Assembly (NCBI RefSeq): GCF_003952385.1 | Contig: NZ_CP034444.1 | Coordinates: 1,674,001-1,738,000, forward strand | Origin: Mesorhizobium sp. M1D.F.Ca.ET.043.01.1.1 | GTDB taxonomy: Bacteria; Pseudomonadota; Alphaproteobacteria; Rhizobiales; Rhizobiaceae | Length of the DNA: 64,000 bases | Direction: 5' to 3' | Shown: in pieces, positions 1-64,000 of the stretch | Numbering within the stretch: position 1 is the first letter of the stretch | How the letters are laid out: each line of letters begins with the position of its first letter | The notes under the pieces: model-generated | The model's input: the letters and a program-made list of their open reading frames with translations, nothing else | Database searches by the model: none | Told to the model about the DNA's origin: nothing | Position numbers and translations under genes: made by a program

Positions 1-1
1 G

Positions 2-1678
2 GCCGAATTCAAAACCGATATTGAAATAGCGCGCGCAGCCAAGAAGAAACCGATCCAGGAGATCGGCGCCAAGATCGGCATCCCGAACGAGCACCTTTTG
101 CCCTACGGCCACGACAAGGCGAAGGTCTCGGCCGAATTCATCAAGTCGGTGAAGGGCAACAAGGACGGCAAGCTGATCCTCGTCACCGCCATCAACCCGA
201 CGCCGGCCGGCGAAGGCAAGACGACCACCACCGTCGGCCTCGGCGACGGTCTGAACCGCATCGGCAAGAAGGCGATCGTGTGCATCCGCGAAGCCTCGCT
301 CGGCCCGAACTTCGGCATGAAGGGCGGCGCCGCCGGCGGCGGCCTGGCCCAGGTGGTGCCGATGGACGACATGAACCTCCATTTCACCGGCGACTTCCAC
401 GCCATCACCACGGCCCACAACCTGCTTTCGGCGCTGATCGACAACCACATCTACTGGGGCAACGAGCTCGGCATCGACATCCGCCGCGTCGCCTGGCGCC
501 GCGTCATGGACATGAACGACCGGGCGCTGCGCGACATCCTCTGCTCGCTGGGCGGCGTCGCCAACGGTTTTCCGCGCGAGGCCGGCTTCGACATCACCGT
601 CGCCTCGGAAGTGATGGCGATCCTGTGCCTCGCCACCGACCTCAAGGATCTCGAGAAGCGGCTCGGCGACATCATCGTCGCCTACCGCCGTGACAAGTCG
701 CCGGTCTATGCCCGCGACCTCAAGGCCGACGGCGCCATGGCGGTGCTGTTGAAGGACGCCATCCAGCCCAACCTGGTGCAGACGCTGGAGAACAACCCGG
801 CCTTCGTGCATGGCGGCCCGTTCGCCAACATCGCGCATGGCTGCAACTCGGTCGTCGCCACCACGACGGCGCTCAAGCTTGCCGACTATGTCGTCACCGA
901 AGCCGGCTTCGGCGCCGACCTCGGCGCCGAGAAATTCTTCGACATCAAGTGCCGCAAGGCCGGTCTGAAGCCGGCGGCCGCCGTCATCGTCGCCACCGTG
1001 CGCGCCATGAAGATGAATGGCGGCGTCAAGAAGGAAGACCTCGGCAAGGAGAACATCGAGGCGGTCAAGAAGGGCTGCCTCAATCTCGGCCGCCACATCG
1101 AGAATGTGCACCAGTTCGGCGTGCCGGTGGTGGTGGCGATCAACCACTTCACCACCGACACCGAGGCCGAGATCAGGGCGCTGAAGGATTTTGTCGCCTC
1201 GATGGGGGCGGATGCAATCCTGTGCAAGCACTGGGCGCAAGGCTCCGCCGGCATCGAGGATCTCGCCCACAGGGTGGTCAAGCTTGCCGAATCCGGCGCC
1301 TCGCAGTTCTCGCCGCTCTATCCGGACGAGATGCCGCTGTTCGAGAAGGTCAACACCATCGTCAAGCGCATCTATCGCGGCGACGAAGCGATTGCCGACA
1401 AGTCGATCCGCGACCAGCTGCATGCCTGGGAGCAGGCCGGCTACGGCAACCTGCCGGTGTGCATGGCCAAGACCCAGTATTCGTTTTCGACCGACCCGAA
1501 CCTGCGCGGCGCGCCGACCGGGCATACCGTGCCCGTGCGCGAGGTCAGGCTTTCGGCCGGCGCCGGCTTCGTCGTCATCATCTGCGGCGAGATCATGACC
1601 ATGCCCGGCCTGCCCAAGGCGCCCTCCTCGGAAAAGATCTTCCTCAACGAGCAGGGTCAGATCGAAGGCCTTTTCTAG
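2..1678 (+). CDS. fhs: Formate-tetrahydrofolate ligase (start codon cut by window edge)
   Basis: Formyl-tetrahydrofolate synthetase joins formate to tetrahydrofolate with ATP, or runs in reverse to give formate and ATP, in cytosolic C1 metabolism. The reading frame is open from base 2, beginning Ala-Glu-Phe-Lys; base 1 is G, so it is probably the last base of the ATG and only two bases are missing. About 559 residues, the usual family length. The ATP-binding loop [11 protein letters not shown] is seen near residues 67-77 and GPFANIAHG near residue 275. It stands on the strand opposite to the methylamine operon that follows, whose dehydrogenase feeds the tetrahydrofolate C1 pool, so the two are likely functionally linked. 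Confidence 0.97.
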
Positions 1679-1770
1679 TGCGTTTCACCGTTTCACGGAA
1701 ACGGCGGAACGCCCTATCTCCTTGTTTTTACGCAATTCCGGACGGAAAACCGCTCACACTTTTCCTGGAA
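1675..1770 (+). repeat. Intergenic repeat, copy 1
   Basis: About 95 bases starting at the fhs stop codon recur with few changes at 1881-1976. Both copies start CTAGTGCGTTTCACCG and continue through ACGGAAACGGCG and CCGGACGGAAAACCGC. I recall similar sequence as a common intergenic element in Mesorhizobium; that is memory, not a search. The element contains the short inverted repeat CGTTTC/GAAACG, so it may fold when transcribed. Confidence 0.8.
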
Positions 1771-1825
1771 TTGCTCGAGGGAAATCCGCGCTCTCCCCAA
1801 GGCGCTAGACCACGACGCGCCCTTC

Positions 1826-1858
1826 AAGTCTTGGCACATGGTGCCAAGACTTTTTTTT
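1826..1858 (+). terminator. Rho-independent terminator after fhs
   Basis: A perfect 12-base stem (AAGTCTTGGCAC / GTGCCAAGACTT) with a 3-base loop runs straight into eight T residues. It points rightward, so it serves fhs or a transcript through repeat copy 1. It lies between the two repeat copies. Confidence 0.93.
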
Positions 1859-1880
1859 GGAGTGGTTGCCAGGATGTCGG

Positions 1881-1976
1881 CTAGTGCGTTTCACCGTTTC
1901 ACGGAAACGGCGAAACGCCCTATCTCCTTGTTTTTACGCATTTCCGGACGGAAAACCGCTTACACTTTTCTTTGCT
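1881..1976 (+). repeat. Intergenic repeat, copy 2
   Basis: Second copy of the element at 1675-1770, same orientation, about 206 bases further on. It diverges at its 3' end (ACACTTTTCTTTGC against ACACTTTTCCTGGAATTGC). No gene is visible from here to the 3' end of mgdD at 2093. Confidence 0.8.
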
Positions 1977-2092
1977 CTAAGTCAGATCAACACAACAACA
2001 GCGAAACCACCGCTGCGCGGTCAATGCGCAACGGCGAACAGCCGCGTCGAAATGGGTTTTGTCTCAGCCGGGGTGCAATCGGCTCAGCAGGA

Positions 2093-2722
2093 CTATGCGG
2101 CGTGAGCCGAGGATGCCTGAACCCCATATTCAAGGGAAGAGTCCAGGACCGTGTGCCAAAGGCTGTCGGCGAAGCTGGTGAAGACGAGCATGTTGAAGAC
2201 GGCGTGTCCGTCCGTGCCATCAGCCCCGCGCCAGATACTCATCGCCGTATGGTCGATCGAGGTTGTCGCCGCGGCGCCCAGCGGAAACGCCTTGTCATCC
2301 AGGTCCAACGAGCAGAACTTCGCAAGCGCCTGGCGGGCGTGGGGTCCGCCAATCCGGATGAGGCAGCGTCCGTCCGACTGATCGGAGAGCGACGCGATGC
2401 CGGCAAACGCCTTTGACACTTTGACAAATTGTCCGTCTGCCTGTCGTGCAGAGAAGACAATGAACTGGTCCGGGCCCGACCAGATCAGCGTAGCATTCCG
2501 GGCCACTGCAGCGCCGGGAGCGCGGGGCGGCTCAATGCCAAATAGCTTCTTGGCGGCCTTTGCGGTCTCGGCCGCTCTGCCGCGCCGCGCCATCACCTGA
2601 ACCAGGCTGATGTCGCTCACCTCCTCCAGCGTGACGCCTGCCTGCGTGCCGGCCACGCCGTGACGACCGGGGACGAGCGCCTTCTCCAGCGCCGATTGGG
2701 TGTTCCAGGAAAAATCAGCCAC
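2093..2722 (-). CDS. mgdD: N-methylglutamate dehydrogenase subunit D (sarcosine oxidase gamma-like)
   Basis: 209 residues of the sarcosine-oxidase gamma / GcvT-like family, the small folate-domain-related subunit of the heterotetrameric enzyme. The GTG at 2722 (Val-Ala-Asp-Phe-Ser-Trp) is chosen because GAAGGAG lies nine bases before it; the open frame goes on upstream inside mgdC but is not protein-like there. It overlaps the end of mgdC by eight bases, so it is probably translationally coupled. Last gene of the mgs-gmaS-mgd operon. SoxG is the alternative name if this were a true sarcosine oxidase; the neighbouring gmaS and mgs genes argue for Mgd. Confidence 0.85.
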   Translation of the reverse strand: MADFSWNTQSALEKALVPGRHGVAGTQAGVTLEEVSDISLVQVMARRGRAAETAKAAKKLFGIEPPRAPGAAVARNATLIWSGPDQFIVFSARQADGQFVKVSKAFAGIASLSDQSDGRCLIRIGGPHARQALAKFCSLDLDDKAFPLGAAATTSIDHTAMSIWRGADGTDGHAVFNMLVFTSFADSLWHTVLDSSLEYGVQASSAHAA

Positions 2723-5700
2723 GCTGACGCACTCCTTCGGGATCGTAGAAGACCGGGCTGCAGATCTCGGCCTCGTAGTCCTCGCTCCGCAGCGGATCAT
2801 GGATGCGAACGATCTCGCCGATGCGCTCGCGCCCGCGCTCGACCAGACCAAGGCCGATCCACTGTTCAAGCACCGGCGAGAAGCAGACCGAGGTGACATA
2901 GCCTTGGTCCGTTTTCGGGCCAGGGGTCTCGCCCCTGGGGACAACGTGCGCGCCGGAACGCAGGCGCCGCGCCTTGTCCGTGGGCTTGAGGCCAACGACC
3001 ACCTGCCGGTTCGGCGCAACCAGCGCTTCGCGCCCGGCCATGACGCGGCCGATGAAGTCCTTCTTCTTGGACATCATCTTGCCAAGGCCAAGGTCGTCAG
3101 CGGTGGTCGTGCCATTGAGCTCGGGCCCGGCAACATGCCCCTTTTCGATACGCATGACGCCGAGCGCTTCAGTGCCGTAAGGCGTTACGCCATAGGGCTT
3201 GCCAGCGATCATCAGGTTCTCTGCCATCGCCGCGCCGTAGCGCGCCGGCACCGAAATCTCGAAGGCCATTTCGCCGGAGAACGAGATGCGGAACAGCCGA
3301 GCAATCACGCCACCGCGCAGCTTGACTTCACGGGCGCCCATGAATGGGAAGCCCTCGTTGGTGAGATCTTCCGACGGGTCGACCAGATCCTGCAGCAGCT
3401 TGCGGGCGTTCGGCCCAGCGATAGAGAACTGCGCCCACTGGTCGGTGGCACTGGTCAGCTGAACATCGAGGTCCGGGAACAATACCTGCCGGCAGAATTC
3501 CAGATGCTGCATCACCAGACCGGCCTTGGCAGTGGTGGTGGTGAGAAAATAGTGATCCTCGGCGAGCCGCGAGGTCGTGCCGTCGTCATAGACGATGCCA
3601 TCTTCACGCAGCATCAGCCCATAGCGCGCCTTGCCCACGGCGAGAGAGGAAAAGGCGTTGATATAGACGCGATCGAGGAAGACACCTGCATCCGCGCCGC
3701 GGACGTCGACTTTGCCGAGCGTGGAGACGTCGCAGAAGCCGACGCCGTTGCGCACGGCCAGCACTTCGCGGTTTACCGACTCCAGCCAGTCCTTCTCGCC
3801 GGCACGCGGGTACCATTGCGCACGCTTCCACAGCCCGGTGTCGACGAACACCGCGCCTTGCTTGGCGGCCCAATGATGCGACGGTGTCAACCGCCAGGCA
3901 TGGAAGTTCTCGTCGCGATGATGGCCGGCGAAGGCGCCTATGGCGACGGGTGCGTAGGGCGGCCGGTAGATCGTCGTGCCGGTTTCCGGGATCGTGCGGC
4001 CGGTCGCTTCCGCCATGATTGCGAGGCCGTTGATGTTGGACGTCTTGCCCTGGTCGGTCGCCATTCCGAGCGTGGTGTAACGCTTCAAATGCTCGACGCT
4101 CTCGAAGCCTTCGCGCTGCGCCAGCGTCACGTCGGATGCGGTAACGTCGTGCTGGAAGTCGACGAATGCCTTGCCCTTGCCTTTGACATGCCAGAGCGGC
4201 GCGATTCCGTAGCCCTCTTCGTCGGCTTTCGATGCCTCCCCCGGCTTTCCGGCGGCACCGCATTCGGCGGCCGCCTTGGCACCCGCGCTATGCCCGTCGC
4301 GAAGGCAGGCGCCGAGTGAGAGCTCGCCATTGGCAGCACCAGCCGTGGCCATCCCCTTTGGCGCACCGCCCGGCACGAAGGCCGCAATGTCCTCGCGCCA
4401 GATCGGCTTGCCGCGATGGAAGCAGGATAAGCCGACATTCGGATTCCAGCCGCCCGAGACGGCAAGGCAATCGGCCTCGATCCGTTGCGTTTGACCGTTC
4501 CTGTTGTTGCTCACGACGATGCTGCGGACGCCGTCAACGCCGCTCTTTACATCGGACACGACGCCAGCAAGCACGCGCAGATCGTAAGTATCGGCAAGCC
4601 TCTGGTATTGCCTCGGTATCTCACTGCGGGGGTCGATCACCGCCACGATATGGGCGCCAGCCCGCTGGATGGTCTCGGCCGTGCGCCAGCCATCATCATT
4701 ATTAGTAAACAACGCCACACGCTTGCCTGGCAGAGCCGCGAAGCGATTGACATAGGTCCGAACGGCGGATGCCATCATCACGCCTGGCCGATCATTGCCA
4801 GGGAAAACTATCGGCCGTTCAATCGCGCCGGCGGTCACCACCGAACGCTTGGCAACGATGCGCCAGATCCGCTGTCGCACCTGATGACGATCCGGCACCG
4901 GGACGTTGTCGCTGACGCGCTCGAGCGCGGCGTAGGTGCCACCGTCATAGACGCCGAACAAGGCCGTCCTGGTCATGATACGGACATTGGGCAAAGAAAC
5001 GAGTTCGCGGGTCGTGCTACGCAGCCATTCTCTGGCATCCATGCCATCGATCTCGGCGCCATCGCCAAGCAGGCGACCGCCGAGCAGGGAATCTTCTTCA
5101 ACGAGAATGACGCGCGAGCCGGCGCGGCCAGCGGCAAGCGCCGCTGACAGGCCGGCGGGACCGGCACCGACCACGAGCACGTCGCAATGGGCCCAGGCCT
5201 TGTCGTAGTGGTCCGGATCCGGCAATTCGGCACTCTTGCCGAGACCGGCGGCGCGGCGGATCATCGGCTCGTAGATGGACTCCCAGAACTTCGCCGGCCA
5301 CATGAAGGTCTTGTAGTAGAAGCCGGCGACGAAGATCGGGGCGAACAACTGGTTGATCGACATCAAGTCGCGACGCAGCGACGGCCAGCGGTTCTGGCTG
5401 TTCGCGATCAACCCGTCATAGAGTTCCTGCGTGGTCGCCCGCGTGTTCGGCTCGCGCCGGGCGCCGGTGCGCATCTCAACGAGCGCGCTCGGCTCCTCCG
5501 AGCCGGCGGTGATGATGCCGCGCGGGCGATGATACTTGAACGAACGCGCCACGAGCTTGACGCCGTTGGCGACGAGTGCCGAAGCCAGCGTGTCGCCGGC
5601 AAACCCGGTCATGGCCTTGCCGTCGAATGAAAACTGGAGCGGCGACCGGCGATCGATGATGCCGTCGCTGGGCAACCGGTGTGACTGGCTGGCAGACGTG

Positions 5701-5777
5701 ACAGCCGTGCGGATGTTGGCTTCTACCGGCGCTGTTCTGGCGAGTGGCTCGGATGGCGAATAGCCCGACATGGTCAT
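2715..5777 (-). CDS. mgdC: N-methylglutamate dehydrogenase subunit C (sarcosine oxidase alpha-like)
   Basis: 1020 residues, the usual length of sarcosine oxidase alpha subunits. Order of parts: an N-terminal 2Fe-2S-ferredoxin-like region (residues 40-110), a nucleotide-binding Rossmann region with GAGPAGL near residue 204, and a C-terminal aminomethyltransferase (GcvT) domain from about residue 620, where the C1 unit is moved to tetrahydrofolate. In the N-methylglutamate pathway this subunit oxidises N-methylglutamate back to glutamate and a folate-bound C1 unit. ATG overlaps the mgdB stop in an ATGA. SoxA of sarcosine oxidase is the nearest alternative. Confidence 0.9.
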   Translation of the reverse strand: MTMSGYSPSEPLARTAPVEANIRTAVTSASQSHRLPSDGIIDRRSPLQFSFDGKAMTGFAGDTLASALVANGVKLVARSFKYHRPRGIITAGSEEPSALVEMRTGARREPNTRATTQELYDGLIANSQNRWPSLRRDLMSINQLFAPIFVAGFYYKTFMWPAKFWESIYEPMIRRAAGLGKSAELPDPDHYDKAWAHCDVLVVGAGPAGLSAALAAGRAGSRVILVEEDSLLGGRLLGDGAEIDGMDAREWLRSTTRELVSLPNVRIMTRTALFGVYDGGTYAALERVSDNVPVPDRHQVRQRIWRIVAKRSVVTAGAIERPIVFPGNDRPGVMMASAVRTYVNRFAALPGKRVALFTNNDDGWRTAETIQRAGAHIVAVIDPRSEIPRQYQRLADTYDLRVLAGVVSDVKSGVDGVRSIVVSNNRNGQTQRIEADCLAVSGGWNPNVGLSCFHRGKPIWREDIAAFVPGGAPKGMATAGAANGELSLGACLRDGHSAGAKAAAECGAAGKPGEASKADEEGYGIAPLWHVKGKGKAFVDFQHDVTASDVTLAQREGFESVEHLKRYTTLGMATDQGKTSNINGLAIMAEATGRTIPETGTTIYRPPYAPVAIGAFAGHHRDENFHAWRLTPSHHWAAKQGAVFVDTGLWKRAQWYPRAGEKDWLESVNREVLAVRNGVGFCDVSTLGKVDVRGADAGVFLDRVYINAFSSLAVGKARYGLMLREDGIVYDDGTTSRLAEDHYFLTTTTAKAGLVMQHLEFCRQVLFPDLDVQLTSATDQWAQFSIAGPNARKLLQDLVDPSEDLTNEGFPFMGAREVKLRGGVIARLFRISFSGEMAFEISVPARYGAAMAENLMIAGKPYGVTPYGTEALGVMRIEKGHVAGPELNGTTTADDLGLGKMMSKKKDFIGRVMAGREALVAPNRQVVVGLKPTDKARRLRSGAHVVPRGETPGPKTDQGYVTSVCFSPVLEQWIGLGLVERGRERIGEIVRIHDPLRSEDYEAEICSPVFYDPEGVRQRG

Positions 5778-6082
5778 TCTCCTGCCCGCGCCGCCAAGGC
5801 AGCGCCCGCGCCCGGGGCCGCCGTCACGGAAACAAATTCATGGGTGACGGTGTTGCGCTCGGCCACGAGCCAGGAACGGCAGCCGCCGCCGTGGTACCAA
5901 TATTCGCGCATCACACCCGCCAGATTGTCACGCAGGTAGACGTAATCGTGGAAGGCATCCTCGACACGCTCGGGGCTCTCCCCGCCATCGACGGCGAAGT
6001 TGGGCCGCTTGGGCGAGGCATCGCCAAGATAGGTGAACTCGCCGTTCTCGCGCTCGCCGCAGAAAGGACATGCAATACGCAT
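5774..6082 (-). CDS. mgdB: N-methylglutamate dehydrogenase subunit B (sarcosine oxidase delta-like)
   Basis: 102-residue delta-type subunit. It opens with MRIACPFCGERE, the Cys-x-x-Cys part of the zinc site typical of this family, and contains HDYVYLRDN and REYWYHGGGC, also conserved in SoxD. The ATG at 6082 is chosen because the CPFCG motif sits next to it; the longer upstream frame is not conserved-looking. It lies 16 bases after mgdA and overlaps mgdC by four bases. Confidence 0.88.
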   Translation of the reverse strand: MRIACPFCGERENGEFTYLGDASPKRPNFAVDGGESPERVEDAFHDYVYLRDNLAGVMREYWYHGGGCRSWLVAERNTVTHEFVSVTAAPGAGAALAARAGE

Positions 6083-6098
6083 TCCACCGGTCTCTCTT

Positions 6099-7352
6099 TC
6101 AGTGAAGGTTCGGCTGGGCGCCCTGGCCCTTTTCATCGATCATCGCGCCACGGCGGAACCGGTCGAGGCGGAACAGCGCGGCCTCCGAATGCGGTTCGTC
6201 GCGCGCCAGAAGATGGGCGAACACGAGTCCCGATGCCGGCGTTGCCTTGAAGCCGCCGTAGCACCAGCCGGCGTTGAGATAGAGGCCGTCGACCGGTGTC
6301 TTGTCGATGATCGGCGTGCCGTCCATCGACATATCCATGATGCCGCCCCACTGCCGCAGCATGCGCACGCGGCCGATCATCGGCATGATGGCCATGCCGC
6401 CCTCGCAGACATCCTCCATGACCGGCATATTGCCGCGCTGCGCGTAGGAATTGTAGCCGTCGAGGTCGCCGCCGAAGACCAGCCCGCCTTTATCCGACTG
6501 GCTGACATAGAAGTGGCCGGCTCCGAAAGTGATCACGCCCGGGATGAGCGGCTTGATAGCCTCGGAGACAAAGGCCTGCAGCACGTGGCTTTCGATCGGC
6601 AGCTTCATGCCGGCCATCGCGGCGACCCGCGACGAAGAGCCGGCGACCGCCATGCCGACCTTGCCGGCGCCGATCCTGCCGCGCGAGGTCTCGACGCCGG
6701 TCACCTTGCCGTTGGCGTCGCGCACGAAACCGGTGACCTCGCAATTCTGAATGATGTCGACGCCGCCTTCACTGGCGGCGCGCGCATAACCCCACACGAC
6801 GGCATCATGGCGGGCGGTACCTGCGCGCCGCTGCAAGAGACCGCCCATGATCGGGAAGCGGGCATTGTTGTAGTTCAGGAACGGCAATTCCTTGCGTATC
6901 TGCTCGGCGTCGAGCAACTCGGCATCGATGCCGTTGATGCGCATCGTGTTGCCGCGCCGCGCGAAGGCATCGCGCTGGGCGTCGGAGTGATAAAGGTTGA
7001 TGATGCCGCGCTGGCTGACCATCGTGTTGTAGTTGAGATCCTGCTCCATGCGCTCCCAAAGCTTCATCGACAATTCGTAGAAGCCGGTATTGCCGGGCAG
7101 GCCGTAATTGGAGCGGATGATGGTGGTGTTGCGGCCGGCATTGCCGGAGCCGATCCAGCCCTTTTCCAGAACGGCGACATTGCGGATGCCGTATTCGTGG
7201 GCGAGGAAGTAGGCCGTCGCCAGGCCGTGGCCGCCGCCGCCGATGATGACCACGTCATAGCGGCTCTTGGGTGCCGGATCGCGCCACGCTCGCGTCCATC
7301 CCTTGTGTCCGGACAGTGCTGCCTTGGCGAGCGAAAAGATCGAATATTTCAT
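6099..7352 (-). CDS. mgdA: N-methylglutamate dehydrogenase subunit A (sarcosine oxidase beta-like)
   Basis: 417-residue FAD-dependent oxidoreductase of the DAO family, the catalytic beta-type subunit. It has the dinucleotide site GGGGHGLATA near residues 38-47 and a Thr-Ala-Arg-His-Asp-Ala motif in which His182 matches the residue that carries covalent FMN in heterotetrameric sarcosine oxidases. C-terminal GWCYGGFKATPASG is the usual flavin-contact region. First gene of the mgdABCD block, 78 bases after gmaS. Confidence 0.92.
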   Translation of the reverse strand: MKYSIFSLAKAALSGHKGWTRAWRDPAPKSRYDVVIIGGGGHGLATAYFLAHEYGIRNVAVLEKGWIGSGNAGRNTTIIRSNYGLPGNTGFYELSMKLWERMEQDLNYNTMVSQRGIINLYHSDAQRDAFARRGNTMRINGIDAELLDAEQIRKELPFLNYNNARFPIMGGLLQRRAGTARHDAVVWGYARAASEGGVDIIQNCEVTGFVRDANGKVTGVETSRGRIGAGKVGMAVAGSSSRVAAMAGMKLPIESHVLQAFVSEAIKPLIPGVITFGAGHFYVSQSDKGGLVFGGDLDGYNSYAQRGNMPVMEDVCEGGMAIMPMIGRVRMLRQWGGIMDMSMDGTPIIDKTPVDGLYLNAGWCYGGFKATPASGLVFAHLLARDEPHSEAALFRLDRFRRGAMIDEKGQGAQPNLH

Positions 7353-7430
7353 CGCAGTTGTTCCGGCGAAATGTCAGGTGGTGCGCCCAGCGCCCAATCC
7401 GTAGATCGGACGCTGGGCCTGGCAAACAGC

Positions 7431-8774
7431 TTAGACGTCCAGCGTGTTGTCGCGCTCCCACTGGGTGAAGTGCGAGGCGTAGGCGTTCCACTCCTGGGTC
7501 TTGAGCTTGATGTAGGCGGCGGAAAATTCCTCGCCCATAGCAGCCTTCAACTCGGCGTCATCGTCATAGGCGCGAAGCGCGTCGAGCAGATTGAGCGGCA
7601 GCTTGGCGCCGTGCGTGACGGTGTGTCCGTCCTTGTACATGTCGATGTCGCTGCGTTGGCCTGGATCAGCCTTGGTGCGGATGCCGCTGAGCCCGGCGGC
7701 GATGATAGCCGCCTGCATCAGGTAGGGATTGGCAGCACCGTCAGGAAGGCGCAGTTCGAAGCGGCCGGGTCCGGGCACGCGCACCATGTGGGTGCGGTTG
7801 TTGCCGGTCCACGTCACCGTGTTCGGCGCCCAGGTCGCGCCCGAAATGGTGCGCGGCGCGTTGATGCGCTTGTAGGAATTGACCGTCGGGTTGGTGATCG
7901 CGGCCAGCGCAGAGGCGTGCTTCATGATGCCGCCCAGGAAGTGTCTGCCCTTTTCCGACAGACCCAACTCCATGTCCTTGTCGGCGAAAGCATTGGTCTT
8001 GCCGCTGAGATCCCATACCGAGATATGGGCATGGCAACCACTACCCGTGAGGCCCTGGAAGGGCTTCGGCATGAAGGTCGCTCGCAAGCCGTGCTTTTCG
8101 GCAATCGACTTGACCATGAATTTGAAGAAGGAGTGCTTGTCGGCTGTGGCCAGCACATCGTCGAATTGCCAATTCATCTCGAACTGGCCGTTCGCATCCT
8201 CATGGTCGTTCTGATAAGGCTGCCAGCCAAGGTCGAGCATGGCGTCGCAGATTTCGGCGATAACGTCATAGCGACGCATCACCGCCTGCTGGTCGTAGCA
8301 GGATTTCGAGGCCGTATCGTACTCGTCGCTGATCTGCTTACCGTCGGGCGTGACAAGGAAGAATTCCGGCTCGACGCCAGTCTTCACGCGCATGCCTTCC
8401 TTGGCGGCCTCGGCAACGAGCCGCTTCAGGGTATTGCGCGGCGCCTGAGCGACGCCCTTGCCCTCCATCAGGCAGTCCGAAGCGAGCCAGGCGACTTCCG
8501 GCTTCCACGGCAACTGTATCACCGATGAGGCATCCGGCACCGCCAGCATGTCGGGGTGCGCTGGCGTCAGGTCAAGCCAGGTGGCGAAGCCGGCGAAGCC
8601 GGCGCCCTCCTTCTGCATGTCCCCGATGGCCTGCGCCGGCACCAGCTTCGCGCGCTGGCCGCCGAACAGATCCGTATACGAGACCATGAAATACTTGACG
8701 TTGCGAGCCCTTGCGAACTCTTGGAGATCAGCCCCCTCAGGCTGATCGATTTTGGCTTCAAAGGCCTTATTCAT
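7431..8774 (-). CDS. gmaS: Gamma-glutamylmethylamide synthetase (glutamine synthetase family)
   Basis: 447 residues of the glutamine-synthetase superfamily. Catalytic-domain motifs seen: EPEFFLV near residue 125, NQF-like acidic segment NGQFEMNW near 200, GSGCHAHISVWD near 245 and NRTHMVRVPGPGRFELRLPDG near 325. GmaS makes gamma-glutamylmethylamide from methylamine, glutamate and ATP. The position between N-methylglutamate synthase and dehydrogenase genes supports GmaS over the generic GlnT/GSIII name, though the substrate cannot be proved from sequence. Confidence 0.88.
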   Translation of the reverse strand: MNKAFEAKIDQPEGADLQEFARARNVKYFMVSYTDLFGGQRAKLVPAQAIGDMQKEGAGFAGFATWLDLTPAHPDMLAVPDASSVIQLPWKPEVAWLASDCLMEGKGVAQAPRNTLKRLVAEAAKEGMRVKTGVEPEFFLVTPDGKQISDEYDTASKSCYDQQAVMRRYDVIAEICDAMLDLGWQPYQNDHEDANGQFEMNWQFDDVLATADKHSFFKFMVKSIAEKHGLRATFMPKPFQGLTGSGCHAHISVWDLSGKTNAFADKDMELGLSEKGRHFLGGIMKHASALAAITNPTVNSYKRINAPRTISGATWAPNTVTWTGNNRTHMVRVPGPGRFELRLPDGAANPYLMQAAIIAAGLSGIRTKADPGQRSDIDMYKDGHTVTHGAKLPLNLLDALRAYDDDAELKAAMGEEFSAAYIKLKTQEWNAYASHFTQWERDNTLDV

Positions 8775-8800
8775 TGTCTACTGCTCCCATTCTTCTGGTT

Positions 8801-10129
8801 TTAGAAGCCACCCTGCCCTGGCACCCAATTCGTCCCCGCGAGCGGCACGCCGGCCATGGCCGCTGCTTCGATCGAAAGCGCGCAGAGATCCTCGGGCTCG
8901 AGATTGTGCAGGTGATTTTTGCCGCAGGCGCGGGCAATCGTCTGCGCCTCGAGCGTCATCACCTTCAGATAATTCGCCAGCCTCCGTCCGGCGACGATCG
9001 GGTCGACCCGCTTCATCAGCTCGGGGTCCTGCGTGGTGATGCCCGCCGGATCCTTGCCCTCATGCCAGTCGTCGTAGGCGCCGGCGGTCGTGCCAAGTTT
9101 TTGGTATTCGTCCTCCCAGTGTGGATCGTTGTCGCCGAGCGCGATCAACGCCGCGGTGCCAATCGAAACGGCATCGGCGCCAAGCGCGAGCGCCTTGGCG
9201 ACATCGGCCCCGTTGCGGATGCCACCGGAGACGATGAGCTGGACCTTGCGATGCATGCCGAGGTCCTGCAGCGCCTTCACAGCGGGTCTGATGCAGGCGA
9301 GCGTCGGCTGGCCGACATGTTCGATGAACACTTCCTGGGTGGCGGCGGTGCCACCCTGCATGCCGTCGAGCACCACGACGTCGGCGCCGGCTTTTACGGC
9401 AAGTGCTGTGTCATAGTAAGGCCGGGCGCCGCCGACCTTGACGTAGATCGGCTTTTCCCAGTCGGTGATCTCGCGGATTTCGAGTATCTTGATCTCAAGG
9501 TCGTCAGGGCCGGTCCAGTCGGGATGACGGCAGGCTGAGCGCTGGTCAATGCCCTTGGGCAGGGTGCGCATTTCCGCGACGCGATCGGAGATCTTCTGGC
9601 CAAGCAGCATGCCGCCACCGCCGGGCTTGGCGCCCTGGCCAACGACGATCTCAATGGCGTCGGCGCGGCGCAGGTCACGCGGGTTCATACCGTAGCGCGA
9701 CGGCAGGTATTGATAGACCAGTTGCCTGGAATGGCCGCGCTCTTCCTCGGTCATGCCGCCGTCGCCGGTGGTGGTCGAGGTGCCGGCGATGGTTGCGCCG
9801 CGGCCGAGCGCTTCCTTGGCCGGACCGGAAAGCGAGCCGAAGCTCATGCCGGCAATAGTGATCGGGATCTTCAGTTCGATCGGCTTCTTGGCGTGGCGCG
9901 AGCCCAGCACAACTGAGGTATCGCAGCGCTCGCGATAGCCTTCCAGCGGATAGCGCGAGATCGAGGCGCCGAGGAACAGCAGGTCGTCGAAATGCGGGAC
10001 CTTGCGCTTGGCGCCGGAGCCACGGATGTCGTAGATGCCGGTTGCCGCGGCGCGGCGGATTTCCGACATCGCGTAATCGTCGAAGGTCGCTGACTTGCGC
10101 GGCGTCGTCGGAGGATTGTGGTAGGTCAT
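8801..10129 (-). CDS. mgsC: N-methylglutamate synthase subunit C (glutamate synthase FMN domain-like)
   Basis: 442 residues resembling the central FMN / 2-oxoglutarate-binding half of glutamate synthase. Motifs: PITIAGMSFGSLSGPAKEAL near residue 90, GEGG-like TTGDGGMTEEER near 120 and KVGGARPYYDTALAVKAGAD near 250, ending with a C-terminal LCALS/EAAAMAGVPLAG region. With MgsA and MgsB it forms N-methylglutamate synthase, transferring the methylamine group to 2-oxoglutarate/glutamate. Rhizobial databases often call it GlxD. It lies eight bases after mgsB and 26 before gmaS. Confidence 0.88.
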   Translation of the reverse strand: MTYHNPPTTPRKSATFDDYAMSEIRRAAATGIYDIRGSGAKRKVPHFDDLLFLGASISRYPLEGYRERCDTSVVLGSRHAKKPIELKIPITIAGMSFGSLSGPAKEALGRGATIAGTSTTTGDGGMTEEERGHSRQLVYQYLPSRYGMNPRDLRRADAIEIVVGQGAKPGGGGMLLGQKISDRVAEMRTLPKGIDQRSACRHPDWTGPDDLEIKILEIREITDWEKPIYVKVGGARPYYDTALAVKAGADVVVLDGMQGGTAATQEVFIEHVGQPTLACIRPAVKALQDLGMHRKVQLIVSGGIRNGADVAKALALGADAVSIGTAALIALGDNDPHWEDEYQKLGTTAGAYDDWHEGKDPAGITTQDPELMKRVDPIVAGRRLANYLKVMTLEAQTIARACGKNHLHNLEPEDLCALSIEAAAMAGVPLAGTNWVPGQGGF

Positions 10130-10137
10130 GTTCGCCC

Positions 10138-10875
10138 TCAGTATGCGTCAGCGTTGTCGATATTGAAATTATAGAGCGTACGGGCCGAGCCGTAGCGAGT
10201 GAACTCTTCCGGCTTGGCGTCCTTGATGCCGGCACGGTCCAGCAAATCCTGAAGGAGCGCGATGTGCTCGGGACGCATCTCCTTTTTGATGCAATCCGCG
10301 CCCAGGCTCTTGACCTTGCCACGGACGAACAACCGTGCCTCATAGATCGAGTCGCCGAGCGCATCGCCGGCATCGCCGAGCACCACCAGGTTACCCGACT
10401 GGGCCATGAAGGCCGACATATGGCCGATGTTGCCGCGGACGACGATATCGATGCCCTTCATCGAGATGCCGCAGCGCGACGATGCGTTGCCTTCGATGAC
10501 CAGCAGACCGCCGCGGCCGGTGGCGCCGGCATATTGGCTGGCATCGCCTTTGACCACGATCGAGCCCGACATCATGTTCTCGCCGACGCCCGGGCCGACG
10601 GACCCGTGCACGGTGATGGCGCCGCCGGCATTCATGCCGCCGCAATAGTAGCCGACGCTGCCGCGCACATCGATGGTGACAGGCTGGTCGACACCGACGG
10701 CGACGGAATGATTGCCTTTCGGATTGAGCACTTCCCAGGAGGTCTCGTTCGAGCCAGAGCCAAGATTGTGCAGCGCCTGATTGAGTTCGCGCAGTGAATT
10801 TTCGCCGAGGTCGAAGACACGCCGCGCGAAGTCCATTTCACGCGATGGCGCCGTGGCAACATTCGAAATATTCAT
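10138..10875 (-). CDS. mgsB: N-methylglutamate synthase subunit B (GltB beta-helix-like)
   Basis: 245 residues matching the right-handed beta-helix (GXGXG) domain at the C-terminus of glutamate synthase: repeated turns such as GGMNAGG, GRGGLLVIEGNAS and GDAGDALGDS through residues 75-195. It provides the structural channel side of the synthase. The start at 10875 (Met-Asn-Ile-Ser) is preferred because it falls five bases after the mgsA stop; the longer frame would run back into mgsA. Also annotated GlxC. Confidence 0.87.
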   Translation of the reverse strand: MNISNVATAPSREMDFARRVFDLGENSLRELNQALHNLGSGSNETSWEVLNPKGNHSVAVGVDQPVTIDVRGSVGYYCGGMNAGGAITVHGSVGPGVGENMMSGSIVVKGDASQYAGATGRGGLLVIEGNASSRCGISMKGIDIVVRGNIGHMSAFMAQSGNLVVLGDAGDALGDSIYEARLFVRGKVKSLGADCIKKEMRPEHIALLQDLLDRAGIKDAKPEEFTRYGSARTLYNFNIDNADAY

Positions 10876-10880
10876 GATCC

Positions 10881-11780
10881 TCAGTGCTCCCAGAAGTATA
10901 CGGTGGACGGCTCCGGTTCCCAAACCCTCGCATTGTCAATGCCGGGCAAGTTGGCGAGCGCGCGGTATTCGGACCCGAAGGCGACATACTGGTCGGTCTC
11001 GGCCATCACGGCGGGCTTGCAGGAGATCGGATCGCGCACCACACCGAAGCCGTTCTTGGTGCCGACCACGAAGGTGAAGAAGCCGTCGAGGTCGTCGAGG
11101 CTGCTCTGCAGCGCCTCGCCGAGGTTCTGACCATGAGCGATTTTGGACGAGAGATAGGCGGCGGCGACTTCGGTGTCGTTCTCGGTCTCGAAGCGCATGC
11201 CGTCGCGGATCAGCTCACGGCGAAGATTGTTATGGTTCGAAAGCGAGCCGTTGTGCACCAGGCACTGGTCCGGGCCGGTCGAGAAGGGATGCGCGCCCAG
11301 TGTGGTCACGGCGGATTCGGTCGCCATGCGCGTGTGGCCGATGCCGTGGCTGCCGGCCATCTTCGTCAAGTCGAACCGCTTGACCACATCGGCCGGCAAG
11401 CCGACTTCCTTGTAGATTTCTATCGCCTCGCCGGCACCCATGACACGCACATTCGGGCGCAGTTCGGCGATCGCGGCGCGGGCTTCGTCGAGCTTGCCGG
11501 TGGGGATGTCGAGGACGGCGTGGGTCGACTTCACCGTCGACGAAACCGTGGTTCCGATCTTCTTGCCAAGCTCGGCTTCGAGACCCGGGAAATCCGCTGC
11601 GGGAGCCGCAGACTGGATGGTGATCTTGGCACGCCCCTTTCCTGCTGCGCCGTCATAAATGGCTATGCCGGCGCTGTCGGGACCGCGGTCGGTCAATGAG
11701 ACCAGCATTTCCGACAAAAGGGCGCCCAGTCGCGGCTCAAGTGATTTGTCTTTCAGAAAGAGTCCAACAATCCCACACAT
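10881..11780 (-). CDS. mgsA: N-methylglutamate synthase subunit A (class II glutamine amidotransferase-like)
   Basis: About 299 residues of the Ntn-type amidotransferase family. The start at 11780 gives Met-Cys-Gly-Ile-Val-Gly, so removal of Met exposes the catalytic Cys; an upstream ATG at 11789 would bury it. GHTRMATES near residue 170 and LVHNGSLSNHNNLR near 195 are the usual substrate-site motifs. In this complex it handles the gamma-glutamylmethylamide amide. First structural gene of the operon, preceded by about 300 noncoding bases holding repeated CCTATYGCAAT sites. Also known as GlxB. Confidence 0.9.
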   Translation of the reverse strand: MCGIVGLFLKDKSLEPRLGALLSEMLVSLTDRGPDSAGIAIYDGAAGKGRAKITIQSAAPAADFPGLEAELGKKIGTTVSSTVKSTHAVLDIPTGKLDEARAAIAELRPNVRVMGAGEAIEIYKEVGLPADVVKRFDLTKMAGSHGIGHTRMATESAVTTLGAHPFSTGPDQCLVHNGSLSNHNNLRRELIRDGMRFETENDTEVAAAYLSSKIAHGQNLGEALQSSLDDLDGFFTFVVGTKNGFGVVRDPISCKPAVMAETDQYVAFGSEYRALANLPGIDNARVWEPEPSTVYFWEH

Positions 11781-11804
11781 TCCGGTCACCTCGATTGATT
11801 GCTA

Positions 11805-11839
11805 CCTATCGCAATGCCTAGCAGGTTCCCTATTGCAAT
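11805..11839 (-). promoter_or_regulatory. Candidate operator repeats upstream of mgsA
   Basis: CCTATCGCAAT (11805-11815) and CCTATTGCAAT (11829-11839) form an 11-base direct repeat with one mismatch, 24 bases apart, 25 bases upstream of the mgsA start. A third related copy, GGTATTGCAAT, is at 12057-12067, also between the regulator gene and mgsA. Binding by the XRE-cupin regulator is an inference from location. Confidence 0.5.
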
Positions 11840-12082
11840 TCAACTGTCATGAATTTTTTTTTCCTCTAGAAAAACACAGCCTCGTTGAAGCCGGCCAAGA
11901 TCCGAGACCCTCATGTTGAATGTCACCGGTCCGGCGGAGATGCGCGAAGTCTGCCGCAAGCGCGGTGAAGGCAGTGAGCGGTACCGAGGCGCGTAGTTTG
12001 ACGCGGACACTGGACGCGCGACGGTGCCTGCGCGGCCCGCGCGTTCATAAATAGCCGGTATTGCAATCAATGGCCGATTGCG

Positions 12083-12859
12083 TCAGCCGTTTCCGCGCCC
12101 GTGGGGATAGGAGATGATTGACAAATATCGTATGGGCAAATGCGTCAATTCTTCAGGACCGTGCGGCGCGTCGGCATCGAAAAACAAACTGTCACCTGGC
12201 GTCATCCGGTAAAGATTGTTTCCATGGCGATACACGACCTCGCCTTCCAGCATGAAGAGGAACTCCATGCCGTCGTGCTGGAAGGTCGGGAAGACGTCGG
12301 AGTCTTCGGTCAGCGTTATGAGATAGGGTTCGACGACAACACCGCTCGAATCCGAACCGATATGACCTAGCAACGTATACTGGTGCCCGGCACGCGTGCC
12401 GCGCCGTTCGACGTCGACGCCCGATCCCGCCTTAACGAAGACGGCCTTCCGCTCTTCTTCAAAGCGGCGAAAAAATGCGGTCACCGGCACGCCTAGCGCG
12501 CGCGATAGCGCCTGCAGCGTGGTCAAGGATGGCGAGGTGATGCCATTCTCGATCTTGGACAGCATGCCGATCGAAAGGCCCGTGGTGCTTGCGATATCGG
12601 CAACGGTTATGCCTAGTTTCTTGCGAAAGGCGCGAACCTCGTGGCCAATCGCGACCTCGAGCACGTTCTCGCGGGTGTCGCGAACCGCATGGGGGTCCTG
12701 ACTGAGAGGCTTGCCACGCGGCGGTGGCGGCGGGCTGACGATTGCCGGTCCCACCACTTTGACGGGGGTTAGCACGCTGCCGCCTTTTTTTTCCGCCTTT
12801 ACCGCCTGCCTTTTACCCGCCCTAGCCGTTGCCATGTTCACTGCCGTTCGCTGATTCAT
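12083..12859 (-). CDS. XRE-family regulator with C-terminal cupin domain
   Basis: About 258 residues. A low-complexity basic and proline-rich N-terminus (residues 1-60) is followed by a helix-turn-helix around residues 75-130 (VADIASTTGLSIGMLSKIENG) and a cupin sensor domain to the end (FQHDGMEFLFMLEGEVVYRHG, GDSLFFDADAPHGPEEL). It lies directly upstream of mgsABC-gmaS-mgdABCD on the same strand, so it probably controls methylamine use; the ligand is unknown. Start choice between ATG 12859 and ATG 12835 is uncertain since neither has a clear ribosome site. Confidence 0.85.
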   Translation of the reverse strand: MNQRTAVNMATARAGKRQAVKAEKKGGSVLTPVKVVGPAIVSPPPPPRGKPLSQDPHAVRDTRENVLEVAIGHEVRAFRKKLGITVADIASTTGLSIGMLSKIENGITSPSLTTLQALSRALGVPVTAFFRRFEEERKAVFVKAGSGVDVERRGTRAGHQYTLLGHIGSDSSGVVVEPYLITLTEDSDVFPTFQHDGMEFLFMLEGEVVYRHGNNLYRMTPGDSLFFDADAPHGPEELTHLPIRYLSIISYPHGRGNG

Positions 12860-12943
12860 TTTACCAACAGTAAATATTTTCTGCTGGAGATACAACGCAG
12901 GATAATTGGAGAGAAGCGACGCCTGAGCGCCTCGAGGCAGAGG

Positions 12944-13057
12944 CTACTGCATCAGCAGTATCTGCAGGTCAGCGACATTTGTTCCCGTAGCCCCCGTCAG
13001 GAGCAAATCGCCTGAAGTCGCCAATGCAGGGTAGGAATCGTTGTTGCCCAGATGGGC
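12944..13057 (-). pseudogene. 3' remnant of a glycerate 2-kinase gene
   Basis: Reading leftward, the frame ending at the TAG at 12944 gives HLGNNDSYPALA, SGDLLLTGATGTNV and ADLQILLMQ. This is the characteristic C-terminus of MOFRL-family glycerate kinases (TtuD/GckA), in which the TGPTGTNVNDL-type motif is conserved. Only about 38 codons remain; upstream the homology stops before the tpsA 3' end. It is a leftover of a deletion, too short to be in any long reading frame. Confidence 0.75.
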
Positions 13058-13306
13058 TTCCGGCTTGCAGCTACGCCTTGGGCGGAGCCTACACTTTCAG
13101 AAACGCCGACGCGCTATCGGATAGGTCAGGCCCTACCCGACCGCCCACGCTTCTCATCGAGCTGGAGGCGCGGCGCCGGCCCTGCGGGCGCGGCGCCAGT
13201 TCGCCGATCTTCGCCCGCGCAATCCAGCGGATCGCGCTCCTCGCCGCGGCTTGGTACGGGGCGGTGAGGGCCCTAAGGCAGGGGAGATCGGTTCCAGGCA
13301 CCACGG

Positions 13307-16300
13307 TCATAGGCAAGGCATTGTGAAGTTCGCCCCGAGGCTCGATGTCGAAGGCGAACCACCCCTTGAGACTGCGGCAGGCTTGGCTATTCGCGAGACC
13401 CCAGCCAGGAAGGCATTCACGTCTGGTCGAGAGCAGCTTCCGGGATACAGATCCGAGGAGACTTCAATCAGCACGGGAGCGGGATTGAGCAGCAGGGACG
13501 TGGGGCCGTCGAACCCGTAGTTCCGAGATCGCTCGAGTTGGTCGGGCAAAAGGACAGAATTAGCGCTTGCAGCAATGTCCGCCTCGGTGAAAGCCGTGTC
13601 GTTGAGCAGAACGTAGTTACCAGCATCAACCCCACCCAGCGAGAGGCGGGAAATGGTCACGGTCTTGCTCCTACCAACTGTGGCGGTATCGAACGCGCCC
13701 TCGGCCGACGCGACCGTAAGCCGATCTCCAGCGATCATGCCAACAAAGCCCGCGCCGGACGTGTCGAGCACCGCGGCGGTCGATCCGTCGTAGATCTTGC
13801 TCTCGGCGGCGATCCCGATAACCCCGGTAATGACGGCCCGCCCGATGTCGGCGGTCGTTTTCGCCGTCGCGTCGGCCAGCGTGTAGTTTCGAGCGTCGGC
13901 GCTGCCGAGCGTCAGGCCGGTGACATTGACCGTTTTACCCGCCCCGGCGTTTTTGTCGGTGAAGGCGCCGATGGCGGTCGCGACCGTCAGGGTATCGCCG
14001 GAGACCATGCCGGTGAAGCCGGCGCCGGACGTGTCAAGCACGGCGGCAGTCGTGCTGTCATAGGTCTTGCTCGCGGCGGTGATACCGGTGACGGACGTGA
14101 TGATCGCCCTGGCGATATCCACGCTGTACGTGCCGCCGGCAAGCGTATAGTTGGAAGCGAGGCCCGTGCCGTCCCCCAGCGTAAGCGTCCCCAGCGATAC
14201 GATCTTGTCCGCCCCGGCATTCTTGTCCGACAGGCTGCCTGCGCCGTAAAGCGTCAGCACCTCGCCATTGGCGAGATTGTCGAGGGTGAATGTCGCTGCT
14301 GCGACATCCGTTGTTCCATCGTAGGTGCGTCCGCCGGAAAGCGAGATTACACGCTGCACGATCGTGAGCCCGCCGGTGCCGTAATCGACATAATAATCCC
14401 CCGCCGAACCCGTCGAATAGGCGAGCGAAATCATGTCGGTGCCCGACCAGCCGTAGGTTCCCACACCGGTCGCGGCGGTGATCGCGCCGCCCCAGTTCAG
14501 AGCAACGTTACCGACGCCGATGCCGTCCAGCGCAAGACCGCCAAGGTTTGGATCGGCATCGCCATAGGTGCGGGAAAGATCACCCGTCAGGCGGACATAG
14601 TAGTCGTAGAGCGACGTATCGGTGAGCCCGCGCAGGAGCGGAGCGCCGCCGCTGCGGGGGGTCCCCCAAATTTCCGAGAAATTCCAACCCGCGTCGATGA
14701 AGGTGAAGGGGTTGTTCATCCCGCCCGCGGTCAGGCCCACGCCCTTGCCTGCGTCGGATTGCCCAGTGCCCGACAGGCTATAGAAACTGGCGGTTACCGT
14801 GCCCGCGTTCCGGCCCACCAGACCGCCGGTGTTCGATGTTCCGTCGACGTTGCCTGCCGCATAGCTGGTCGCAATCGTGCCAGAGGACTGGTTGGTCCCC
14901 GCCAAGCCACCAATGTCATCGGCGCCGCTGACGCTGCCCGTGGCGAAGCTGTTGCGGACCGTGCCGGTGGTGATGGTCCCCACCAGACCACCTACGCTGG
15001 AGTCACCTTGAACACTGGTGCTGGCAAAGCTGTTTTCCAGGGTACCGGAGAGTGTGCCCACCAGCGCTCCCACATGGTGGTTGCCTTTGACGGAGCCGCC
15101 TTGAAGCCCCACGTTACGTACCACGCCGCCCTCACCGACCCAGCCGAACAGACCAATGTGATCGTCCGACGTCTGCGCACCCGGCCGGTCGATGACCAGA
15201 CCGGCAATCGTGTGGCCATCCCCATCGAACGTTCCGACGAAGGTGGACAAGGCCCCGCCGATCGGCACGAAGCCTCTCACGGGAGTGCCGTTGGTCGCCC
15301 GCATGGTCGCCCACATGTCGGAGCGCGTGCCATCAGTGAACACCGTCCCGAAATCAATGTCGTTGGCCAGCACATAATCCGCGCCGAGATCCATGGCCAT
15401 CAGCTGCAATTGATGGGTATTGGTGATGGTAGTGGAATATTCCCATCGCCCGAAGGGGCGAGTGTAGCCATCCACCATGAACCAGTCGGCTGAGAAATCG
15501 AAAGCGCCGTAACTGGCCTGTGTCAGCGCCTGCGTCGTGGTCAGGCCGGTGGCGCCGCACGTGTGGGTGCTGCCAGTGCCGCAAGCGCTGAATTGATACG
15601 TGGTATCGGTATCCCAGAAGCTGTTTTCGACTGTCGCGTAGTTGCGGCCTACCAATCCGCCCACAACATCCGCGACACTTGCAACAACATTGCCTGTGGC
15701 ATAGCTGTTTCTGATCGTGCCGCCAAAAATGTTATCGCCCACAAGCCCGCCCACAACCGCGTGGCCTTGCACGTCACCTGTGGCATAGGAATTGGCAATA
15801 GTGCTGTTTTCATTCTGGCCAGCCAGTCCGCCGACCCAGTCGTTGCCCGATACTGTGCCTGTCGCGTATGCCTGCTCGATTGCTGCATAAGAATTGACAC
15901 CTACCAGCCCGCCAACATAGGCACCCCCATTCCCTTCCACATTGCCTGTTGCATAGCTGTTGCGGATGGTGGTCTGAGCGCTGGATCCGACCAATCCGCC
16001 GGCAAAGCTGAAGTTGCCGTCCGTATCGGTCACGTTGCCGGAGGCATGGCTTGTCTCGATGGTGGCCTGACTGCTGCTTCCCACCAGGCCGCCCAGTCTT
16101 TGGACGCCCGTCACATCGCCCGCGGCATGACTGTTGCGAATGGTACCGCTGTGGCCGCCCACCAGTCCGCCGACATCGGATCTGCCGCTCACCTCGCTGT
16201 CGGCGTAGCTGTCCTCGATCAGGGCCGTATTGGAGCCCGCCAGTCCGCCGACACTGAAGGTTCCGCTTACATTGCCGTCAGCATGGCTGCCCTTGATCAC

Positions 16301-18136
16301 GCCAATATTGCTGCCCACCAGTCCGCCGACACGGGGGCCGCCGTTCACATCGGCGGCGGCATAGCTGTTGCTGATCACGCCACCCCAGTTAAGGCCGACC
16401 AGGGCTCCGGTTCGCTCGCCCCCGGTGATGGAAGCGCCCGCAAGGCTCGCGTTGCGGATGGCAGCCGACTCTCCCATGACGCCGAACAGGCCGACATACT
16501 GAACACCCGGACGATTGATATAGAGGTTGGAGATGGTATGCCCCAGGCCATCGAAGGTACCGCTGAACAGATTGATGAGACCGGCGCCGATCGGCTCGAA
16601 GCCCGCGCCGCTGTGCCAGGTGCTGGTGCCGCTGGCGTCGATATCGGCGCCCAACACATAGTTGCCAGAGAGGTTGTTCTTGATGCCTTGCAGGCTGGTC
16701 GTGCCGGGTTCTCCTGCCGCGCCCAGGGAGGTGATGATCGTGTAATCGATTGTCGCCCCATCCGATCCCAGCTTGGTGGAGAAGCTGCCAGTGGAGGCGA
16801 GGTTGACGGGAGCTTTGACGCTGTAAGTAGCCGTGTTGCCGGAGGCCGCTGCGCCTTGGCCGTATTCGAGAGCGAGCCCGGCCATCCCGGAGGCACGCAT
16901 GGCGGCGTTGATCTCGATTTTGCGGTCGGCGGAGAGCGTCAGCCTGTTGGCGGACCAGGTTACCGTGTCGTTGACAAAGATGTCGCCATTGGCCGACGTC
17001 GCGCCATTGGCGCTTTCTATGGTGATGTTGGTGCCGGCCAGCAGGCTGGAAAGCGCCGCGCCCGTGATGTCGCCGCCGGTCGCGGCAATGGTGTAGTCGT
17101 TGGGATCGATTAGCCAGGTGCCGGTGGCGCCGTCGACGGCGTTGGTGGTGATGACCGCCCCTTCCGTGACCGCAACCTTCTTCGCCGAAGTCTCGATGAA
17201 TCCGCCATCACCGCCTTTCGGCGCCGACGCGTCGAGCTTGCCCGTGACCTTAACCTCGCCGTTCTTCATATCACCAAGCAGCAGGATGCGCCCGTTCTTC
17301 CTGGCAAGGGTCTTGGCTTGCACGGTACCGGAATTGTTGACGACGCCTTTCATGGCCTCGCTCGCCCCCTTTGCGGTGAGGAGCGCCGTTCCCCCGTCAG
17401 CCTTGATCAGCCCCTTGTTCTCGACCAGCGTCTTCACGGTCGAAGCCTTGACTTCGACGGAGAGAAGTCCGTCACCGTCGAAGTCAAGGAGCACGTCGGT
17501 GCCCGCCGCCAGGGCCGTGTCGCCGGTGATCGTGCCAGCATTGGTGACGGTGGGCGAAATCAGCGCGACGACATTGCCGGAGATGCTACCCTGATTGCTG
17601 ATCGAGCCGCCGGAGCCCTTGAAATTGTAATTCCCCGCCAGAAAATCCGCATTGGAAATGCCTAGCGTCGAGGCGACGAATCCGCCTGTCCGCACCCGGC
17701 CCGTCGCACCGATGGCGATGCCATTCGGATTGACGAGGAAGACCTGCCCATTGGCGTTGAGGTTCCCGAGGATCCGGCTGGGGTTCTGGCCGACGACCCG
17801 GTTGAGCGCCACGGACGATGCGCCCGGCTGATTGAAGGTGACCGAATTGCCGGCTCCGATGGAGAAGCTCCCCCAATTGGCGATCATCCTCCCCGTGGAC
17901 TGATTGACCGTCATGGTATTGCCGGACTGGCTGATGGTTCCCGAACCTGAAACGATCCGTCCGCCCGTCGGCAATTCCTGCGCCCAGGCCGACGTCGTCA
18001 GCATCGTGGTGGCCGCAAGTGCGGCGGCAAATCGGCGTTTACCGCTTTTCTTCCCCTGCGCACCGCGTGCGCATTCGGGCACGACGATGATGCAGCCAAG
18101 CGTCTTCGACCAGATATGCTTGTAGACCCTGTTCAT
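13307..18136 (-). CDS. TpsA filamentous-haemagglutinin-like exoprotein
   Basis: 1609-residue secreted surface protein of a two-partner (type Vb) system. Residues 1-30 form an extended signal region (MNRVYKHIWSK...), then a hydrophobic signal with cleavage near AWAQ-E (52). Residues 55-330 are the TPS secretion domain with NLNANG and LVNPNGI at about 125-140. The middle (about 500-1190) holds many GLUG-type repeats (VGGLVGSN, NSYATGNV), typical of adhesins. Three MBG/YDG-type repeats (KTYDSTTAAVLD, KIYDGSTAAVLD) follow near 1330-1530. No protease or toxin domain is seen. It lies 10 bases after the tpsB gene on the same strand. Confidence 0.92.
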   Translation of the reverse strand: MNRVYKHIWSKTLGCIIVVPECARGAQGKKSGKRRFAAALAATTMLTTSAWAQELPTGGRIVSGSGTISQSGNTMTVNQSTGRMIANWGSFSIGAGNSVTFNQPGASSVALNRVVGQNPSRILGNLNANGQVFLVNPNGIAIGATGRVRTGGFVASTLGISNADFLAGNYNFKGSGGSISNQGSISGNVVALISPTVTNAGTITGDTALAAGTDVLLDFDGDGLLSVEVKASTVKTLVENKGLIKADGGTALLTAKGASEAMKGVVNNSGTVQAKTLARKNGRILLLGDMKNGEVKVTGKLDASAPKGGDGGFIETSAKKVAVTEGAVITTNAVDGATGTWLIDPNDYTIAATGGDITGAALSSLLAGTNITIESANGATSANGDIFVNDTVTWSANRLTLSADRKIEINAAMRASGMAGLALEYGQGAAASGNTATYSVKAPVNLASTGSFSTKLGSDGATIDYTIITSLGAAGEPGTTSLQGIKNNLSGNYVLGADIDASGTSTWHSGAGFEPIGAGLINLFSGTFDGLGHTISNLYINRPGVQYVGLFGVMGESAAIRNASLAGASITGGERTGALVGLNWGGVISNSYAAADVNGGPRVGGLVGSNIGVIKGSHADGNVSGTFSVGGLAGSNTALIEDSYADSEVSGRSDVGGLVGGHSGTIRNSHAAGDVTGVQRLGGLVGSSSQATIETSHASGNVTDTDGNFSFAGGLVGSSAQTTIRNSYATGNVEGNGGAYVGGLVGVNSYAAIEQAYATGTVSGNDWVGGLAGQNENSTIANSYATGDVQGHAVVGGLVGDNIFGGTIRNSYATGNVVASVADVVGGLVGRNYATVENSFWDTDTTYQFSACGTGSTHTCGATGLTTTQALTQASYGAFDFSADWFMVDGYTRPFGRWEYSTTITNTHQLQLMAMDLGADYVLANDIDFGTVFTDGTRSDMWATMRATNGTPVRGFVPIGGALSTFVGTFDGDGHTIAGLVIDRPGAQTSDDHIGLFGWVGEGGVVRNVGLQGGSVKGNHHVGALVGTLSGTLENSFASTSVQGDSSVGGLVGTITTGTVRNSFATGSVSGADDIGGLAGTNQSSGTIATSYAAGNVDGTSNTGGLVGRNAGTVTASFYSLSGTGQSDAGKGVGLTAGGMNNPFTFIDAGWNFSEIWGTPRSGGAPLLRGLTDTSLYDYYVRLTGDLSRTYGDADPNLGGLALDGIGVGNVALNWGGAITAATGVGTYGWSGTDMISLAYSTGSAGDYYVDYGTGGLTIVQRVISLSGGRTYDGTTDVAAATFTLDNLANGEVLTLYGAGSLSDKNAGADKIVSLGTLTLGDGTGLASNYTLAGGTYSVDIARAIITSVTGITAASKTYDSTTAAVLDTSGAGFTGMVSGDTLTVATAIGAFTDKNAGAGKTVNVTGLTLGSADARNYTLADATAKTTADIGRAVITGVIGIAAESKIYDGSTAAVLDTSGAGFVGMIAGDRLTVASAEGAFDTATVGRSKTVTISRLSLGGVDAGNYVLLNDTAFTEADIAASANSVLLPDQLERSRNYGFDGPTSLLLNPAPVLIEVSSDLYPGSCSRPDVNAFLAGVSRIAKPAAVSRGGSPSTSSLGANFTMPCL

Positions 18137-18146
18137 TTCCGAATCC

Positions 18147-19871
18147 TCAGAAGCGAATTGCGCTGGTCAGCCAGAATTGATTGTTGTTGGAATGCCCGTC
18201 GGCATTGTCGCCGGTGGCAGCGTCGCGACCGGGATTGCTGCCGAGCGTGTGTGCCCAAGAGACGGCGAAGTTCAGGTTCTCGCGCGTCCAGCGGGCCGAC
18301 AGTCCCGCGCCGGCAAGGCCATAGTCGTTGCAGCCGCAGGCGTTGAGCTGCGGGATGCCGTTCTGGTTCTTGTTGACCCAGACATGCCCCGCATCGAGGA
18401 AGCCGGCCAGTTGCAGGTTGCCGAATTCGGCGGGGACGGGTGCGTCATAACGCAGCTCAAACGTGCCTAGCAGGCCCAAATCGCCTTGCCCCTCGCTCAC
18501 GGGATAACCACGCACGCCGTAGGGGCCCCCAAGCGCGAAGTCCTCGGACGAATCGAGGTTCCTGTCCGCCCACTGACCGTAAACCCGACCGAACAGCGAG
18601 AAATCACGCGGCAGGTCCTGAAGTCGTGCCAGGCTGACATTGAGACGATGGAAGTTGCCTTGCGTCTGGAGCCCCGCCTGATCGGCGGCCAAGGCCGACG
18701 GTTCACGCGACAGATCGAGGTCGCCATAGGTCCACCCCAGGGACCAACTTGTTAGACCTCCGCCGAAAACCACATCGCGCATATCACCGGAAAGCGTCAG
18801 GGTCCCCGAGAGCGACCGCTTGTCCTGCAGGTGCCCGGCCAGGCTGTCGTCGACGAGGGCCTTCCAGTTCAGGGCTACCCCGATGAGCACATTCGCGTCG
18901 CGCGAACGCATAAGACTATAGTCGAGCCCGCCACTGAGGAAATGAGCATAGCCATCCAGTTCCAGTGCCTTACCGACGTCGTCGATATTGCGATAGTGAA
19001 GGTAGCTGTAGGTGGCGTTGGCTGTCAGGCCGCACGCGCAAAGCGGCGCACTTGCAGAGAAGGAGCCGAATTGCTCCCCGTCGGAGAGGTTGCCGGAAAG
19101 GCTGGTGAGGTCGCCATAGCCGGTAACGTCTGTCATCGTGGCCTGGGCATTGGCTCGTGCCCGGCCTGTCGAAGAGCTGCCGAAATTGTCGCCCCAGACC
19201 GACGCCGAGAAAACCGGCTCCTGTTCAACTCCGACAATCAGGCTGGAGGTGTTCGGAGCTTGACCCGGCGCAAGCCGCGCCCTGGCCGAAACACCGGGAA
19301 GATCGTTCATGCGCAGCAGCGCTGCTTCCAGGTCCTGCTTGGTAACCGCATCGGCCCGGATGTGGCGCTGGCCTATGTCTCTCAAGAGTGTTTCCCGGAC
19401 ACGAACGCCATCGCGCCGCTCGAACTCCATCTTCTCGAGCGTTCCTTCCACGATCTTGATGGTGATGATGCCCTCAGTCACGTCCTGCGGTGGCAGGATC
19501 GCGCGGGCAAGCAAGCGGCCTTGCGCCTGCAACTGCGCCGTCACCTCATCCGCCAGCGCGTAGGGGCCCCTGATGCCTAGCCGCTTGCCTGTGGCCGATG
19601 CTGTCAGCCGTTCGCGTTCGCTTGCCGACAGCAGCTCCACCCTACCGACAAAGCGCAGGTCCTTGACGAGTATGACTTCCCCCCGTTCGGGGGGGTGTGT
19701 GGGGGGCTGACGTTGCTGATCCTCGCCCATATCCGGCGGGCGTTCAAGCCGCCGCAACTCCTGTTGCCGCTGCTGCTCGCGCAGCAATGAGCCCGCATCC
19801 TGCGCGAGTGCGGGCGGCATCAATACACCGCTCAACAAAACGCCCCAAAAGAGAGATTTGTCCCACGTCAC
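18147..19871 (-). CDS. TpsB outer-membrane transporter (ShlB/FhaC family)
   Basis: 574 residues. Signal peptide residues 1-23 (cleavage after ALAQ), a Gln/Arg-rich linker, a POTRA region near 70-150 (RLGIRGPYALADEVTAQLQAQGRLLA), and a 16-strand type beta-barrel that contains GPYGVRGYPVSEGQGD near residue 445 (family loop motif VRGY) and ends in a terminal Phe. It threads the TpsA protein encoded just downstream across the outer membrane. The transporter-first order with 10-base spacing is the usual two-partner operon. Confidence 0.95.
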   Translation of the reverse strand: MTWDKSLFWGVLLSGVLMPPALAQDAGSLLREQQRQQELRRLERPPDMGEDQQRQPPTHPPERGEVILVKDLRFVGRVELLSASERERLTASATGKRLGIRGPYALADEVTAQLQAQGRLLARAILPPQDVTEGIITIKIVEGTLEKMEFERRDGVRVRETLLRDIGQRHIRADAVTKQDLEAALLRMNDLPGVSARARLAPGQAPNTSSLIVGVEQEPVFSASVWGDNFGSSSTGRARANAQATMTDVTGYGDLTSLSGNLSDGEQFGSFSASAPLCACGLTANATYSYLHYRNIDDVGKALELDGYAHFLSGGLDYSLMRSRDANVLIGVALNWKALVDDSLAGHLQDKRSLSGTLTLSGDMRDVVFGGGLTSWSLGWTYGDLDLSREPSALAADQAGLQTQGNFHRLNVSLARLQDLPRDFSLFGRVYGQWADRNLDSSEDFALGGPYGVRGYPVSEGQGDLGLLGTFELRYDAPVPAEFGNLQLAGFLDAGHVWVNKNQNGIPQLNACGCNDYGLAGAGLSARWTRENLNFAVSWAHTLGSNPGRDAATGDNADGHSNNNQFWLTSAIRF

Positions 19872-21093
19872 CGTCTCACTCCGGGACCAAAGACCGGGCG
19901 ACGTTCATGCATTGCCGTGCGATGCGGAACCGGCCGTCCTGCGTCGCATAATCCTCGCAGAAACTGAACGCTAGCCGCCTTACATAAACTCGCCGAATTG
20001 CATCCCTGTGGCGCAGATAGCCGGCGCAATTCTATTTTAGATTCTTGGAATATAGTAAAGTTAGAGCAAACCCCAGGCAGTGACTGCCAAATCGACATCA
20101 CGTTTCTTCCCCGCATCAATACCGCAAATACAGCTACGCGGATTCGTGATGTCAAGAGGGGATTTTTTCGGAAATAGTAACGGCGTCCTTGGTCGAAAGG
20201 TTTTTATGTCGATATACGAGGTTATCGCTGAAATTATCCTTTCATCTTGAGTCTTTCGCCCTTAACCGCCTCCAAGCGATAACTTTAGACAATCGTTTTT
20301 TAGAAAGAATGCATATCTTGCAGGTGACTCGAATCAGGCAAGCTATCGCTCCGAAGGCACAGGAAACGCCCGCTTGGACTCCTGCCCTCCCAGGATAGGA
20401 AATTGGCTAGCGCTGACTAATATTTTCTTGGAGTGAAGATGTACGCATCGCGCTGTCCTAATATGCGAATTCCGTCCTGGGCCCGTCAGGCGGTCCGCCA
20501 TTGCCAATCTGTGCGCATCGATAGTTGCCGATTGTCCATGAATGGATTTATTTTTGTTTTCAGTTGGTTGCGGCGTATGTTCGCGTAGTTTCGACGGCGT
20601 CCAGGTAGGACTGAATCACTCCCACTCAATTGTCTTTATCCCAGCTAGGTAATTGATCTAGCTTGGTTTTTCTTTCTTGCTGCGCCGAAAGCTGACCCCT
20701 GGCCCGTCAAAAACCTACGGTACTGATTTTAAAGGGAAATTTTTGGCGAAAAAATTTTTGAGATTTCGTGAACTATCGAGATCAATCGGCCTTTTGACCT
20801 TCCCACTGCACCGGAAAGTAGGCACACACTCCCCTCAAAAAGTACCGCCAGGGTGCCAAGCCGGCCACAACCTAACGCGATGCTTGAGCCCTCGCAAACT
20901 CGATCATTAGACGGCCGAAAAGGGGCCGGAAGCTGACGGGCTGCTTCGAGGCACGAATTAGCTACAGAGCAGACCTTCAGGCACCCTGCGTGCATCATCT
21001 TGAAGTAAGCCGTTGCTGTCGCTGGTTTTCCGGCGCGACGGCTTTTCGGAATAGCGGCAATGGACAGCGCACTGGCAAACGCCGGAATAGGAC
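19872..21093. other. Long AT-richer intergenic region
   Basis: About 1.2 kb with lower G+C than its surroundings and no convincing gene. It should hold the promoter of the tpsB-tpsA operon at its left end. A 49-codon frame at 20439-20588 has a GGAG upstream but no recognisable content. The composition change suggests foreign or non-coding DNA. Confidence 0.6.
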
Positions 21094-21594
21094 TCAGCCA
21101 TCACGCCCCCTCATCGTCCATGAGGTGGTATCGTGATCGGGGTGCTGGTTGTTACTCTCCTTGATCGCCGCGGCCCAGTCGGCTCCGTTGTTTTCGGTCG
21201 CACCGGTATTTTCTATGCCCGTTATCGTATTGAACCATGCCACCATGTTCTCGGTGCAGGTATTGGCAAGCGGCGGGAAGGCGTTCGGATCGTCAAGCGA
21301 ACCAATCATCAGGTTGGTGCGACCGTTTTCGAGGTGGTGGAAGAACAATGGCGTGCCGCAATTGGCGCAGAAGCCGCGCTCGACAAGCTCCGAGCTCTTC
21401 CAGACGCTCGGCTTGCCGCGTGTCCAGGTGAGCGCCTCATCGGGCGCGGCGACGAGCGCGGCAAAGATGTTGCCCGAGGCTTTCTGGCACATGCGGCAAT
21501 GGCAGAGATGCGAGTTGGCGAGCATAGCGCTTGCGTGGTAGCGCACAGCACCGCACTGGCAGCCCCCGCTCATCTCCATCTCGATGCGTTTCAT
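21094..21594 (-). CDS. GFA-family zinc protein (formaldehyde-activating enzyme-like)
   Basis: 166 residues of the GFA/Mss4-like family. Zinc ligands are visible in GGCQCGAVRY, HCRMCQKASG and FCANCGTPLFF. Some members were described as S-(hydroxymethyl)glutathione synthase, which would help formaldehyde detoxification; most members are uncharacterised, so the reaction is uncertain. The ATG at 21594 follows GAAGGAG at a good distance. Its presence within 10 kb of a methylamine operon is suggestive only. Confidence 0.85.
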   Translation of the reverse strand: MKRIEMEMSGGCQCGAVRYHASAMLANSHLCHCRMCQKASGNIFAALVAAPDEALTWTRGKPSVWKSSELVERGFCANCGTPLFFHHLENGRTNLMIGSLDDPNAFPPLANTCTENMVAWFNTITGIENTGATENNGADWAAAIKESNNQHPDHDTTSWTMRGRDG

Positions 21595-21940
21595 TTTTTC
21601 TTCTCCTTCAAGAGGCGGGTTTGGGCCCAATTTCTTTTAGGTATCCGTCTTTGATAGTCCAGCCTCCCAAGAGCGGATCTAATTCTGGTGTTAGTGGGTG
21701 TGGTTTGTCAGCCCAAAAGAATGGACCCGATCACGCCTTCCCGACCATCTGGCAATAACTTCCGCTTCAACCGCCGGTTAAGCGGTGGCCGAAGCTCGCA
21801 GAGACTGTTCAGTGGGTCCGCAGCCGCGAAGTTCCGGTGCGGGAGCTGGCGAAGTCGTAAACGCTGTGTCGGCACCACCTTCCGGGAATGCCGATGATCT
21901 GTGAGCCTGCCGATTCTGCGTCGGAATCGGAGATCGGCTT
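21595..21940. other. Gap before the IS66 remnant, nothing recognised
   Basis: About 345 bases. No gene, tRNA or terminator seen. The segment may include the left end of the degraded IS66-type element, but I cannot define an inverted repeat. Confidence 0.5.
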
Positions 21941-22240
21941 GTGTCTGGACTTGACCTTACGCTTGACCCTGAGCGGCAGCCTCGTCGCTTCGAGGTGATC
22001 AACGGCGCCGGTGGTCGGCGGCGTTGGTCAATTGACGAGAAAGCGCGGATCGTTGCAGAGACCCTGGAGCCGAACGTGGTCATCTCGGAGGTCGCCCGCC
22101 GCCACGGGCTGCGACCGCAGCAAGTCTTCACCTGGCGACGGGAGGCTCGCAAGTCCGACGTGCTCACCAGGATCGTCAACCCGCCACCCCAACAGCCAGA
22201 TCGACGATCTCCTGCCCTGGGTCTACATTCCGCGGTAAGC
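21941..22240 (+). mobile_element. Collapsed IS66-family element (orfA start joined to tnpC end)
   Basis: The 5' part reads as the small IS66 orfA protein: RRRWSIDEKARIVAETLE and VARRHGLRPQQVFTWRREAR, the helix-turn-helix of that family. Straight after Arg-Lys the sequence reads SDVLTRIVN and, with a one-base shift, HPNSQIDDLLPWVYIPR, the C-terminus of the IS66 large transposase. So most of the element, including orfB and the catalytic part of tnpC, has been deleted. It is not expected to move. Confidence 0.75.
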
Positions 22241-22472
22241 GCTCACCTGATCGCCTTCTGCACGGCCTGAGCTGGGCGGTGGATCAACGGTCCGCCGATG
22301 GCTAGGCACATCGCCTTACTGTAAAGTGCACCCATACTCTGAAGTCTGACTCAAACTGGTCGTTAGCGGTCGAAACTTGACGCGTGCTTGCGAGCTGAAA
22401 GACGGCAAGCCGAGCTAACACCCATCCGAGCTTGCAGCGCCCGGCCGCATCAGATTTTGAGAAGAGGTTAGC

Positions 22473-23276
22473 ATGAATCGCATTCTCATCACCGGCGCGG
22501 CCGGGAAAATCGGAAGCATCTTGCGTGAGGGCTTGCGCGGACGATACGCGGTGCTGCGCCTTTCCGACATCGCGCCACTCGATCCGGCAAGCGCCGGCGA
22601 AGAGATCGTGCGCGCCGATCTCGCCGATCTCGCCGAGGTAGAAGGCGCCATGCGCGACGTCGATTGTGTTGTCCACCTCGGCGCGATCGTGGGCGAGGAA
22701 ACGTGGGATAAGGTCCTGCCCAACAACGTGGTCGGAACCTGGAATGTGTTCGAGGCGGCGCGGCGACAAGGCGTGCGTCGCGTCATCTATGCAAGCTCGC
22801 ACCACGCGGTCGGGTTCTATCGACGCGCCCGCTTTATCGACCAGACGGTCGTTCCGCGGCCGGACGGCCTCTATGGGGTGAGCAAGGTGTTCGGCGAGGC
22901 CGTCGGACGCCTGTTTGCTGACAAACACGGCATCTCGGTCGCCTGCCTGCGCATCGGCGCCGTTCGCGACAAGCCCGCTGATCGGCGTCTGCTCCATGTC
23001 TGGCTTAGCCCGCGCGACGCAGTGCAGTTAGTCGGATGCTGCATCGATGCTCCCGACTATCACTTCATTGTCGTCTACGGCGTCTCCAACAACAGGCGCA
23101 ACCGCTACCGCAATGCAGGCATCGAGTTCCTCAGCTATCGGCCGCAGGACGACTCGGAGGACCATGCGGCCGACATCTTGCGCACTCCGGACTCTGAGGA
23201 TCCGATCTCGCGGCAATTCCACGGCGGCCCCTACACGCAGATGGGGTTCGACGGTGACCTTGCGCGGATTGAGTAG
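22473..23276 (+). CDS. NAD-dependent epimerase/dehydratase, uronate dehydrogenase-like
   Basis: 267-residue extended short-chain dehydrogenase. NAD site ITGAAGKIG at residues 6-14, DIAPLD acidic strand end, active-site YGVSK with the serine motif ASSHHAVG upstream. Length and motifs match bacterial uronate dehydrogenases (galacturonate/glucuronate to aldarate), whose family also has VHLGAI and VACLRIG. GAAGAGG precedes the ATG. It stands alone, flanked by the IS66 remnant and degraded sequence, so no pathway context is available. Confidence 0.85.
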   Translation: MNRILITGAAGKIGSILREGLRGRYAVLRLSDIAPLDPASAGEEIVRADLADLAEVEGAMRDVDCVVHLGAIVGEETWDKVLPNNVVGTWNVFEAARRQGVRRVIYASSHHAVGFYRRARFIDQTVVPRPDGLYGVSKVFGEAVGRLFADKHGISVACLRIGAVRDKPADRRLLHVWLSPRDAVQLVGCCIDAPDYHFIVVYGVSNNRRNRYRNAGIEFLSYRPQDDSEDHAADILRTPDSEDPISRQFHGGPYTQMGFDGDLARIE

Positions 23277-23652
23277 CGCGTTCTCGCGTCGCTCGAATTG
23301 ATAAGAGCGACTGACCGCGCCACCGAGCTCAAGGCCGTGGCCTGAGAACACCGCTTACACGAAGTCCGCTTTTGGAAGTTGATCAACGTGGCTTTGACGT
23401 CCGATATTGGGCGCGTTGCTGACTGGCAGTTTCGGGGCCGAATGCTGGCGGTCGGCTTTCGGCATCCGAGCAGGGAAAGCGTCCCTTCCGGTTTACGACC
23501 AGTACAGCCAGCCTGCCCGCATCATCTAGTCAGGTTGGCGGCGCGCTGTGACGGCCACGCATCCTGACATGAATGTGCGAATCTTCGTGGTACGGTGCGG
23601 TGGTTTCTGCGACACCCGATTTGCCTGCCAGAAATTGAAGAGGAGAGTTCAC
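23277..23652. other. Non-coding stretch, nothing recognised
   Basis: About 375 bases downstream of the dehydrogenase. No reading frame with protein-like content and no structural RNA seen. Confidence 0.5.
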
Positions 23653-24037
23653 ACGTCCAGGATCAATCGCCGTGCGCTGCTCTTTCACTCCAGCAGCGGT
23701 GTTGTCGCCTCGACGGTTGCGGCAGCGGCTCTCGCCACAGAGCTGCCAAGCCGAGACCAAGAGCCATTCCGAACTGCGCGCACTGATTGAGGCGCACATG
23801 ACAGCATACGCGGAGTTTGGCAAGGCCGTACACGAAAGGGGCGGAAGCATCCGCGACTACGACAGAGCCAGCCGAGCAGAGGAAAAGGCGCTGCTGGCCA
23901 TCTGCGCGTACTCTGCCGTCAGGGAGGGCGATCGCTGGGCCAAGGCGCGATACCTATTGGAGATCGAGGCGCGCGGCGAACTCGACCTGGCAGAGCATAT
24001 GCAGGCCCTTCTCCGCTCAACCATGTGGAAGGGATGA
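23653..24037 (+). pseudogene. Broken gene for a small exported protein, unknown function
   Basis: A ribosome-site-like GAAGAGGAG is followed at 23653 by ACG where ATG would be expected, then SRINRRALLF and VASTVAAAALATELP, a Tat-like signal. Near 23760 the frame must shift by one base to continue as KSHSELRALIEAHMTAYAEFGKAVHE to the TGA at 24037. The second half is clearly protein-like (helical, charged). I recall comparable small proteins in mesorhizobia but know no function. Lost start plus frameshift indicate a dead gene. Confidence 0.55.
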
Positions 24038-24251
24038 GACTGACCCCGGTGCAGCCGGTCAGCCTCATCAGATTACCCGAAGCTCGCCGGCTGCGTCCTT
24101 CCGGGAACGGGGTGGAAAGCTGACGTTTGTGAGCCCGACCGCCTTGCGCCAGCTGTCCTTGACCACATCAGGCGGAGCTCATTGAGACTCCGCAAGCTAA
24201 TGTTTCGGTTTCTGCGGGTACTTGGTTAGCGCCAAGGGTAGCGCTGTAAAC

Positions 24252-24452
24252 CTACTCTGCCGCTAGTTTGACACCTGACCGGTTAGCAAGCAGAACTGCA
24301 ATTTCGTCAACAGCCTGCGTCGCCCGCATCAGGATCAGTTCGGACCGGAGAACGCCCTCGGTGAAGTCCTTGTCGGTCGCGTATACGGCAGTAGGCAGCG
24401 CGAAAGCCTCGAAGAAACCGAACAACGGCCTGAGCTGATGCTCGACATGGAG
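24252..24452 (-). pseudogene. 3' fragment of an NADPH-dependent FMN reductase gene
   Basis: Reading leftward to the TAG at 24252 gives EHQLRPLFGFFEAFALPTAVYA, then DFTEGVLRSELILMRATQAVDEIAVLLANRSG. This matches the C-terminal part of MsuE/SsuE-type flavin reductases. The 5' two thirds are missing, and the break coincides with the CHAD fragment on the other strand. Confidence 0.65.
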
Positions 24453-24637
24453 GACCTGCAGGATCAGCTCGGCAGTCTCAACGATCTCGTCACCGCCCCC
24501 GATATGTTGGCGGCGCGGAACTTTCGGACGTGGCTGGTGCGGGGGACCTCTACAGCGCCGAGGACAAGTCCAAACTTCTCAAGGACGCCGCGGAAGCACA
24601 CGACGCCCTTGTCGACACGAGGCGCTTCTGGCGTTGA
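24438..24637 (+). pseudogene. 3' fragment of a CHAD-domain protein gene, frameshifted
   Basis: LDMEDLQDQLGSLNDLVTA is the conserved helix of CHAD (conserved histidine alpha-helical) domains; after a one-base shift near 24540 the sequence reads DLYSAEDKSKLLKDAAEAHD then ALVDTRRFWR to a stop, the usual CHAD C-terminus. CHAD proteins bind polyphosphate. Only the last ~65 codons remain. Confidence 0.6.
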
Positions 24638-24683
24638 GGCATGCAGAAGGTGCGACGAAGCTCCAGCACCGCATGTCCTGCGA

Positions 24684-26105
24684 TCAACGTCTCAGCCGCC
24701 ATTCACCCTCGGCAAGCATCCTCACGAAAGCGCAGCCGCTCTTACCACCGGCTTTCGCTTCGGCGTCGGCAACGCAACAGGCGTCGACTTCTTTCGGCAC
24801 CAGGCCGCCACAACAGCCTTTCGAGGCGGCCGAGATCGAAGAGATGGATCTCGTAGTTGTGCAGACCCGGTGGTCTCGGGCGGCGCCAGATGCACCGCAT
24901 CGGCGGATGCCAGATCACCGGCAATTGCCGCAGCCACCGAGCGCACCTGTTCATAGCCGGTCAACAGCAGAAAGGTTGGCGCCCTGCCAAAGCTCTTGAT
25001 ACCGACGGTATAGAAGTCGGGCTCGGGGTGGCTGAGTTCACGGTGACCGTGCGGCGGAACATCGCCGCAAGAGTGCTCGTTTGGGTCGATAAGCGGCCCC
25101 AGCGCCTTGACGCCTTCGAGGCACGGATCAAGGTGAAGCCGAAGTTCTCTCGTAATCGACAGGTCCGGACGCTGACCGGTCGCGGCGACGATCCTGTCGA
25201 CGGGACCAACCGTTCGCTTGCCATCCCCCGATAAGCCTTCCACCACCAGGCGACCGTCGACTTCGCGAATTGCCGTTGTTGCAAAGCCGGTGATTAGCTG
25301 GACGCGGCCGCCCTCAACGAGATCTCTGGCATCCGATCCGAGCTCGCCACGAGCCGGCAAGGCATCAAGGTCGCCGCCACCGTAGATGCGGACAAGGTCG
25401 GTGCCACGCGTCAGCCATATCGCCGAAGTCCATGGTTCTGTCTTGGCAAGCTCGGCCAACTCCAGAAGAGCGTTAGCGGCCGAGTGACCGGAACCCGCCA
25501 CCAGCGTCATGCGGCCTGCATAGAGATGGCGGTCCTTACCCAGAACGTCCGGTATGCCATAGGCAATCCGGCTGCCGAGTTCCGCTTCGCCTTCGGCCGG
25601 TATGCCGCCCGCACCGAGGGGGTTTGGTGTTTGCCAGGTGCCTGACGCATCGATCACCGCACGGGCGCTGTTACGGCGTCTACCGTCAGCGGCGTCTACC
25701 AGAAGCATGAATGGCTTGTCTTCCCGGCCCTTGCTTAGGACCTTGTCGGCTCCCCATCGCGAGATCGCGACGACGCGCGTTGGTTTCGATAGACGGTGCC
25801 AGTTCGGGAAGACTGGCAAGCGGCGCTACATATCGGCCGACGATTTCAACGCCCGTTGGAAATGCCTCTGCTACTGGCATTCGCCATCCATGGCTCTCAA
25901 GAAGCTTTCGGGCGGCTGTGTCGACGCAATACCGCCAGGGGGTGAACACCCTGACGTGACCCCAATCGCGAAGGTTCGTCCCGACCTGGGCGCCAGCCTC
26001 GTAGAGCTTTACGGGGATTCCGCGGCTGACAAGGTGCGCCGCTGCGGCCAGGCCGACCGGCCCACCGCCTATTACGGCAACCGGAAGATTTCCAAGGTTC
26101 GTCAT
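24684..26105 (-). pseudogene. ArsR-linked FAD monooxygenase-like gene with two frameshifts
   Basis: The N-terminal part from ATG 26105 has the FAD site VIGGGPVGLAAAAHL and runs to about 25775, where a one-base shift is needed to go from SIETNAR to VVAISRWGADKV. The middle holds a second nucleotide site VAGSGHSAANAL and IVAATGQRPDL. A second shift near 24868 leads into a Cys-rich tail, KGCCGGLVPKEVDACCVADA to KSGC, ending at 24684. The fold is that of flavin-containing monooxygenases such as ArsO, and the Cys-rich tail plus the ArsR gene 52 bases upstream suggest metal(loid) handling. Both breaks are single-base, so sequencing error is possible. Confidence 0.75.
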
Positions 26106-26157
26106 TTTCCACCTTCCATGCCTCCAGAATTATCGAAATAATGGACAGAAGGAGAAG

Positions 26158-26496
26158 CTAAGCTACACCCTCCGCCTCCGTCGAAGCGCAGACGGCATCC
26201 GCGCAGCACTCGTCCGCTAGGAAGCCGATCAGGCCATTGATCACGGGATAGTTGGCGCGACAGATAAGTGTCGTTGCCTGCCGTTCCTGGGTCACCAATC
26301 CGGTCAGCACCAGGCGATGCAAATGATGCGAGAGCGTCGAAGCGGCAATACCCAGCGTCTCTTGAAGACTTCCCACCGGCCTACCCGCCTCGCCGGTTCG
26401 GACGAGCAAGCGATAGAGCTTGAGCCTCGTCGGATTTCCAAGCGCTTCGAGTTGTTTTGCTGCTTGTTCGAGTTTCATGGAAATAGGCATAGGCAT
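26158..26496 (-). CDS. ArsR-family winged-helix repressor
   Basis: 112 residues. Winged helix from residue 10 (AKQLEALGNPTRLKLYRLLV, recognition helix ASTLSHHLHRLVLTGLV). It ends with DECCADAVC, Cys residues placed for metal(loid) sensing at the C-terminus, and one Cys (LICRANY) before. It lies just upstream of the flavoprotein gene on the same strand, presumably regulating it. Arsenic is a guess from family and partner; start could be any of three nearby ATGs (26496, 26490, 26478). Confidence 0.88.
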   Translation of the reverse strand: MPMPISMKLEQAAKQLEALGNPTRLKLYRLLVRTGEAGRPVGSLQETLGIAASTLSHHLHRLVLTGLVTQERQATTLICRANYPVINGLIGFLADECCADAVCASTEAEGVA

Positions 26497-26646
26497 TTAC
26501 CGGCCAAGCCGTCAAGGCAATTTCGAATATTGTGGAAATATGGGCAGCGAATTCGCCTACAGTCAACGTATGGCAGGTCGAACGTGATATAGATGCTCTG
26601 AAGATGGAGGCATGTCGCCGATCCCGGGCATGGGTTCTGGCGGCGA

Positions 26647-27213
26647 GTGAGCATGGCAAGCGAAGGCGAAACCATTGTCCTGGGCATTCCCATTCCGTCC
26701 AGCGATCCGGTGTTTCTCGCTGTCGTGGGCGTCCATGTCCTCTTCGGGCTTGCCGCCGTGATCACCGGGGCTGGCGCGATGCTCGCTCAAAAGGGACGCG
26801 GACGGCATTCCACGTTCGGAATCCTCTACTTCTGGTGCCTGTTGGGCGTGTTCGTCACCATGAGCGTCCTATCGCTCATGCGCTGGGCGGAAAGCTCCCA
26901 CCTGTTCACGTTAGGGAGTATTTCCTTCGTATCCGCCTGTTTCGGACGCACCGCCGCCCGGCGACGCTGGCGTCAGTGGCCCAGGCTGCACCTCACCGGC
27001 ATGGGTCTGTCCTACATCGTGATGCTCACCGCATTTTACGTCGACAAAGGCAAGAACCTGCCGCTTTGGAAGGAGCTTCCGGCCATTGCATTTTGGATTC
27101 TGCCCGCCGCGTTCGGAATGCCGATAATCCTCCGCGCCTTATTTCGACACCCGGTGGTCCTGGACCTCGATCGCTCGCGAGCGGCAACCGACAGATGGGC
27201 AAATCCAGATTGA
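26647..27213 (+). CDS. DUF2306-like membrane protein
   Basis: 188 residues with four or five membrane segments (FLAVVGVHVLFGLAAVITGAG, FWCLLGVFVTMSVLSL, MGLSYIVMLTAFYVD, AIAFWILPAAFGMPIIL). The GRGRHSTFGILYFW loop after the first segment is typical of DUF2306-type proteins. Function unknown. Start is GTG 26647 or ATG 26653; no clear ribosome site. Divergent from the arsR gene, sharing a 150-base upstream region. Confidence 0.7.
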   Translation: MSMASEGETIVLGIPIPSSDPVFLAVVGVHVLFGLAAVITGAGAMLAQKGRGRHSTFGILYFWCLLGVFVTMSVLSLMRWAESSHLFTLGSISFVSACFGRTAARRRWRQWPRLHLTGMGLSYIVMLTAFYVDKGKNLPLWKELPAIAFWILPAAFGMPIILRALFRHPVVLDLDRSRAATDRWANPD

Positions 27214-27478
27214 GAGGCGAGCGCCTCCCGCAGGCTTCCAACTGCCTGCCCCCTCACCGGCCCTTACGAGCATACGCGAGAGGCCGAACGGCCGGAACAA
27301 GGGCAGCGCCCGCTGACTGCTGCAACAAATAGCCCCTCTGTCCAATCCTGCGTCAAGACCGCTTGCCAGTCCAGCACCGCCTGGGGGCTTGCGGTTGGCC
27401 AGCGCAAGGCTGAGGCCCCTGGGGCTGTTGCTGGCCACCGCGCGCTCGATGACGCACGCGACGAAGGCAGATATCACC

Positions 27479-27817
27479 TCATTCCCGGCTGGTTCCGTAC
27501 TGTAGCACCTGGACCTTCTCCAGAGTCACCAGACCGCTCGGCATGATGCCCTCCAGTGCCGGCAGAAAGGCGTTGATCTTTTCCTCGCTGTCGACGATCT
27601 CGACGACGAGAGGCAAATCCAGCGACAGCCTGAGGATCTTGGCAGTGTGCAGCCGGCTGGAATGGCCGAACCCCAGTCCGCCGCGCAGCACCGTCGCGCC
27701 GGCAAGGTGCATCTCGCGAGCCTTGAGAACGATCGACTCATAGAGGGGATGGTCGGGACCTCGGTCGTCTTCACCGATGAAGATGCGGAGAAGCACGGCT
27801 TGTCGTGGTATATGCAT
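27479..27817 (-). CDS. DUF190 (PII-like) protein
   Basis: 112 residues of DUF190, a family with a PII-like fold often found beside fluoride exporter genes (crcB). Motifs: LLRIFIGEDDR, PLYESIVLKAREMHLAGATVLRG and FGHSSRLH. The ATG at 27817 is nine bases after GGAGG and is preferred over ATG 27823. It is the last gene of the riboswitch-controlled operon, 50 bases after the MutS-like gene, which supports a role in fluoride stress, possibly as a regulator. Confidence 0.85.
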   Translation of the reverse strand: MHIPRQAVLLRIFIGEDDRGPDHPLYESIVLKAREMHLAGATVLRGGLGFGHSSRLHTAKILRLSLDLPLVVEIVDSEEKINAFLPALEGIMPSGLVTLEKVQVLQYGTSRE

Positions 27818-27866
27818 GGTCATATTCCTCCCAAGCGGGTGTGGCACGCGGCGTCATCGCTTCGGC

Positions 27867-29394
27867 TTAGTCGTGGTTGACACCGCTGACTTCGTTGCGC
27901 GCCGTTCCTTCAAATATTCTATTGTACAGGTCCTGGCCGAAGCTCGTTTGCAGGGGTGCAGACTCTTTCAATTTGAAGGTTCTTTCCCCGTCCTCTCGCC
28001 TCTCGGCGCGCAGAAACATCGCGCTCCGCAGACTGCGTTCGTATAGGCCGTGGGCGAACTCGAAGAGATGGGTTACGAAGTATACCTTCATCCCGGTTTC
28101 GGTCATGGCCTCGACAATCTGTCTCGCGATCTCGGAGCCCTCGCGCTCGTTTGTTGCTGCAAATGACTCATTGAACAGCACCATGGAACCAGAGCCCAGG
28201 TGATCGACAATCTCGCTCATCCGGCCGAGTTCCTCGTCCAGCTTGCCGCTCTTCATCGTGGCGTCTTCCTCGCGCTTGAAGTGCGTGAATACGCCGTGAG
28301 CCACGTCCACAGGGAATCTGGCCGCCGCCACGAACATGCCGGCCTGCATCATCAACTGAGCCAGGCCGAGGGCGCGAAGGAAGATTGATTTGCCCCCCTT
28401 GTTGGCGCCGGTAATAACGACAAGGTTCTTGCCGTCGGCATGAAGATCGTTGCCGATCACCGGCTGCCCAACATTGAGGGCCAGGCAGACGTCATAGAGC
28501 TGCTCGGCAGACTGTCGCTCTCGGCCGATGCCGGACGGGATCGGAAAGCAGACGGGCTCGCTGATTCCGGCCAGGCGCTCATGGAGGTTGAGACATCCGA
28601 TGTAGAATGCCAGCTCCGTGCGCATCTGGGTGAAGAAGCTCAAAATGTGGTCGTTCGACTGCGCGAGCGCATTGGCGACGAGATTCACACCCGGTCCTGC
28701 AGCTCCGACAGCGCCCTTGCGCCCTGCTCGTCACGCGGATGGAGATGATACGCGAGGACCGGCGGTCCCTTCACAAAAAGGCGCCTCCACCAACTCCGGT
28801 CGATGTCGAGAGGCTTGCGGAGCACGTAGTTGCCGCCCTTGTTCCCGGCCTGCAGCTCGGCGCTCATCAGCACGCCGTCGTTCAGCTTCAACTGCCGGAG
28901 ATGATACTGGATTTCGACGAAGTGTCGGCGTCGAGTTCAGTGCAGATCATGGCAAAAAAGCCCTGGAACCCGGCGGATTTGAAGCCGGAAGCCTGCTTCT
29001 CGGCGATCGTCCTCAACTTGCGCAGGCGCGACACGAACATTGTCAGCACCTCGACCGAACGGCGCAGGACGGTATCGGGATATCCCATTAGGAGGCCCCA
29101 GTGGTTCTTCTTCTCGCTTTCGATCGTCTCCACGGCGAGAGCGTAGAGTTCGAGCGCCAGCTCCGAATGGCTCAGGCAATCCCGCAGGACTTCCTGCCGG
29201 AACAGGATCGCCTCCTCGTCCTCCAGGGAGGCTAGAATGACCTTTCGCGCGACATCGAGGAGGAATTCGTCCTGGCCTGCCATCGCCTTGAACAGAGTGT
29301 CGAGCTCGAGGTCCTGCACAAGCGGCCCTGCTTGCCAGGGCAGCGCCTCTTCCCGGGCGAAGTCTCTGTCCCTGAAAAGGAGAAAAGGCTTCAT
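27867..29394 (-). pseudogene. MutS-like ATPase gene A, two frameshifts
   Basis: Three successive frames make one MutS-family protein of about 508 residues. Part 1 (29394-28888) ends FFAMICTELDAD; one base must be added near 28920 to read FVEIQYHLRQLKLNDGVLMS. Part 2 runs to ALSELQDR near 28690 and again one base is missing before VNLVANALAQSNDHI. Part 3 contains Walker A ITGANKGGKS, Walker B SGSMVLFNESF and the helix FVTHLFEFAHGL. It lacks the N-terminal mismatch-binding domain of true MutS. Apparent four-base overlaps between the parts could mimic coupled genes, but conserved residues lie upstream of each 'start'. Confidence 0.8.
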
Positions 29395-31022
29395 GACGCA
29401 AGCCTGTGTTTCAGTTCTTCATAGGTGAGGCGATGCTGGCGGGCGATCGCCATGGCGTGGGACAGCCCGTCGGCGGGTCGTCGCACGATCTTGAAGGTTC
29501 GCCGGGCTGGAACCTTCGGATCGACAGTGCTGACCATGCTCACCGTCTTCTCGTTGAGCTTGCTCAGTTCGTCGACGAACGTGACGCACACGGCCAGAAG
29601 GTCGAGCCCGGAAAGCTCTTCCATGACCTTCCGGCCGAGGAACAATGCATCATGCAGCGTCGTGGAGGTGAATATCTCGTTCATGATGACGATGCTGTCG
29701 GGCGTTGCCTGACCGAGTATGTCGTGGATGCGCAGAAGGTCGTCTTCGAGCTTGCCGTGCAGCGACCGGGTGTCCTCTTCCTTTTCGAAATGGCTGAACA
29801 GCCGATCGAACAACAAGAGACGGGCGCTTTTGCCAGGCACCGGGCATCCGAGGCTCGCCAGGTAGTGCATTTGGCCGAAGGCGCGAGCAAAGGTCGTCTT
29901 GCCACCCTGGTTCGGCCCTGTCACCACGATAATGCGCTCGGGGCCCTTCAGATGAAAATCGTTGGTGATCACGACCGCTTTCTCAGAATGCAGCTTCTGC
30001 GCAAGAGCGAGATCGAAGCCGCCGGCGCTGCTGATATCTTTGCCGCCGCTCAGCATCTCAGGATAACAAAAATCGAGCCCATCACGACGTAGCGGTGCGA
30101 TGTATTCCAGAAAGGCGAGATAGAATTCCACCTGACGATCGAAGGCACTGATCTTCGGGTCGACAAAGGTCCCGCTTGCCTCGCAGAAGGCGTGAAGCGC
30201 CTGGAAGACTTCCGGAAAAAGCTGCGCCACCATGCCCAAGCACGGCCGCCTCGATATGGTTCATCTCGAAGAAATCGGAGAATTTGGCGAGATAGCTCTG
30301 TACGGCGCCGCGTTTGAATTTGTCGAAGGTCTTTTCGACCTCCGCGCTGTAATCCATTTCCATCTCCGGTTTGCGCACCCTGATGCGGCTGCCTTTGATG
30401 TGAAGGCAGTAGCGGATGTTGGAGAGCTCGTCCTTGATCCGCACCGCCTCCCGACGAAGCGACTGGAAATGGTTCGAGTTGGTGTGCTGGGCCACGAAAT
30501 CCCGGAACGCGATCAACCCGCGTGACCGCAACCGCGTGCGGGAGAAATCGCCTCCGAGATCCGTCACGGCGTCGCAATAGGCCGTAACGGCATCGAGAAC
30601 CACCCGCTCCTTTTGGTGGAGATAGTGGAGCTTGGCCGCCTTCGCGAGGGTCTCACGCATTTCGCGCATCCGCTGCGCAATCGCCTAACCGCCTGGTTCA
30701 CGGCGTCGTCTTCAAGGTCGCGGAATACCTCATGCCGGTAGCAAACGGCGCCTACCATGCGCGCCGGAGCATGGAAGAACGGGATCAGATTGTATTCGCT
30801 CCGGCCGGCGGTAACGGCGGCGACGATCTGGTCGAGATTGAGATCGACGAAGCAGGCCGGTTCGGCGTCGATTTCCTCTGGCGTGCCGCCGAGGATGCTT
30901 TCCGTAAGCCCAGGTTCTGGATGCAGCGCCACCCTTTGCTCGTCCGGCTGCAAGGCGCTCTTCGGACTTGCGCCGTCGGCAGCCGCGTCTCGCTCATACG
31001 CTATCACGGAACCTTTGGGCAT
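29391..31022 (-). pseudogene. MutS-like ATPase gene B, two frameshifts
   Basis: Starts at 31022 (Met-Pro-Lys-Gly-Ser-Val), eight bases after uspA. Residues 30-110 (FVDLNLDQIVAAVTAGRSEY, LIPFFHAPARMVGAVCYRHE) are the N-terminal helical domain. A shift near 30695 joins AVNQAVR to AIAQRMREMRETL; a second near 30238 joins NHIEAAVLG to MVAQLFPEVF. The C-terminal part has Walker A VTGPNQGGKTT, Walker B DSIVIMNEIF and VTFVDELSKLNEKT. About 543 residues when repaired. It overlaps gene A by four bases, so the two are probably co-translated partners, a heterodimer by analogy. Confidence 0.8.
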
Positions 31023-31029
31023 GGCTCCC

Positions 31030-31449
31030 TCATTTGACGACCAGCACATGGCAGGGTGCAAGCTCGACCAGGCGGTCCGTCGTGCTGCCGATCAGCCGAT
31101 TGTAGAGGGCGGAATGGCCCATATAGCCGATCACGAGCAGGTCGAAGCCACCACGTTCGATGAAGTCGATGATGCAGGGAACGGCGTGACCGGCGACGAC
31201 ATGGGTCTCGAGCTTCACCTGCGCGGCCTTGGCCTGAAATTGCGCCTGTGCGATCACCTTCTGGTACCGCTGATCTTCATCGAGCCTGTCCTCGACGACT
31301 TCGTCGATCGTCGCCGGCATACGCGGCATCTCCTCTACCGAGATCATGGCAAGCTTGGCCTTGAGCCTGTGAGCCAGCTTCAGGGCGACGGCGAGTGCCT
31401 TGGCGGCTCCGTCGGAGCCGTCGTTGGCTATGAGGATGTTGCCGTACAT
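31030..31449 (-). CDS. Universal stress protein (UspA family)
   Basis: 139 residues, single Usp domain. N-terminal strand NILIANDGSDGAAKA carries the conserved Asp for ATP; the C-terminal VIGYMGHSALYNRLIGSTTDRL is a variant of the G-x2-G-x9-G-[ST] nucleotide loop. It starts one base after the antiporter stop and ends just before MutS-like gene B, inside the riboswitch operon. Confidence 0.9.
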   Translation of the reverse strand: MYGNILIANDGSDGAAKALAVALKLAHRLKAKLAMISVEEMPRMPATIDEVVEDRLDEDQRYQKVIAQAQFQAKAAQVKLETHVVAGHAVPCIIDFIERGGFDLLVIGYMGHSALYNRLIGSTTDRLVELAPCHVLVVK

Positions 31450-31450
31450 G

Positions 31451-32617
31451 TCAGGCCTCCTCCTCTGCCGGCCTCGCCGAACGAGCGGCGTTTTCGACCG
31501 GCTTGAAGTCCGGCTGGAACCAGCGCTGGGCTATGATTGTCGGCACCAGCGCGCTGCCGATTACGGCCGTCACCAGGATCGTATATTGCTGCTGGTCGAT
31601 GATGTGATTGGTGAGGCCAAAGAGCGCCGAGATCGTGCCGAAGGTCAGCCCGGTCGACATCAGCAGAGTGGTGTACATGCCTTCCCGCGCTTCGAAACGA
31701 AACGCCTTGGTAAGCGGCAGGATGCCGACGAATTTGGTGGCCATCTTGATCGCGAGGAAGACCGCGATCAGGCCGGCGGCCGAAAGAACGGCATGGAAAT
31801 CGACCAGCGATCCGGCCTTCAGGAAATAGAAAGGCGTCAGGATCGTGAAGGCGATGATGCGCATCCGGTGGGGAAGCTCCGGGTCGGCGAGGAAGGCCGG
31901 TGCCAGCGCCATGCCGACGAGATAGGCCGGAAGCACGGCCTCGCTGCCGGCAACCGAAGCGAGGCCGCCGAGGCCGAGTAGGACCAGGGAAATGAACTTC
32001 GTTTCCGGTTCGCTGACGCGGTGACCCACCCTTGCAAAAAACCACGGCGCGAAGCGTGGCAGCATCCAGAGCGCCACCGCCGTCACGGCGCCGAACAGCG
32101 CCAGCCAATAGTCGAAATGCGCAAAGACGACGCCGAGGGCGAGCACGGTGCCGAGATCGTTTATGAAGCAGGCGGCAAGAATGATCTTGCCCATCTCCGT
32201 CTTGTTGAAGCCGGTCTCGACCATGACAGCGTAGACGACGGCAACAGAGGTTGTCGAAAGCGATATCCCGGCGATCTGGGCTTGCGGCCAGGGCCAGCCG
32301 ATGGCGTAGTGGGCATAGAGCAAGACGCCGATATAGGGCGCCAGAAAACCGACGACGCCGATCGACATGCTCGATTTGAAGTGCTTGCGCACCACGGTGG
32401 GGTCGATTTCGGTGCCGGCCAGGAAAGTCAGCAGGATCGCCCCGAACCCGGCCAGAAAGTTCACCCATTCGGTGAGGTGCAGACCGATGGTGTTGCCGGC
32501 CACAGCCCCGACGATGATCTCCACAAGGGCGACCGACATCGCCACCCTGATCGAAATAACCGAAGCCAAAAGAGCAAGTCCTAACCAGACCGCAGAGACC
32601 AGCCAGACATTCTCCAT
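31451..32617 (-). CDS. CPA2-type cation:proton antiporter (KefB/NapA-like)
   Basis: 388 residues with about 11-12 membrane segments. FLAGTEIDPTVV near residue 65 and ACFINDLGTVLALG near 150 (Asn-Asp pair in the core helix of CPA2 antiporters) are visible. No C-terminal TrkA domain, so it is a short form. GAGGAG precedes the ATG. First gene after the fluoride riboswitch, so it may move protons, cations or relieve acid load linked with HF entry; direct fluoride export is not shown. Confidence 0.88.
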   Translation of the reverse strand: MENVWLVSAVWLGLALLASVISIRVAMSVALVEIIVGAVAGNTIGLHLTEWVNFLAGFGAILLTFLAGTEIDPTVVRKHFKSSMSIGVVGFLAPYIGVLLYAHYAIGWPWPQAQIAGISLSTTSVAVVYAVMVETGFNKTEMGKIILAACFINDLGTVLALGVVFAHFDYWLALFGAVTAVALWMLPRFAPWFFARVGHRVSEPETKFISLVLLGLGGLASVAGSEAVLPAYLVGMALAPAFLADPELPHRMRIIAFTILTPFYFLKAGSLVDFHAVLSAAGLIAVFLAIKMATKFVGILPLTKAFRFEAREGMYTTLLMSTGLTFGTISALFGLTNHIIDQQQYTILVTAVIGSALVPTIIAQRWFQPDFKPVENAARSARPAEEEA

Positions 32618-32680
32618 CGCGCTCTCCTCTTCCAGCCCGGCGGGCCGGCAGCGTTGGTAGCATGGTGGTGACGGGCAACA

Positions 32681-32703
32681 AAAAAACCCGCCTCGCGGCG
32701 GGC
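32681..32703 (-). terminator. Intrinsic terminator of the riboswitch leader
   Basis: On the minus strand GCCCGCC-GCGA-GGCGGG is followed by seven T residues. It lies between the aptamer and the antiporter start (about 60 bases before the ATG), the place expected for a transcription-terminating expression platform. Confidence 0.9.
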
Positions 32704-32740
32704 CGATCTCCTGACTCGACTCCCACCGCGCGTTTCCACT

Positions 32741-32793
32741 CGGCAGGAGTCATTAGCCTTTCAAGGCGGTTTTGGGGGACTCCATCCCCTTCC
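32741..32793 (-). promoter_or_regulatory. Fluoride riboswitch (crcB motif)
   Basis: Minus-strand RNA: GGGGAUGGAGUCCCCC, then AAAACCGCC UUGAAA GGC, then UAAUGACUCCUGCC. These blocks fit the crcB-motif: hairpin GGGG/CCCC with AUGGAGUC loop, AAACCGCC, GGC-UGAUG-like segment, and pseudoknot GGAGUC with GACUCC. It aligns nearly block by block with the Thermotoga aptamer as I remember it. A terminator follows at 32681-32703, so fluoride binding probably allows transcription of the antiporter-uspA-mutS-mutS-DUF190 operon. Confidence 0.92.
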
Positions 32794-32797
32794 AAAC

Positions 32798-32827
32798 AAC
32801 ATAGGAAGTCGAGCCGGAACTCGGCAA
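32798..32827 (-). promoter_or_regulatory. Sigma-70-like promoter of the fluoride operon
   Basis: Minus strand: TTGCCG (32827-32822), 18-base spacer, TATGTT (32803-32798). Transcription would begin about at the first G of the aptamer, 32793. Confidence 0.6.
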
Positions 32828-32867
32828 GGGCGACTTCGCGGCTTTCGCATCGGGGCACCTTGCACAA

Positions 32868-32896
32868 TTGAAATGTTACGGCCGTTACAATATGAT
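32868..32896 (+). promoter_or_regulatory. Promoter of chrB-like gene, predicts leaderless mRNA
   Basis: TTGAAA (32868-32873), a 17-base spacer and TATGAT (32891-32896). The predicted start of transcription near 32902-32904 coincides with the ATG at 32904. The spacer contains GTTAC-GGCC-GTTAC, a direct repeat around the palindrome ACGGCCGT, well placed for a repressor. Confidence 0.5.
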
Positions 32897-32903
32897 GATT
32901 GAC

Positions 32904-33446
32904 ATGGTAACTCGCCCATGGCTACTGCTGACCTACAAGGTCCCGCCCGAGCCCGCCGCCAGGCGCATCGCGCTTTGGCGGCGCCTGAAGGGGATGGGGG
33001 CGGTCTATTTGCAGAATGGCGTTTGCCTGCTGCCCAAGAGCGATGACCATGTCCGTCGTCTGAAGATGCTGGAAAACGAGGTCGCCGGGATGGGCGGCGA
33101 ATCCGTGATCCTGGAGACCGTCGCCCTCGATCGCGCGCAGGAGGAGAAGGTCATTGCCCGTTTCAAGGCCGACCGGGACGAGGCATACCGCGAGTTCATC
33201 GACAAATGCGCGGACTTCGAGGGCGAGATCGCAAAAGAGCGGGCGGCCAACCACTTCACCTACGCCGAGTTGGAAGAGAACGACGTCGACTTGAAGAAAC
33301 TGCAGGGCTGGCTCGAGAAAATCCGCAAGCTGGACTTCTACAATGCGGCGCTGGCCGTGGAGGCCGAAGAGCGCCTTCACGCCTGTGAAGCGCTGCTGGA
33401 CGCTTATGCCAAACAGGTGTTCGACGCTCATGACGAGAACCGCTGA
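32904..33446 (+). CDS. ChrB N-terminal-domain protein
   Basis: 180 residues. RPWLLLTYKVPPEPAARRIALWRRLKGMGAVYLQNGVCLLP is split here as TYKVPPEPAARR and RLKGMGAVYLQNGV, the hallmark of the ChrB N-terminal domain, followed by a long charged helical part. Full ChrB proteins regulate or help chromate resistance; this one lacks the C-terminal domain. ATG 32904 is taken because the promoter overlaps the upstream ATGs (32892, 32895). It overlaps the MFS gene by 17 bases. Confidence 0.8.
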   Translation: MVTRPWLLLTYKVPPEPAARRIALWRRLKGMGAVYLQNGVCLLPKSDDHVRRLKMLENEVAGMGGESVILETVALDRAQEEKVIARFKADRDEAYREFIDKCADFEGEIAKERAANHFTYAELEENDVDLKKLQGWLEKIRKLDFYNAALAVEAEERLHACEALLDAYAKQVFDAHDENR

Positions 33447-34683
33447 AGATCAGGCGAAAGAGGCGGCAGCAGCCGGCAATGCCGAGGGGCTCCGTTCGCA
33501 CTGGCGCGATGTGCCGACCGGCGTGTGGGCCTTGGGCTTTGTCTCGATGCTGATGGACATCTCGTCGGAAATGATTCACGCCCTGCTGCCGGTCTATATG
33601 GTGACGGTGCTTGGCACGTCCGCTCTGACCGTCGGCATGATCGAGGGCATCGCCGAGGCGACTGCGTCGGTGACGAAGGTTTTTTCGGGCGCATTGAGTG
33701 ACTGGCTGGGCAAGCGGAAATGGCTGGCGGCGTTCGGCTATGGCCTTGCGGCATTCACCAAGCCGATCTTCCCGCTCGCGCCGACAGTCGGATGGCTGGT
33801 GGCGGCCCGTTTCATTGATCGGGTCGGCAAAGGCATTCGCGGAGCGCCCCGCGACGCCCTGGTTGCCGACATCAGTCCGCCCCACCTCCGTGGCGCCAGC
33901 TTTGGCCTGCGGCAGTCGCTAGACACGGTCGGCGCCTTCCTCGGCCCTCTCATCGCAATCGGCCTGATGTGGCTCACGGCCAATCATTTCCGGACGGTGT
34001 TCTGGATCGCAGTGCTTCCTGCCTTTCTGTCGTTCGCGCTCATCACCATAGCTGTGCACGAGCCGGAGCGGCCCTCGAATCTTCGGCGCGTGAAGCTGCC
34101 GCTGCACCGGAGCGAGCTTGGACGCCTCGGGGCGACATATTGGGGGATCGTGGTCGTCGCCACCGTGTTCACATTGGCCCGCTTCAGCGAAGCGTTCCTT
34201 GTGCTGAAAGCACAGGCAATCGGGCTGCCCCTCATGCTGGTGCCTGCCGTGATGGTCGTAATGAACGTCGCCTACGCGCTGTCGGCATACCCTGTCGGGG
34301 TACTTTCCGACAGGACTGATCGGGTAACAATCCTGATCGCGGGCTTGCTGCTGCTTGCTGCCGCCGACCTTGCCCTGGTCCTCGCGCCGGGTCTTTTGGG
34401 CCTCGGCATCGGGGTGGTGCTGTGGGGCTTACACATGGGTTTCACCCAGGGCTTGCTCGCTACCCTGATTGCTGATGCAGCGCCCGCGGAGCTACGCGGC
34501 ACGGCCTTCGGAATGTTCAACCTGGCTACAGGTGTCGCACTGCTGGCAGCGAGCATGATCGCCGGAGGCCTGTGGGACGCGGTGGGTCCTGCCGGTACTT
34601 TCCTTGCCGGTGCCGGGTTCTCCGCGCTCACGCTGATTGGTCCGTTGGGATTGCGAACACGGCTGGCCTCTTCGGGGCGCTGA
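33430..34683 (+). CDS. MFS transporter
   Basis: 417 residues, 12 predicted membrane segments. MFS loop motif GALSDWLGKRKWLA near residue 75 and again GVLSDRTDRVTIL near 285; RVGKGIRGAPRDALVAD near 130 is typical of a subfamily often paired with ChrB-domain proteins. ATG 33430 lies inside the end of the chrB-like gene, so the two are coupled. Substrate unknown; chromate or another oxyanion is only a context guess. Confidence 0.88.
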   Translation: MTRTAEDQAKEAAAAGNAEGLRSHWRDVPTGVWALGFVSMLMDISSEMIHALLPVYMVTVLGTSALTVGMIEGIAEATASVTKVFSGALSDWLGKRKWLAAFGYGLAAFTKPIFPLAPTVGWLVAARFIDRVGKGIRGAPRDALVADISPPHLRGASFGLRQSLDTVGAFLGPLIAIGLMWLTANHFRTVFWIAVLPAFLSFALITIAVHEPERPSNLRRVKLPLHRSELGRLGATYWGIVVVATVFTLARFSEAFLVLKAQAIGLPLMLVPAVMVVMNVAYALSAYPVGVLSDRTDRVTILIAGLLLLAAADLALVLAPGLLGLGIGVVLWGLHMGFTQGLLATLIADAAPAELRGTAFGMFNLATGVALLAASMIAGGLWDAVGPAGTFLAGAGFSALTLIGPLGLRTRLASSGR

Positions 34684-35085
34684 GCTGCGCGCAAAGGCGC
34701 GGAGCCGGCCGGCGTTAGATCCCTGTGATGTCGGCATCGGAGCAACAACGATCTCCCGTGCGTTCGCGTGCTGCCGACGGTGTCTGCTTTGGGCGACGGC
34801 AGAGTTGAACTCTGGGGACGGTACTGGCCCATTCTGGCCAATAGCGATCTGCTTAGTCGATGGCGGCTTTTGACCCTCTCGCGAAGTTTCCGCTGCGCAG
34901 CGGATGGCCGACTTGGGTCATCAGTTCCGGTTCCGGAAGGAAATTCTTGCGCCGCCACTTCCAGACATTTCTGGTCCTATTAAGTGGACCTTCAGGCTGA
35001 GGCCGAATCGACCCTCCTCGGACCCGTTTTCACGCGTCCATGATGGCTTTTGGTGTATTATTGTACTTTCATACAGGAGGGGGAC
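34684..35085. other. Intergenic region before the cyclase gene
   Basis: About 400 bases with no credible gene. AGGAGG-like bases at 35074-35081 are the ribosome site for the next gene. Confidence 0.5.
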
Positions 35086-38000
35086 GTGGACATCGCCACC
35101 TGGCTTCGCGGTATCGGCCTGGGACAATACGAGAAGGCCTTTCGCGACAACGATATTAGTGGAGAGGTTCTTGCCCACCTGAGGGCCGAGGATCTGACGG
35201 GACTCGGCGTGACCTCCGTCGGTCACCGGCGCAAGCTGCTCGATGCGATTGCCTCACTGGCCCTAGTTTCGAGGTCGGCGCCCATTGGCGCATCCGCATC
35301 GCTGAAGACGGCGCTGCCTTTATCTGCCCCTACAGAGGCGGAGCGGCGGCAGCTCACGGTGATGTTCGTCGACCTCGTCGGGTCGACCGAGCTAAGCCGA
35401 CAGCTCGACCCCGAAGAACTGCGGGCGGTGATGCGGCGTTACCGAAGCGCGGTAACCGAAGAAGTGGACCGTTTCGGAGGGCACGTCGCCAAGTTCTTGG
35501 GCGATGGCATTCTTGCATATTTTGGCTGGCCGAAGGCACAGGAGGACGCGGCTGAACGGGCGGTCAAGGCTGCCCTTCGCATTGTGGCAGCAGCCGGTGG
35601 AATCAAGACGCAAGAGGTTCCTCACCTTCGTGCACGCATCGGTATTGCCACAGGGTTGGTGGTCATCGGAAGTCTAGGGGAAGGGGAGGCAGAGCGCCCG
35701 GACGAGATCGTCGGGGAGACGCCGAACCTCGCAGCACGGCTGCAGCAGGCGGCAGGACCGGACCAGGTTGTGATTTCCGAAACCACCCGGCACCTCGTCG
35801 GAGGGATTTTCGACCTGGAGGACCTGGGAAGGCTGCCGATCAAGGGGATAGGCCCCTCGGTAGCCCTCTGGCGGGTCCACGGCATCGGGCGCAGTGAAAG
35901 TCGGTTCGAGAGACTTCACGGCACGATGCTCACGCCGTTCGTCGGCCGAGGCCGCGAGATTGATCTGCTGCTCGAGCGCTGGGGGCGGGTCAGGCGAACG
36001 ATGGGCCAGGTTGTCCTCGTAACCGGGGAACCCGGGATCGGAAAATCGAGACTGGTGCGCTTTTTCGGGGATCGACTGAGAGGGGACCGGCTCCAGGCAA
36101 TCCATTTCGACGCCTCGCCGTACTACACGAACTCGGCGCTACGGCCCGTCATCTCGGAAATCCGGCGCTCTGCGGAGTTTGCAAACATTGACCCGGACAA
36201 AACACCGTTCAGGAAGCTCGAGCTTCTTCTGGGAAGGGCTTTGTCCGATACCACCGGCGCCATCCCTGTCATCGCCGATCTGCTCGGCGCTCGAACCGGC
36301 GAGCAGCATTCGTTACGTGATCTGACCCCTCAGCAGAGGAAGACCATAACGTTTGCAGCGCTGCTGAACTGGGTTGAGGAGCTCGCGACGCGGCATCCGC
36401 TGCTCATGGTCGTTGAGGACGCACAATGGCTCGACCCGACGACGCTGGAACTGGTCGATCGGATCAACGATCGGATCGCCCAATTGCCCGTGCTGCTGCT
36501 CGTCACTTTTCGGCCGGAGTTCAAGCCGACCTGGAGCGGCGCACACGTTGACTGGATCGTGCTCGAACGGCTCGATCCGATTGAGGCGGCCGCAGTAGCC
36601 GAGGCCGTTGCGGGCAAGCGTCTTCCGCAGGAAGTCTTGAACGAGATCGTCGCGCACACCGACGGCGTTCCGCTGTTCATCGAGGAATTGACCAAGGCGA
36701 TGCGCGATCTCAACGTCCTTGTCGACGCAGGAGATCACTTCGACCTTTTGGGATCTCTGCCTGCAGTCACGGTTCCCGTGACACTTCAGGACGCGCTGAT
36801 GGCTCGGCTCGACAGCCTGCCGCCCTCCGCAAGGCATGCCGCGCAAGTCGGTGCCGTGATTGGGCGGGAGTTCGATCGTGCGCTGCTGGCGAGCGTGAGC
36901 GACATGCCTGCCGGTGAATTGGAGACGGCGCTCTCGGAACTGATCGGAGCCGAGCTAATCTTGAGCGGCGGCACCACGGCCAGCCCGGCAAATATCTTCA
37001 AGCACGCTCTCATTCAGGACGCCGCCTACGAATCGCTCCTCAAAAGGCGCCGCCGGGAACTGCACGGCGCGATTGCCGACGCGCTGGTCAACAGATTCAA
37101 GGACACGGCCACAGCTCATCCCGAACTCGTCGCCGGCCACTACGGCAGGGCCGGGCTCGTCGAACAGGCAGTGCCATATTATCAGGCTGCGGCACGCACG
37201 GCGATCATGCGCTCGGCGACAAGAGAAGCGTTGGGCCAGCTCAATACCGGTCTCTCGCTTCTCGAAACGCTGCCGGAAGGCTTGGAGCGCAACCGACTTG
37301 AACTCGGGCTCCGCCTTGCGCTCGGCGATGCGCTCCGGGCGGCTAGAGGCACGGCGGCGGTCGAAACGGGCACCGCTTATGCTCGCGCCCGATTCTTGGC
37401 CGGGCAAACGGGAGCGGAGCACGAGAACCTCCGGGCCTGCTATGGCGAGTTTCTCTGTTACTACAATCGCGCGGAGCTCGATCGCGCGCGCGAAGTCGAA
37501 AACGAGCTGATGCGCGCGGCGGCGCGCGCATACGGCGAGGGTGGCCCAATCGGAGCGGACGCAGCCGGATTCGTTGCCCTTTGGATGGGCGATTTTGCCA
37601 CCGCACGCTCTTTCCTGGAACAGCGGGTCTCGACGAAAGCACCTGTCCTGGACCCTCTGCTCGGTGCGGACATCGCCGACGCCGGACCGAACCTCTACCT
37701 TGCCCGGACGCTGCTCATTCTGGGCTACCCCGAGCAGGGGTACCGGCGGTGTCGGCAGGGTCTGGAAACTGCGGAGAAAACGCGCCAGCCCTTCGCGATC
37801 GCGTTGGCTCTCGCCAACACGTGCGTCTACTACCACTTGTGCAAAGACTGGCTCGCCCTTCGGCGCGACAGCGAGCGCCTGATTGCTCTCGCGTCCGAAA
37901 AGGCCATGCCTGCAATGTTGAACAAGGGACGGGGCTTTCGAGCTGCCGCACTCATCGCTGAAGGAAATGCAACCGACGGCCTCGAGACCCTCAAATCCTG

Positions 38001-38481
38001 CTACGAGCACGACGTGAACGCCGGTTACCTGGTGATGATGCCGTACTACGGGTCTATTCTGGCTGAGGCTTACCTTAGTAGTGGCAACGTTGAAGATGCG
38101 CGACGCGTGCTCGACGACGCGTTCGAGCGTGCGACTTCGACCGGCGAGCGTTGGTTTGATGCCGAGCTGTACCGACTGAAAGGGGAGTTTGCTTTGCGCG
38201 AGCCTGGTCGCGACGGCGACTTGGCTGTGGAATCTTTCGGCAAATCGGTAGAGACTGCCGGGGCGCAGGCCGCCAAATGGTGGGAGTTGCGAACTGCGAC
38301 GCAACTCGCACGCCTGTGGGCAGAGCGAGGCGCCGGGGAGAAAGCCCACGATTTTCTGACAAACGTTCGCGACTGGTTCACCGAGGGTTTTGAAACTGCC
38401 GACGTCAGAGAGGCCGAGGCCCTGCTCAGCGAGCTGGAGCGTGCTACGCTATATGGCTCGCCCTCGGCTCGGCGTGAATAG
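35086..38481 (+). CDS. SAM-domain / class III nucleotide cyclase / AAA ATPase / TPR protein
   Basis: About 1131 residues. Residues 1-60 form a SAM domain (WLRGIGLGQYEKAFRDNDI, LTGLGVTSVGHRRKLL). Residues 90-265 are a class III cyclase domain: VMFVDLVGSTE with the first metal Asp and KFLGDGILAYFGWP with the second. Residues 285-560 are an AAA-type ATPase: Walker A GEPGIGKS at about 313-320 and Walker B LLMVVEDAQWLD. The rest is helical TPR-like repeats. GTG 35086 follows CAGGAGGGGG. Such proteins are common in rhizobia; cyclic nucleotide made and signal sensed are unknown. It stands alone. Confidence 0.9.
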   Translation: MDIATWLRGIGLGQYEKAFRDNDISGEVLAHLRAEDLTGLGVTSVGHRRKLLDAIASLALVSRSAPIGASASLKTALPLSAPTEAERRQLTVMFVDLVGSTELSRQLDPEELRAVMRRYRSAVTEEVDRFGGHVAKFLGDGILAYFGWPKAQEDAAERAVKAALRIVAAAGGIKTQEVPHLRARIGIATGLVVIGSLGEGEAERPDEIVGETPNLAARLQQAAGPDQVVISETTRHLVGGIFDLEDLGRLPIKGIGPSVALWRVHGIGRSESRFERLHGTMLTPFVGRGREIDLLLERWGRVRRTMGQVVLVTGEPGIGKSRLVRFFGDRLRGDRLQAIHFDASPYYTNSALRPVISEIRRSAEFANIDPDKTPFRKLELLLGRALSDTTGAIPVIADLLGARTGEQHSLRDLTPQQRKTITFAALLNWVEELATRHPLLMVVEDAQWLDPTTLELVDRINDRIAQLPVLLLVTFRPEFKPTWSGAHVDWIVLERLDPIEAAAVAEAVAGKRLPQEVLNEIVAHTDGVPLFIEELTKAMRDLNVLVDAGDHFDLLGSLPAVTVPVTLQDALMARLDSLPPSARHAAQVGAVIGREFDRALLASVSDMPAGELETALSELIGAELILSGGTTASPANIFKHALIQDAAYESLLKRRRRELHGAIADALVNRFKDTATAHPELVAGHYGRAGLVEQAVPYYQAAARTAIMRSATREALGQLNTGLSLLETLPEGLERNRLELGLRLALGDALRAARGTAAVETGTAYARARFLAGQTGAEHENLRACYGEFLCYYNRAELDRAREVENELMRAAARAYGEGGPIGADAAGFVALWMGDFATARSFLEQRVSTKAPVLDPLLGADIADAGPNLYLARTLLILGYPEQGYRRCRQGLETAEKTRQPFAIALALANTCVYYHLCKDWLALRRDSERLIALASEKAMPAMLNKGRGFRAAALIAEGNATDGLETLKSCYEHDVNAGYLVMMPYYGSILAEAYLSSGNVEDARRVLDDAFERATSTGERWFDAELYRLKGEFALREPGRDGDLAVESFGKSVETAGAQAAKWWELRTATQLARLWAERGAGEKAHDFLTNVRDWFTEGFETADVREAEALLSELERATLYGSPSARRE

Positions 38482-38935
38482 CCTTGGCCGTTTGTTGGTG
38501 GAAGGGGCAGCGCGTTCAACGAACGCGGTGGCGCCAATTGCAGTCATTCCAGTCTTTCACGATCGAGAAAAAACGAATTGCCCAGATTCGCTTCTGCGTA
38601 AAGCGGTCGCTTGGTGCCGACCTTCTTTCCGACGTTCCAAGCTACGCGCTCGCGTCTAGCATCATCGAATTGAGAATGGCGCATGTGAGTTCTCCTCGGC
38701 CGGGATTAGCCGAAGTATAAAGGTGCAGGGCATTCGCCGCTTGGGGGCGGTAAGCGGACTGGCGGGTTTTGGCGTCGGAAGAACGATAGCGGACGCAACT
38801 GTCAGAAGGACTGATGCCTTGGCCTGACCCACCCCGGACGTTGAGTTGACCCAAGGCAACAGTTGGAAACTGGCGCCGGGAACGGTCCTTTGGTTGCCGC
38901 TATCTAATGAAGATTTCCGGAATGGGGACTTCAAA
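38482..38935. other. Intergenic region, nothing recognised
   Basis: About 450 bases between the cyclase gene and the 3' end of the methyltransferase gene. No protein-like frame or RNA structure recognised. Confidence 0.5.
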
Positions 38936-39622
38936 TCAGCAGCGTCCGAGGATATCGACCTTGATGGGTTGGTCGAAGACGAACGAACCCTCACTATTAC
39001 GGTGCGCCGCTGCAAGTACGTCTGCTATTAGGGCGGATTTGTCTTTCTCCACAATGTCGCGTCGCGATAGATCGACAGCTACGACGCGATCCAAAAAGTC
39101 TTCCACTGTTCGAAAGACTTCTCGACGAACATAGTTCAGCGTGGTCATCCGGATGAGCATTCCAGAGAGTATGGCTGTTTCGATTGCGCGTTGTGCCGCT
39201 TGCCGGACAACGGTCTCGTCTTCGATCAAGAGAAGGGCGGAGAAGAAGTTGCCGGTGGGCAACGGCTCGATGATGATCACAACGCCGTCTGGCCTAACAA
39301 CACGGCCAGCTTCGCGAAGCGCTGCCTGCATCGCCATTTCGGGAACGTGGTGGAGCGCGTTGATCATCACGGCAATGTCGAATGTCGCCTCGTCAAAAGG
39401 AAGCGCCTCGGCAACACCTTTGAGGAAGCTGACCTGCGGAACAGCAGCGGTGGCAGCCCGTATAGCGTCCACTCCCGGATCGAGAGCGGTTACATATGCG
39501 CCCTCAGCAGCAAGTTGCCTCGCAAAACTGCCGGTGCCGCAGCCGATATCTAGAATCCTAAGCCCAACGATCGATGGCCGCACCGATCTGATCACTGCCA
39601 ACGGACCGTCTATACGTTGCAC
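38936..39622 (-). CDS. Class I SAM-dependent methyltransferase
   Basis: 228 residues, UbiE/Methyltransf_11 type. Motif I ILDIGCGTGSFARQLA near residue 23, motif II ALDPG, motif for substrate side FDIAVMINALHHVPEM and GRVVRPDGVVIIIEP. Its ATG lies 10 bases inside the end of the flavin monooxygenase gene, so both belong to one minus-strand unit. The product methylated is unknown. Confidence 0.88.
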   Translation of the reverse strand: MQRIDGPLAVIRSVRPSIVGLRILDIGCGTGSFARQLAAEGAYVTALDPGVDAIRAATAAVPQVSFLKGVAEALPFDEATFDIAVMINALHHVPEMAMQAALREAGRVVRPDGVVIIIEPLPTGNFFSALLLIEDETVVRQAAQRAIETAILSGMLIRMTTLNYVRREVFRTVEDFLDRVVAVDLSRRDIVEKDKSALIADVLAAAHRNSEGSFVFDQPIKVDILGRC

Positions 39623-40920
39623 TGCTCGTTCCCTTGACCGGCGACCGCGGCCAAGCTAGCGGCGCGTTCGTCTGCTTCCTCCTGAGGTCGACTCACCTTT
39701 GTTGCGATGTGGCTCACCAGATGGTCCGCCTCCTCTGCAACGGCCGGAATGGTGCCTGATTTCCGCGTCACCGCAAAATCGAGGCCGGCGAAATAGAGCC
39801 CGGGAATGGTGCCTATACCGTCCTCGTGCTTCGGCTGGCCGGCCTCATCGAGGGTCCCGGGAATCTTCACCCATGAAAAGTCGCCCGAGAATCCGGTGCA
39901 CCAGATGATCGAGGAGATGCCGCTTGCGGCCAAGTCGATCGATCGGATTGGCGGGCTCGGCACGCTCGACGCAACCGTTTCGGCAGGATCATCCTCAGCC
40001 GGCGGCGCATCGATGCCGGCGCGCTCGATGTACTCGTCGATCAACCGCTTCGCGTAGGCCGAGGCTTCGTCTGCGAAGCGCATGTGGTCGTCGACGTCGT
40101 CACCGAAGGCCAGGCTGCCATTCACGATGCCATTGAAACGGCCGAGCAATACGACCCCTTGGGCGCTAAGCGACTGCAGGCTGATTGTGTGGGTCGCGCC
40201 GAGCAGCGGGCGCGGCGGCGGCCTGCCGCCGTTTTCCAGGATGAGCTGACGGAGCGGCACGTCGGCAAAGCCGGAGATGGTGAGCCAGTTGAACGAGTCG
40301 CCACCCCGGTAGCGGCGCATTAGGCGGCCAGTGCGGCTCGTCGCCAGAAATACCCGACGTCCGGCTTGCACCAGATCCTCGGCGATCTGGCCACCCGATT
40401 GACCACTCCCGACGACCAGCACGGCGCCCTCAACAAGCTCGGCCGGATTGCGGTAGGCTGAGGAATCGACCTGGCGAACAATGGTCGGCAGGTCTGACCA
40501 CCAGGATGGCCGGACCTGGCGGCACTGGTTGCCCGTTGCAATCACGATCGAATGGGCCAGAAGCGTCTCGCAATCCGTCGTGACCCGGTAGGTGCCGTTC
40601 TCGGAATCCAGCCGCTCAACCGCCACCCTGGTGCGCACCGGCAAGTGGTACCGGTCAACATAGCCTTCCAGATAGGCGACGAATTCGTGGTGCGTTATCG
40701 CGCCCCAGGGGTCCGGCCCGTCGTAGGAGTCGCCGGGCAGCATGGTGCGTATGTTCGTCGAGTTCAGACGGAAGGAGTCCCAGCGCTGAGTTCGCCACGT
40801 CTCGCCTATGCAGCCTCGCTCGAGAACCTGGTGCGTGCAGCCACGTTGTTGCAGGAAATAGCTGACGCCAAGCCCGGCCGAGCCAGCGCCTATGACGACC
40901 GCATCAAGAATCCCTCTCAT
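39610..40920 (-). CDS. Flavin-containing monooxygenase-like FAD oxidoreductase
   Basis: About 436 residues. FAD site VVIGAGSAGLGVSYFL near residue 8, NADP-site VVGSGQSGGQIAEDL near 175, and IIWCTGFSGDFSW near 340, as in bacterial flavoprotein monooxygenases of the CzcO/YhiM-like group. Start ATG 40920 (Met-Arg-Gly-Ile-Leu-Asp) puts the FAD loop at the usual place; the longer frame begins 38 codons upstream. Coupled with a methyltransferase. Confidence 0.87.
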   Translation of the reverse strand: MRGILDAVVIGAGSAGLGVSYFLQQRGCTHQVLERGCIGETWRTQRWDSFRLNSTNIRTMLPGDSYDGPDPWGAITHHEFVAYLEGYVDRYHLPVRTRVAVERLDSENGTYRVTTDCETLLAHSIVIATGNQCRQVRPSWWSDLPTIVRQVDSSAYRNPAELVEGAVLVVGSGQSGGQIAEDLVQAGRRVFLATSRTGRLMRRYRGGDSFNWLTISGFADVPLRQLILENGGRPPPRPLLGATHTISLQSLSAQGVVLLGRFNGIVNGSLAFGDDVDDHMRFADEASAYAKRLIDEYIERAGIDAPPAEDDPAETVASSVPSPPIRSIDLAASGISSIIWCTGFSGDFSWVKIPGTLDEAGQPKHEDGIGTIPGLYFAGLDFAVTRKSGTIPAVAEEADHLVSHIATKVSRPQEEADERAASLAAVAGQGNEQCNV

Positions 40921-41215
40921 GTTCCCCCGCCAAAATCGTGCCGCCGACAACGACTGCATGTGAGGGCGAACGACACCAGGCTCACCCTGCAAATGCAGCA
41001 GCATACTGCAAAGTGCTGTTTCCGGAAATTCCAAAGGACGAAAGCCACCCCGAATCCAAGCGCCCCCTGCCAGTCTCTTCTAATTACGAATATCGTCTGC
41101 AAACGGGTGAAACCGGTCATTCACGGGTGCGGTGCCAATGACTGATCTTAAGGCGCAAAGCCGCCTTGTCGCTTTCGGGGCCGAGATCGGAACGTCCGCT
41201 TTCGGGATGATTGGG

Positions 41216-41659
41216 CTAGAAAGCCGACCTTTTCACCCAGCGTAGCGCCGACCGCTTTGCGGCCCAGCGGACGTTCGGATACTTGCAAGAACTACTCTCA
41301 CTACGGAACTCGCCGTACATCGAATCGGGCGGTGCGAAGAAGCAGTTCATATACTCCTCACTTGGATGCAGGCAGATATGAAAATCGTGGTCACCGGACG
41401 GCAGCGCGTCTCTATATGGAATCTGAAACAAATGCTGTCGGGTCACCAGGTGGTGGTCGCCAGGAAGTAGTGTAACGGAAAAGCCGCTCGGTCCAGTCTT
41501 CACCGATGCGCCCGGGATGCGCTCGCAATCGCCTCCCAGGTCATCTCCCTTGCAGCAAGCTGGCGGATAAGGCCAGCCGCGCACCGCATCATGCGCGCCC
41601 GCGCTTCCGCCCGATATCAACTCGCAAGCTGCCGCCAGTACAGCCGTGGGTTTCGCCAT
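41216..41659 (-). CDS. Secreted Cys-rich protein, uncharacterised rhizobial family
   Basis: 147 residues. Weak signal peptide (AVLAAACELISGGSAGA) then HDAVRGWPYPPACCKGDDLGGDCERIP, FSVTLLPGDHHLV and HICLHPSEEYMNCFFAPP. Proteins with GW-YP-x-x-CC and a final C-x-F-x-PP are widespread in rhizobia with unknown role. The tail after APP is longer than usual, perhaps from a late frame change. Six Cys suggest disulphides in the periplasm. Confidence 0.65.
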   Translation of the reverse strand: MAKPTAVLAAACELISGGSAGAHDAVRGWPYPPACCKGDDLGGDCERIPGASVKTGPSGFSVTLLPGDHHLVTRQHLFQIPYRDALPSGDHDFHICLHPSEEYMNCFFAPPDSMYGEFRSESSSCKYPNVRWAAKRSALRWVKRSAF

Positions 41660-41822
41660 CAAGGTTGGACCTGCTACCCCTCGTCGCCAGTCGGCATGAT
41701 CGGCCAAGACAACCTTGGTGTAACGAAAGGAAACCGATCAAACGCCGATTTTCTCCCGATCTGGAGTTTGATATGCTCATGATCAAGGGGTTCGACGTTC
41801 TGCGCATGCAAAGAGATGCGGG

Positions 41823-43512
41823 ATGAATCCGCGCTCATCCAAGACAATCGTGGTGAACGGCATCACTCTCGATTTTGCCGCCGGGATTTTGCGCGACAGC
41901 CAAGGCAAGGATGTGGTCTTGCGCTCGCAAGCCTTCGCGGTGCTTGAATACCTCAGCACGCACTGATCGCGTCGTCACAAAAGACGAGCTCATGCAAGCG
42001 ATATGGCCTGGCATTGCAGTAACCGACGACAGCTTGGTGCAATGCATCGGTGATATCCGCCGGGCACTGCGCGATAAGAACCAGATGGCTCTCAAGGTAG
42101 TGCCAAAACGCGGGTACAGACTCGCAATTGACGCCGCGGAATGGCCGATCGAACCGACAGGCCGTAGCCGGTCGCCGGCCATCATAGCTCTTGCCATTGC
42201 CTTGTTTGCGGCAGGACTCCTCTGGGGCTTTAATCATCGCGCCGATGAGAGTGGCGCCGGGGCAGTTCTGCCCTCCGTTGCGGTGCTGCCATTTGGGATG
42301 ATCGGTGGTGATGCGGACCAGCAGCGGCTGGCTGACGGCCTGACCGAGGACATCATCACTGACCTTGCCCGATTTCCAGAATTTCGGGTGATAGCTAGTA
42401 ATACGACCGCAGCCTACAAGGAAAAGACGTCTAACACGAAAGAAGTGGGGGCGGCTCTCAACGCTGCCTTCATCGTCGAGGGCTCGATCCAGCGCCAGGC
42501 CGATCGCGTGCGCATCACGGCGCAACTTGTTGAATCTGCGACCGGCAAGCACATCTGGTCGGACCGGTGGGATCGGCCCGAAAACGACTTTTTCGCGATT
42601 CAGACCGATATCGCCGAGCAGGTCTCGAACCGGCTCGGCGGTGGCGCTGGCCTGATTCAAGAGGCGGGCCGCCGGGAGGCGCATCGCAAGCCGCCAGCGA
42701 ACCTCAACGCCTACGAGCTCTACCTTCTCGGCACCGAGCGGCTCGAGCGGGTCAATCGCGACGATCTGGAAGAGGCGATCCGGCTTCTCACACGGTCGCT
42801 GGAGCTTGATCCCTCCCTCGCCCGGGCTTGGATCGAGCTTTCGCACGCCCACAAGGTCCTTGCCGGCTTCGGGGTGGAGCCCCTGCGGAACCAAAAGCTG
42901 GCTGCCGATGCTGCGATGCGCGCGGTCACGCTCGACCCGGGTGACGCAGAGGCCCATGTGGTCCGCGCGATTACCCTGGCCGAGAGCGCCGATCTGGCGA
43001 AGGCGAAGGCGGAGTTCGACACGGCCCTCAGCATGGCGCCGAACGAGTTCGAGATCCTGACCTTCTACGTTACTTGGTCGGCCATGTTCGGCGAGCCCGA
43101 ACGCGGCGCCGAATTGGCCGACAGGGCGATCAGCCTGAACCCGAACTTCCCGATGTGGAGCACCCGTCCGCTCAACGTCGCCTACTTCTGGGCCGCCCGC
43201 TACGAGGACGCCCTGCGCATGACGGACCGGCTCGGCCCTGACAATTACGATCGCTGGGTGGGGACGTTTCGAGCTGCCGCGCTTGCAGCTCTGGGCCGGA
43301 CGGATGAGGCGCGGACGCTTGTCGCGTTCACCCTCCAGAAGTATCCGGACTTGAGCATAGAGGGAATAATCGCCAACCTCCCCTTCACCGAGGTACAGCG
43401 GAACCGGCTGATCGAAACGATGAGCCTCGCCGGCTTTCCACGCTGTGCCAAGTCTGAGGACCTCGCCAAACTTGAGAAGCCGGTCCGGTTGCTCGGATGC
43501 AAGTCGCCGTAG
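41823..43512 (+). pseudogene. OmpR-type winged-helix / TPR signalling protein, frameshifted
   Basis: From ATG 41823 the frame reads IVVNGITLDFAAGILRD and VVLRSQAFAVLEYLS before a stop at 41962; shifting by one base gives TDRVVTKDELMQAIWPG and LKVVPKRGYRLAID, the rest of the same DNA-binding domain. A membrane segment (SPAIIALAIALFAAGLLWGF) follows, then the FlgO/CadC-type region PSVAVLPFG, GLTEDIITDLARFPEF, AFIVEGSIQRQADRVRI, then TPR repeats. About 562 residues if repaired. Such proteins act as membrane-bound regulators. Confidence 0.8.
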
Positions 43513-43585
43513 ACGGCAAGCGACAGTCTGCATGATCGAGGGGGCGCATTCTGTTCGCACGAAGGCACCGTAAGGAGGTATCGCC

Positions 43586-43882
43586 ATGATTATCCGCATT
43601 TATCGCGGCACGGTCTTTGCTGGAAAGCAGCGTGTCTGGCAGGAGCGTGTTGAGTCGCTTTCTATTCCCTGGCTGAGGAAGCAGGCGGGCCTCATCGCCT
43701 TTTACCCCGGTAAGCCACCTGCGGAGAGTGCGGGCAGGACGTTCTGCATGGTGATGGTCTGGGATGGCCTGGAGTCGGTGAAGGCCGCTATCGGGCCAGA
43801 CTGGAATAACGCGATTTATCATGGCGATGAAGCCGAGTTGATCGAGTCTGCTCAAGTCGAGCACTTCGAGCTCTTTCCGTAG
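43586..43882 (+). CDS. Antibiotic biosynthesis monooxygenase-like (dimeric alpha-beta barrel) protein
   Basis: 98 residues. MIIRIYRGTVFAGKQ start, LRKQAGLIAFYPGKP, FCMVMVWDGLESVKAAIG and HFELFP at the end fit the ABM ferredoxin-like fold. AAGGAGG lies 8 bases upstream of the ATG. Small ABM proteins have varied functions (monooxygenase, haem handling); none can be assigned. It lies 73 bases after the regulator/TPR gene. Confidence 0.75.
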   Translation: MIIRIYRGTVFAGKQRVWQERVESLSIPWLRKQAGLIAFYPGKPPAESAGRTFCMVMVWDGLESVKAAIGPDWNNAIYHGDEAELIESAQVEHFELFP

Positions 43883-43982
43883 GCTGCCGAGTGCAGGGCA
43901 ACAATGGGGCCGAAAGCGGACAGGCAGGTTCCAGGCGTGAATTCCTTTTAACGCGGACGCTCAATGCGGCGCTTCAAGCACC

Positions 43983-44231
43983 CTAGAATCGAACCCAAAA
44001 CTTGCTGCGCCTCCAGCGTCTCTTGCGCCACAATTCATGAATTATCCACACCAAATACAGGAGGCGACGCCTCAGATATTGCCCAGCGTAACCTGCATCG
44101 CGATAGTCCGTAGTGAAATTTTCGATACTTGCACGCGAGGGCGCCGCTTCAACCACGTGACCCTTACGCTGCAACTTCTTGACGGTGCTCACTCTTGAGT
44201 AATGCGAACCGCCGATGACCACAATTTTCAT
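43983..44231 (-). pseudogene. N-terminal fragment of an NAD(P)-binding (SDR-like) protein
   Basis: MKIVVIGGSHYSRVSTVKKL resembles the start of atypical short-chain dehydrogenases, whose loop would read GGTGxIG; here the second and third glycines are lost. ENFTTDYRD follows and the frame then becomes a basic, non-conserved tail. Probably a decayed fragment. Confidence 0.35.
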
Positions 44232-44252
44232 ATCGGCTCTCCCCGTGAGCAA

Positions 44253-44690
44253 TAAAGTCCTGAAGGCTAGCGGTCGGCTTCATTGTCCAGTCGGCACTTG
44301 TAAGAGCATGGCCTTTCCCGCGCTGGAAGCGAGTGCCTAGACGGAGGACGGCTACGACGCCGATGGGCAGGCATGCCTATGCCGAGGTATGAATAGAAGT
44401 GAACAACTGCTTGTTTGATTGTGGCGCGCATGACGCCCGCCATGAGGAAATGTCAGCTGGGACTATCCACCCCCTGTCACCATGCATGGCGTGCTCGCTA
44501 TCCGGCCAGTCCTTCGCCCTGGAACATCAACTAGAGTATTGAACGCACATGCCCTTGGCGTGATGGCGCACATCCCGCCAAGGCCGGCATGGTTCGCTCC
44601 CTGGAAACTCGAATGTCGACGGTCGCAGCGTCACTTTGCTCGACTGCCGGCGCGATGGAACAGCCTTTCCAGCAACAGGAGTCCGCACCC
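44253..44690. other. Region upstream of the Rieske remnant, nothing recognised
   Basis: About 440 bases without a supported gene. The N-terminal (Tat signal/anchor) coding part of a Rieske gene would be expected here and is not found. Confidence 0.5.
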
Positions 44691-45038
44691 ATGACCGAAC
44701 CTTCTGAAGTCAAACGCGATCCCGTCGAGCACGCATTGCTCGCCTCGGCCCCGATCGTCGTGCGCAACCGCACCGAAAAAGAGCGGAAGGACAGCGGGGC
44801 GCCCAATCTGGCCGACCTCAAGGACCCGATTGCCCGAAACGCCAATCTGCCGGCTGATGCGCTGGTGATCGATGCCAAAGGCACCACGCGGGAAGGAAGC
44901 ACGGATTGTGGCTGGCTCTGTCCGTGCCACAGGTCGCAATACGACACCGTCAGCCGTGTCCGAAAAGGACCGTCACCTGAGAACATGCCGGTGCCGGTGT
45001 TCCAATTCATTTCCGGCACCAAGATCTGCATGGGCTAG
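44691..45038 (+). pseudogene. Rieske iron-sulfur protein remnant (petA-like)
   Basis: The frame reads PIVVRNRTEKER, LADLKDPIARNANLPADA, then KGTTREGSTDCGWLCPCHRSQYD and [12 protein letters not shown], i.e. the ubiquinol-cytochrome c reductase Rieske protein. It lacks the N-terminal anchor and roughly 30 residues that include the first cluster-binding box CTHLGC; the second box has CPCHR instead of CPCHG. So a 2Fe-2S centre cannot be formed. It ends 17 bases before the petB copy, the normal bc1 operon order. Confidence 0.85.
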
Positions 45039-45055
45039 GGCAGAGGGACATTAAG

Positions 45056-46100
45056 ATGCGTGAGGGACCCTCAACCTACAAGCCAACGACCGGTATCGAA
45101 CGCTGGTTCGACGCCCGCCTACCGCTGCCGCGGTTGGTGCATAGCTCCTTCATCGTCTATCCCGTCCCCCGCAACCTGAATTACGCTTATACGTTCGGCG
45201 GCATTCTCACGATCATGCTGGTATCGCAGATATTGACCGGCATCGTGCTGGCCATGCACTACGCGGCCGACACCACCCTCGCCTTCGATTCAGTCGAAAA
45301 GATCGTGCGCGATGTCAACTCGGGCTGGCTGCTGAGATCGCTGCATTCGAATGGCGCCTCGTTCTTCTTCATCGCAGTTTACATCCACATCTGCCGCGGG
45401 CTCTATTATGGTTCGTATAAATCACCGCGACAGCTTCTGTGGGTGCTCGGCTGTACCAACTTGCTGGTGATGATGGCGACGGCCTTCATTGGCTACGTGC
45501 TGCCCTGGGGCCAGATGAGTTACTGGGGCGCCACTGTCATCACTGGGTTCTTCAGCGCCATTCCCCTGGTCGGCGACTGGATCCAGCAATTGCTGCTCGG
45601 CGGCTATGCAGTCGGCAATCCAACGCTGAACCGCTTCTTTGCGCTGCATTACCTGCTACCGTTTTTGCTGGTCGGCGTGGTGACATTGCACATCTGGGCG
45701 CTTCACGTAGTCGGCCAGAACAATCCTACCGGCATTGAGGTGAAATCAAAGACAGACGTTGTGGACTTCACGCCGTACGCTACCGTAAAGGACGCGTTCG
45801 GTATTATCGTGTTCCTATTCTTTTTTGCCTATTTCGTCTTCTATCTTCCAAATTTTCTCGGCCATCCCGACAACTACGCGACCGCAAATCCGCTGAAGAC
45901 ACCTGCTCACATCGTGCCGGAATGGTACTTCCTGCCGTTCTACGCAATCCTGCGCGCCATAACCTTCAACGTCGGACCGATCAATTCCAAACTCGGCGGG
46001 GTGCTCGCGATGTTCAGCTCAATCGCTGTTCTATTCTTAGTGCCCTGGCTCGACACTTCAAAGGTGCGATCGGCGGTTTACAGGCCCTGGTACAGGTTCT
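45056..46100 (+). pseudogene. Cytochrome b remnant (petB-like), truncated near its C-terminus
   Basis: About 348 residues of bc1 cytochrome b are intact: [26 protein letters not shown] and [21 protein letters not shown] (cited in parts) carry the four haem His, [14 protein letters not shown] is the quinol-site PEWY loop, and [19 protein letters not shown] is near the normal end. Right after PWYR the frame becomes foreign ([10 protein letters not shown]) and stops at 46228, where acyl-CoA-synthetase sequence has replaced the last helix and cytochrome c1 gene. A second bc1 operon must serve respiration elsewhere. Confidence 0.85.
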
Positions 46101-46109
46101 TCTGCGCAA

Positions 46110-47319
46110 ACTGCGCGGCGGCATTCTTGTCGACCAATCGGTGGCCGCCGGCGGACCGGGCGACCTGCGGCGGCAATGGGCAAACTGGACGCACGCCACG
46201 CAAGACGGCGGGACGCCGGCGCCCGTGAACCGCGACGGGAGCGCGATGGCCCTGATCGCCTATACGTCCGGCACGACCGGCGTGCCGAAGGGGTGTGTCC
46301 ACACGCATGGCGGCATACAGTCGGCAATCTCCAGCGTGAGAGCGGCGGTCGGAATTGCGGCGGCCGATGTCGTGCTGGTGACGTTACCCCTCTATCACGT
46401 GACAGGCATGCAGACCTCGATGAACGTCCCGCTCGATGCCGGCGCGACATTGGTCCTAGCTGAGAAATGGAATGCGGCGGCCGCGGCGCAATTGATCGAA
46501 ACACATCGAGTCACGCGATGGCGAAGCATCGCAACGATGATCAGGGACTTCGTCGAGCTTCCAAACATCGGGGCCTTCGATCTCTCGAGTCTGAACGCGA
46601 TCGGCGGGGGCGGCGCCGCGGTACCGCTCGGATTACATGCGCGAATCCGCGAGATCACCAGCCTGGACTACCAAGAAGGATTTGGCATGACGGAAGCAAT
46701 GGGCGCGACGCACATGAATCGCGCGGGGGCGCCACGGCCGGGCTCGATCGGCCGCCTGGTTGAGGGCGTCGATGCTTTTGTCATTTCGACAGAGACGGAT
46801 TTGCCTTTGCCGGTTGGCGAAGAAGGCGAATTGGTCGTCGCCGGCGCGCAACTCTTTAGCGGCTATTTCGGCAGGGAGGATGAGACGAACCGGTCGCATC
46901 TTCAAATCGATGGGCGACGCTACTTCAGGACGGGCGACATCGGTCATGTCGACGAGGACGGATATTATTTCATCACCGACCGTCGCAAGCGGATGATCAA
47001 TGTCTCCGGCCTCAAGGTGTGGCCGGCGGAAGTGGAGCAGGTGATCATGCTGCATCCGGATGTCGCGGAAGCTTGCGTAGTTGCCGCCGATGACTTGCGG
47101 CAAGGCGAGATGGTGCGTGCGATCATCGTCCTGAAGGCCGCCGTTAGTCGCGACGGGATGGCGGAAGAGCTGACCTGCTGGTGCCGCGAAAATCTTTCCG
47201 CCTACAAGATTCCCCGACTGATCGAATTCAGGGATGCGTTGCCGCGCACCGCTACGGGCAAGACTGACTGGAAGGCTCTTCAACAACAGGTTTCGGCAGA
47301 ACCCCCGGCGTCGCGCTAG
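46110..47319 (+). pseudogene. Acyl-CoA synthetase (AMP-binding), 5' part missing
   Basis: C-terminal two thirds of an AMP-forming acyl-CoA synthetase: P-loop-like ALIAYTSGTTGVPKGCVHTH, QEGFGMTEAMGA, YFRTGDIGHVDEDGYYFITDR and the catalytic-Lys region PRTATGKTDWKAL. The adenylation N-terminus is absent; its place is taken by petB sequence, read in another frame. The left edge lies between about 46100 and 46200. An internal ATG (46246) could start a truncated product. The stop at 47317 is in DNA that reads as LysE in another frame. Confidence 0.85.
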
Positions 47320-47522
47320 ACGCGCATTTCGAGTGGCTACAGACGGCGATCCAGGTGGTGGGCACGCTCTATCTGATCTGGCTCGGCGTGAAGATGGTTT
47401 TGGGCGCCGGCGCACCAATCAAGGCGGCGCCACGGAAGTGAAGCGGCGGGACGCGATGCGCCGCGCCTTCATCGCCAGCTTCACCAAGCCGAAATCCTTC
47501 GCCTTCTCCGGCAGTATCCTAC
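47304..47522 (+). pseudogene. LysE/RhtB-family exporter fragment, frameshifted
   Basis: HFEWLQTAIQVVGTLYLIWLGVKM in one frame (seen in parts) and RRAFIASFTKPKSFAFSGSIL one base shifted are the middle of LysE-type amino-acid exporters, where a membrane helix ending YLIWLG is followed by the TNPK-SF-FFGSI motif. Both gene ends are missing. Confidence 0.7.
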
Positions 47523-47537
47523 GATCGCTCCTTGCGA

Positions 47538-49531
47538 TCAGCGCTCGGGCAATCCCGCCAGCTTCAAGCCTTCGGCCACCTGGTTTGCCCATGCCGGGGT
47601 GTTGTGGAAGACAGGCAGCGACCGGAATCGCTCTATCGTGAAGTCCGGCTGAACGGTGAGCAGCTTTTGCGCGGCCCAGCGGGCAGTCTCCAGATCGCCG
47701 TCCATCGCCGACCAGGCGGCCAGGTATCGATAGGGAATGACGATGTCAGGATGGGCCGCGATGATCTCGCGGGCGATCGTAACGGCCTGGGAAAGAGAGC
47801 CGGTCTTGGCCAAGGCGTAGCCCGTTCCCAATCTCACGGCGAATGCGAACGGATCCATCGGGCTCAGCGTCATCGCCCGATGGAACCGGTCCAGGGCCAA
47901 GGCGGCTTCGTTCTTGTAGATCGCGATCCAGCCACGGCGCGCCCATGCCCACGCATTGTTCGGATCGAGCGCGAGTGCCCTTTCGATGAAGGTGGCTGCG
48001 CGCTCCTGCTCGCCGCACATGCTCAATGCCCAACCGGCGGCGGCCAATGCGGTAGGATCGTCGCCGATCGAGCCGGCAGCCTCAACTGCGGCGAGCGCCT
48101 TTTCCAGCTCGCTTTCAGGGTGCTCGGCCCACAGAAACACGGCGTTCGAAGCGTAGCACCACGCCAGAAGCGCATGGGCGCGGCCATAGGCAGGATCGAT
48201 GGCGATCGCTTTCCGGAGTAGCTCTATTGCCAGGTCGTTGGCGTCCTTGCGGCGCCCCCAAATGTTCGGGTAGGCGCGCATGACGAGGTCATAGGCCCTG
48301 AGGCTGGCCGGCGGCTTGCGTCTGGCCAGCTCGATCTCGGCACCGCGGATGGCTGGATGGATGGCGCCGGCCACCTGCGCTGCGATCCTGTCCTGGAACT
48401 CGAAAACGTCCTCGGTCGCGCCCTCGTAGCGCTCGGACCACAATTGTGTCCGCGTGTCGGCATCGACCAGCTGCACGGAAATGCGCAGACGGTCCCCGCC
48501 CCGCCGCACAGTGCCTTCGACGACGTAGTTGACGCCGAGCTCCCGCCCGACTTCGCGCACGTCGGCGAAGCGCCCCTTGTAGGTGAAGGCGGACTGGCGC
48601 GCGATGACGAAGAAGTTGCGGACGCGTGAAAGCGCGGCGGTGATCTCCTCGACGACGCCGTCGGCAAAATACTCGTCATCCGCTCCGCCGAGATTGTCGA
48701 AAGGCATCACCGCCACCGACGGCTGGTCATGCGGCCTCGCCGGCGTGGCGACAGGCTGGGCCGGCTGGGCGGTGTCGTGCGTCGACGCGATCGGGCGATT
48801 TCCGCTTCGCGTTTGCAGCGACGCCGCCAGTGCGTTGGTCTGCGCCTCCGGCTCCACGTCCAGATGCTTCCTCAGCAGTGCTCGGCAGGACTCGAACTGG
48901 CGCCGGGCCGCATTTCGTGACCCCGGGCGGCGTGGATTCGCATCAACGCCCGATGGGCCGCCTCCGCGGTCGGGTCCGAGGCGAGCAGTCTTTCCGCGAG
49001 CCGTTCGCAGGACGCTTCATCCATTGTTCCGGCATCGGGCAGCGCGAGGCTAAGGCGTTCCACCAGTTGCAGCGCCTTCTGCCGGTATCTGACCTGATGC
49101 GGGCTGAACCATTCATCCAGGCCATCGGGAATGACCTCGCCTGCAAGCACGTCGCCACGGTAGAGTTCGGCGGCGAGGGCGAGGTCCGCCGTTCCGCTTT
49201 CGGCGAGCTTGCGCTCGAAGAGCCAGATATCCGCTTCGTCCGGACCGGCCCTCAGCGCGACCGTTTCCTGATCCCCCTCGATGGAAATGGCCGCATCGCC
49301 GCCGGCGGGAAACCAGCGCCTGATGTCGGCAAGCGCCTGGCGGAGGCTGTTGCGTGACTGCGCATCGCCGCGTCCCGGCCAAAATCCTTCGGCAAGCCGT
49401 TCGCGATGGTGGCCCCGGCGGCCTGCCAGGACCAGGGCAGCAAAGAGAAGCGCGGATTTGCGCGTGGCGAAGCGGACGGGCTGGCCGTCTGCGGAAGTCA
49501 CTTCGAGGCCGCCAAGCAACCGGATGCGCAC
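47538..49531 (-). pseudogene. BTAD/SARP-like regulator fused to TPR domain, frameshifted
   Basis: GTG 49531 follows GGAGGG and gives VRIRLLGGLEVTSADG, a winged-helix plus BTAD (bacterial transcriptional activation domain) module (WFSPHQVRYRQKAL, LLASDPTAEAAHRALMRIHAARG). Near 48915 one base is missing; the shifted frame continues AARRQFESCRALLRKHLDVEP and then PSVAVMPFDNLGGADDEYFADG, GVNYVVEGTVRRGGDRLRI and TPR repeats (AWAWARRGWIAIYKNEAALA). About 664 residues if repaired. It matches the CadC/cyclase-like architecture at 41823-43512, so both may belong to one family. Confidence 0.82.
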
Positions 49532-49700
49532 GATGCCCTCCGAAGTTCGAACGCGCCGGCAGAATAGCATCTTCGCCAGTCGATTTAACACGGATTTAAC
49601 GGCGGCCCTGCGGACTTGCCGCAATGGTTCACGCCCGGCTGAACAGCCGCAAATCGCGTGTGTGACAAGCTTCGACCGTAATCTGGAACGGGAGAGCAAA

Positions 49701-49949
49701 ATGGCTCATACGGAAGCTCACGCGGAGACCCGCGCGTCGAAACACCAGCCGCTTGGGATGACATCAAGCAGCATGGCAGCGGCGGCCGCTGCCTTCATGG
49801 CATGGCGTCGCACTATTGCAGGACGCAGGGCATTAGCAGACCTGACGCCCGATCAGTTGAGGGATATTGGCTGTCCGGAGCCCTTTGCGCCGAAGTTCGT
49901 CGTCAGGGTCGGGGTCGGCCTCATGACAGACCTGATGTCCATGAGATGA
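49701..49949 (+). CDS. DUF1127 (YjiS-like) small protein
   Basis: 82 residues. The C-terminal AWRRTIAGRRALADLTPDQLRDIGCPE is shown here in parts: the RRAL-x2-L-x4-L-x-DIG signature defines DUF1127, common in alphaproteobacteria and linked in some species with phosphate or RNA control. GGGAG precedes the ATG. Divergent from the BTAD regulator, sharing 170 bases of upstream DNA. Confidence 0.85.
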   Translation: MAHTEAHAETRASKHQPLGMTSSSMAAAAAAFMAWRRTIAGRRALADLTPDQLRDIGCPEPFAPKFVVRVGVGLMTDLMSMR

Positions 49950-50000
49950 GGTTCGCCACCTATCTCGCGTCGCTCGAAAACCCAATCATGGAAAGCAATC

Positions 50001-50231
50001 ATGCATGTGAGGGCTGACACGCCGATTGCACCCACGACACTTTCGCGGGGGGAAGCGTTGAGCATCCTTTCGGCCGGCATTGCAGGGCCATCCTGCGGCG
50101 AGGCCAATGAGATGCTGGCCTGGCTCTATCTGCTGCCGCCCAGCGAGCCAGCACCCGGCGAGACAGGCGCCGAACCGCCGGTCAATCGCCCTCGGCTATG
50201 GCTTCGCCTGCGCAGTCTCTTTAGGACTTGA
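50001..50231 (+). CDS. Hypothetical small protein
   Basis: 76 residues; no known family. RGEALSILSAGIAG and a Pro-rich stretch then a basic end. It follows the DUF1127 gene by 51 bases on the same strand, but no clear ribosome site is present. It may be chance. Confidence 0.3.
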   Translation: MHVRADTPIAPTTLSRGEALSILSAGIAGPSCGEANEMLAWLYLLPPSEPAPGETGAEPPVNRPRLWLRLRSLFRT

Positions 50232-50433
50232 CCTTGCCGACATTTGCCTTCCCATGGAGGGCGCGCGGTGAGATCCCTGACAAGCTCCGTCCGTAATCTG
50301 GAGCGCCGGTTTCGGCATCGGAGTCGGGATTGGGTTGCGAGGCTTGGGGGCCGCGGCATCGAACTCGAACGTGCCACGGCATCGACAAGCTGATACATTC
50401 CTCGATGCCATCTTATTCGGGCGGAGGATCACC

Positions 50434-51156
50434 ATGTATGCGCGCTTGTATTCGCTCTTGCTGATATTCCTTTTGGCCGCACCCAGCGCCTTCTCGGAGA
50501 CGCTGAAGCTTCCGGACAATCTGACGGGGTTCAGTTCCCCTGCCGGAGAGAGCTTTCTTGTCGAGAGCACGGCGAAGGAAGCCTATTTCCCTCTCGCGAG
50601 CAACTTTCTCACGCAAAAGACGCAGTCCTATTGCGGCGTGGCAAGCATCGTCATGGTGCTGAACGCGCTCAACGTTGCGGCGCCTGCTGTGCCCGAATAC
50701 GAACCCTACAAAACGTTCACACAGGATAATGCCCTGAACGAGCGGACCGAGGCCATTCTTCCTCGCCAGGTCCTGGACAAGCAGGGAATGACGCTCGACC
50801 AGATCGGGGCCATTCTTTCCACGCAGCCGGTCAAGGCCGAGGTCCGCCATGCGTCGGACGCCAGTCCTGAGCAGTTTCGGACCCAGGCCAGTTCCTTCCT
50901 TTCCAAACCCGGACATTTTGTCATCGTCAACTATCTGCGCAAGGCAATGGGCCAGGAGAAGGGCGGGCATATATCCCCGCTGGCCGCTTATGACGAGAAG
51001 GCGGACAGGTTCCTGATCCTCGATGTCGCTCGTTACAAATACCCGCCGGTATGGGTGAAGACAGCCGACCTGTTCGCAGCGATGAACACGGTCGACAGCG
51101 ACAATGAGAACAAAACCCGCGGATATGTGCTGATATCGTCGCCTTCGGGACAGTAG
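50434..51156 (+). CDS. Secreted phytochelatin synthase-like peptidase
   Basis: 240 residues with a signal peptide (residues 1-21, SAFSE). Papain-like catalytic triad of the phytochelatin synthase family: Cys67 in QSYCGVASIVMVLNAL, His179 in KGGHISPLAAYD and Asp197 in LILDVARYKYPPVWV. Spacing of the triad nearly equals that of the Nostoc enzyme (Cys70/His183/Asp201 from memory). Bacterial short forms mostly cut glutathione to gamma-Glu-Cys and may not polymerise. Location outside the cytoplasm suggests periplasmic glutathione or conjugate turnover. ATG 50434 is chosen because it makes the signal peptide. Confidence 0.87.
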   Translation: MYARLYSLLLIFLLAAPSAFSETLKLPDNLTGFSSPAGESFLVESTAKEAYFPLASNFLTQKTQSYCGVASIVMVLNALNVAAPAVPEYEPYKTFTQDNALNERTEAILPRQVLDKQGMTLDQIGAILSTQPVKAEVRHASDASPEQFRTQASSFLSKPGHFVIVNYLRKAMGQEKGGHISPLAAYDEKADRFLILDVARYKYPPVWVKTADLFAAMNTVDSDNENKTRGYVLISSPSGQ

Positions 51157-51617
51157 TTCAGCTGAACTGGCCGCTTCTGTTGAACAACTCTAGGCGATGA
51201 GAGGCGACGATCGGCGATCAATTGCTTGAGGTTCATTCCAGGCGCCTGTCTCGCCGGAGCAGGTCTTGGCCCGGTTTAGCTTGTTCATTGTCACCCTGAT
51301 TGCCGGGCCAATCAGCGGCACCAGCGCGGAGGAAGTGGAGAGGGTGCGCGTCGCCACCTTCAACGCGTATCTGTTCTCGTTGATCTTCACTTCGCCTACT
51401 GCCCTGTGCGATTGCAGTTCCGGGGGAACGAGTCTCGCGTATCGACATCGCGATCGTAATCGGAGTGATCTTTGTCATAGATGCGGCGCTAGCCAAAGTG
51501 AACGTCCGCTTTTTCGGGGGCGGTGTTACTACTCCGAACGACCGTGATTGCCCGCAAAGCGGTTTGGTTTCCCGGGCTTCTAGCCGAAGGCGGCCCCTGA
51601 GCGCGGAGGCTGTCGCA
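51157..51617. other. Intergenic region with weak membrane-like frame
   Basis: About 460 bases. Around 51440-51520 a frame reads IDIAIVIGVIFVIDAALAK then VRFFGGG, which looks like the end of a small membrane protein but has no start or family I can name. Confidence 0.4.
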
Positions 51618-52013
51618 CTAGCACTTCATCTCGATCCGGATACCATGGACGAGTTTGCCGCTCTTGTTGAGCACTCGTCCGGCCGGCTGCGGGGCCATCG
51701 GATGGACAACCAGGCACCCCTTTCCATCCCATGCTTCGATCGCCCGGATCACGTCACGATTGTCTGGCAAGACGGCGCCGTCCGGCGAAATATCATGGAT
51801 CGGCCCGCCAACGGAGTCGAAGACGAAGACAGAAGGCCAGCGGTGGTGGTGTACCGGTTCTTCCTCGTCAGCCTGCAGCGTAACCTCAAGCACGCGCAAA
51901 TTGGCGTTCTCGAAGATGACCTTGTGATTTGCCGGCGCGGCCGCAACCGCATCGAGCGCTGGATCCCATTCAGCTGGATCGATCTGGTTGATGCTAGCGG
52001 TCGTGATTGCCAT
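51618..52013 (-). CDS. Cupin-domain protein
   Basis: 131 residues. PVHHHRWPSVFVF is a cupin motif 1 variant with clustered His for metal binding; ANLRVLEVTLQADEEE precedes it. ATG 52013 follows GGAGG. The C-terminus (LNKSGKLVHGIRIEMKC) ends the barrel. No specific substrate; such short cupins often bind metal and are stress proteins. Confidence 0.75.
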   Translation of the reverse strand: MAITTASINQIDPAEWDPALDAVAAAPANHKVIFENANLRVLEVTLQADEEEPVHHHRWPSVFVFDSVGGPIHDISPDGAVLPDNRDVIRAIEAWDGKGCLVVHPMAPQPAGRVLNKSGKLVHGIRIEMKC

Positions 52014-52120
52014 GTTTTCCTCCATCAGTGCCACCCATGTTTTGATGGGCCGATCCGTCTCGACCTTGTCGGTTTCGACCTGAACGGCGTGAGGTCACGC
52101 CGCCTTAACAGCGGTCAATC

Positions 52121-52345
52121 TCAAACCGCCGGCACAGGTTGAATCGCGCCCTGCGTGCAGAAAACCTGCCCGTTCGCCAGCCGAGCATAATTGTGAACGA
52201 CCTGGTTCTCGTGATCCTGAACTTGCACGACGAAGTTACCGCTCTGCTCGGTCCAACTCATGATGAAGACACCCGGGCGGATATCCGTCAGATCGCTATG
52301 AACCACCTCGTCGATCTCAGTAGTGCCGATTGTTGGCCCGCACGC
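52121..52345 (-). pseudogene. C-terminal fragment of a MoaF-like protein
   Basis: DIRPGVFIMSWTEQSGNFVV, QVQDHENQVVHNYARL and FCTQGAI resemble the lipocalin-like MoaF/AraC-associated domain (FMSWQEADG, VQVQDFENG patterns). Only about 75 codons are present; the 5' end meets the LacI fragment of the other strand. Confidence 0.5.
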
Positions 52346-52416
52346 GCAATTCCGTCGGCGACAAAACCGCCAGCCGTGGCACGAAGGAACCAAATGCGCA
52401 TTCGAAAGTCTCCCCG

Positions 52417-52818
52417 ATGAGCGAGGTCGAAGCGCCTTTGGTCGCAGTCATACTCTCCTCCCAGGCAGCCGTCCCAATCATTGAAACCATTCCCGGCGAC
52501 CCTTCCGCCGGGGCGGTCGTTTTCGATCGGGCTCCAGAGGCAACGGCAATCCTGACCATGTCCGACTGGCAGGCAATCACCGTTCTCGACGAAGCGGTTC
52601 GTCGCGGCATAAACATTCCCGAACACGTGTCGGTGGTGGGCTTCGATGGAACCGCAGAAGCGGCACGAACCACGCCGCCCCTCTCGACCGTAGCGCAGAA
52701 TATTGTCCAGAAGGGACGGCTTGCTGCGGCCATGGTTTTCGCGAACGGCCCTCCCAAGCAAATCGTCATGCCTGTCGAGCTCGTGGTCCGCGCCTCGACC
52801 GCTCGACCCCGTGGCTAG
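52417..52818 (+). pseudogene. C-terminal fragment of a LacI-family regulator
   Basis: TAILTMSDWQAITVLDEAVRRG, NIPEHVSVVGFDGTAEA and PPLSTVAQNIVQKGRLAAAM match the periplasmic-binding-protein-like domain of LacI/GalR repressors. The N-terminal helix-turn-helix and hinge are absent, so it cannot bind DNA. The ATG at 52417 gives a start but no usual domain beginning. Confidence 0.75.
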
Positions 52819-53001
52819 GCGAACACTTACAACAATTTGTGGATCCACAACCTCCAGCGTGATCGCCGGCAAGGTCTGGTTTTAGGAAGCTGCGAAGCTG
52901 TCCTCTACGCCCGACATGCGGCGCAAACCTGCCGTCGCTTCGTAATCCAGCCGCTATGAGCCGTACGGCCGGCAGGACGTGTCATGGTGATAGCAATCCA
53001 C

Positions 53002-53820
53002 TCATTTGGGGGCGTGAATCGACAAGCTGTGGAACTCTTCGAATTGGCCCGGGAAGTTGTAGGCCAGGTAGCGCACAACCTTGGAATTATCCATCAGCCG
53101 GTCAAAATAGCGGCCGGCTGCCAACAGTTCCAGGCTCACAGAGCCACGTCGCTCCACAGCGCTCAGAAACTCACTGCTTAGCCTGCCAAGTTCCGGCGTC
53201 ATCGCGCCCAGTTGATCTTCAGACACGTTAGCAATCATCGCTGGATAGAAACCCTCGACCAGCAGCGCACGCGGCGTAAAAGCGACAAGGATCTTTGCGT
53301 ATGTGAACGTGACCCGCTCCATCGCAACCATCAGTCGGGCAATTTCCAATTGCCTGGCGGGGAGCACATGCCGCAGCAAGCCGAAGATTTTCACCCTTAC
53401 AGGGCAGTCTTGGAGGACGTCGAGGACGTCCGGGCAAATCCCGCTGACAGGTTGGCGGCCTGCGTTCCTACTAGGAAGGGGCTCGCTGGCTCGCGTTGCT
53501 GCTCCCGGTTCGAATGTCGTTTCTTGCAACCTCTGTGCAAAGGGTTTTGGCATCGTGGCAAGCCCCTCGGATGCCAGCAATGAGCGAAACCTTTTATCAC
53601 TCATTACCAAGCGAAGCGCTTCGATCAGACGGCCCAAGCGCTGTTCTGCTTCCACTGTTTCATTTATAAAATCGCGCTTGCGTTTGCACTCCGCCTCATA
53701 GGCTGCCAAGAGCTTCGGCGCGAAGAGCTTCTCCTTTGACCCCGGTTGATCAGCAGCAATATTGCGGGCGTGTCTCTGGTCGCTGTCGTGCAAAACTTTG
53801 TAGGCGGCTTGGCGGGTCAT
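53002..53820 (-). CDS. RepB-type plasmid-partition C-terminal-domain protein
   Basis: About 272 residues. The C-terminal half (CPDVLDVLQDCPVRVKIFGL, LPARQLEIARLMVAMERVTFTYAKILVAFTP, LLAAGRYFDRLMDNSKVVRYLAYNF, quoted in parts) resembles the C-terminal domain of RepB/ParB partition proteins of rhizobial repABC plasmids. No ParB N-terminal nuclease-like domain is visible. It follows the recombinase gene with an overlap or short gap (GTG 53838 or ATG 53820), so the two act as a pair, perhaps a recombination directionality helper. Confidence 0.6.
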   Translation of the reverse strand: MTRQAAYKVLHDSDQRHARNIAADQPGSKEKLFAPKLLAAYEAECKRKRDFINETVEAEQRLGRLIEALRLVMSDKRFRSLLASEGLATMPKPFAQRLQETTFEPGAATRASEPLPSRNAGRQPVSGICPDVLDVLQDCPVRVKIFGLLRHVLPARQLEIARLMVAMERVTFTYAKILVAFTPRALLVEGFYPAMIANVSEDQLGAMTPELGRLSSEFLSAVERRGSVSLELLAAGRYFDRLMDNSKVVRYLAYNFPGQFEEFHSLSIHAPK

Positions 53821-53828
53821 CTGACGCT

Positions 53829-55397
53829 TCACGCCCACAATATGTTCTCCGCACTTGCTCGCTCTGCCAGCCTGGTAAGTGGCGTGAGCGTGGGAAAAAG
53901 ATAGGTGTCCAATTGTGCTCCATTGTGAGCGCGCAATTCCGATTTTCCGATGATCTCAGACATAGGGGCAATCAGATAGTCTCGAATAACAAGGTCACCC
54001 GGGCTCATCCTGATCAATGTGAAAATGTCGGCCAGCGACTGGCGCTGGGTGTCAAGAGACCAGAAGGGATATCCGTAGTCGGAAGCGCAGCAACGCGCGA
54101 TTTCGATCGCAACAGTGAACTCGTCGTTGATCCGGAACACGTCGCTTTCTCTGTCGTAAGCCGCCTTTCCGCCAGCCCTTCCGATCGCGGCCAGTAGGTC
54201 CTCTATCGCCTGTGTACGGACCGACGCCAGTCGCTTTTTCGAGGTAACAAACTGCCAGTTCCTGGGCGGCTGATATCCAATCAATTCATAGGACTTCAGG
54301 AGGCTTCCGAAGCGATGATGATACAGGCTGGCTGCGGGGCAATCTGGCGCAGCGTCAATGATGGAGGTAGACAAAGCGCCCCGGCGCGCCAGGACCTTTT
54401 TCAATGCAGCCAGCATCTCTTCGTTGGTCACGCTCATATGCGAATAGAGCGTTTTGTGGATGACTTGCGCCCGTTCAAACAGCTTGCGGTCAACAATGGG
54501 CTCAAATGCGCCTTCCGCTCGCACCCACTGTTCAGGAGGATTGTTCACTGCTTTTGCTTTGAGCTTGCGGGAGCGCTTGTTCCAAACATTGGTGCCAACG
54601 TATTTTTCATTGGTCAGAACTCCACGCACAGTTTCCCGCTTCCATGGTCGCCCAAGGTCCGTCAGCACGCCGCGCTTGTTCAGCAGCCTTGCCATCTCAA
54701 GCTCCCTCATGTGCGTTTTGACGAACTGACGGAAGATCCACCGAACCGTTGCAACCTCTTCGGGCGGCCCGGGCACCAAGATCGTTCTGTCGGTGTGCAC
54801 GCTCTTTTGCTCGTGCTCGGAGAGAATAAGTTTGGGACGTCCCGAATGGTCCATAATCTGGCGTCTTAAGCCGAGCCCCGGCTTACCGCCCTGTCGGAAC
54901 CCCAGCCGGATCAGCCTCGCCTGGCCTATGAACGTCTTTTGCGAGAGCATGCGGCTGTGCTCGGCCGCCATGCTGCGTTTGATGGCCTTGAGCACATCGG
55001 AGCCGACGCTGCCGTCGTTTGCGAATTGCTCGGCGCAAAATTCGATCCGCACGCCGGCCATCTGGCAACGGTATTCGTAGGCGGCGCTTTCATCGATGTT
55101 CTGGAAGCGTCCCCAGCGGCTGACATCATAAACCACGACCGTTTCGAACTCGGCTCGCCCACTCTCCACATCGGCCAGCATCTGCTGAAGGCCGGGGCGA
55201 CCGCCCAGGTTTAGACCGCTGCGACCGGCATCCTCGTAGGTGGCGACGATGTCGTAGCCCATGATATCGGCATAGTTGCGGATGGCATCTTTTTGGTTGT
55301 CGATCGAGTAGGTCTGGTGCTCTTTCGACATACGCAGATACTGGGCCGCGCGCACAATGCGCCTGCCTGCGTTGCGGACGGTTGCAACCTTGTCCAT
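53829..55397 (-). CDS. Large serine recombinase
   Basis: About 522 residues. N-terminal resolvase domain: RAAQYLRMSKEHQTYSIDNQ with the catalytic Ser in RMS, then VVVYDVSRWGRF and IKRSMAAEHSRMLS. The middle is the recombinase domain (KRETVRGVLTNEKYVGTNVWNK). It lacks the zinc ribbon of phage integrases and carries an extra C-terminal part seen in rhizobial genomic-island recombinases. The ATG at 55397 is chosen; an upstream frame extends to 55466. Adjacent to a truncated hicB. Confidence 0.93.
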   Translation of the reverse strand: MDKVATVRNAGRRIVRAAQYLRMSKEHQTYSIDNQKDAIRNYADIMGYDIVATYEDAGRSGLNLGGRPGLQQMLADVESGRAEFETVVVYDVSRWGRFQNIDESAAYEYRCQMAGVRIEFCAEQFANDGSVGSDVLKAIKRSMAAEHSRMLSQKTFIGQARLIRLGFRQGGKPGLGLRRQIMDHSGRPKLILSEHEQKSVHTDRTILVPGPPEEVATVRWIFRQFVKTHMRELEMARLLNKRGVLTDLGRPWKRETVRGVLTNEKYVGTNVWNKRSRKLKAKAVNNPPEQWVRAEGAFEPIVDRKLFERAQVIHKTLYSHMSVTNEEMLAALKKVLARRGALSTSIIDAAPDCPAASLYHHRFGSLLKSYELIGYQPPRNWQFVTSKKRLASVRTQAIEDLLAAIGRAGGKAAYDRESDVFRINDEFTVAIEIARCCASDYGYPFWSLDTQRQSLADIFTLIRMSPGDLVIRDYLIAPMSEIIGKSELRAHNGAQLDTYLFPTLTPLTRLAERASAENILWA

Positions 55398-55474
55398 CGC
55401 GTTGCGCCATCGTATCGATGCTTTAAGATTGCCATTGTCGACCTGCGAGTTGGTTAGCAATTCCAATCCAGTTT

Positions 55475-55750
55475 ATGTCGAATCCCGTGCTTCAATACGT
55501 CGGGTTAATTCACAAAGAAACCGAAAGCGACTACGGCGTATCCTTTCCCGACTTTCCGGGCGTCATCACCGCCGGTGCAACCATAAGCGAAACGCGTGCG
55601 CTCGCTAAACAGGCACTTGCGTTACACGTCGCCGGTATCATGGAGGATGGCACACCATTCCGGGGGCCTTCCTCACTCGATCAGGTGCAGGCTAGCAGCG
55701 ATCATAGCGCGCTCACGACTATCCTGGTTCCGCTGCAGCCCATTCGGTAA
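55475..55750 (+). pseudogene. HicB-type antitoxin, lacking DNA-binding tail
   Basis: 91 residues. YVGLIHKETESDYGVSFPDFPG and ALAKQALALHVAGIMEDGTP are the HicB N-terminal RNase-H-like domain. After TTILVPLQ the frame stops, and the ribbon-helix-helix DNA-binding tail normally present is missing. No hicA toxin gene is next to it. Divergent from the recombinase gene, so the recombinase insertion may have removed the toxin side. Confidence 0.7.
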
Positions 55751-55917
55751 CGCGGGAGCGGCGAGTTTGCGCTTTGGAAACCATGCCCTTCAACTGCCGG
55801 GAAACCGTGACTCAGTTCGTGAGAAGGCGCGCCGCCGTTCCGCCGCAATGCGGGCCCACTGCGGCCGGGTACGCCCCTGTTTCTTTTGGTCTTTGGGGCT
55901 TCGAAGGAGTTCTGGAG

Positions 55918-56235
55918 ATGATGATCAAGAAGGTTTTCGTGGCGGTCCTGATGACAGCAGCACTTGCCGGATGCGAGACGCAGACCGAGGGCCAGCAGCG
56001 CGCCACCACAGGCGCGCTGATCGGCGGCGCCGGCGGCGCGCTGGTCGGCCAGGCGATCGGCGGCAACACCAAGAGCACGGTGATCGGCGCTGCGAGCGGC
56101 GCGCTGCTCGGCGCCGTCGTCGGCTCGGCCACCACGCCGCAGCGCCGCGGCGAGCAGCTCTGCCGCTACCAGGATCGATACGGCCGCATCTACACTGCGC
56201 CGTGCGACGATCGCTACTACAACGGCGATTATTGA
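55918..56235 (+). CDS. Glycine-zipper lipoprotein
   Basis: 105 residues. Lipoprotein signal MMIKKVFVAVLMTAALAGC with the lipobox LAGC, followed by two glycine-zipper stretches (TTGALIGGAGGALVGQAIGG and ASGALLGAVVGSA), then an acidic/aromatic tail with two Cys (LCRYQDRYGR, APCDDRYY). Outer-membrane osmotic/stress protein by family (OsmB/YMGG-like). GAAGGAG lies upstream. Confidence 0.85.
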   Translation: MMIKKVFVAVLMTAALAGCETQTEGQQRATTGALIGGAGGALVGQAIGGNTKSTVIGAASGALLGAVVGSATTPQRRGEQLCRYQDRYGRIYTAPCDDRYYNGDY

Positions 56236-56353
56236 CCTCTGGGTCTTAAATGCGGGAGACGGCGTGTTCTGCGCCGTCTCCCACAGTCCGTCATCCTTTT
56301 GCACACTTCTCGATGTAGAACCATTTTTGCGGTGGGCTGCGGAGGAGGTCGAT

Positions 56354-56971
56354 TTGACGACGACGAGCCTTGCCAGCACCCTAAAATCCCGAAGCAAGCA
56401 AGCGGTGAAGCGGTTGATCGGCTACGACAGCCGCAACTGGCTGCGCATCCGCCAGATCGAAGCCTTCACGACCTTCCTCGAAGTGGCCAACCGCAAGTCG
56501 CGCGACGTGATCGAGATCTCGCCGGGCTGGAACCGCTATTGGAAGGCTATGTGCCCCAACTACCGCTCACTCGACTTCCCCGACTTCGACATCTGCAAGG
56601 ATCGCACCGAGGAGCAGTACTCGATCGTCATCGCCGACCAGGTGCTGGAGCATGTGCAGCGCCCGCTGGCGGCTGCCGCCAACATCCACGCGATGACCAG
56701 GCCCGGCGGCTGGGCAATGGTGGCGACGCCCTTTCTGTTTCGGGTGCATGCCCGCCCGCACGACTACAACCGCTGGACTCCCGCGGGCCTAAAGCAGGTG
56801 ATGGTCGAGGGCGGCTTCGCCGAAGATGACGTGCAAGCCTACGGCTGGGGCAACAAGGCCTGCGCCAAGGCGCATATCGGCGGTCCGGTGCGGGCTTATG
56901 GGATTTGGCGGGACCTGAGCAACGACGAGGAATACCCGCTGATGGTGTGGGCGTTCGCTAAGAAGGCCTAA
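56354..56971 (+). CDS. SAM-dependent methyltransferase-like protein
   Basis: 205 residues. EISPGWNRYWKAM, YSIVIADQVLEHVQRPLAAAANIH and MTRPGGWAMVATPFLFRVH fit a methyltransferase of the Methyltransf_11 group with a shortened motif I, common in sugar/lipid biosynthesis loci. TTG 56354 follows GGAGGAGG at a good distance; an upstream frame lacks a better start. Substrate unknown. Confidence 0.75.
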   Translation: MTTTSLASTLKSRSKQAVKRLIGYDSRNWLRIRQIEAFTTFLEVANRKSRDVIEISPGWNRYWKAMCPNYRSLDFPDFDICKDRTEEQYSIVIADQVLEHVQRPLAAAANIHAMTRPGGWAMVATPFLFRVHARPHDYNRWTPAGLKQVMVEGGFAEDDVQAYGWGNKACAKAHIGGPVRAYGIWRDLSNDEEYPLMVWAFAKKA

Positions 56972-56981
56972 ATTCGCGACC

Positions 56982-57001
56982 CCAAGTCATTGTTGACTTG
57001 G
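56982..57001. terminator. Hairpin downstream of methyltransferase gene
   Basis: CCAAGTCA-TTGT-TGACTTGG, a perfect 8-base stem, 10 bases after the stop codon. There is no T run on either strand, so termination activity is uncertain. Confidence 0.5.
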
Positions 57002-57466
57002 CCCTCCAGCCACGTCGCCACTTCCGCCGATAGCTTGAAAGGACCTGTCATCCTAGCGCCTCCGGTTCAGGTTCATGCGCCAGCGGATAGTTGGCAGCGC
57101 CACGGAGGAGCCGCGGCGAAAGAGCGCCGAGGCGAAGCCGCCGCATTCGAGCATGTCGAGGGAATGCTGTGGCCGTAGGGTCCGGTCGGCCCGAAGTGGG
57201 GTTCGATGGACAAGCACTATAAGGTGCTGGCGGCTTAGTGGGAGTGCATGATGGCCGCCTGTGCAGACAATTGCAGGGCGGCATTCGGTTCCGAACAATT
57301 TTATGAACAGGGTTTGTCAAATATATAATCGCCCTTGTTGGCGAGGCGAGGATTGTCATCTTCTGCCGCCCGATCCCAGAAAGGCTGCTGGTTTATAGCA
57401 ATTGGAATAATAAGCCGCTGACTTGCGTTTACCAAAGAGCACGCAAATCCGAGCGGAGGACGTTCG
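57002..57466. other. Intergenic region, nothing firmly supported
   Basis: About 465 bases. A minus-strand frame (57298-57053) has some G+C bias of a gene (SLDMLECGGFASALFRRG) but no family is recognised. Confidence 0.4.
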
Positions 57467-58798
57467 ATGCATGCCGGTTTCCCGCGAAACTTGATCATAG
57501 CCGTATTGGGAACCATCATAGTGAGCTGCGCTGGCGTTCCAGCTCAGAAAACGGTGGCAATAACCGGCTATGGCCCCAACCCCACCCTGCCGAAACCGAC
57601 ACCTACGCTGATCCCGACCGTCAACATCGCGGAGGCAACAGGCTGGCAGAAAGGCGGCATGCCCGTCCCTGCCAAGGGGTTGACGGTGAACGCCTTCGCC
57701 ACCGGCCTCGACCATCCGCGCTGGCTGCATGTGCTGCCGAACGGCGACGTGCTTGTCGCCGAAACGAATGCCCCTGCCAAGCATGACGAAGGCTTTAGCC
57801 TCAGAAAGGTCTTCATGGGCCTCGCTATGAGGCGAGCGGGCGCCGCGACCAAAAGCGCCAATCGGATCACGCTCCTGCGCGACACCAATGGCGACGGCGT
57901 TGCGGATGTGCGCAGAATTTTCGTGGAAGGCCTCAATTCGCCCTTCGGCATGACGCTGTCCAAAGGCAAGCTCTATGTCGCCGACACCGACGCGCTCGTC
58001 GCTTTCCCCTACTCCAACGGCCAGACCCGAGTAACCGCGCCGCCGGAAAAGATCGTCGACTTGCCGGCCGGAGACATCAACCATCATTGGACCAAGGACG
58101 TGATCGCAAGTCCGGACGGACGCAAACTCTATGTCACGGTTGGCTCCAACAGCAACGCTGGAGAAAATGGCATCGCCGCGGAGAAAAACCGCGCCGCCGT
58201 CCTTGAGGTGGATCGGTCCAGCCGCAGCACCCGGGTTTTCGCGTCCGGGCTGCGCAACCCGAACGGGCTCTCCTGGAATCCTGAAACCGGCGAGCTTTGG
58301 GTCGCCGTAAACGAGCGTGACGAGATTGGCGACGATCTCGTACCTGATTACATCACCTCAGTTCGCAACGGCGCTTTCTATGGCTGGCCCTACAGCTATT
58401 ATGGGCAGAACGTCGACGAACGCGTCAAGCCGCCGCGCCCTGATCTTGTGGCGGTGGCGGTCAAGCCCGACTATGCGCTGGGCTCCCATACCGCCTCACT
58501 GGGACTGGCTTTCTCCAGCCGCGCGTCGCTCGGCACGGCCTACGGCAACGGTGCCTTCGTTGGCCAACACGGCTCATGGAACAGAAGCGTGCACAGCGGT
58601 TATAAGGTGATCTTCGTGCCGTTCCGTGGTGGTAGACCGAGCGGCCCCCCGAAGGATGTGCTCACCGGCTTCCTCGGACCCGATGGCAAGGCGATGGGTC
58701 GTCCGGTCGGCGTTGCTGTCGATCGGGCTGGCGCGCTGCTCGTTGCCGACGATGTTGGTAATGTCATCTGGCGGGTCAGCCGAGCGAAGGGGCGTTAA
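57467..58798 (+). CDS. PQQ/sorbosone dehydrogenase-like lipoprotein
   Basis: 443 residues. Signal with lipobox-like IVSCAG near residue 21, then a six-bladed beta-propeller: [88 protein letters not shown] and [21 protein letters not shown] (each quoted shortly). This is the glucose/sorbosone dehydrogenase fold, periplasmic, usually PQQ-dependent; substrate unknown. Start ATG 57467 gives the signal peptide. Confidence 0.9.
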
Positions 58799-59135
58799 GC
58801 GCCAGTGTCTTTCTGGCTCCCTTTGATGGTTCGAAATCGAATGGGGTGTGATATGTGTTGCTGACGGCACTTGCCCTTTCGCCTGACCTAGCGCGAACTG
58901 GGCGGACCGAGCCCCGGGGGGCTCATGCGACGCGGTTTTTGGACCTGTGGTCGGTTACGCGTCAGGTACTCGGCAGTACCGGACAACTGCATTGACAGGC
59001 AAGGAGTCCTCTGGACGCTCGAAGCGCCATCGTGCTCAGTCGACACGTCTTTCGCCGATATTGCGGTCGCTTGACGAAGCACTGACGTGTCCAGCCGTTT
59101 CGCATCAGCTCGGCGGGCGGAATTCCAGCTTCCCA
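58799..59135. other. Intergenic region, nothing recognised
   Basis: About 335 bases between convergent genes. No gene or clear terminator. Confidence 0.5.
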
Positions 59136-59744
59136 TCAAGTCCAGCTTGACAGGATCGTCTCCATTTCCACCGTTTCCACCTGCTGTGCAAACCGCTGGT
59201 GATAGACCGTCAGCAGCGCATCATGCGTGGCGTCAGACGAGCTGCATAGCGCGTCGGTCACCAACACCACACGGAAGCCGAAGTCGATGGCTCCCAACAC
59301 GGTGGCTAGCACACATACGTCAGTCTCGCCGCCGGTGATCACCAAGGTGTCAATCTTCCGCTCCCTCAGAAGAGTCGTGAGCTTGCCCTCGAACCAAGGC
59401 GAGTAGATGTGTTTGTCGATAATGGCCGCCGGTGGACAGTGCCGGGCCAGCGAGGGCAAAAGATCGGCCATTTCGAAGCCAATCTCCCCCAGCGTCATCG
59501 ACGCCCAACGTTGATAGTAGCGCTTCCAGGTGCCGATGCCCTGGTCTGGTTTGTGTGCCGGCAGGAAGCGGGTAAACACGGTCTGGGCGGCGCGTCGTTC
59601 GACAAGACTTTCGATCCGCGGCAGGACACGGGTGATCCAAGGCGTCGCCCAAGGCGATGGTTCGGCAAAGAGGCGCTGCATGTCGACGCAAAGATGCATG
59701 CACCGGTCACCCAACGGACCGTAAGCCAGTCCCCGCGCAGACAT
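59136..59744 (-). CDS. Isochorismatase-family cysteine hydrolase
   Basis: 202 residues. MHLCVDMQRLFAEPS carries the catalytic Asp, IDKHIYSPWFEGKL the Lys, and ITGGETDVCVLATVLGA the nucleophilic Cys preceded by the cis-peptide region. Related to nicotinamidase/biuret-hydrolase type enzymes; the substrate is open. Transcribed alone on the minus strand. Confidence 0.9.
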   Translation of the reverse strand: MSARGLAYGPLGDRCMHLCVDMQRLFAEPSPWATPWITRVLPRIESLVERRAAQTVFTRFLPAHKPDQGIGTWKRYYQRWASMTLGEIGFEMADLLPSLARHCPPAAIIDKHIYSPWFEGKLTTLLRERKIDTLVITGGETDVCVLATVLGAIDFGFRVVLVTDALCSSSDATHDALLTVYHQRFAQQVETVEMETILSSWT

Positions 59745-60285
59745 CAGAAGGCCCTCGCCCGCGCGACCAGAGCGGCGGCTGGTTGCCGGCGTTCAACTTT
59801 GACCATCGCGTTGCCCGTTAGGTGCCTACCTGCCGACAAACGCGACGCACCGACGTTCGTTCCTGCGAAGGCTATGGCAGATCGCCGACCCTGGAAGGAT
59901 TGCTAGCCGCGCAGCGTAGGGAACCGGGGACACTCCCGGCTAGATGCAAGAGCAAATGCAGGATCGAAGCCGTGAGCGTGCTTATCGTGGGCTCATGCCG
60001 GCCCGACAGACAAGATCGGATAATCTATGTTGAAAGTTGGCGTCGGGTTGCCGACGCCGTCGAAGCGATTGACCAGAATGCTGTTGCCCACCTGAAGTAT
60101 GGACCGAAATGGAATGGCTGTTCGCTTCGACCACGTCACTGGCGAGCGCTTCCGGCACGGAATCAAGCTCTTACAGTGGCGGCCGGGAAGGAGCCGCGCC
60201 AATGCACATTCGAACTAATCGACGAGACCGCGAACAAAGCGCCCTCGCCCATGAGGCGGTGATCGCGTCGGCCATCATCCCGGAA
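59745..60285. other. Intergenic region, nothing recognised
   Basis: About 540 bases with only chance reading frames. Confidence 0.5.
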
Positions 60286-61497
60286 TCACGCCTTGAACGC
60301 GAACAGTCCCGCATCCGTATCTTCTGCGCCCTTGATCGACGCCGAGACGATCTCAGAAGCGATCTGTGAAAAGAGAATGCCATTGCCGCCATAGCCCATC
60401 ACCGCATGTATGCGAGGATGGTCGGGTAATGCACCGATGGTCGGCAGCCCTGTGCCTATCGCGCCAAACGATCCCGTCCAGGCGAACTCCACTCTGGTGT
60501 CCAGCAACGGGAAAATCCGCTCGAGCTTCTTTGAGAGCTGAACTGCCTTTTTGTCCGTTAGTGCGTTACGACGCTCTTCATCGGTGAAATCCTCGTCCTC
60601 GCCGCCGCAAATCACTCGCCCATCGGGCGTCGCGCGGACATAAAGATACGGGTCGGAGGCTTCCCAGATTATGGCAGCGCCCGGCCAGATCTTTGGAGGT
60701 TGTGGCCGGGTCGCGATCGCCCATGTCGAAACGACTTTGTGGCTGACGGCCGGCACGACATCGAGCAGCTCATAGCCCGTCGTCAGAACGAGATGGCGGG
60801 CTGTAATTGTGGGCCCCTCGCGCGTGACAACGGCTATCCCAAGGCGATTGTGCTCGATCACCATCGCCTCGGCCGGAGCGTAGAGGCGCGCCTTTCTGTT
60901 GAGCGCGGCCAACAACAGGCCTGCACCAAGTTTTCTCGGATCGAGCGCCAGATTATCATGGCTGAGAATGGCGCCGCCGCGATCTATGCCGAATTCATCC
61001 CGCAACGTCCCACGGGTTAGAAACGATGCGCCGATGCCCGTTCGCCGACGTGCCTCAGCTTCCTTTCGCAAGTCCGTTGGATCCAGCGTAGTGCCAGCTA
61101 GATACAGCGACCGAGTGCTCACCTGGCTGCAGCGGATGCCGAGTTCCGCTATCCGCCCTTGAAGATTGAACAGAGCAAGCCGCGAACGCCGCCATGCCTG
61201 CCCGGCAGCAACGCCGCCGATCATCTTCGACAGCTTCGTCAACGGTTGATCGATTTCGAACTGTACCAATGCAGTCGTTGCGGCCGTCGATCCTTGCAAA
61301 GGCCCACGCCTGTCGATGCAGATGACGGAAAGGCCGTCGCGCGTCAGCGCTTCGGCCATTGCAGCGCCGCCGATACCCATGCCGACGATCAGCACGTCGG
61401 CCTTCACGTCGCGCACTAGCCGGCCCCCGGGAACGGACGGCGATCGGTAGGCAGACCAGACAGGAGTGCCGCTTTTGAGATCAAGCTTACGCTGCAT
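60286..61497 (-). CDS. DAO-type FAD-dependent oxidoreductase
   Basis: 403 residues. VLIVGMGIGGAAMAEALTRDG near residue 34 is the FAD site; a central part has TTALVQFEIDQPL and DPTDLRKE; the C-terminus AVMGYGGNGILFSQIASEI is the conserved flavin-contact segment. Resembles glycine/amino-acid oxidase-like proteins of rhizobia (often DAO family with unknown amine substrate). It may be a stand-alone relative of the MgdA type. Confidence 0.87.
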   Translation of the reverse strand: MQRKLDLKSGTPVWSAYRSPSVPGGRLVRDVKADVLIVGMGIGGAAMAEALTRDGLSVICIDRRGPLQGSTAATTALVQFEIDQPLTKLSKMIGGVAAGQAWRRSRLALFNLQGRIAELGIRCSQVSTRSLYLAGTTLDPTDLRKEAEARRRTGIGASFLTRGTLRDEFGIDRGGAILSHDNLALDPRKLGAGLLLAALNRKARLYAPAEAMVIEHNRLGIAVVTREGPTITARHLVLTTGYELLDVVPAVSHKVVSTWAIATRPQPPKIWPGAAIIWEASDPYLYVRATPDGRVICGGEDEDFTDEERRNALTDKKAVQLSKKLERIFPLLDTRVEFAWTGSFGAIGTGLPTIGALPDHPRIHAVMGYGGNGILFSQIASEIVSASIKGAEDTDAGLFAFKA

Positions 61498-61968
61498 GAA
61501 ACCCCGGCTTCCTTACCATAAGTCAGCCAAAGCCTTGCCGTTCCATCTACCGTGAGGAGCGAGCCAGGCAGAAAAGTTCGCCCCCTCATTTCAGCCGTCA
61601 CCCAATAGACAAGCAAGGTGCCGCCAACACAGGCGATCGGGATCCAGCAAAGGACAGGGTGGCCGGCTATTGCTGCCGTTGATTATTTTCCATGCGGAAG
61701 CTTCCTCAACGCAGTCCCTGTCGCGGAACCTCGACAGGACGAATACGCGAAGGTTTCGCGTGGCCGGATCCAGAGGTTGCTCTTCACATGCACGGGAGCC
61801 ACGCCGCCACGGTGCCAAGAAATGAAATGGCTTCTCTGAAACATATTTTTGTGGCGGTGGAACTTTCCGATGAAATGGAGGTTTCGAGCGCCATAGGGAC
61901 GAAATGGGCTACTCCGACCTGTGGCGGCTTTGCAGCAGGCAGAGCGGCTGGCCAACAGGAGACGGCCA
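61498..61968. other. Region upstream of the oxidoreductase, possible broken membrane-protein gene
   Basis: A minus-strand stretch (about 61690-61420) reads AAIAGHPVLCWIPIACVGG, TLLVYWVTAEMRGRTFLPG and LTVDGTARLWLTYGKEAG in one frame, membrane-protein-like, but lacks an in-frame start (a stop precedes it) and overlaps the oxidoreductase start. Perhaps the 3' end of a decayed gene. Confidence 0.35.
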
Positions 61969-62424
61969 ATGAAACACCAAACACGCGAAGAACTAAATGC
62001 GGTCGCGGAGGTCGATGCAGCCTGCCCGGCGATGACGCGGAGCCAGCGATTGGAACGCTGGGCCGCACTTCTCGAGCGCGATCCAGAACGGTGCCTCGGA
62101 GCGCTGCCCGGCACCGAGTACATGCGACTGGATGTACGAGACAAAGCGCAATGTCCCGAATCTCCGCTGAGCATCGCGTTCGCGGATCCAATCTTGCGCT
62201 CGCAGGGTCTGAAGAGCGACACCTATGGCGAGGCGAGACGCTTCTTCGAGCTATCGGATTGGCAGTTGCATGCCGTCGTTTGTCATTGTCATGTCGGCGC
62301 CACCATGAAAGCCGGTTGGGTTGCCGTGCAGGTCCGTGCCGCCGCCAACGAAGATGGAAAGCTTTTCAGCAAACTGCGGGAGACGATCGCCGGTTGGCCA
62401 GCAATTCGCTTTTTCAGGGGATAG
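61969..62424 (+). CDS. Hypothetical protein, rhizobial
   Basis: 151 residues. TREELNAVAEVDAACPAM, RWAALLERDPERCLGALPGTEY, RLDVRDKAQCPESPLSIAFAD and HAVVCHCHVGATMKAG (quoted in parts) look like a conserved cytosolic protein; I recall similar rhizobial proteins with no function. ATG 61969 follows GGAGACGG. Confidence 0.55.
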   Translation: MKHQTREELNAVAEVDAACPAMTRSQRLERWAALLERDPERCLGALPGTEYMRLDVRDKAQCPESPLSIAFADPILRSQGLKSDTYGEARRFFELSDWQLHAVVCHCHVGATMKAGWVAVQVRAAANEDGKLFSKLRETIAGWPAIRFFRG

Positions 62425-62587
62425 CCGGAGCTGCGGTTGCGCCTGCTTTCGAGGTTTCCCGGACGCTCCGATCTCGGCATCCAACGCTGCATATCTCATT
62501 TTGAAATTTGCTTATCAAAATTGGAACCGAGAACGCTGCTGTGAATTGACCCACCAAGCGGTCGATTTCCTTCAGGATGTGGCCGCT

Positions 62588-62641
62588 TCAAGCAGCAAAA
62601 GCCCGTCGCCAACGTCCCCACAATAGGCGGCGGGCTTTCCT
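62588..62641. terminator. Hairpin with long loop, possible bidirectional terminator
   Basis: AAAGCCCGTCGCC pairs with GGCGGCGGGCTTT (one G-T pair) around a 16-base loop. It follows the hypothetical gene by about 160 bases. The tail TTTCCTTG is only partly T-rich. Confidence 0.6.
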
Positions 62642-62686
62642 TGCTGGTCCGGTCGGATGCAGAATGTGAATGCGGGCCAAAACTCG

Positions 62687-62747
62687 CTGGATAGCCCGGT
62701 CTGCCAAATCCTGTGTCACTTGATTAGGCAATAGCCGGGCTATCCAG
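62687..62747. repeat. Perfect 13-base inverted repeat, unexplained
   Basis: CTGGATAGCCCGG (62687-62699) and CCGGGCTATCCAG (62735-62747) are exact reverse complements with 35 bases between; TGCC and GGCA just inside extend the pairing. No reading frame crosses it. Confidence 0.75.
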
Positions 62748-63016
62748 CCACGGCTTTATTGTAGAGACCGCACTTTGCCAGGCTTGGGTGCAGGCGCGTT
62801 CATCTTCTCGCAAGGTCTTCCAATCGCTAGAGCGTCTGACTATCCGCAGGCTACGCCCGACAAAATTTTCGCGTTCTTATAGATGTGGCCCCTGAAGCTG
62901 GCGGCTCATCCGTTGAAGCAATGGTCTATTTGAAGGCAATGGAGCCCGCGGTGGCACCGCAATCGACATGTCTCGACGACCGGTTCGTTCCACACTGGGG
63001 TAGCGATAGGTCATAG

Positions 63017-63053
63017 AAAAACCCGCGCCACACTGAAGGTCGTATAGCGCGGG
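63017..63053 (-). terminator. Intrinsic terminator downstream of ku
   Basis: On the minus strand GGCCCGCGC...GCGCGGG is followed by TTTTTC, about 95 bases after the ku stop. It points leftward as expected for ku. Confidence 0.75.
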
Positions 63054-63146
63054 CCAGTTGATGTTGCTTACGCAAGAGCCAAGCGGCGGCCCGTACACTC
63101 GTATGCAACCATTGGAAATGGCTAAAGTTCCAGCGAAGGAGAGTGA

Positions 63147-63942
63147 CTATGCCGATTTCCGGCGAGCCTTGGGATGCTCCTTGATGCCTTCCTTGGCAAG
63201 GCTCTTGCGGAGCACCGATGCCAGATCGATAACGTTCTCCTTCGGCTTTGGCGCCGGCTTCGGAGGCTTCTTGCCCTTGCGCTTGGCATCAATCATCGCA
63301 ATCAGCGCGTCTTCGTAAGTGTCCTCTAATTTCGAGGGATCGAATTTCGTCACCTTCTTGTCAAGCAGATCTTGTCGTATTTGGTGCTTTTCAGGTCTTT
63401 GAAGACGCTGCGTTCCGAGATCATCTCGTTGTGGGTGCGCAATTCGGTCAGCAGCATTCCTTGTCCGAAGGGCTGGATGACGACCTCGCGGCCGCGCTGG
63501 TAGAGCACCACGCAGGACCCGGCCGCAACCCGCTTTTTCGCAATTGCCTCACGCAAGACGGAAAAGGCTTCGACGGCGGCGCCATCGGTGGGAATGACGT
63601 AGTAGGGTTTCTCGAGATAGCGGGTGTTGATTTCGTCGAGAGCCACAAATTCCTCGACTTCCAGCGTATGGGCAGGGTCAGCTTCAGCTTCTTGATTTCG
63701 GCGGGCTCGATCTCGATGAAGTCACCTTTCTCAACCTCGTAGCCCTTGATCTGATCTTCCGAATCGACGACGTCCCCGGTCTCTTCGTCAACATAGGCGC
63801 TCTTCACCGGAGGGCCGTCTTCCCGGTTGAGAATCTTGAAGTGTATCTTTGAGGATTCGCTGGTTGCCCCGACCAGCTTCACGCCGCACGCGACCGATCC
63901 GACCTTCAGGAAGCCTTTCCAAACCGCTCGTGGCGCTGCCAT
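63147..63942 (-). pseudogene. ku: Ku DNA end-binding protein, two frameshifts
   Basis: ATG 63942 begins MAAPRAVWKGFLKVG, SEDQIKGYEVEKGDFIEI and IKKLKLTL, the Ku ring. A one-base gap near 63675 is needed to reach HTLEVEEFVALDEINTRYLEKPYYVIP (in parts) and another near 63372 to go from KYDK to DLLDKKVTKFDPSKLEDTYEDAL. The end KARRKSA is basic, as usual. With repair the protein is about 265 residues, a normal bacterial Ku for non-homologous end joining. No ligD gene is seen to its left; any partner would lie to the right of the window. Confidence 0.88.
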
Positions 63943-64000
63943 GGCTATTCCTCGTGCTTGCAAACGAAGGCGTCGGCAGCCTTTGCCCCGACGCACGTCT

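Follow-up and report, generated by a model that had tools for sequence, protein, structure and literature searches.

The fluoride riboswitch, or crcB motif, has been reviewed (PMC7266159, seen in excerpt). Among the genes placed under its control in excerpts of Weinberg 2010 (PMC2864571) are mutS, transport genes for K+ or Cl- and genes of formate hydrogen lyase. According to a section of PMC11139923, Na+/H+ antiporters are the most common riboswitch-linked class after the exporters. The fluoride operon of Enterobacter cloacae FRM is given in part of PMC5533749 as ppaC-uspA-eno-gpmA-crcB-orf5249, and passages of PMC6317114 mention an E. cloacae plasmid that carries mutS, Kef and CrcB, without tying mutS to fluoride there. 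Apart from Weinberg 2010, the matches listed from the open-licence literature include none that treats a fluoride-linked MutS pair.

The locus described here was found in a stretch of 64,000 nt, referred to as the window, which covers positions 1,674,001-1,738,000 of the forward strand of NZ_CP034444.1 from Mesorhizobium sp. M1D.F.Ca.ET.043.01.1.1. Five tightly spaced genes on its minus strand follow a fluoride riboswitch in the order antiporter, Usp, MutS A, MutS B and DUF190. With a probability of about 0.8 this locus is a fluoride-switched accessory operon which would have lost a crcB pair of its own and for which fluoride export would be provided from a second locus of the same genome.

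Riboswitch leader and its alternative helices

The leader contains the following features (window positions).

32737-32798, minus strand: fluoride riboswitch aptamer (crcB motif, RF01734), found by cmscan and found again by the whole-genome search
32718-32751, minus strand: OFF stem of 11 pairs, in which the 3' pseudoknot strand and the next bases (32751-32741) pair with 32728-32718; from sequence and fold
32695-32729, minus strand: candidate antiterminator helix of 8 pairs, 32729-32722 with 32702-32695; from sequence and fold
32680-32702, minus strand: intrinsic terminator with a 6-bp GC stem, a GCGA loop and seven T; from sequence, fold and terminator scan

A preliminary description, made from the letters of this DNA, had placed a crcB-motif aptamer with the pseudoknot GGAGUC/GACUCC at 32741-32793 of the minus strand and a seven-T terminator at 32681-32703. 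Both were borne out. When the whole window was searched with cmscan, the covariance model RF01734 matched with 56.4 bits as compared to a gathering threshold of 34 (E 5.8e-13), from position 1 to 64 of the 64 model positions, and this was the sole Rfam match at gathering level within the 64 kb. The pseudoknot strands are GGAGUC at 32783-32778 and GACUCC at 32751-32746 of the minus strand. A terminator scan yielded a GC hairpin with a T run at 32704-32685 and on (one found versus 0.4 expected in shuffles), the seven T ending at 32680. Terminators overlap the motif in many cases, as stated in an excerpt of Weinberg 2010 (PMC2864571). On the minus strand no promoter of the sigma-70 consensus type was detected, and a tRNA scan of the window gave no match.

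The OFF stem, the antiterminator and the terminator are three mutually exclusive helices. The OFF stem uses the aptamer's own GACUCC strand, and the antiterminator excludes both the OFF stem and the terminator. Folding of the leader up to just before the 3' arm of the terminator gave the antiterminator (-22.4 kcal/mol) if the aptamer strand was withheld and the OFF stem if this strand was free. With the whole terminator present and the aptamer strand withheld, the minimum-energy fold was the terminator (-26.4 kcal/mol) and not the antiterminator, so that the proposed ON state must be kinetic. Ten leaders were aligned, that of locus L047 being left out as its 3' part differs. All six pairs of the pseudoknot were found in all ten leaders, 9 to 11 of the 11 pairs of the OFF stem were kept, and the terminator stem had five or six of its six pairs, with two-sided changes in L041 and L044. 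The antiterminator kept six to eight of its eight pairs with changes such as T-G to T-A or C-G, and was weaker in L038 (6/8) and in L039, L041 and L044 (7/8). Some compensatory changes across the ten leaders thus appear to favour a three-helix switch.

Without fluoride the 3' pseudoknot strand would join the downstream OFF stem, and the terminator would be free to form. With fluoride the pseudoknot would hold the 3' strand, and the segment freed in this way would pair with the emerging 5' arm of the terminator, leading to read-through. Activation by fluoride is the expected direction of gene control. That the riboswitch controls the antiporter/Usp/MutS/DUF190 operon, as had been suggested, is supported on sequence grounds.

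Operon genes and broken MutS-like genes

The features downstream of the leader are listed below.

31451-32617, minus strand: CPA2-type cation/proton antiporter, 388 aa (PF00999, 134.4 bits)
31030-31449, minus strand: universal stress protein (Usp), 139 aa (PF00582, 95.8 bits)
29391-31022, minus strand: MutS-like gene A, broken into pieces 31022-30567, 30669-30085 and 30239-29391 in different frames, with MutS_V on the last piece
27867-29394, minus strand: MutS-like gene B, broken into pieces 29394-28888, 28891-28685 and 28688-27867 in different frames, with MutS_V on the last piece
27824-27866, minus strand: junction between MutS B and DUF190 at which loci L036-L039 and L047 carry crcB-crcB; from gene order in relatives
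27479-27823, minus strand: DUF190 protein, likely start at 27823, reading frame open from 27847 (PF02641, 126.6 bits)

An antiporter, UspA, two MutS-like ATPases and DUF190 had been named as the genes of the operon. Domain matches of 134, 96 and 127 bits confirmed the antiporter, Usp and DUF190, but the MutS-like genes turned out not to be two intact genes, each being spread over three frames. The antiporter scored 115 bits with the CPA2 model TIGR00932, which is below the cut-off of 238. It resembles NapA, and its nearest solved relatives are the Na+/H+ antiporters 4bwz (E 1.7e-9), 5bz3 and 5bz2. In an alignment of 34 antiporters, comprising the window and 33 of 37 related loci (L061, L062, L068 and L071 were dropped), D154 aligned with Asp157 of 4bwz and was Asp in 33 of the 34 sequences, and K295 aligned with Lys305 and was Lys in all 34. 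Asp157 and Lys305 of 4bwz are what we take to be the cation site. Structural matches of the DUF190 protein were PDB 2dcl and 1o51. Divergent from the operon, at 32868-34683 of the plus strand, lie a ChrB-N-like gene and a gene for an MFS transporter; in L041 and L044 a relative of the latter with 60-62% identity comes after crcB-DUF190, and others occur near further antiporter loci at lower identity.

In M. hawassense (L049) each MutS orthologue is contained in a single open frame. A 7.2 kb alignment of the window with this locus, at 90% identity, revealed four frame breaks of one base each in the interior of genes; both MutS genes have two of them, and antiporter, Usp, DUF190, ChrB and MFS have none. 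Of the other single-base differences one was located at the start of gene A and the others in the leader. Programmed frameshifting was rejected as an origin, the breaks being four in number and none of them present in the single-frame relatives.

The breaks might instead be sequencing or assembly errors, the pair being intact and active in the living strain, an explanation that deserves serious consideration although we judge it the less probable one. The dN/dS values of the window pieces versus L049 (0.15-0.30) are close to those of intact pairs (0.14-0.23), which fits a recent decay as well as errors in the assembly, and dN/dS thus does not tell the two apart. Against errors speaks that all four internal breaks of the 7.2 kb fall into the MutS genes and none into their neighbours, that long open reading frames (1609, 1143, 1020 and 831 aa) occur elsewhere in the window, and that MutS B of the window has Ile in the P-loop where ten of ten aligned orthologues have Thr. 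This Thr is found in 25 of 27 B copies, and besides the window L109 departs from it too (Arg). The pair is damaged also in L105 and in L035, where it runs into a conjugation gene, and is annotated as split in L108 and L111; genome G243 harbours one undamaged and one damaged copy. Positions 35000-54000 of the window match M. hawassense in scattered pieces only, and the comparison of frame breaks is that of the 7.2 kb stretch. At 24725-26488 (83% identity to M. hawassense) length differences were seen in or near an FAD-oxidoreductase-like gene, which is perhaps another decayed gene.

The MutS-like pair in other genomes and plasmids

The proteins of the pair are about 500-550 aa long and are encoded by adjacent genes. 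A and B align over 431 columns with 99.9% probability, which makes them paralogues. In ten pair proteins scanned, only MutS_V exceeded the Pfam cut-off, weak AAA matches remained below it, and no match to MutS_I, II or III was listed (some of the A proteins were N-terminally trimmed, that of L037 was not). MutS models reached at most 78 bits versus cut-offs of 400-642 in the four proteins scanned, and the models for MutS, MutS2 and KamC all stayed far below their cut-offs (KamC NF052383, at most 72.5 bits versus 300). Walker A is present in the pair proteins, and Walker B reads N-E, not D-E. This was the case in all 28 A copies and all 27 B copies read, no B copy being available from L035, and it includes the window pieces and copies without a leading riboswitch. 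The Asn aligns with the Asp of other E. coli MutS chains and with an Asn in 3k0s, an engineered mutant of E. coli MutS which a table in PMC3848065 lists as D693N. The same table includes 1NNE, a crystal of Thermus MutS that contains ADP and beryllium fluoride, and MutS sites can therefore hold metal-fluoride. AlphaFold2 models of the two MutS-like proteins, calculated from 7-sequence alignments, had mean pLDDT values of 51.4 and 48.9, which was too poor for a fold search.

The pair was followed through bacterial genomes with profiles of MutS B, which were derived from riboswitch-linked members and applied at E 1e-60, so that more distant relatives without a riboswitch could be missed. The samples consisted of 398 genomes at phylum, 394 at family, 397 at order and 376 at class level; they overlap in part and include the own genome. 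Besides the latter, matches occurred in one (phylum), two (family), four (order) and zero (class) genomes. Family genome G877, probably L038's own, was not counted. In the remaining eight loci (L092, L093, L094 and L101-L105) MutS A adjoins MutS B throughout, and RF01734 was located upstream on the same strand in all eight; it immediately precedes MutS A in L093, L094 and L101 and is 2 to 3.4 kb away in the other five. Between riboswitch and MutS pair stand antiporter and Usp in L092; in L102-L105 this interval holds, on the same strand, frames that are Usp-like, enolase-like and CrcB. A rough chance estimate of 2.6e-15 for the five order-level loci assumes random placement, and the profile behind it came from riboswitch-linked members. 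Genome G150 has eight fluoride riboswitches, and a stretch of some 20 kb of its contig 22 (about 157-177 kb) contains seven of them as a dense fluoride island, five of these in L101.

A search of plasmids with one MutS B protein (E 1e-50) yielded 48 records, from which 11 were fetched for diversity (L106-L109 and L111-L117), and all of these except L108 were scanned with Rfam. In seven of the ten, RF01734 was upstream on the same strand: MutS A comes right after it in L106, L107, L112 and L113, and it stands before the antiporter in L114, L115 and L116. In L109 and L111 it was nearby and did not lead the MutS pair, and in L117 there was none. Genomes and plasmids taken together, a fluoride riboswitch precedes the pair on the same strand in 15 of the 18 loci scanned; these loci are in part dependent on each other (L093/L094 and L104/L105 are from one genome each, and L114-L116 are close relatives). 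On the plasmids L114-L116, from Citrobacter, Klebsiella and Enterobacter, the order riboswitch-antiporter-Usp-MutS-MutS stands beside a P-type ATPase, crcB, phosphoglycerate mutase and eno.

The pair, seen mainly at fluoride-riboswitch loci in Pseudomonadota, Actinomycetota and Bacillota, could be a dedicated fluoride-stress ATPase, probably acting as one heterodimer, which would serve as an ATP-gated clamp or reactivase on fluoride-blocked enzymes or complexes and not in DNA repair, with the Asn averting trapping by metal-fluoride and ADP and the window copy being a decayed relic. Taken as a whole this picture is a long shot, and protection of the site from metal-fluoride by the Walker B Asn is speculation. 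A fluoride-induced DNA mismatch repair system appears less probable still: MutS domain V is clearly recognised as the ATPase domain and an excerpt of Weinberg 2010 (PMC2864571) calls the genes DNA repair genes, but domain V was the only one over the Pfam cut-off in the ten proteins scanned, with none of MutS_I, II and III listed, and the Walker B Asp is replaced by Asn in both paralogues.

Fluoride export and comparison with known systems

The host genome consists of one contig of 7.13 Mb. It was claimed that neither CrcB nor CLC-F is encoded here. This holds for the operon, among whose genes no CrcB or CLC was found, but not for the genome, which has a pair of CrcB genes at C1:927109-927868 with DUF190 after them. 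These are led by a second RF01734 riboswitch at C1:927985-928047; the genome-wide search found two fluoride riboswitches, that of the window operon and this one. The host CrcB proteins are 77-88% identical to those of a riboswitch-crcB-crcB-DUF190 locus in two genomes of the same genus (L006 and L007); a control search for CrcB was positive in 10 of 14 genomes. Three CLC-family genes (PF00654) are located elsewhere in the host genome, none of them near or behind either fluoride riboswitch. By motif scan one has GSGIP and GREGP, presumably motifs as in chloride CLCs, and the other two are without a readable filter motif.

A scan of genome contigs for the antiporter detected 37 loci, ranging from Mesorhizobium to Nitrospirae and Schekmanbacteria. 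In 31 of them RF01734 stands ahead of the antiporter by no more than 400 bp; in the other six it was missing at gathering level (L043), 522 bp (L060) or 1.9 and 2.2 kb away (L050 and L065), or the antiporter was cut or only partly matched (L068 and L071). A Usp homologue follows the antiporter in 32 of the 37 loci and matches to the MutS pair occur in eight. In five of these eight, from Mesorhizobium, Chelatococcus, Elioraea and a MAG (L036, L037, L038, L039 and L047), the MutS pair is separated from DUF190 by crcB-crcB. M. hawassense (L049) resembles the window in having DUF190 but no crcB at the operon and has a CrcB pair elsewhere in its genome, and in L068 no CrcB was found in the stretch left up to the end of the locus. 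DUF190 of the window is 84-86% identical to the operon DUF190 of L036-L038 and 63% identical to the copy at its own crcB locus. The simplest account of these sequence comparisons is that the window operon lost the crcB pair from a larger operon; that it was loss rather than gain is suggested by parsimony over few loci. The idea of a fluoride operon that manages without an exporter does not fit with crcB-crcB in the operon of five of the eight MutS-pair loci and a crcB pair elsewhere in the host genome. That the antiporter itself exports fluoride in place of CrcB, making the operon a self-sufficient new exporter system, is very improbable: its gene comes first behind the riboswitch in an operon without CrcB, and a riboswitch so commonly precedes it in relatives, but it keeps the Asp and Lys aligned with the residues of the 4bwz cation site, relatives have the crcB pair within the same operon and a riboswitch-led crcB pair is present in the same genome.

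In some of the relatives a fluoride riboswitch directly precedes a gene for a dynamin-like GTPase near antiporter-Usp (L050 at 4191-5993, and L052, L053, L055, L057, L058 and L059). Dynamin_N was detected in seven of nine proteins scanned from Nitrospira-type and other loci, and a dynamin family gene adjoins the MutS pair on two Burkholderia plasmids. No paper on a fluoride-riboswitch-linked dynamin was found in the open-licence literature searched.

In the preferred reading of the locus, the riboswitch would switch on an accessory fluoride-tolerance operon whose products may help the cell to cope after HF has entered. The antiporter would restore pH and cation balance, Usp would act as a stress protein, and DUF190 would be a small partner, often found after crcB. 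The exporter would come from the second riboswitch-led crcB-crcB-DUF190 locus, which also exists in genomes of the same genus. The operon's own crcB pair would have been lost in a lineage common with M. hawassense, and the MutS pair would have been broken since. Fluoride binding, read-through, the direction of the loss and the gene functions are the steps which we infer.

Compared to RF01734, the leader shares a full-length match 22 bits above gathering, the intact pseudoknot and a terminator after it, and has in addition, in the segment that separates the two, an OFF stem and a candidate antiterminator. Like other riboswitch-linked Na+/H+ antiporters, the antiporter comes first behind the riboswitch, and it is similar to solved Na+/H+ antiporters; no essential difference was seen. 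The window operon and the FRM operon are both fluoride-riboswitch operons with uspA, but the latter has crcB and fluoride-sensitive enzymes and the former has neither. The plasmid loci L114-L116 are much like the fluoride island of E. cloacae FRM. The preliminary description had expected a distinctive variant, a view which is weakened by the same gene order on enteric plasmids and by antiporters (PMC11139923) and mutS and K+ transport (PMC2864571) being already linked to the motif in excerpts of these papers. The window operon would rather be a derived form of a known operon type with an ordinary first gene. The tempting reading is thereby corrected: a fluoride operon without exporter could arise when crcB is lost and a second riboswitch locus covers export. 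With MutS, MutS2 and KamC ATPases the pair has in common MutS domain V with Walker A; it differs from them in its length of about 500-550 aa, in domain V as the only domain over cut-off, in being a pair of paralogues and in the N-E of Walker B. The pair with its Walker B Asn signature is a newer aspect than the operon. It turns an old remark on mutS under the crcB motif into a concrete protein pair with a diagnostic sequence signature, and thus provides a handle on fluoride survival beyond export.
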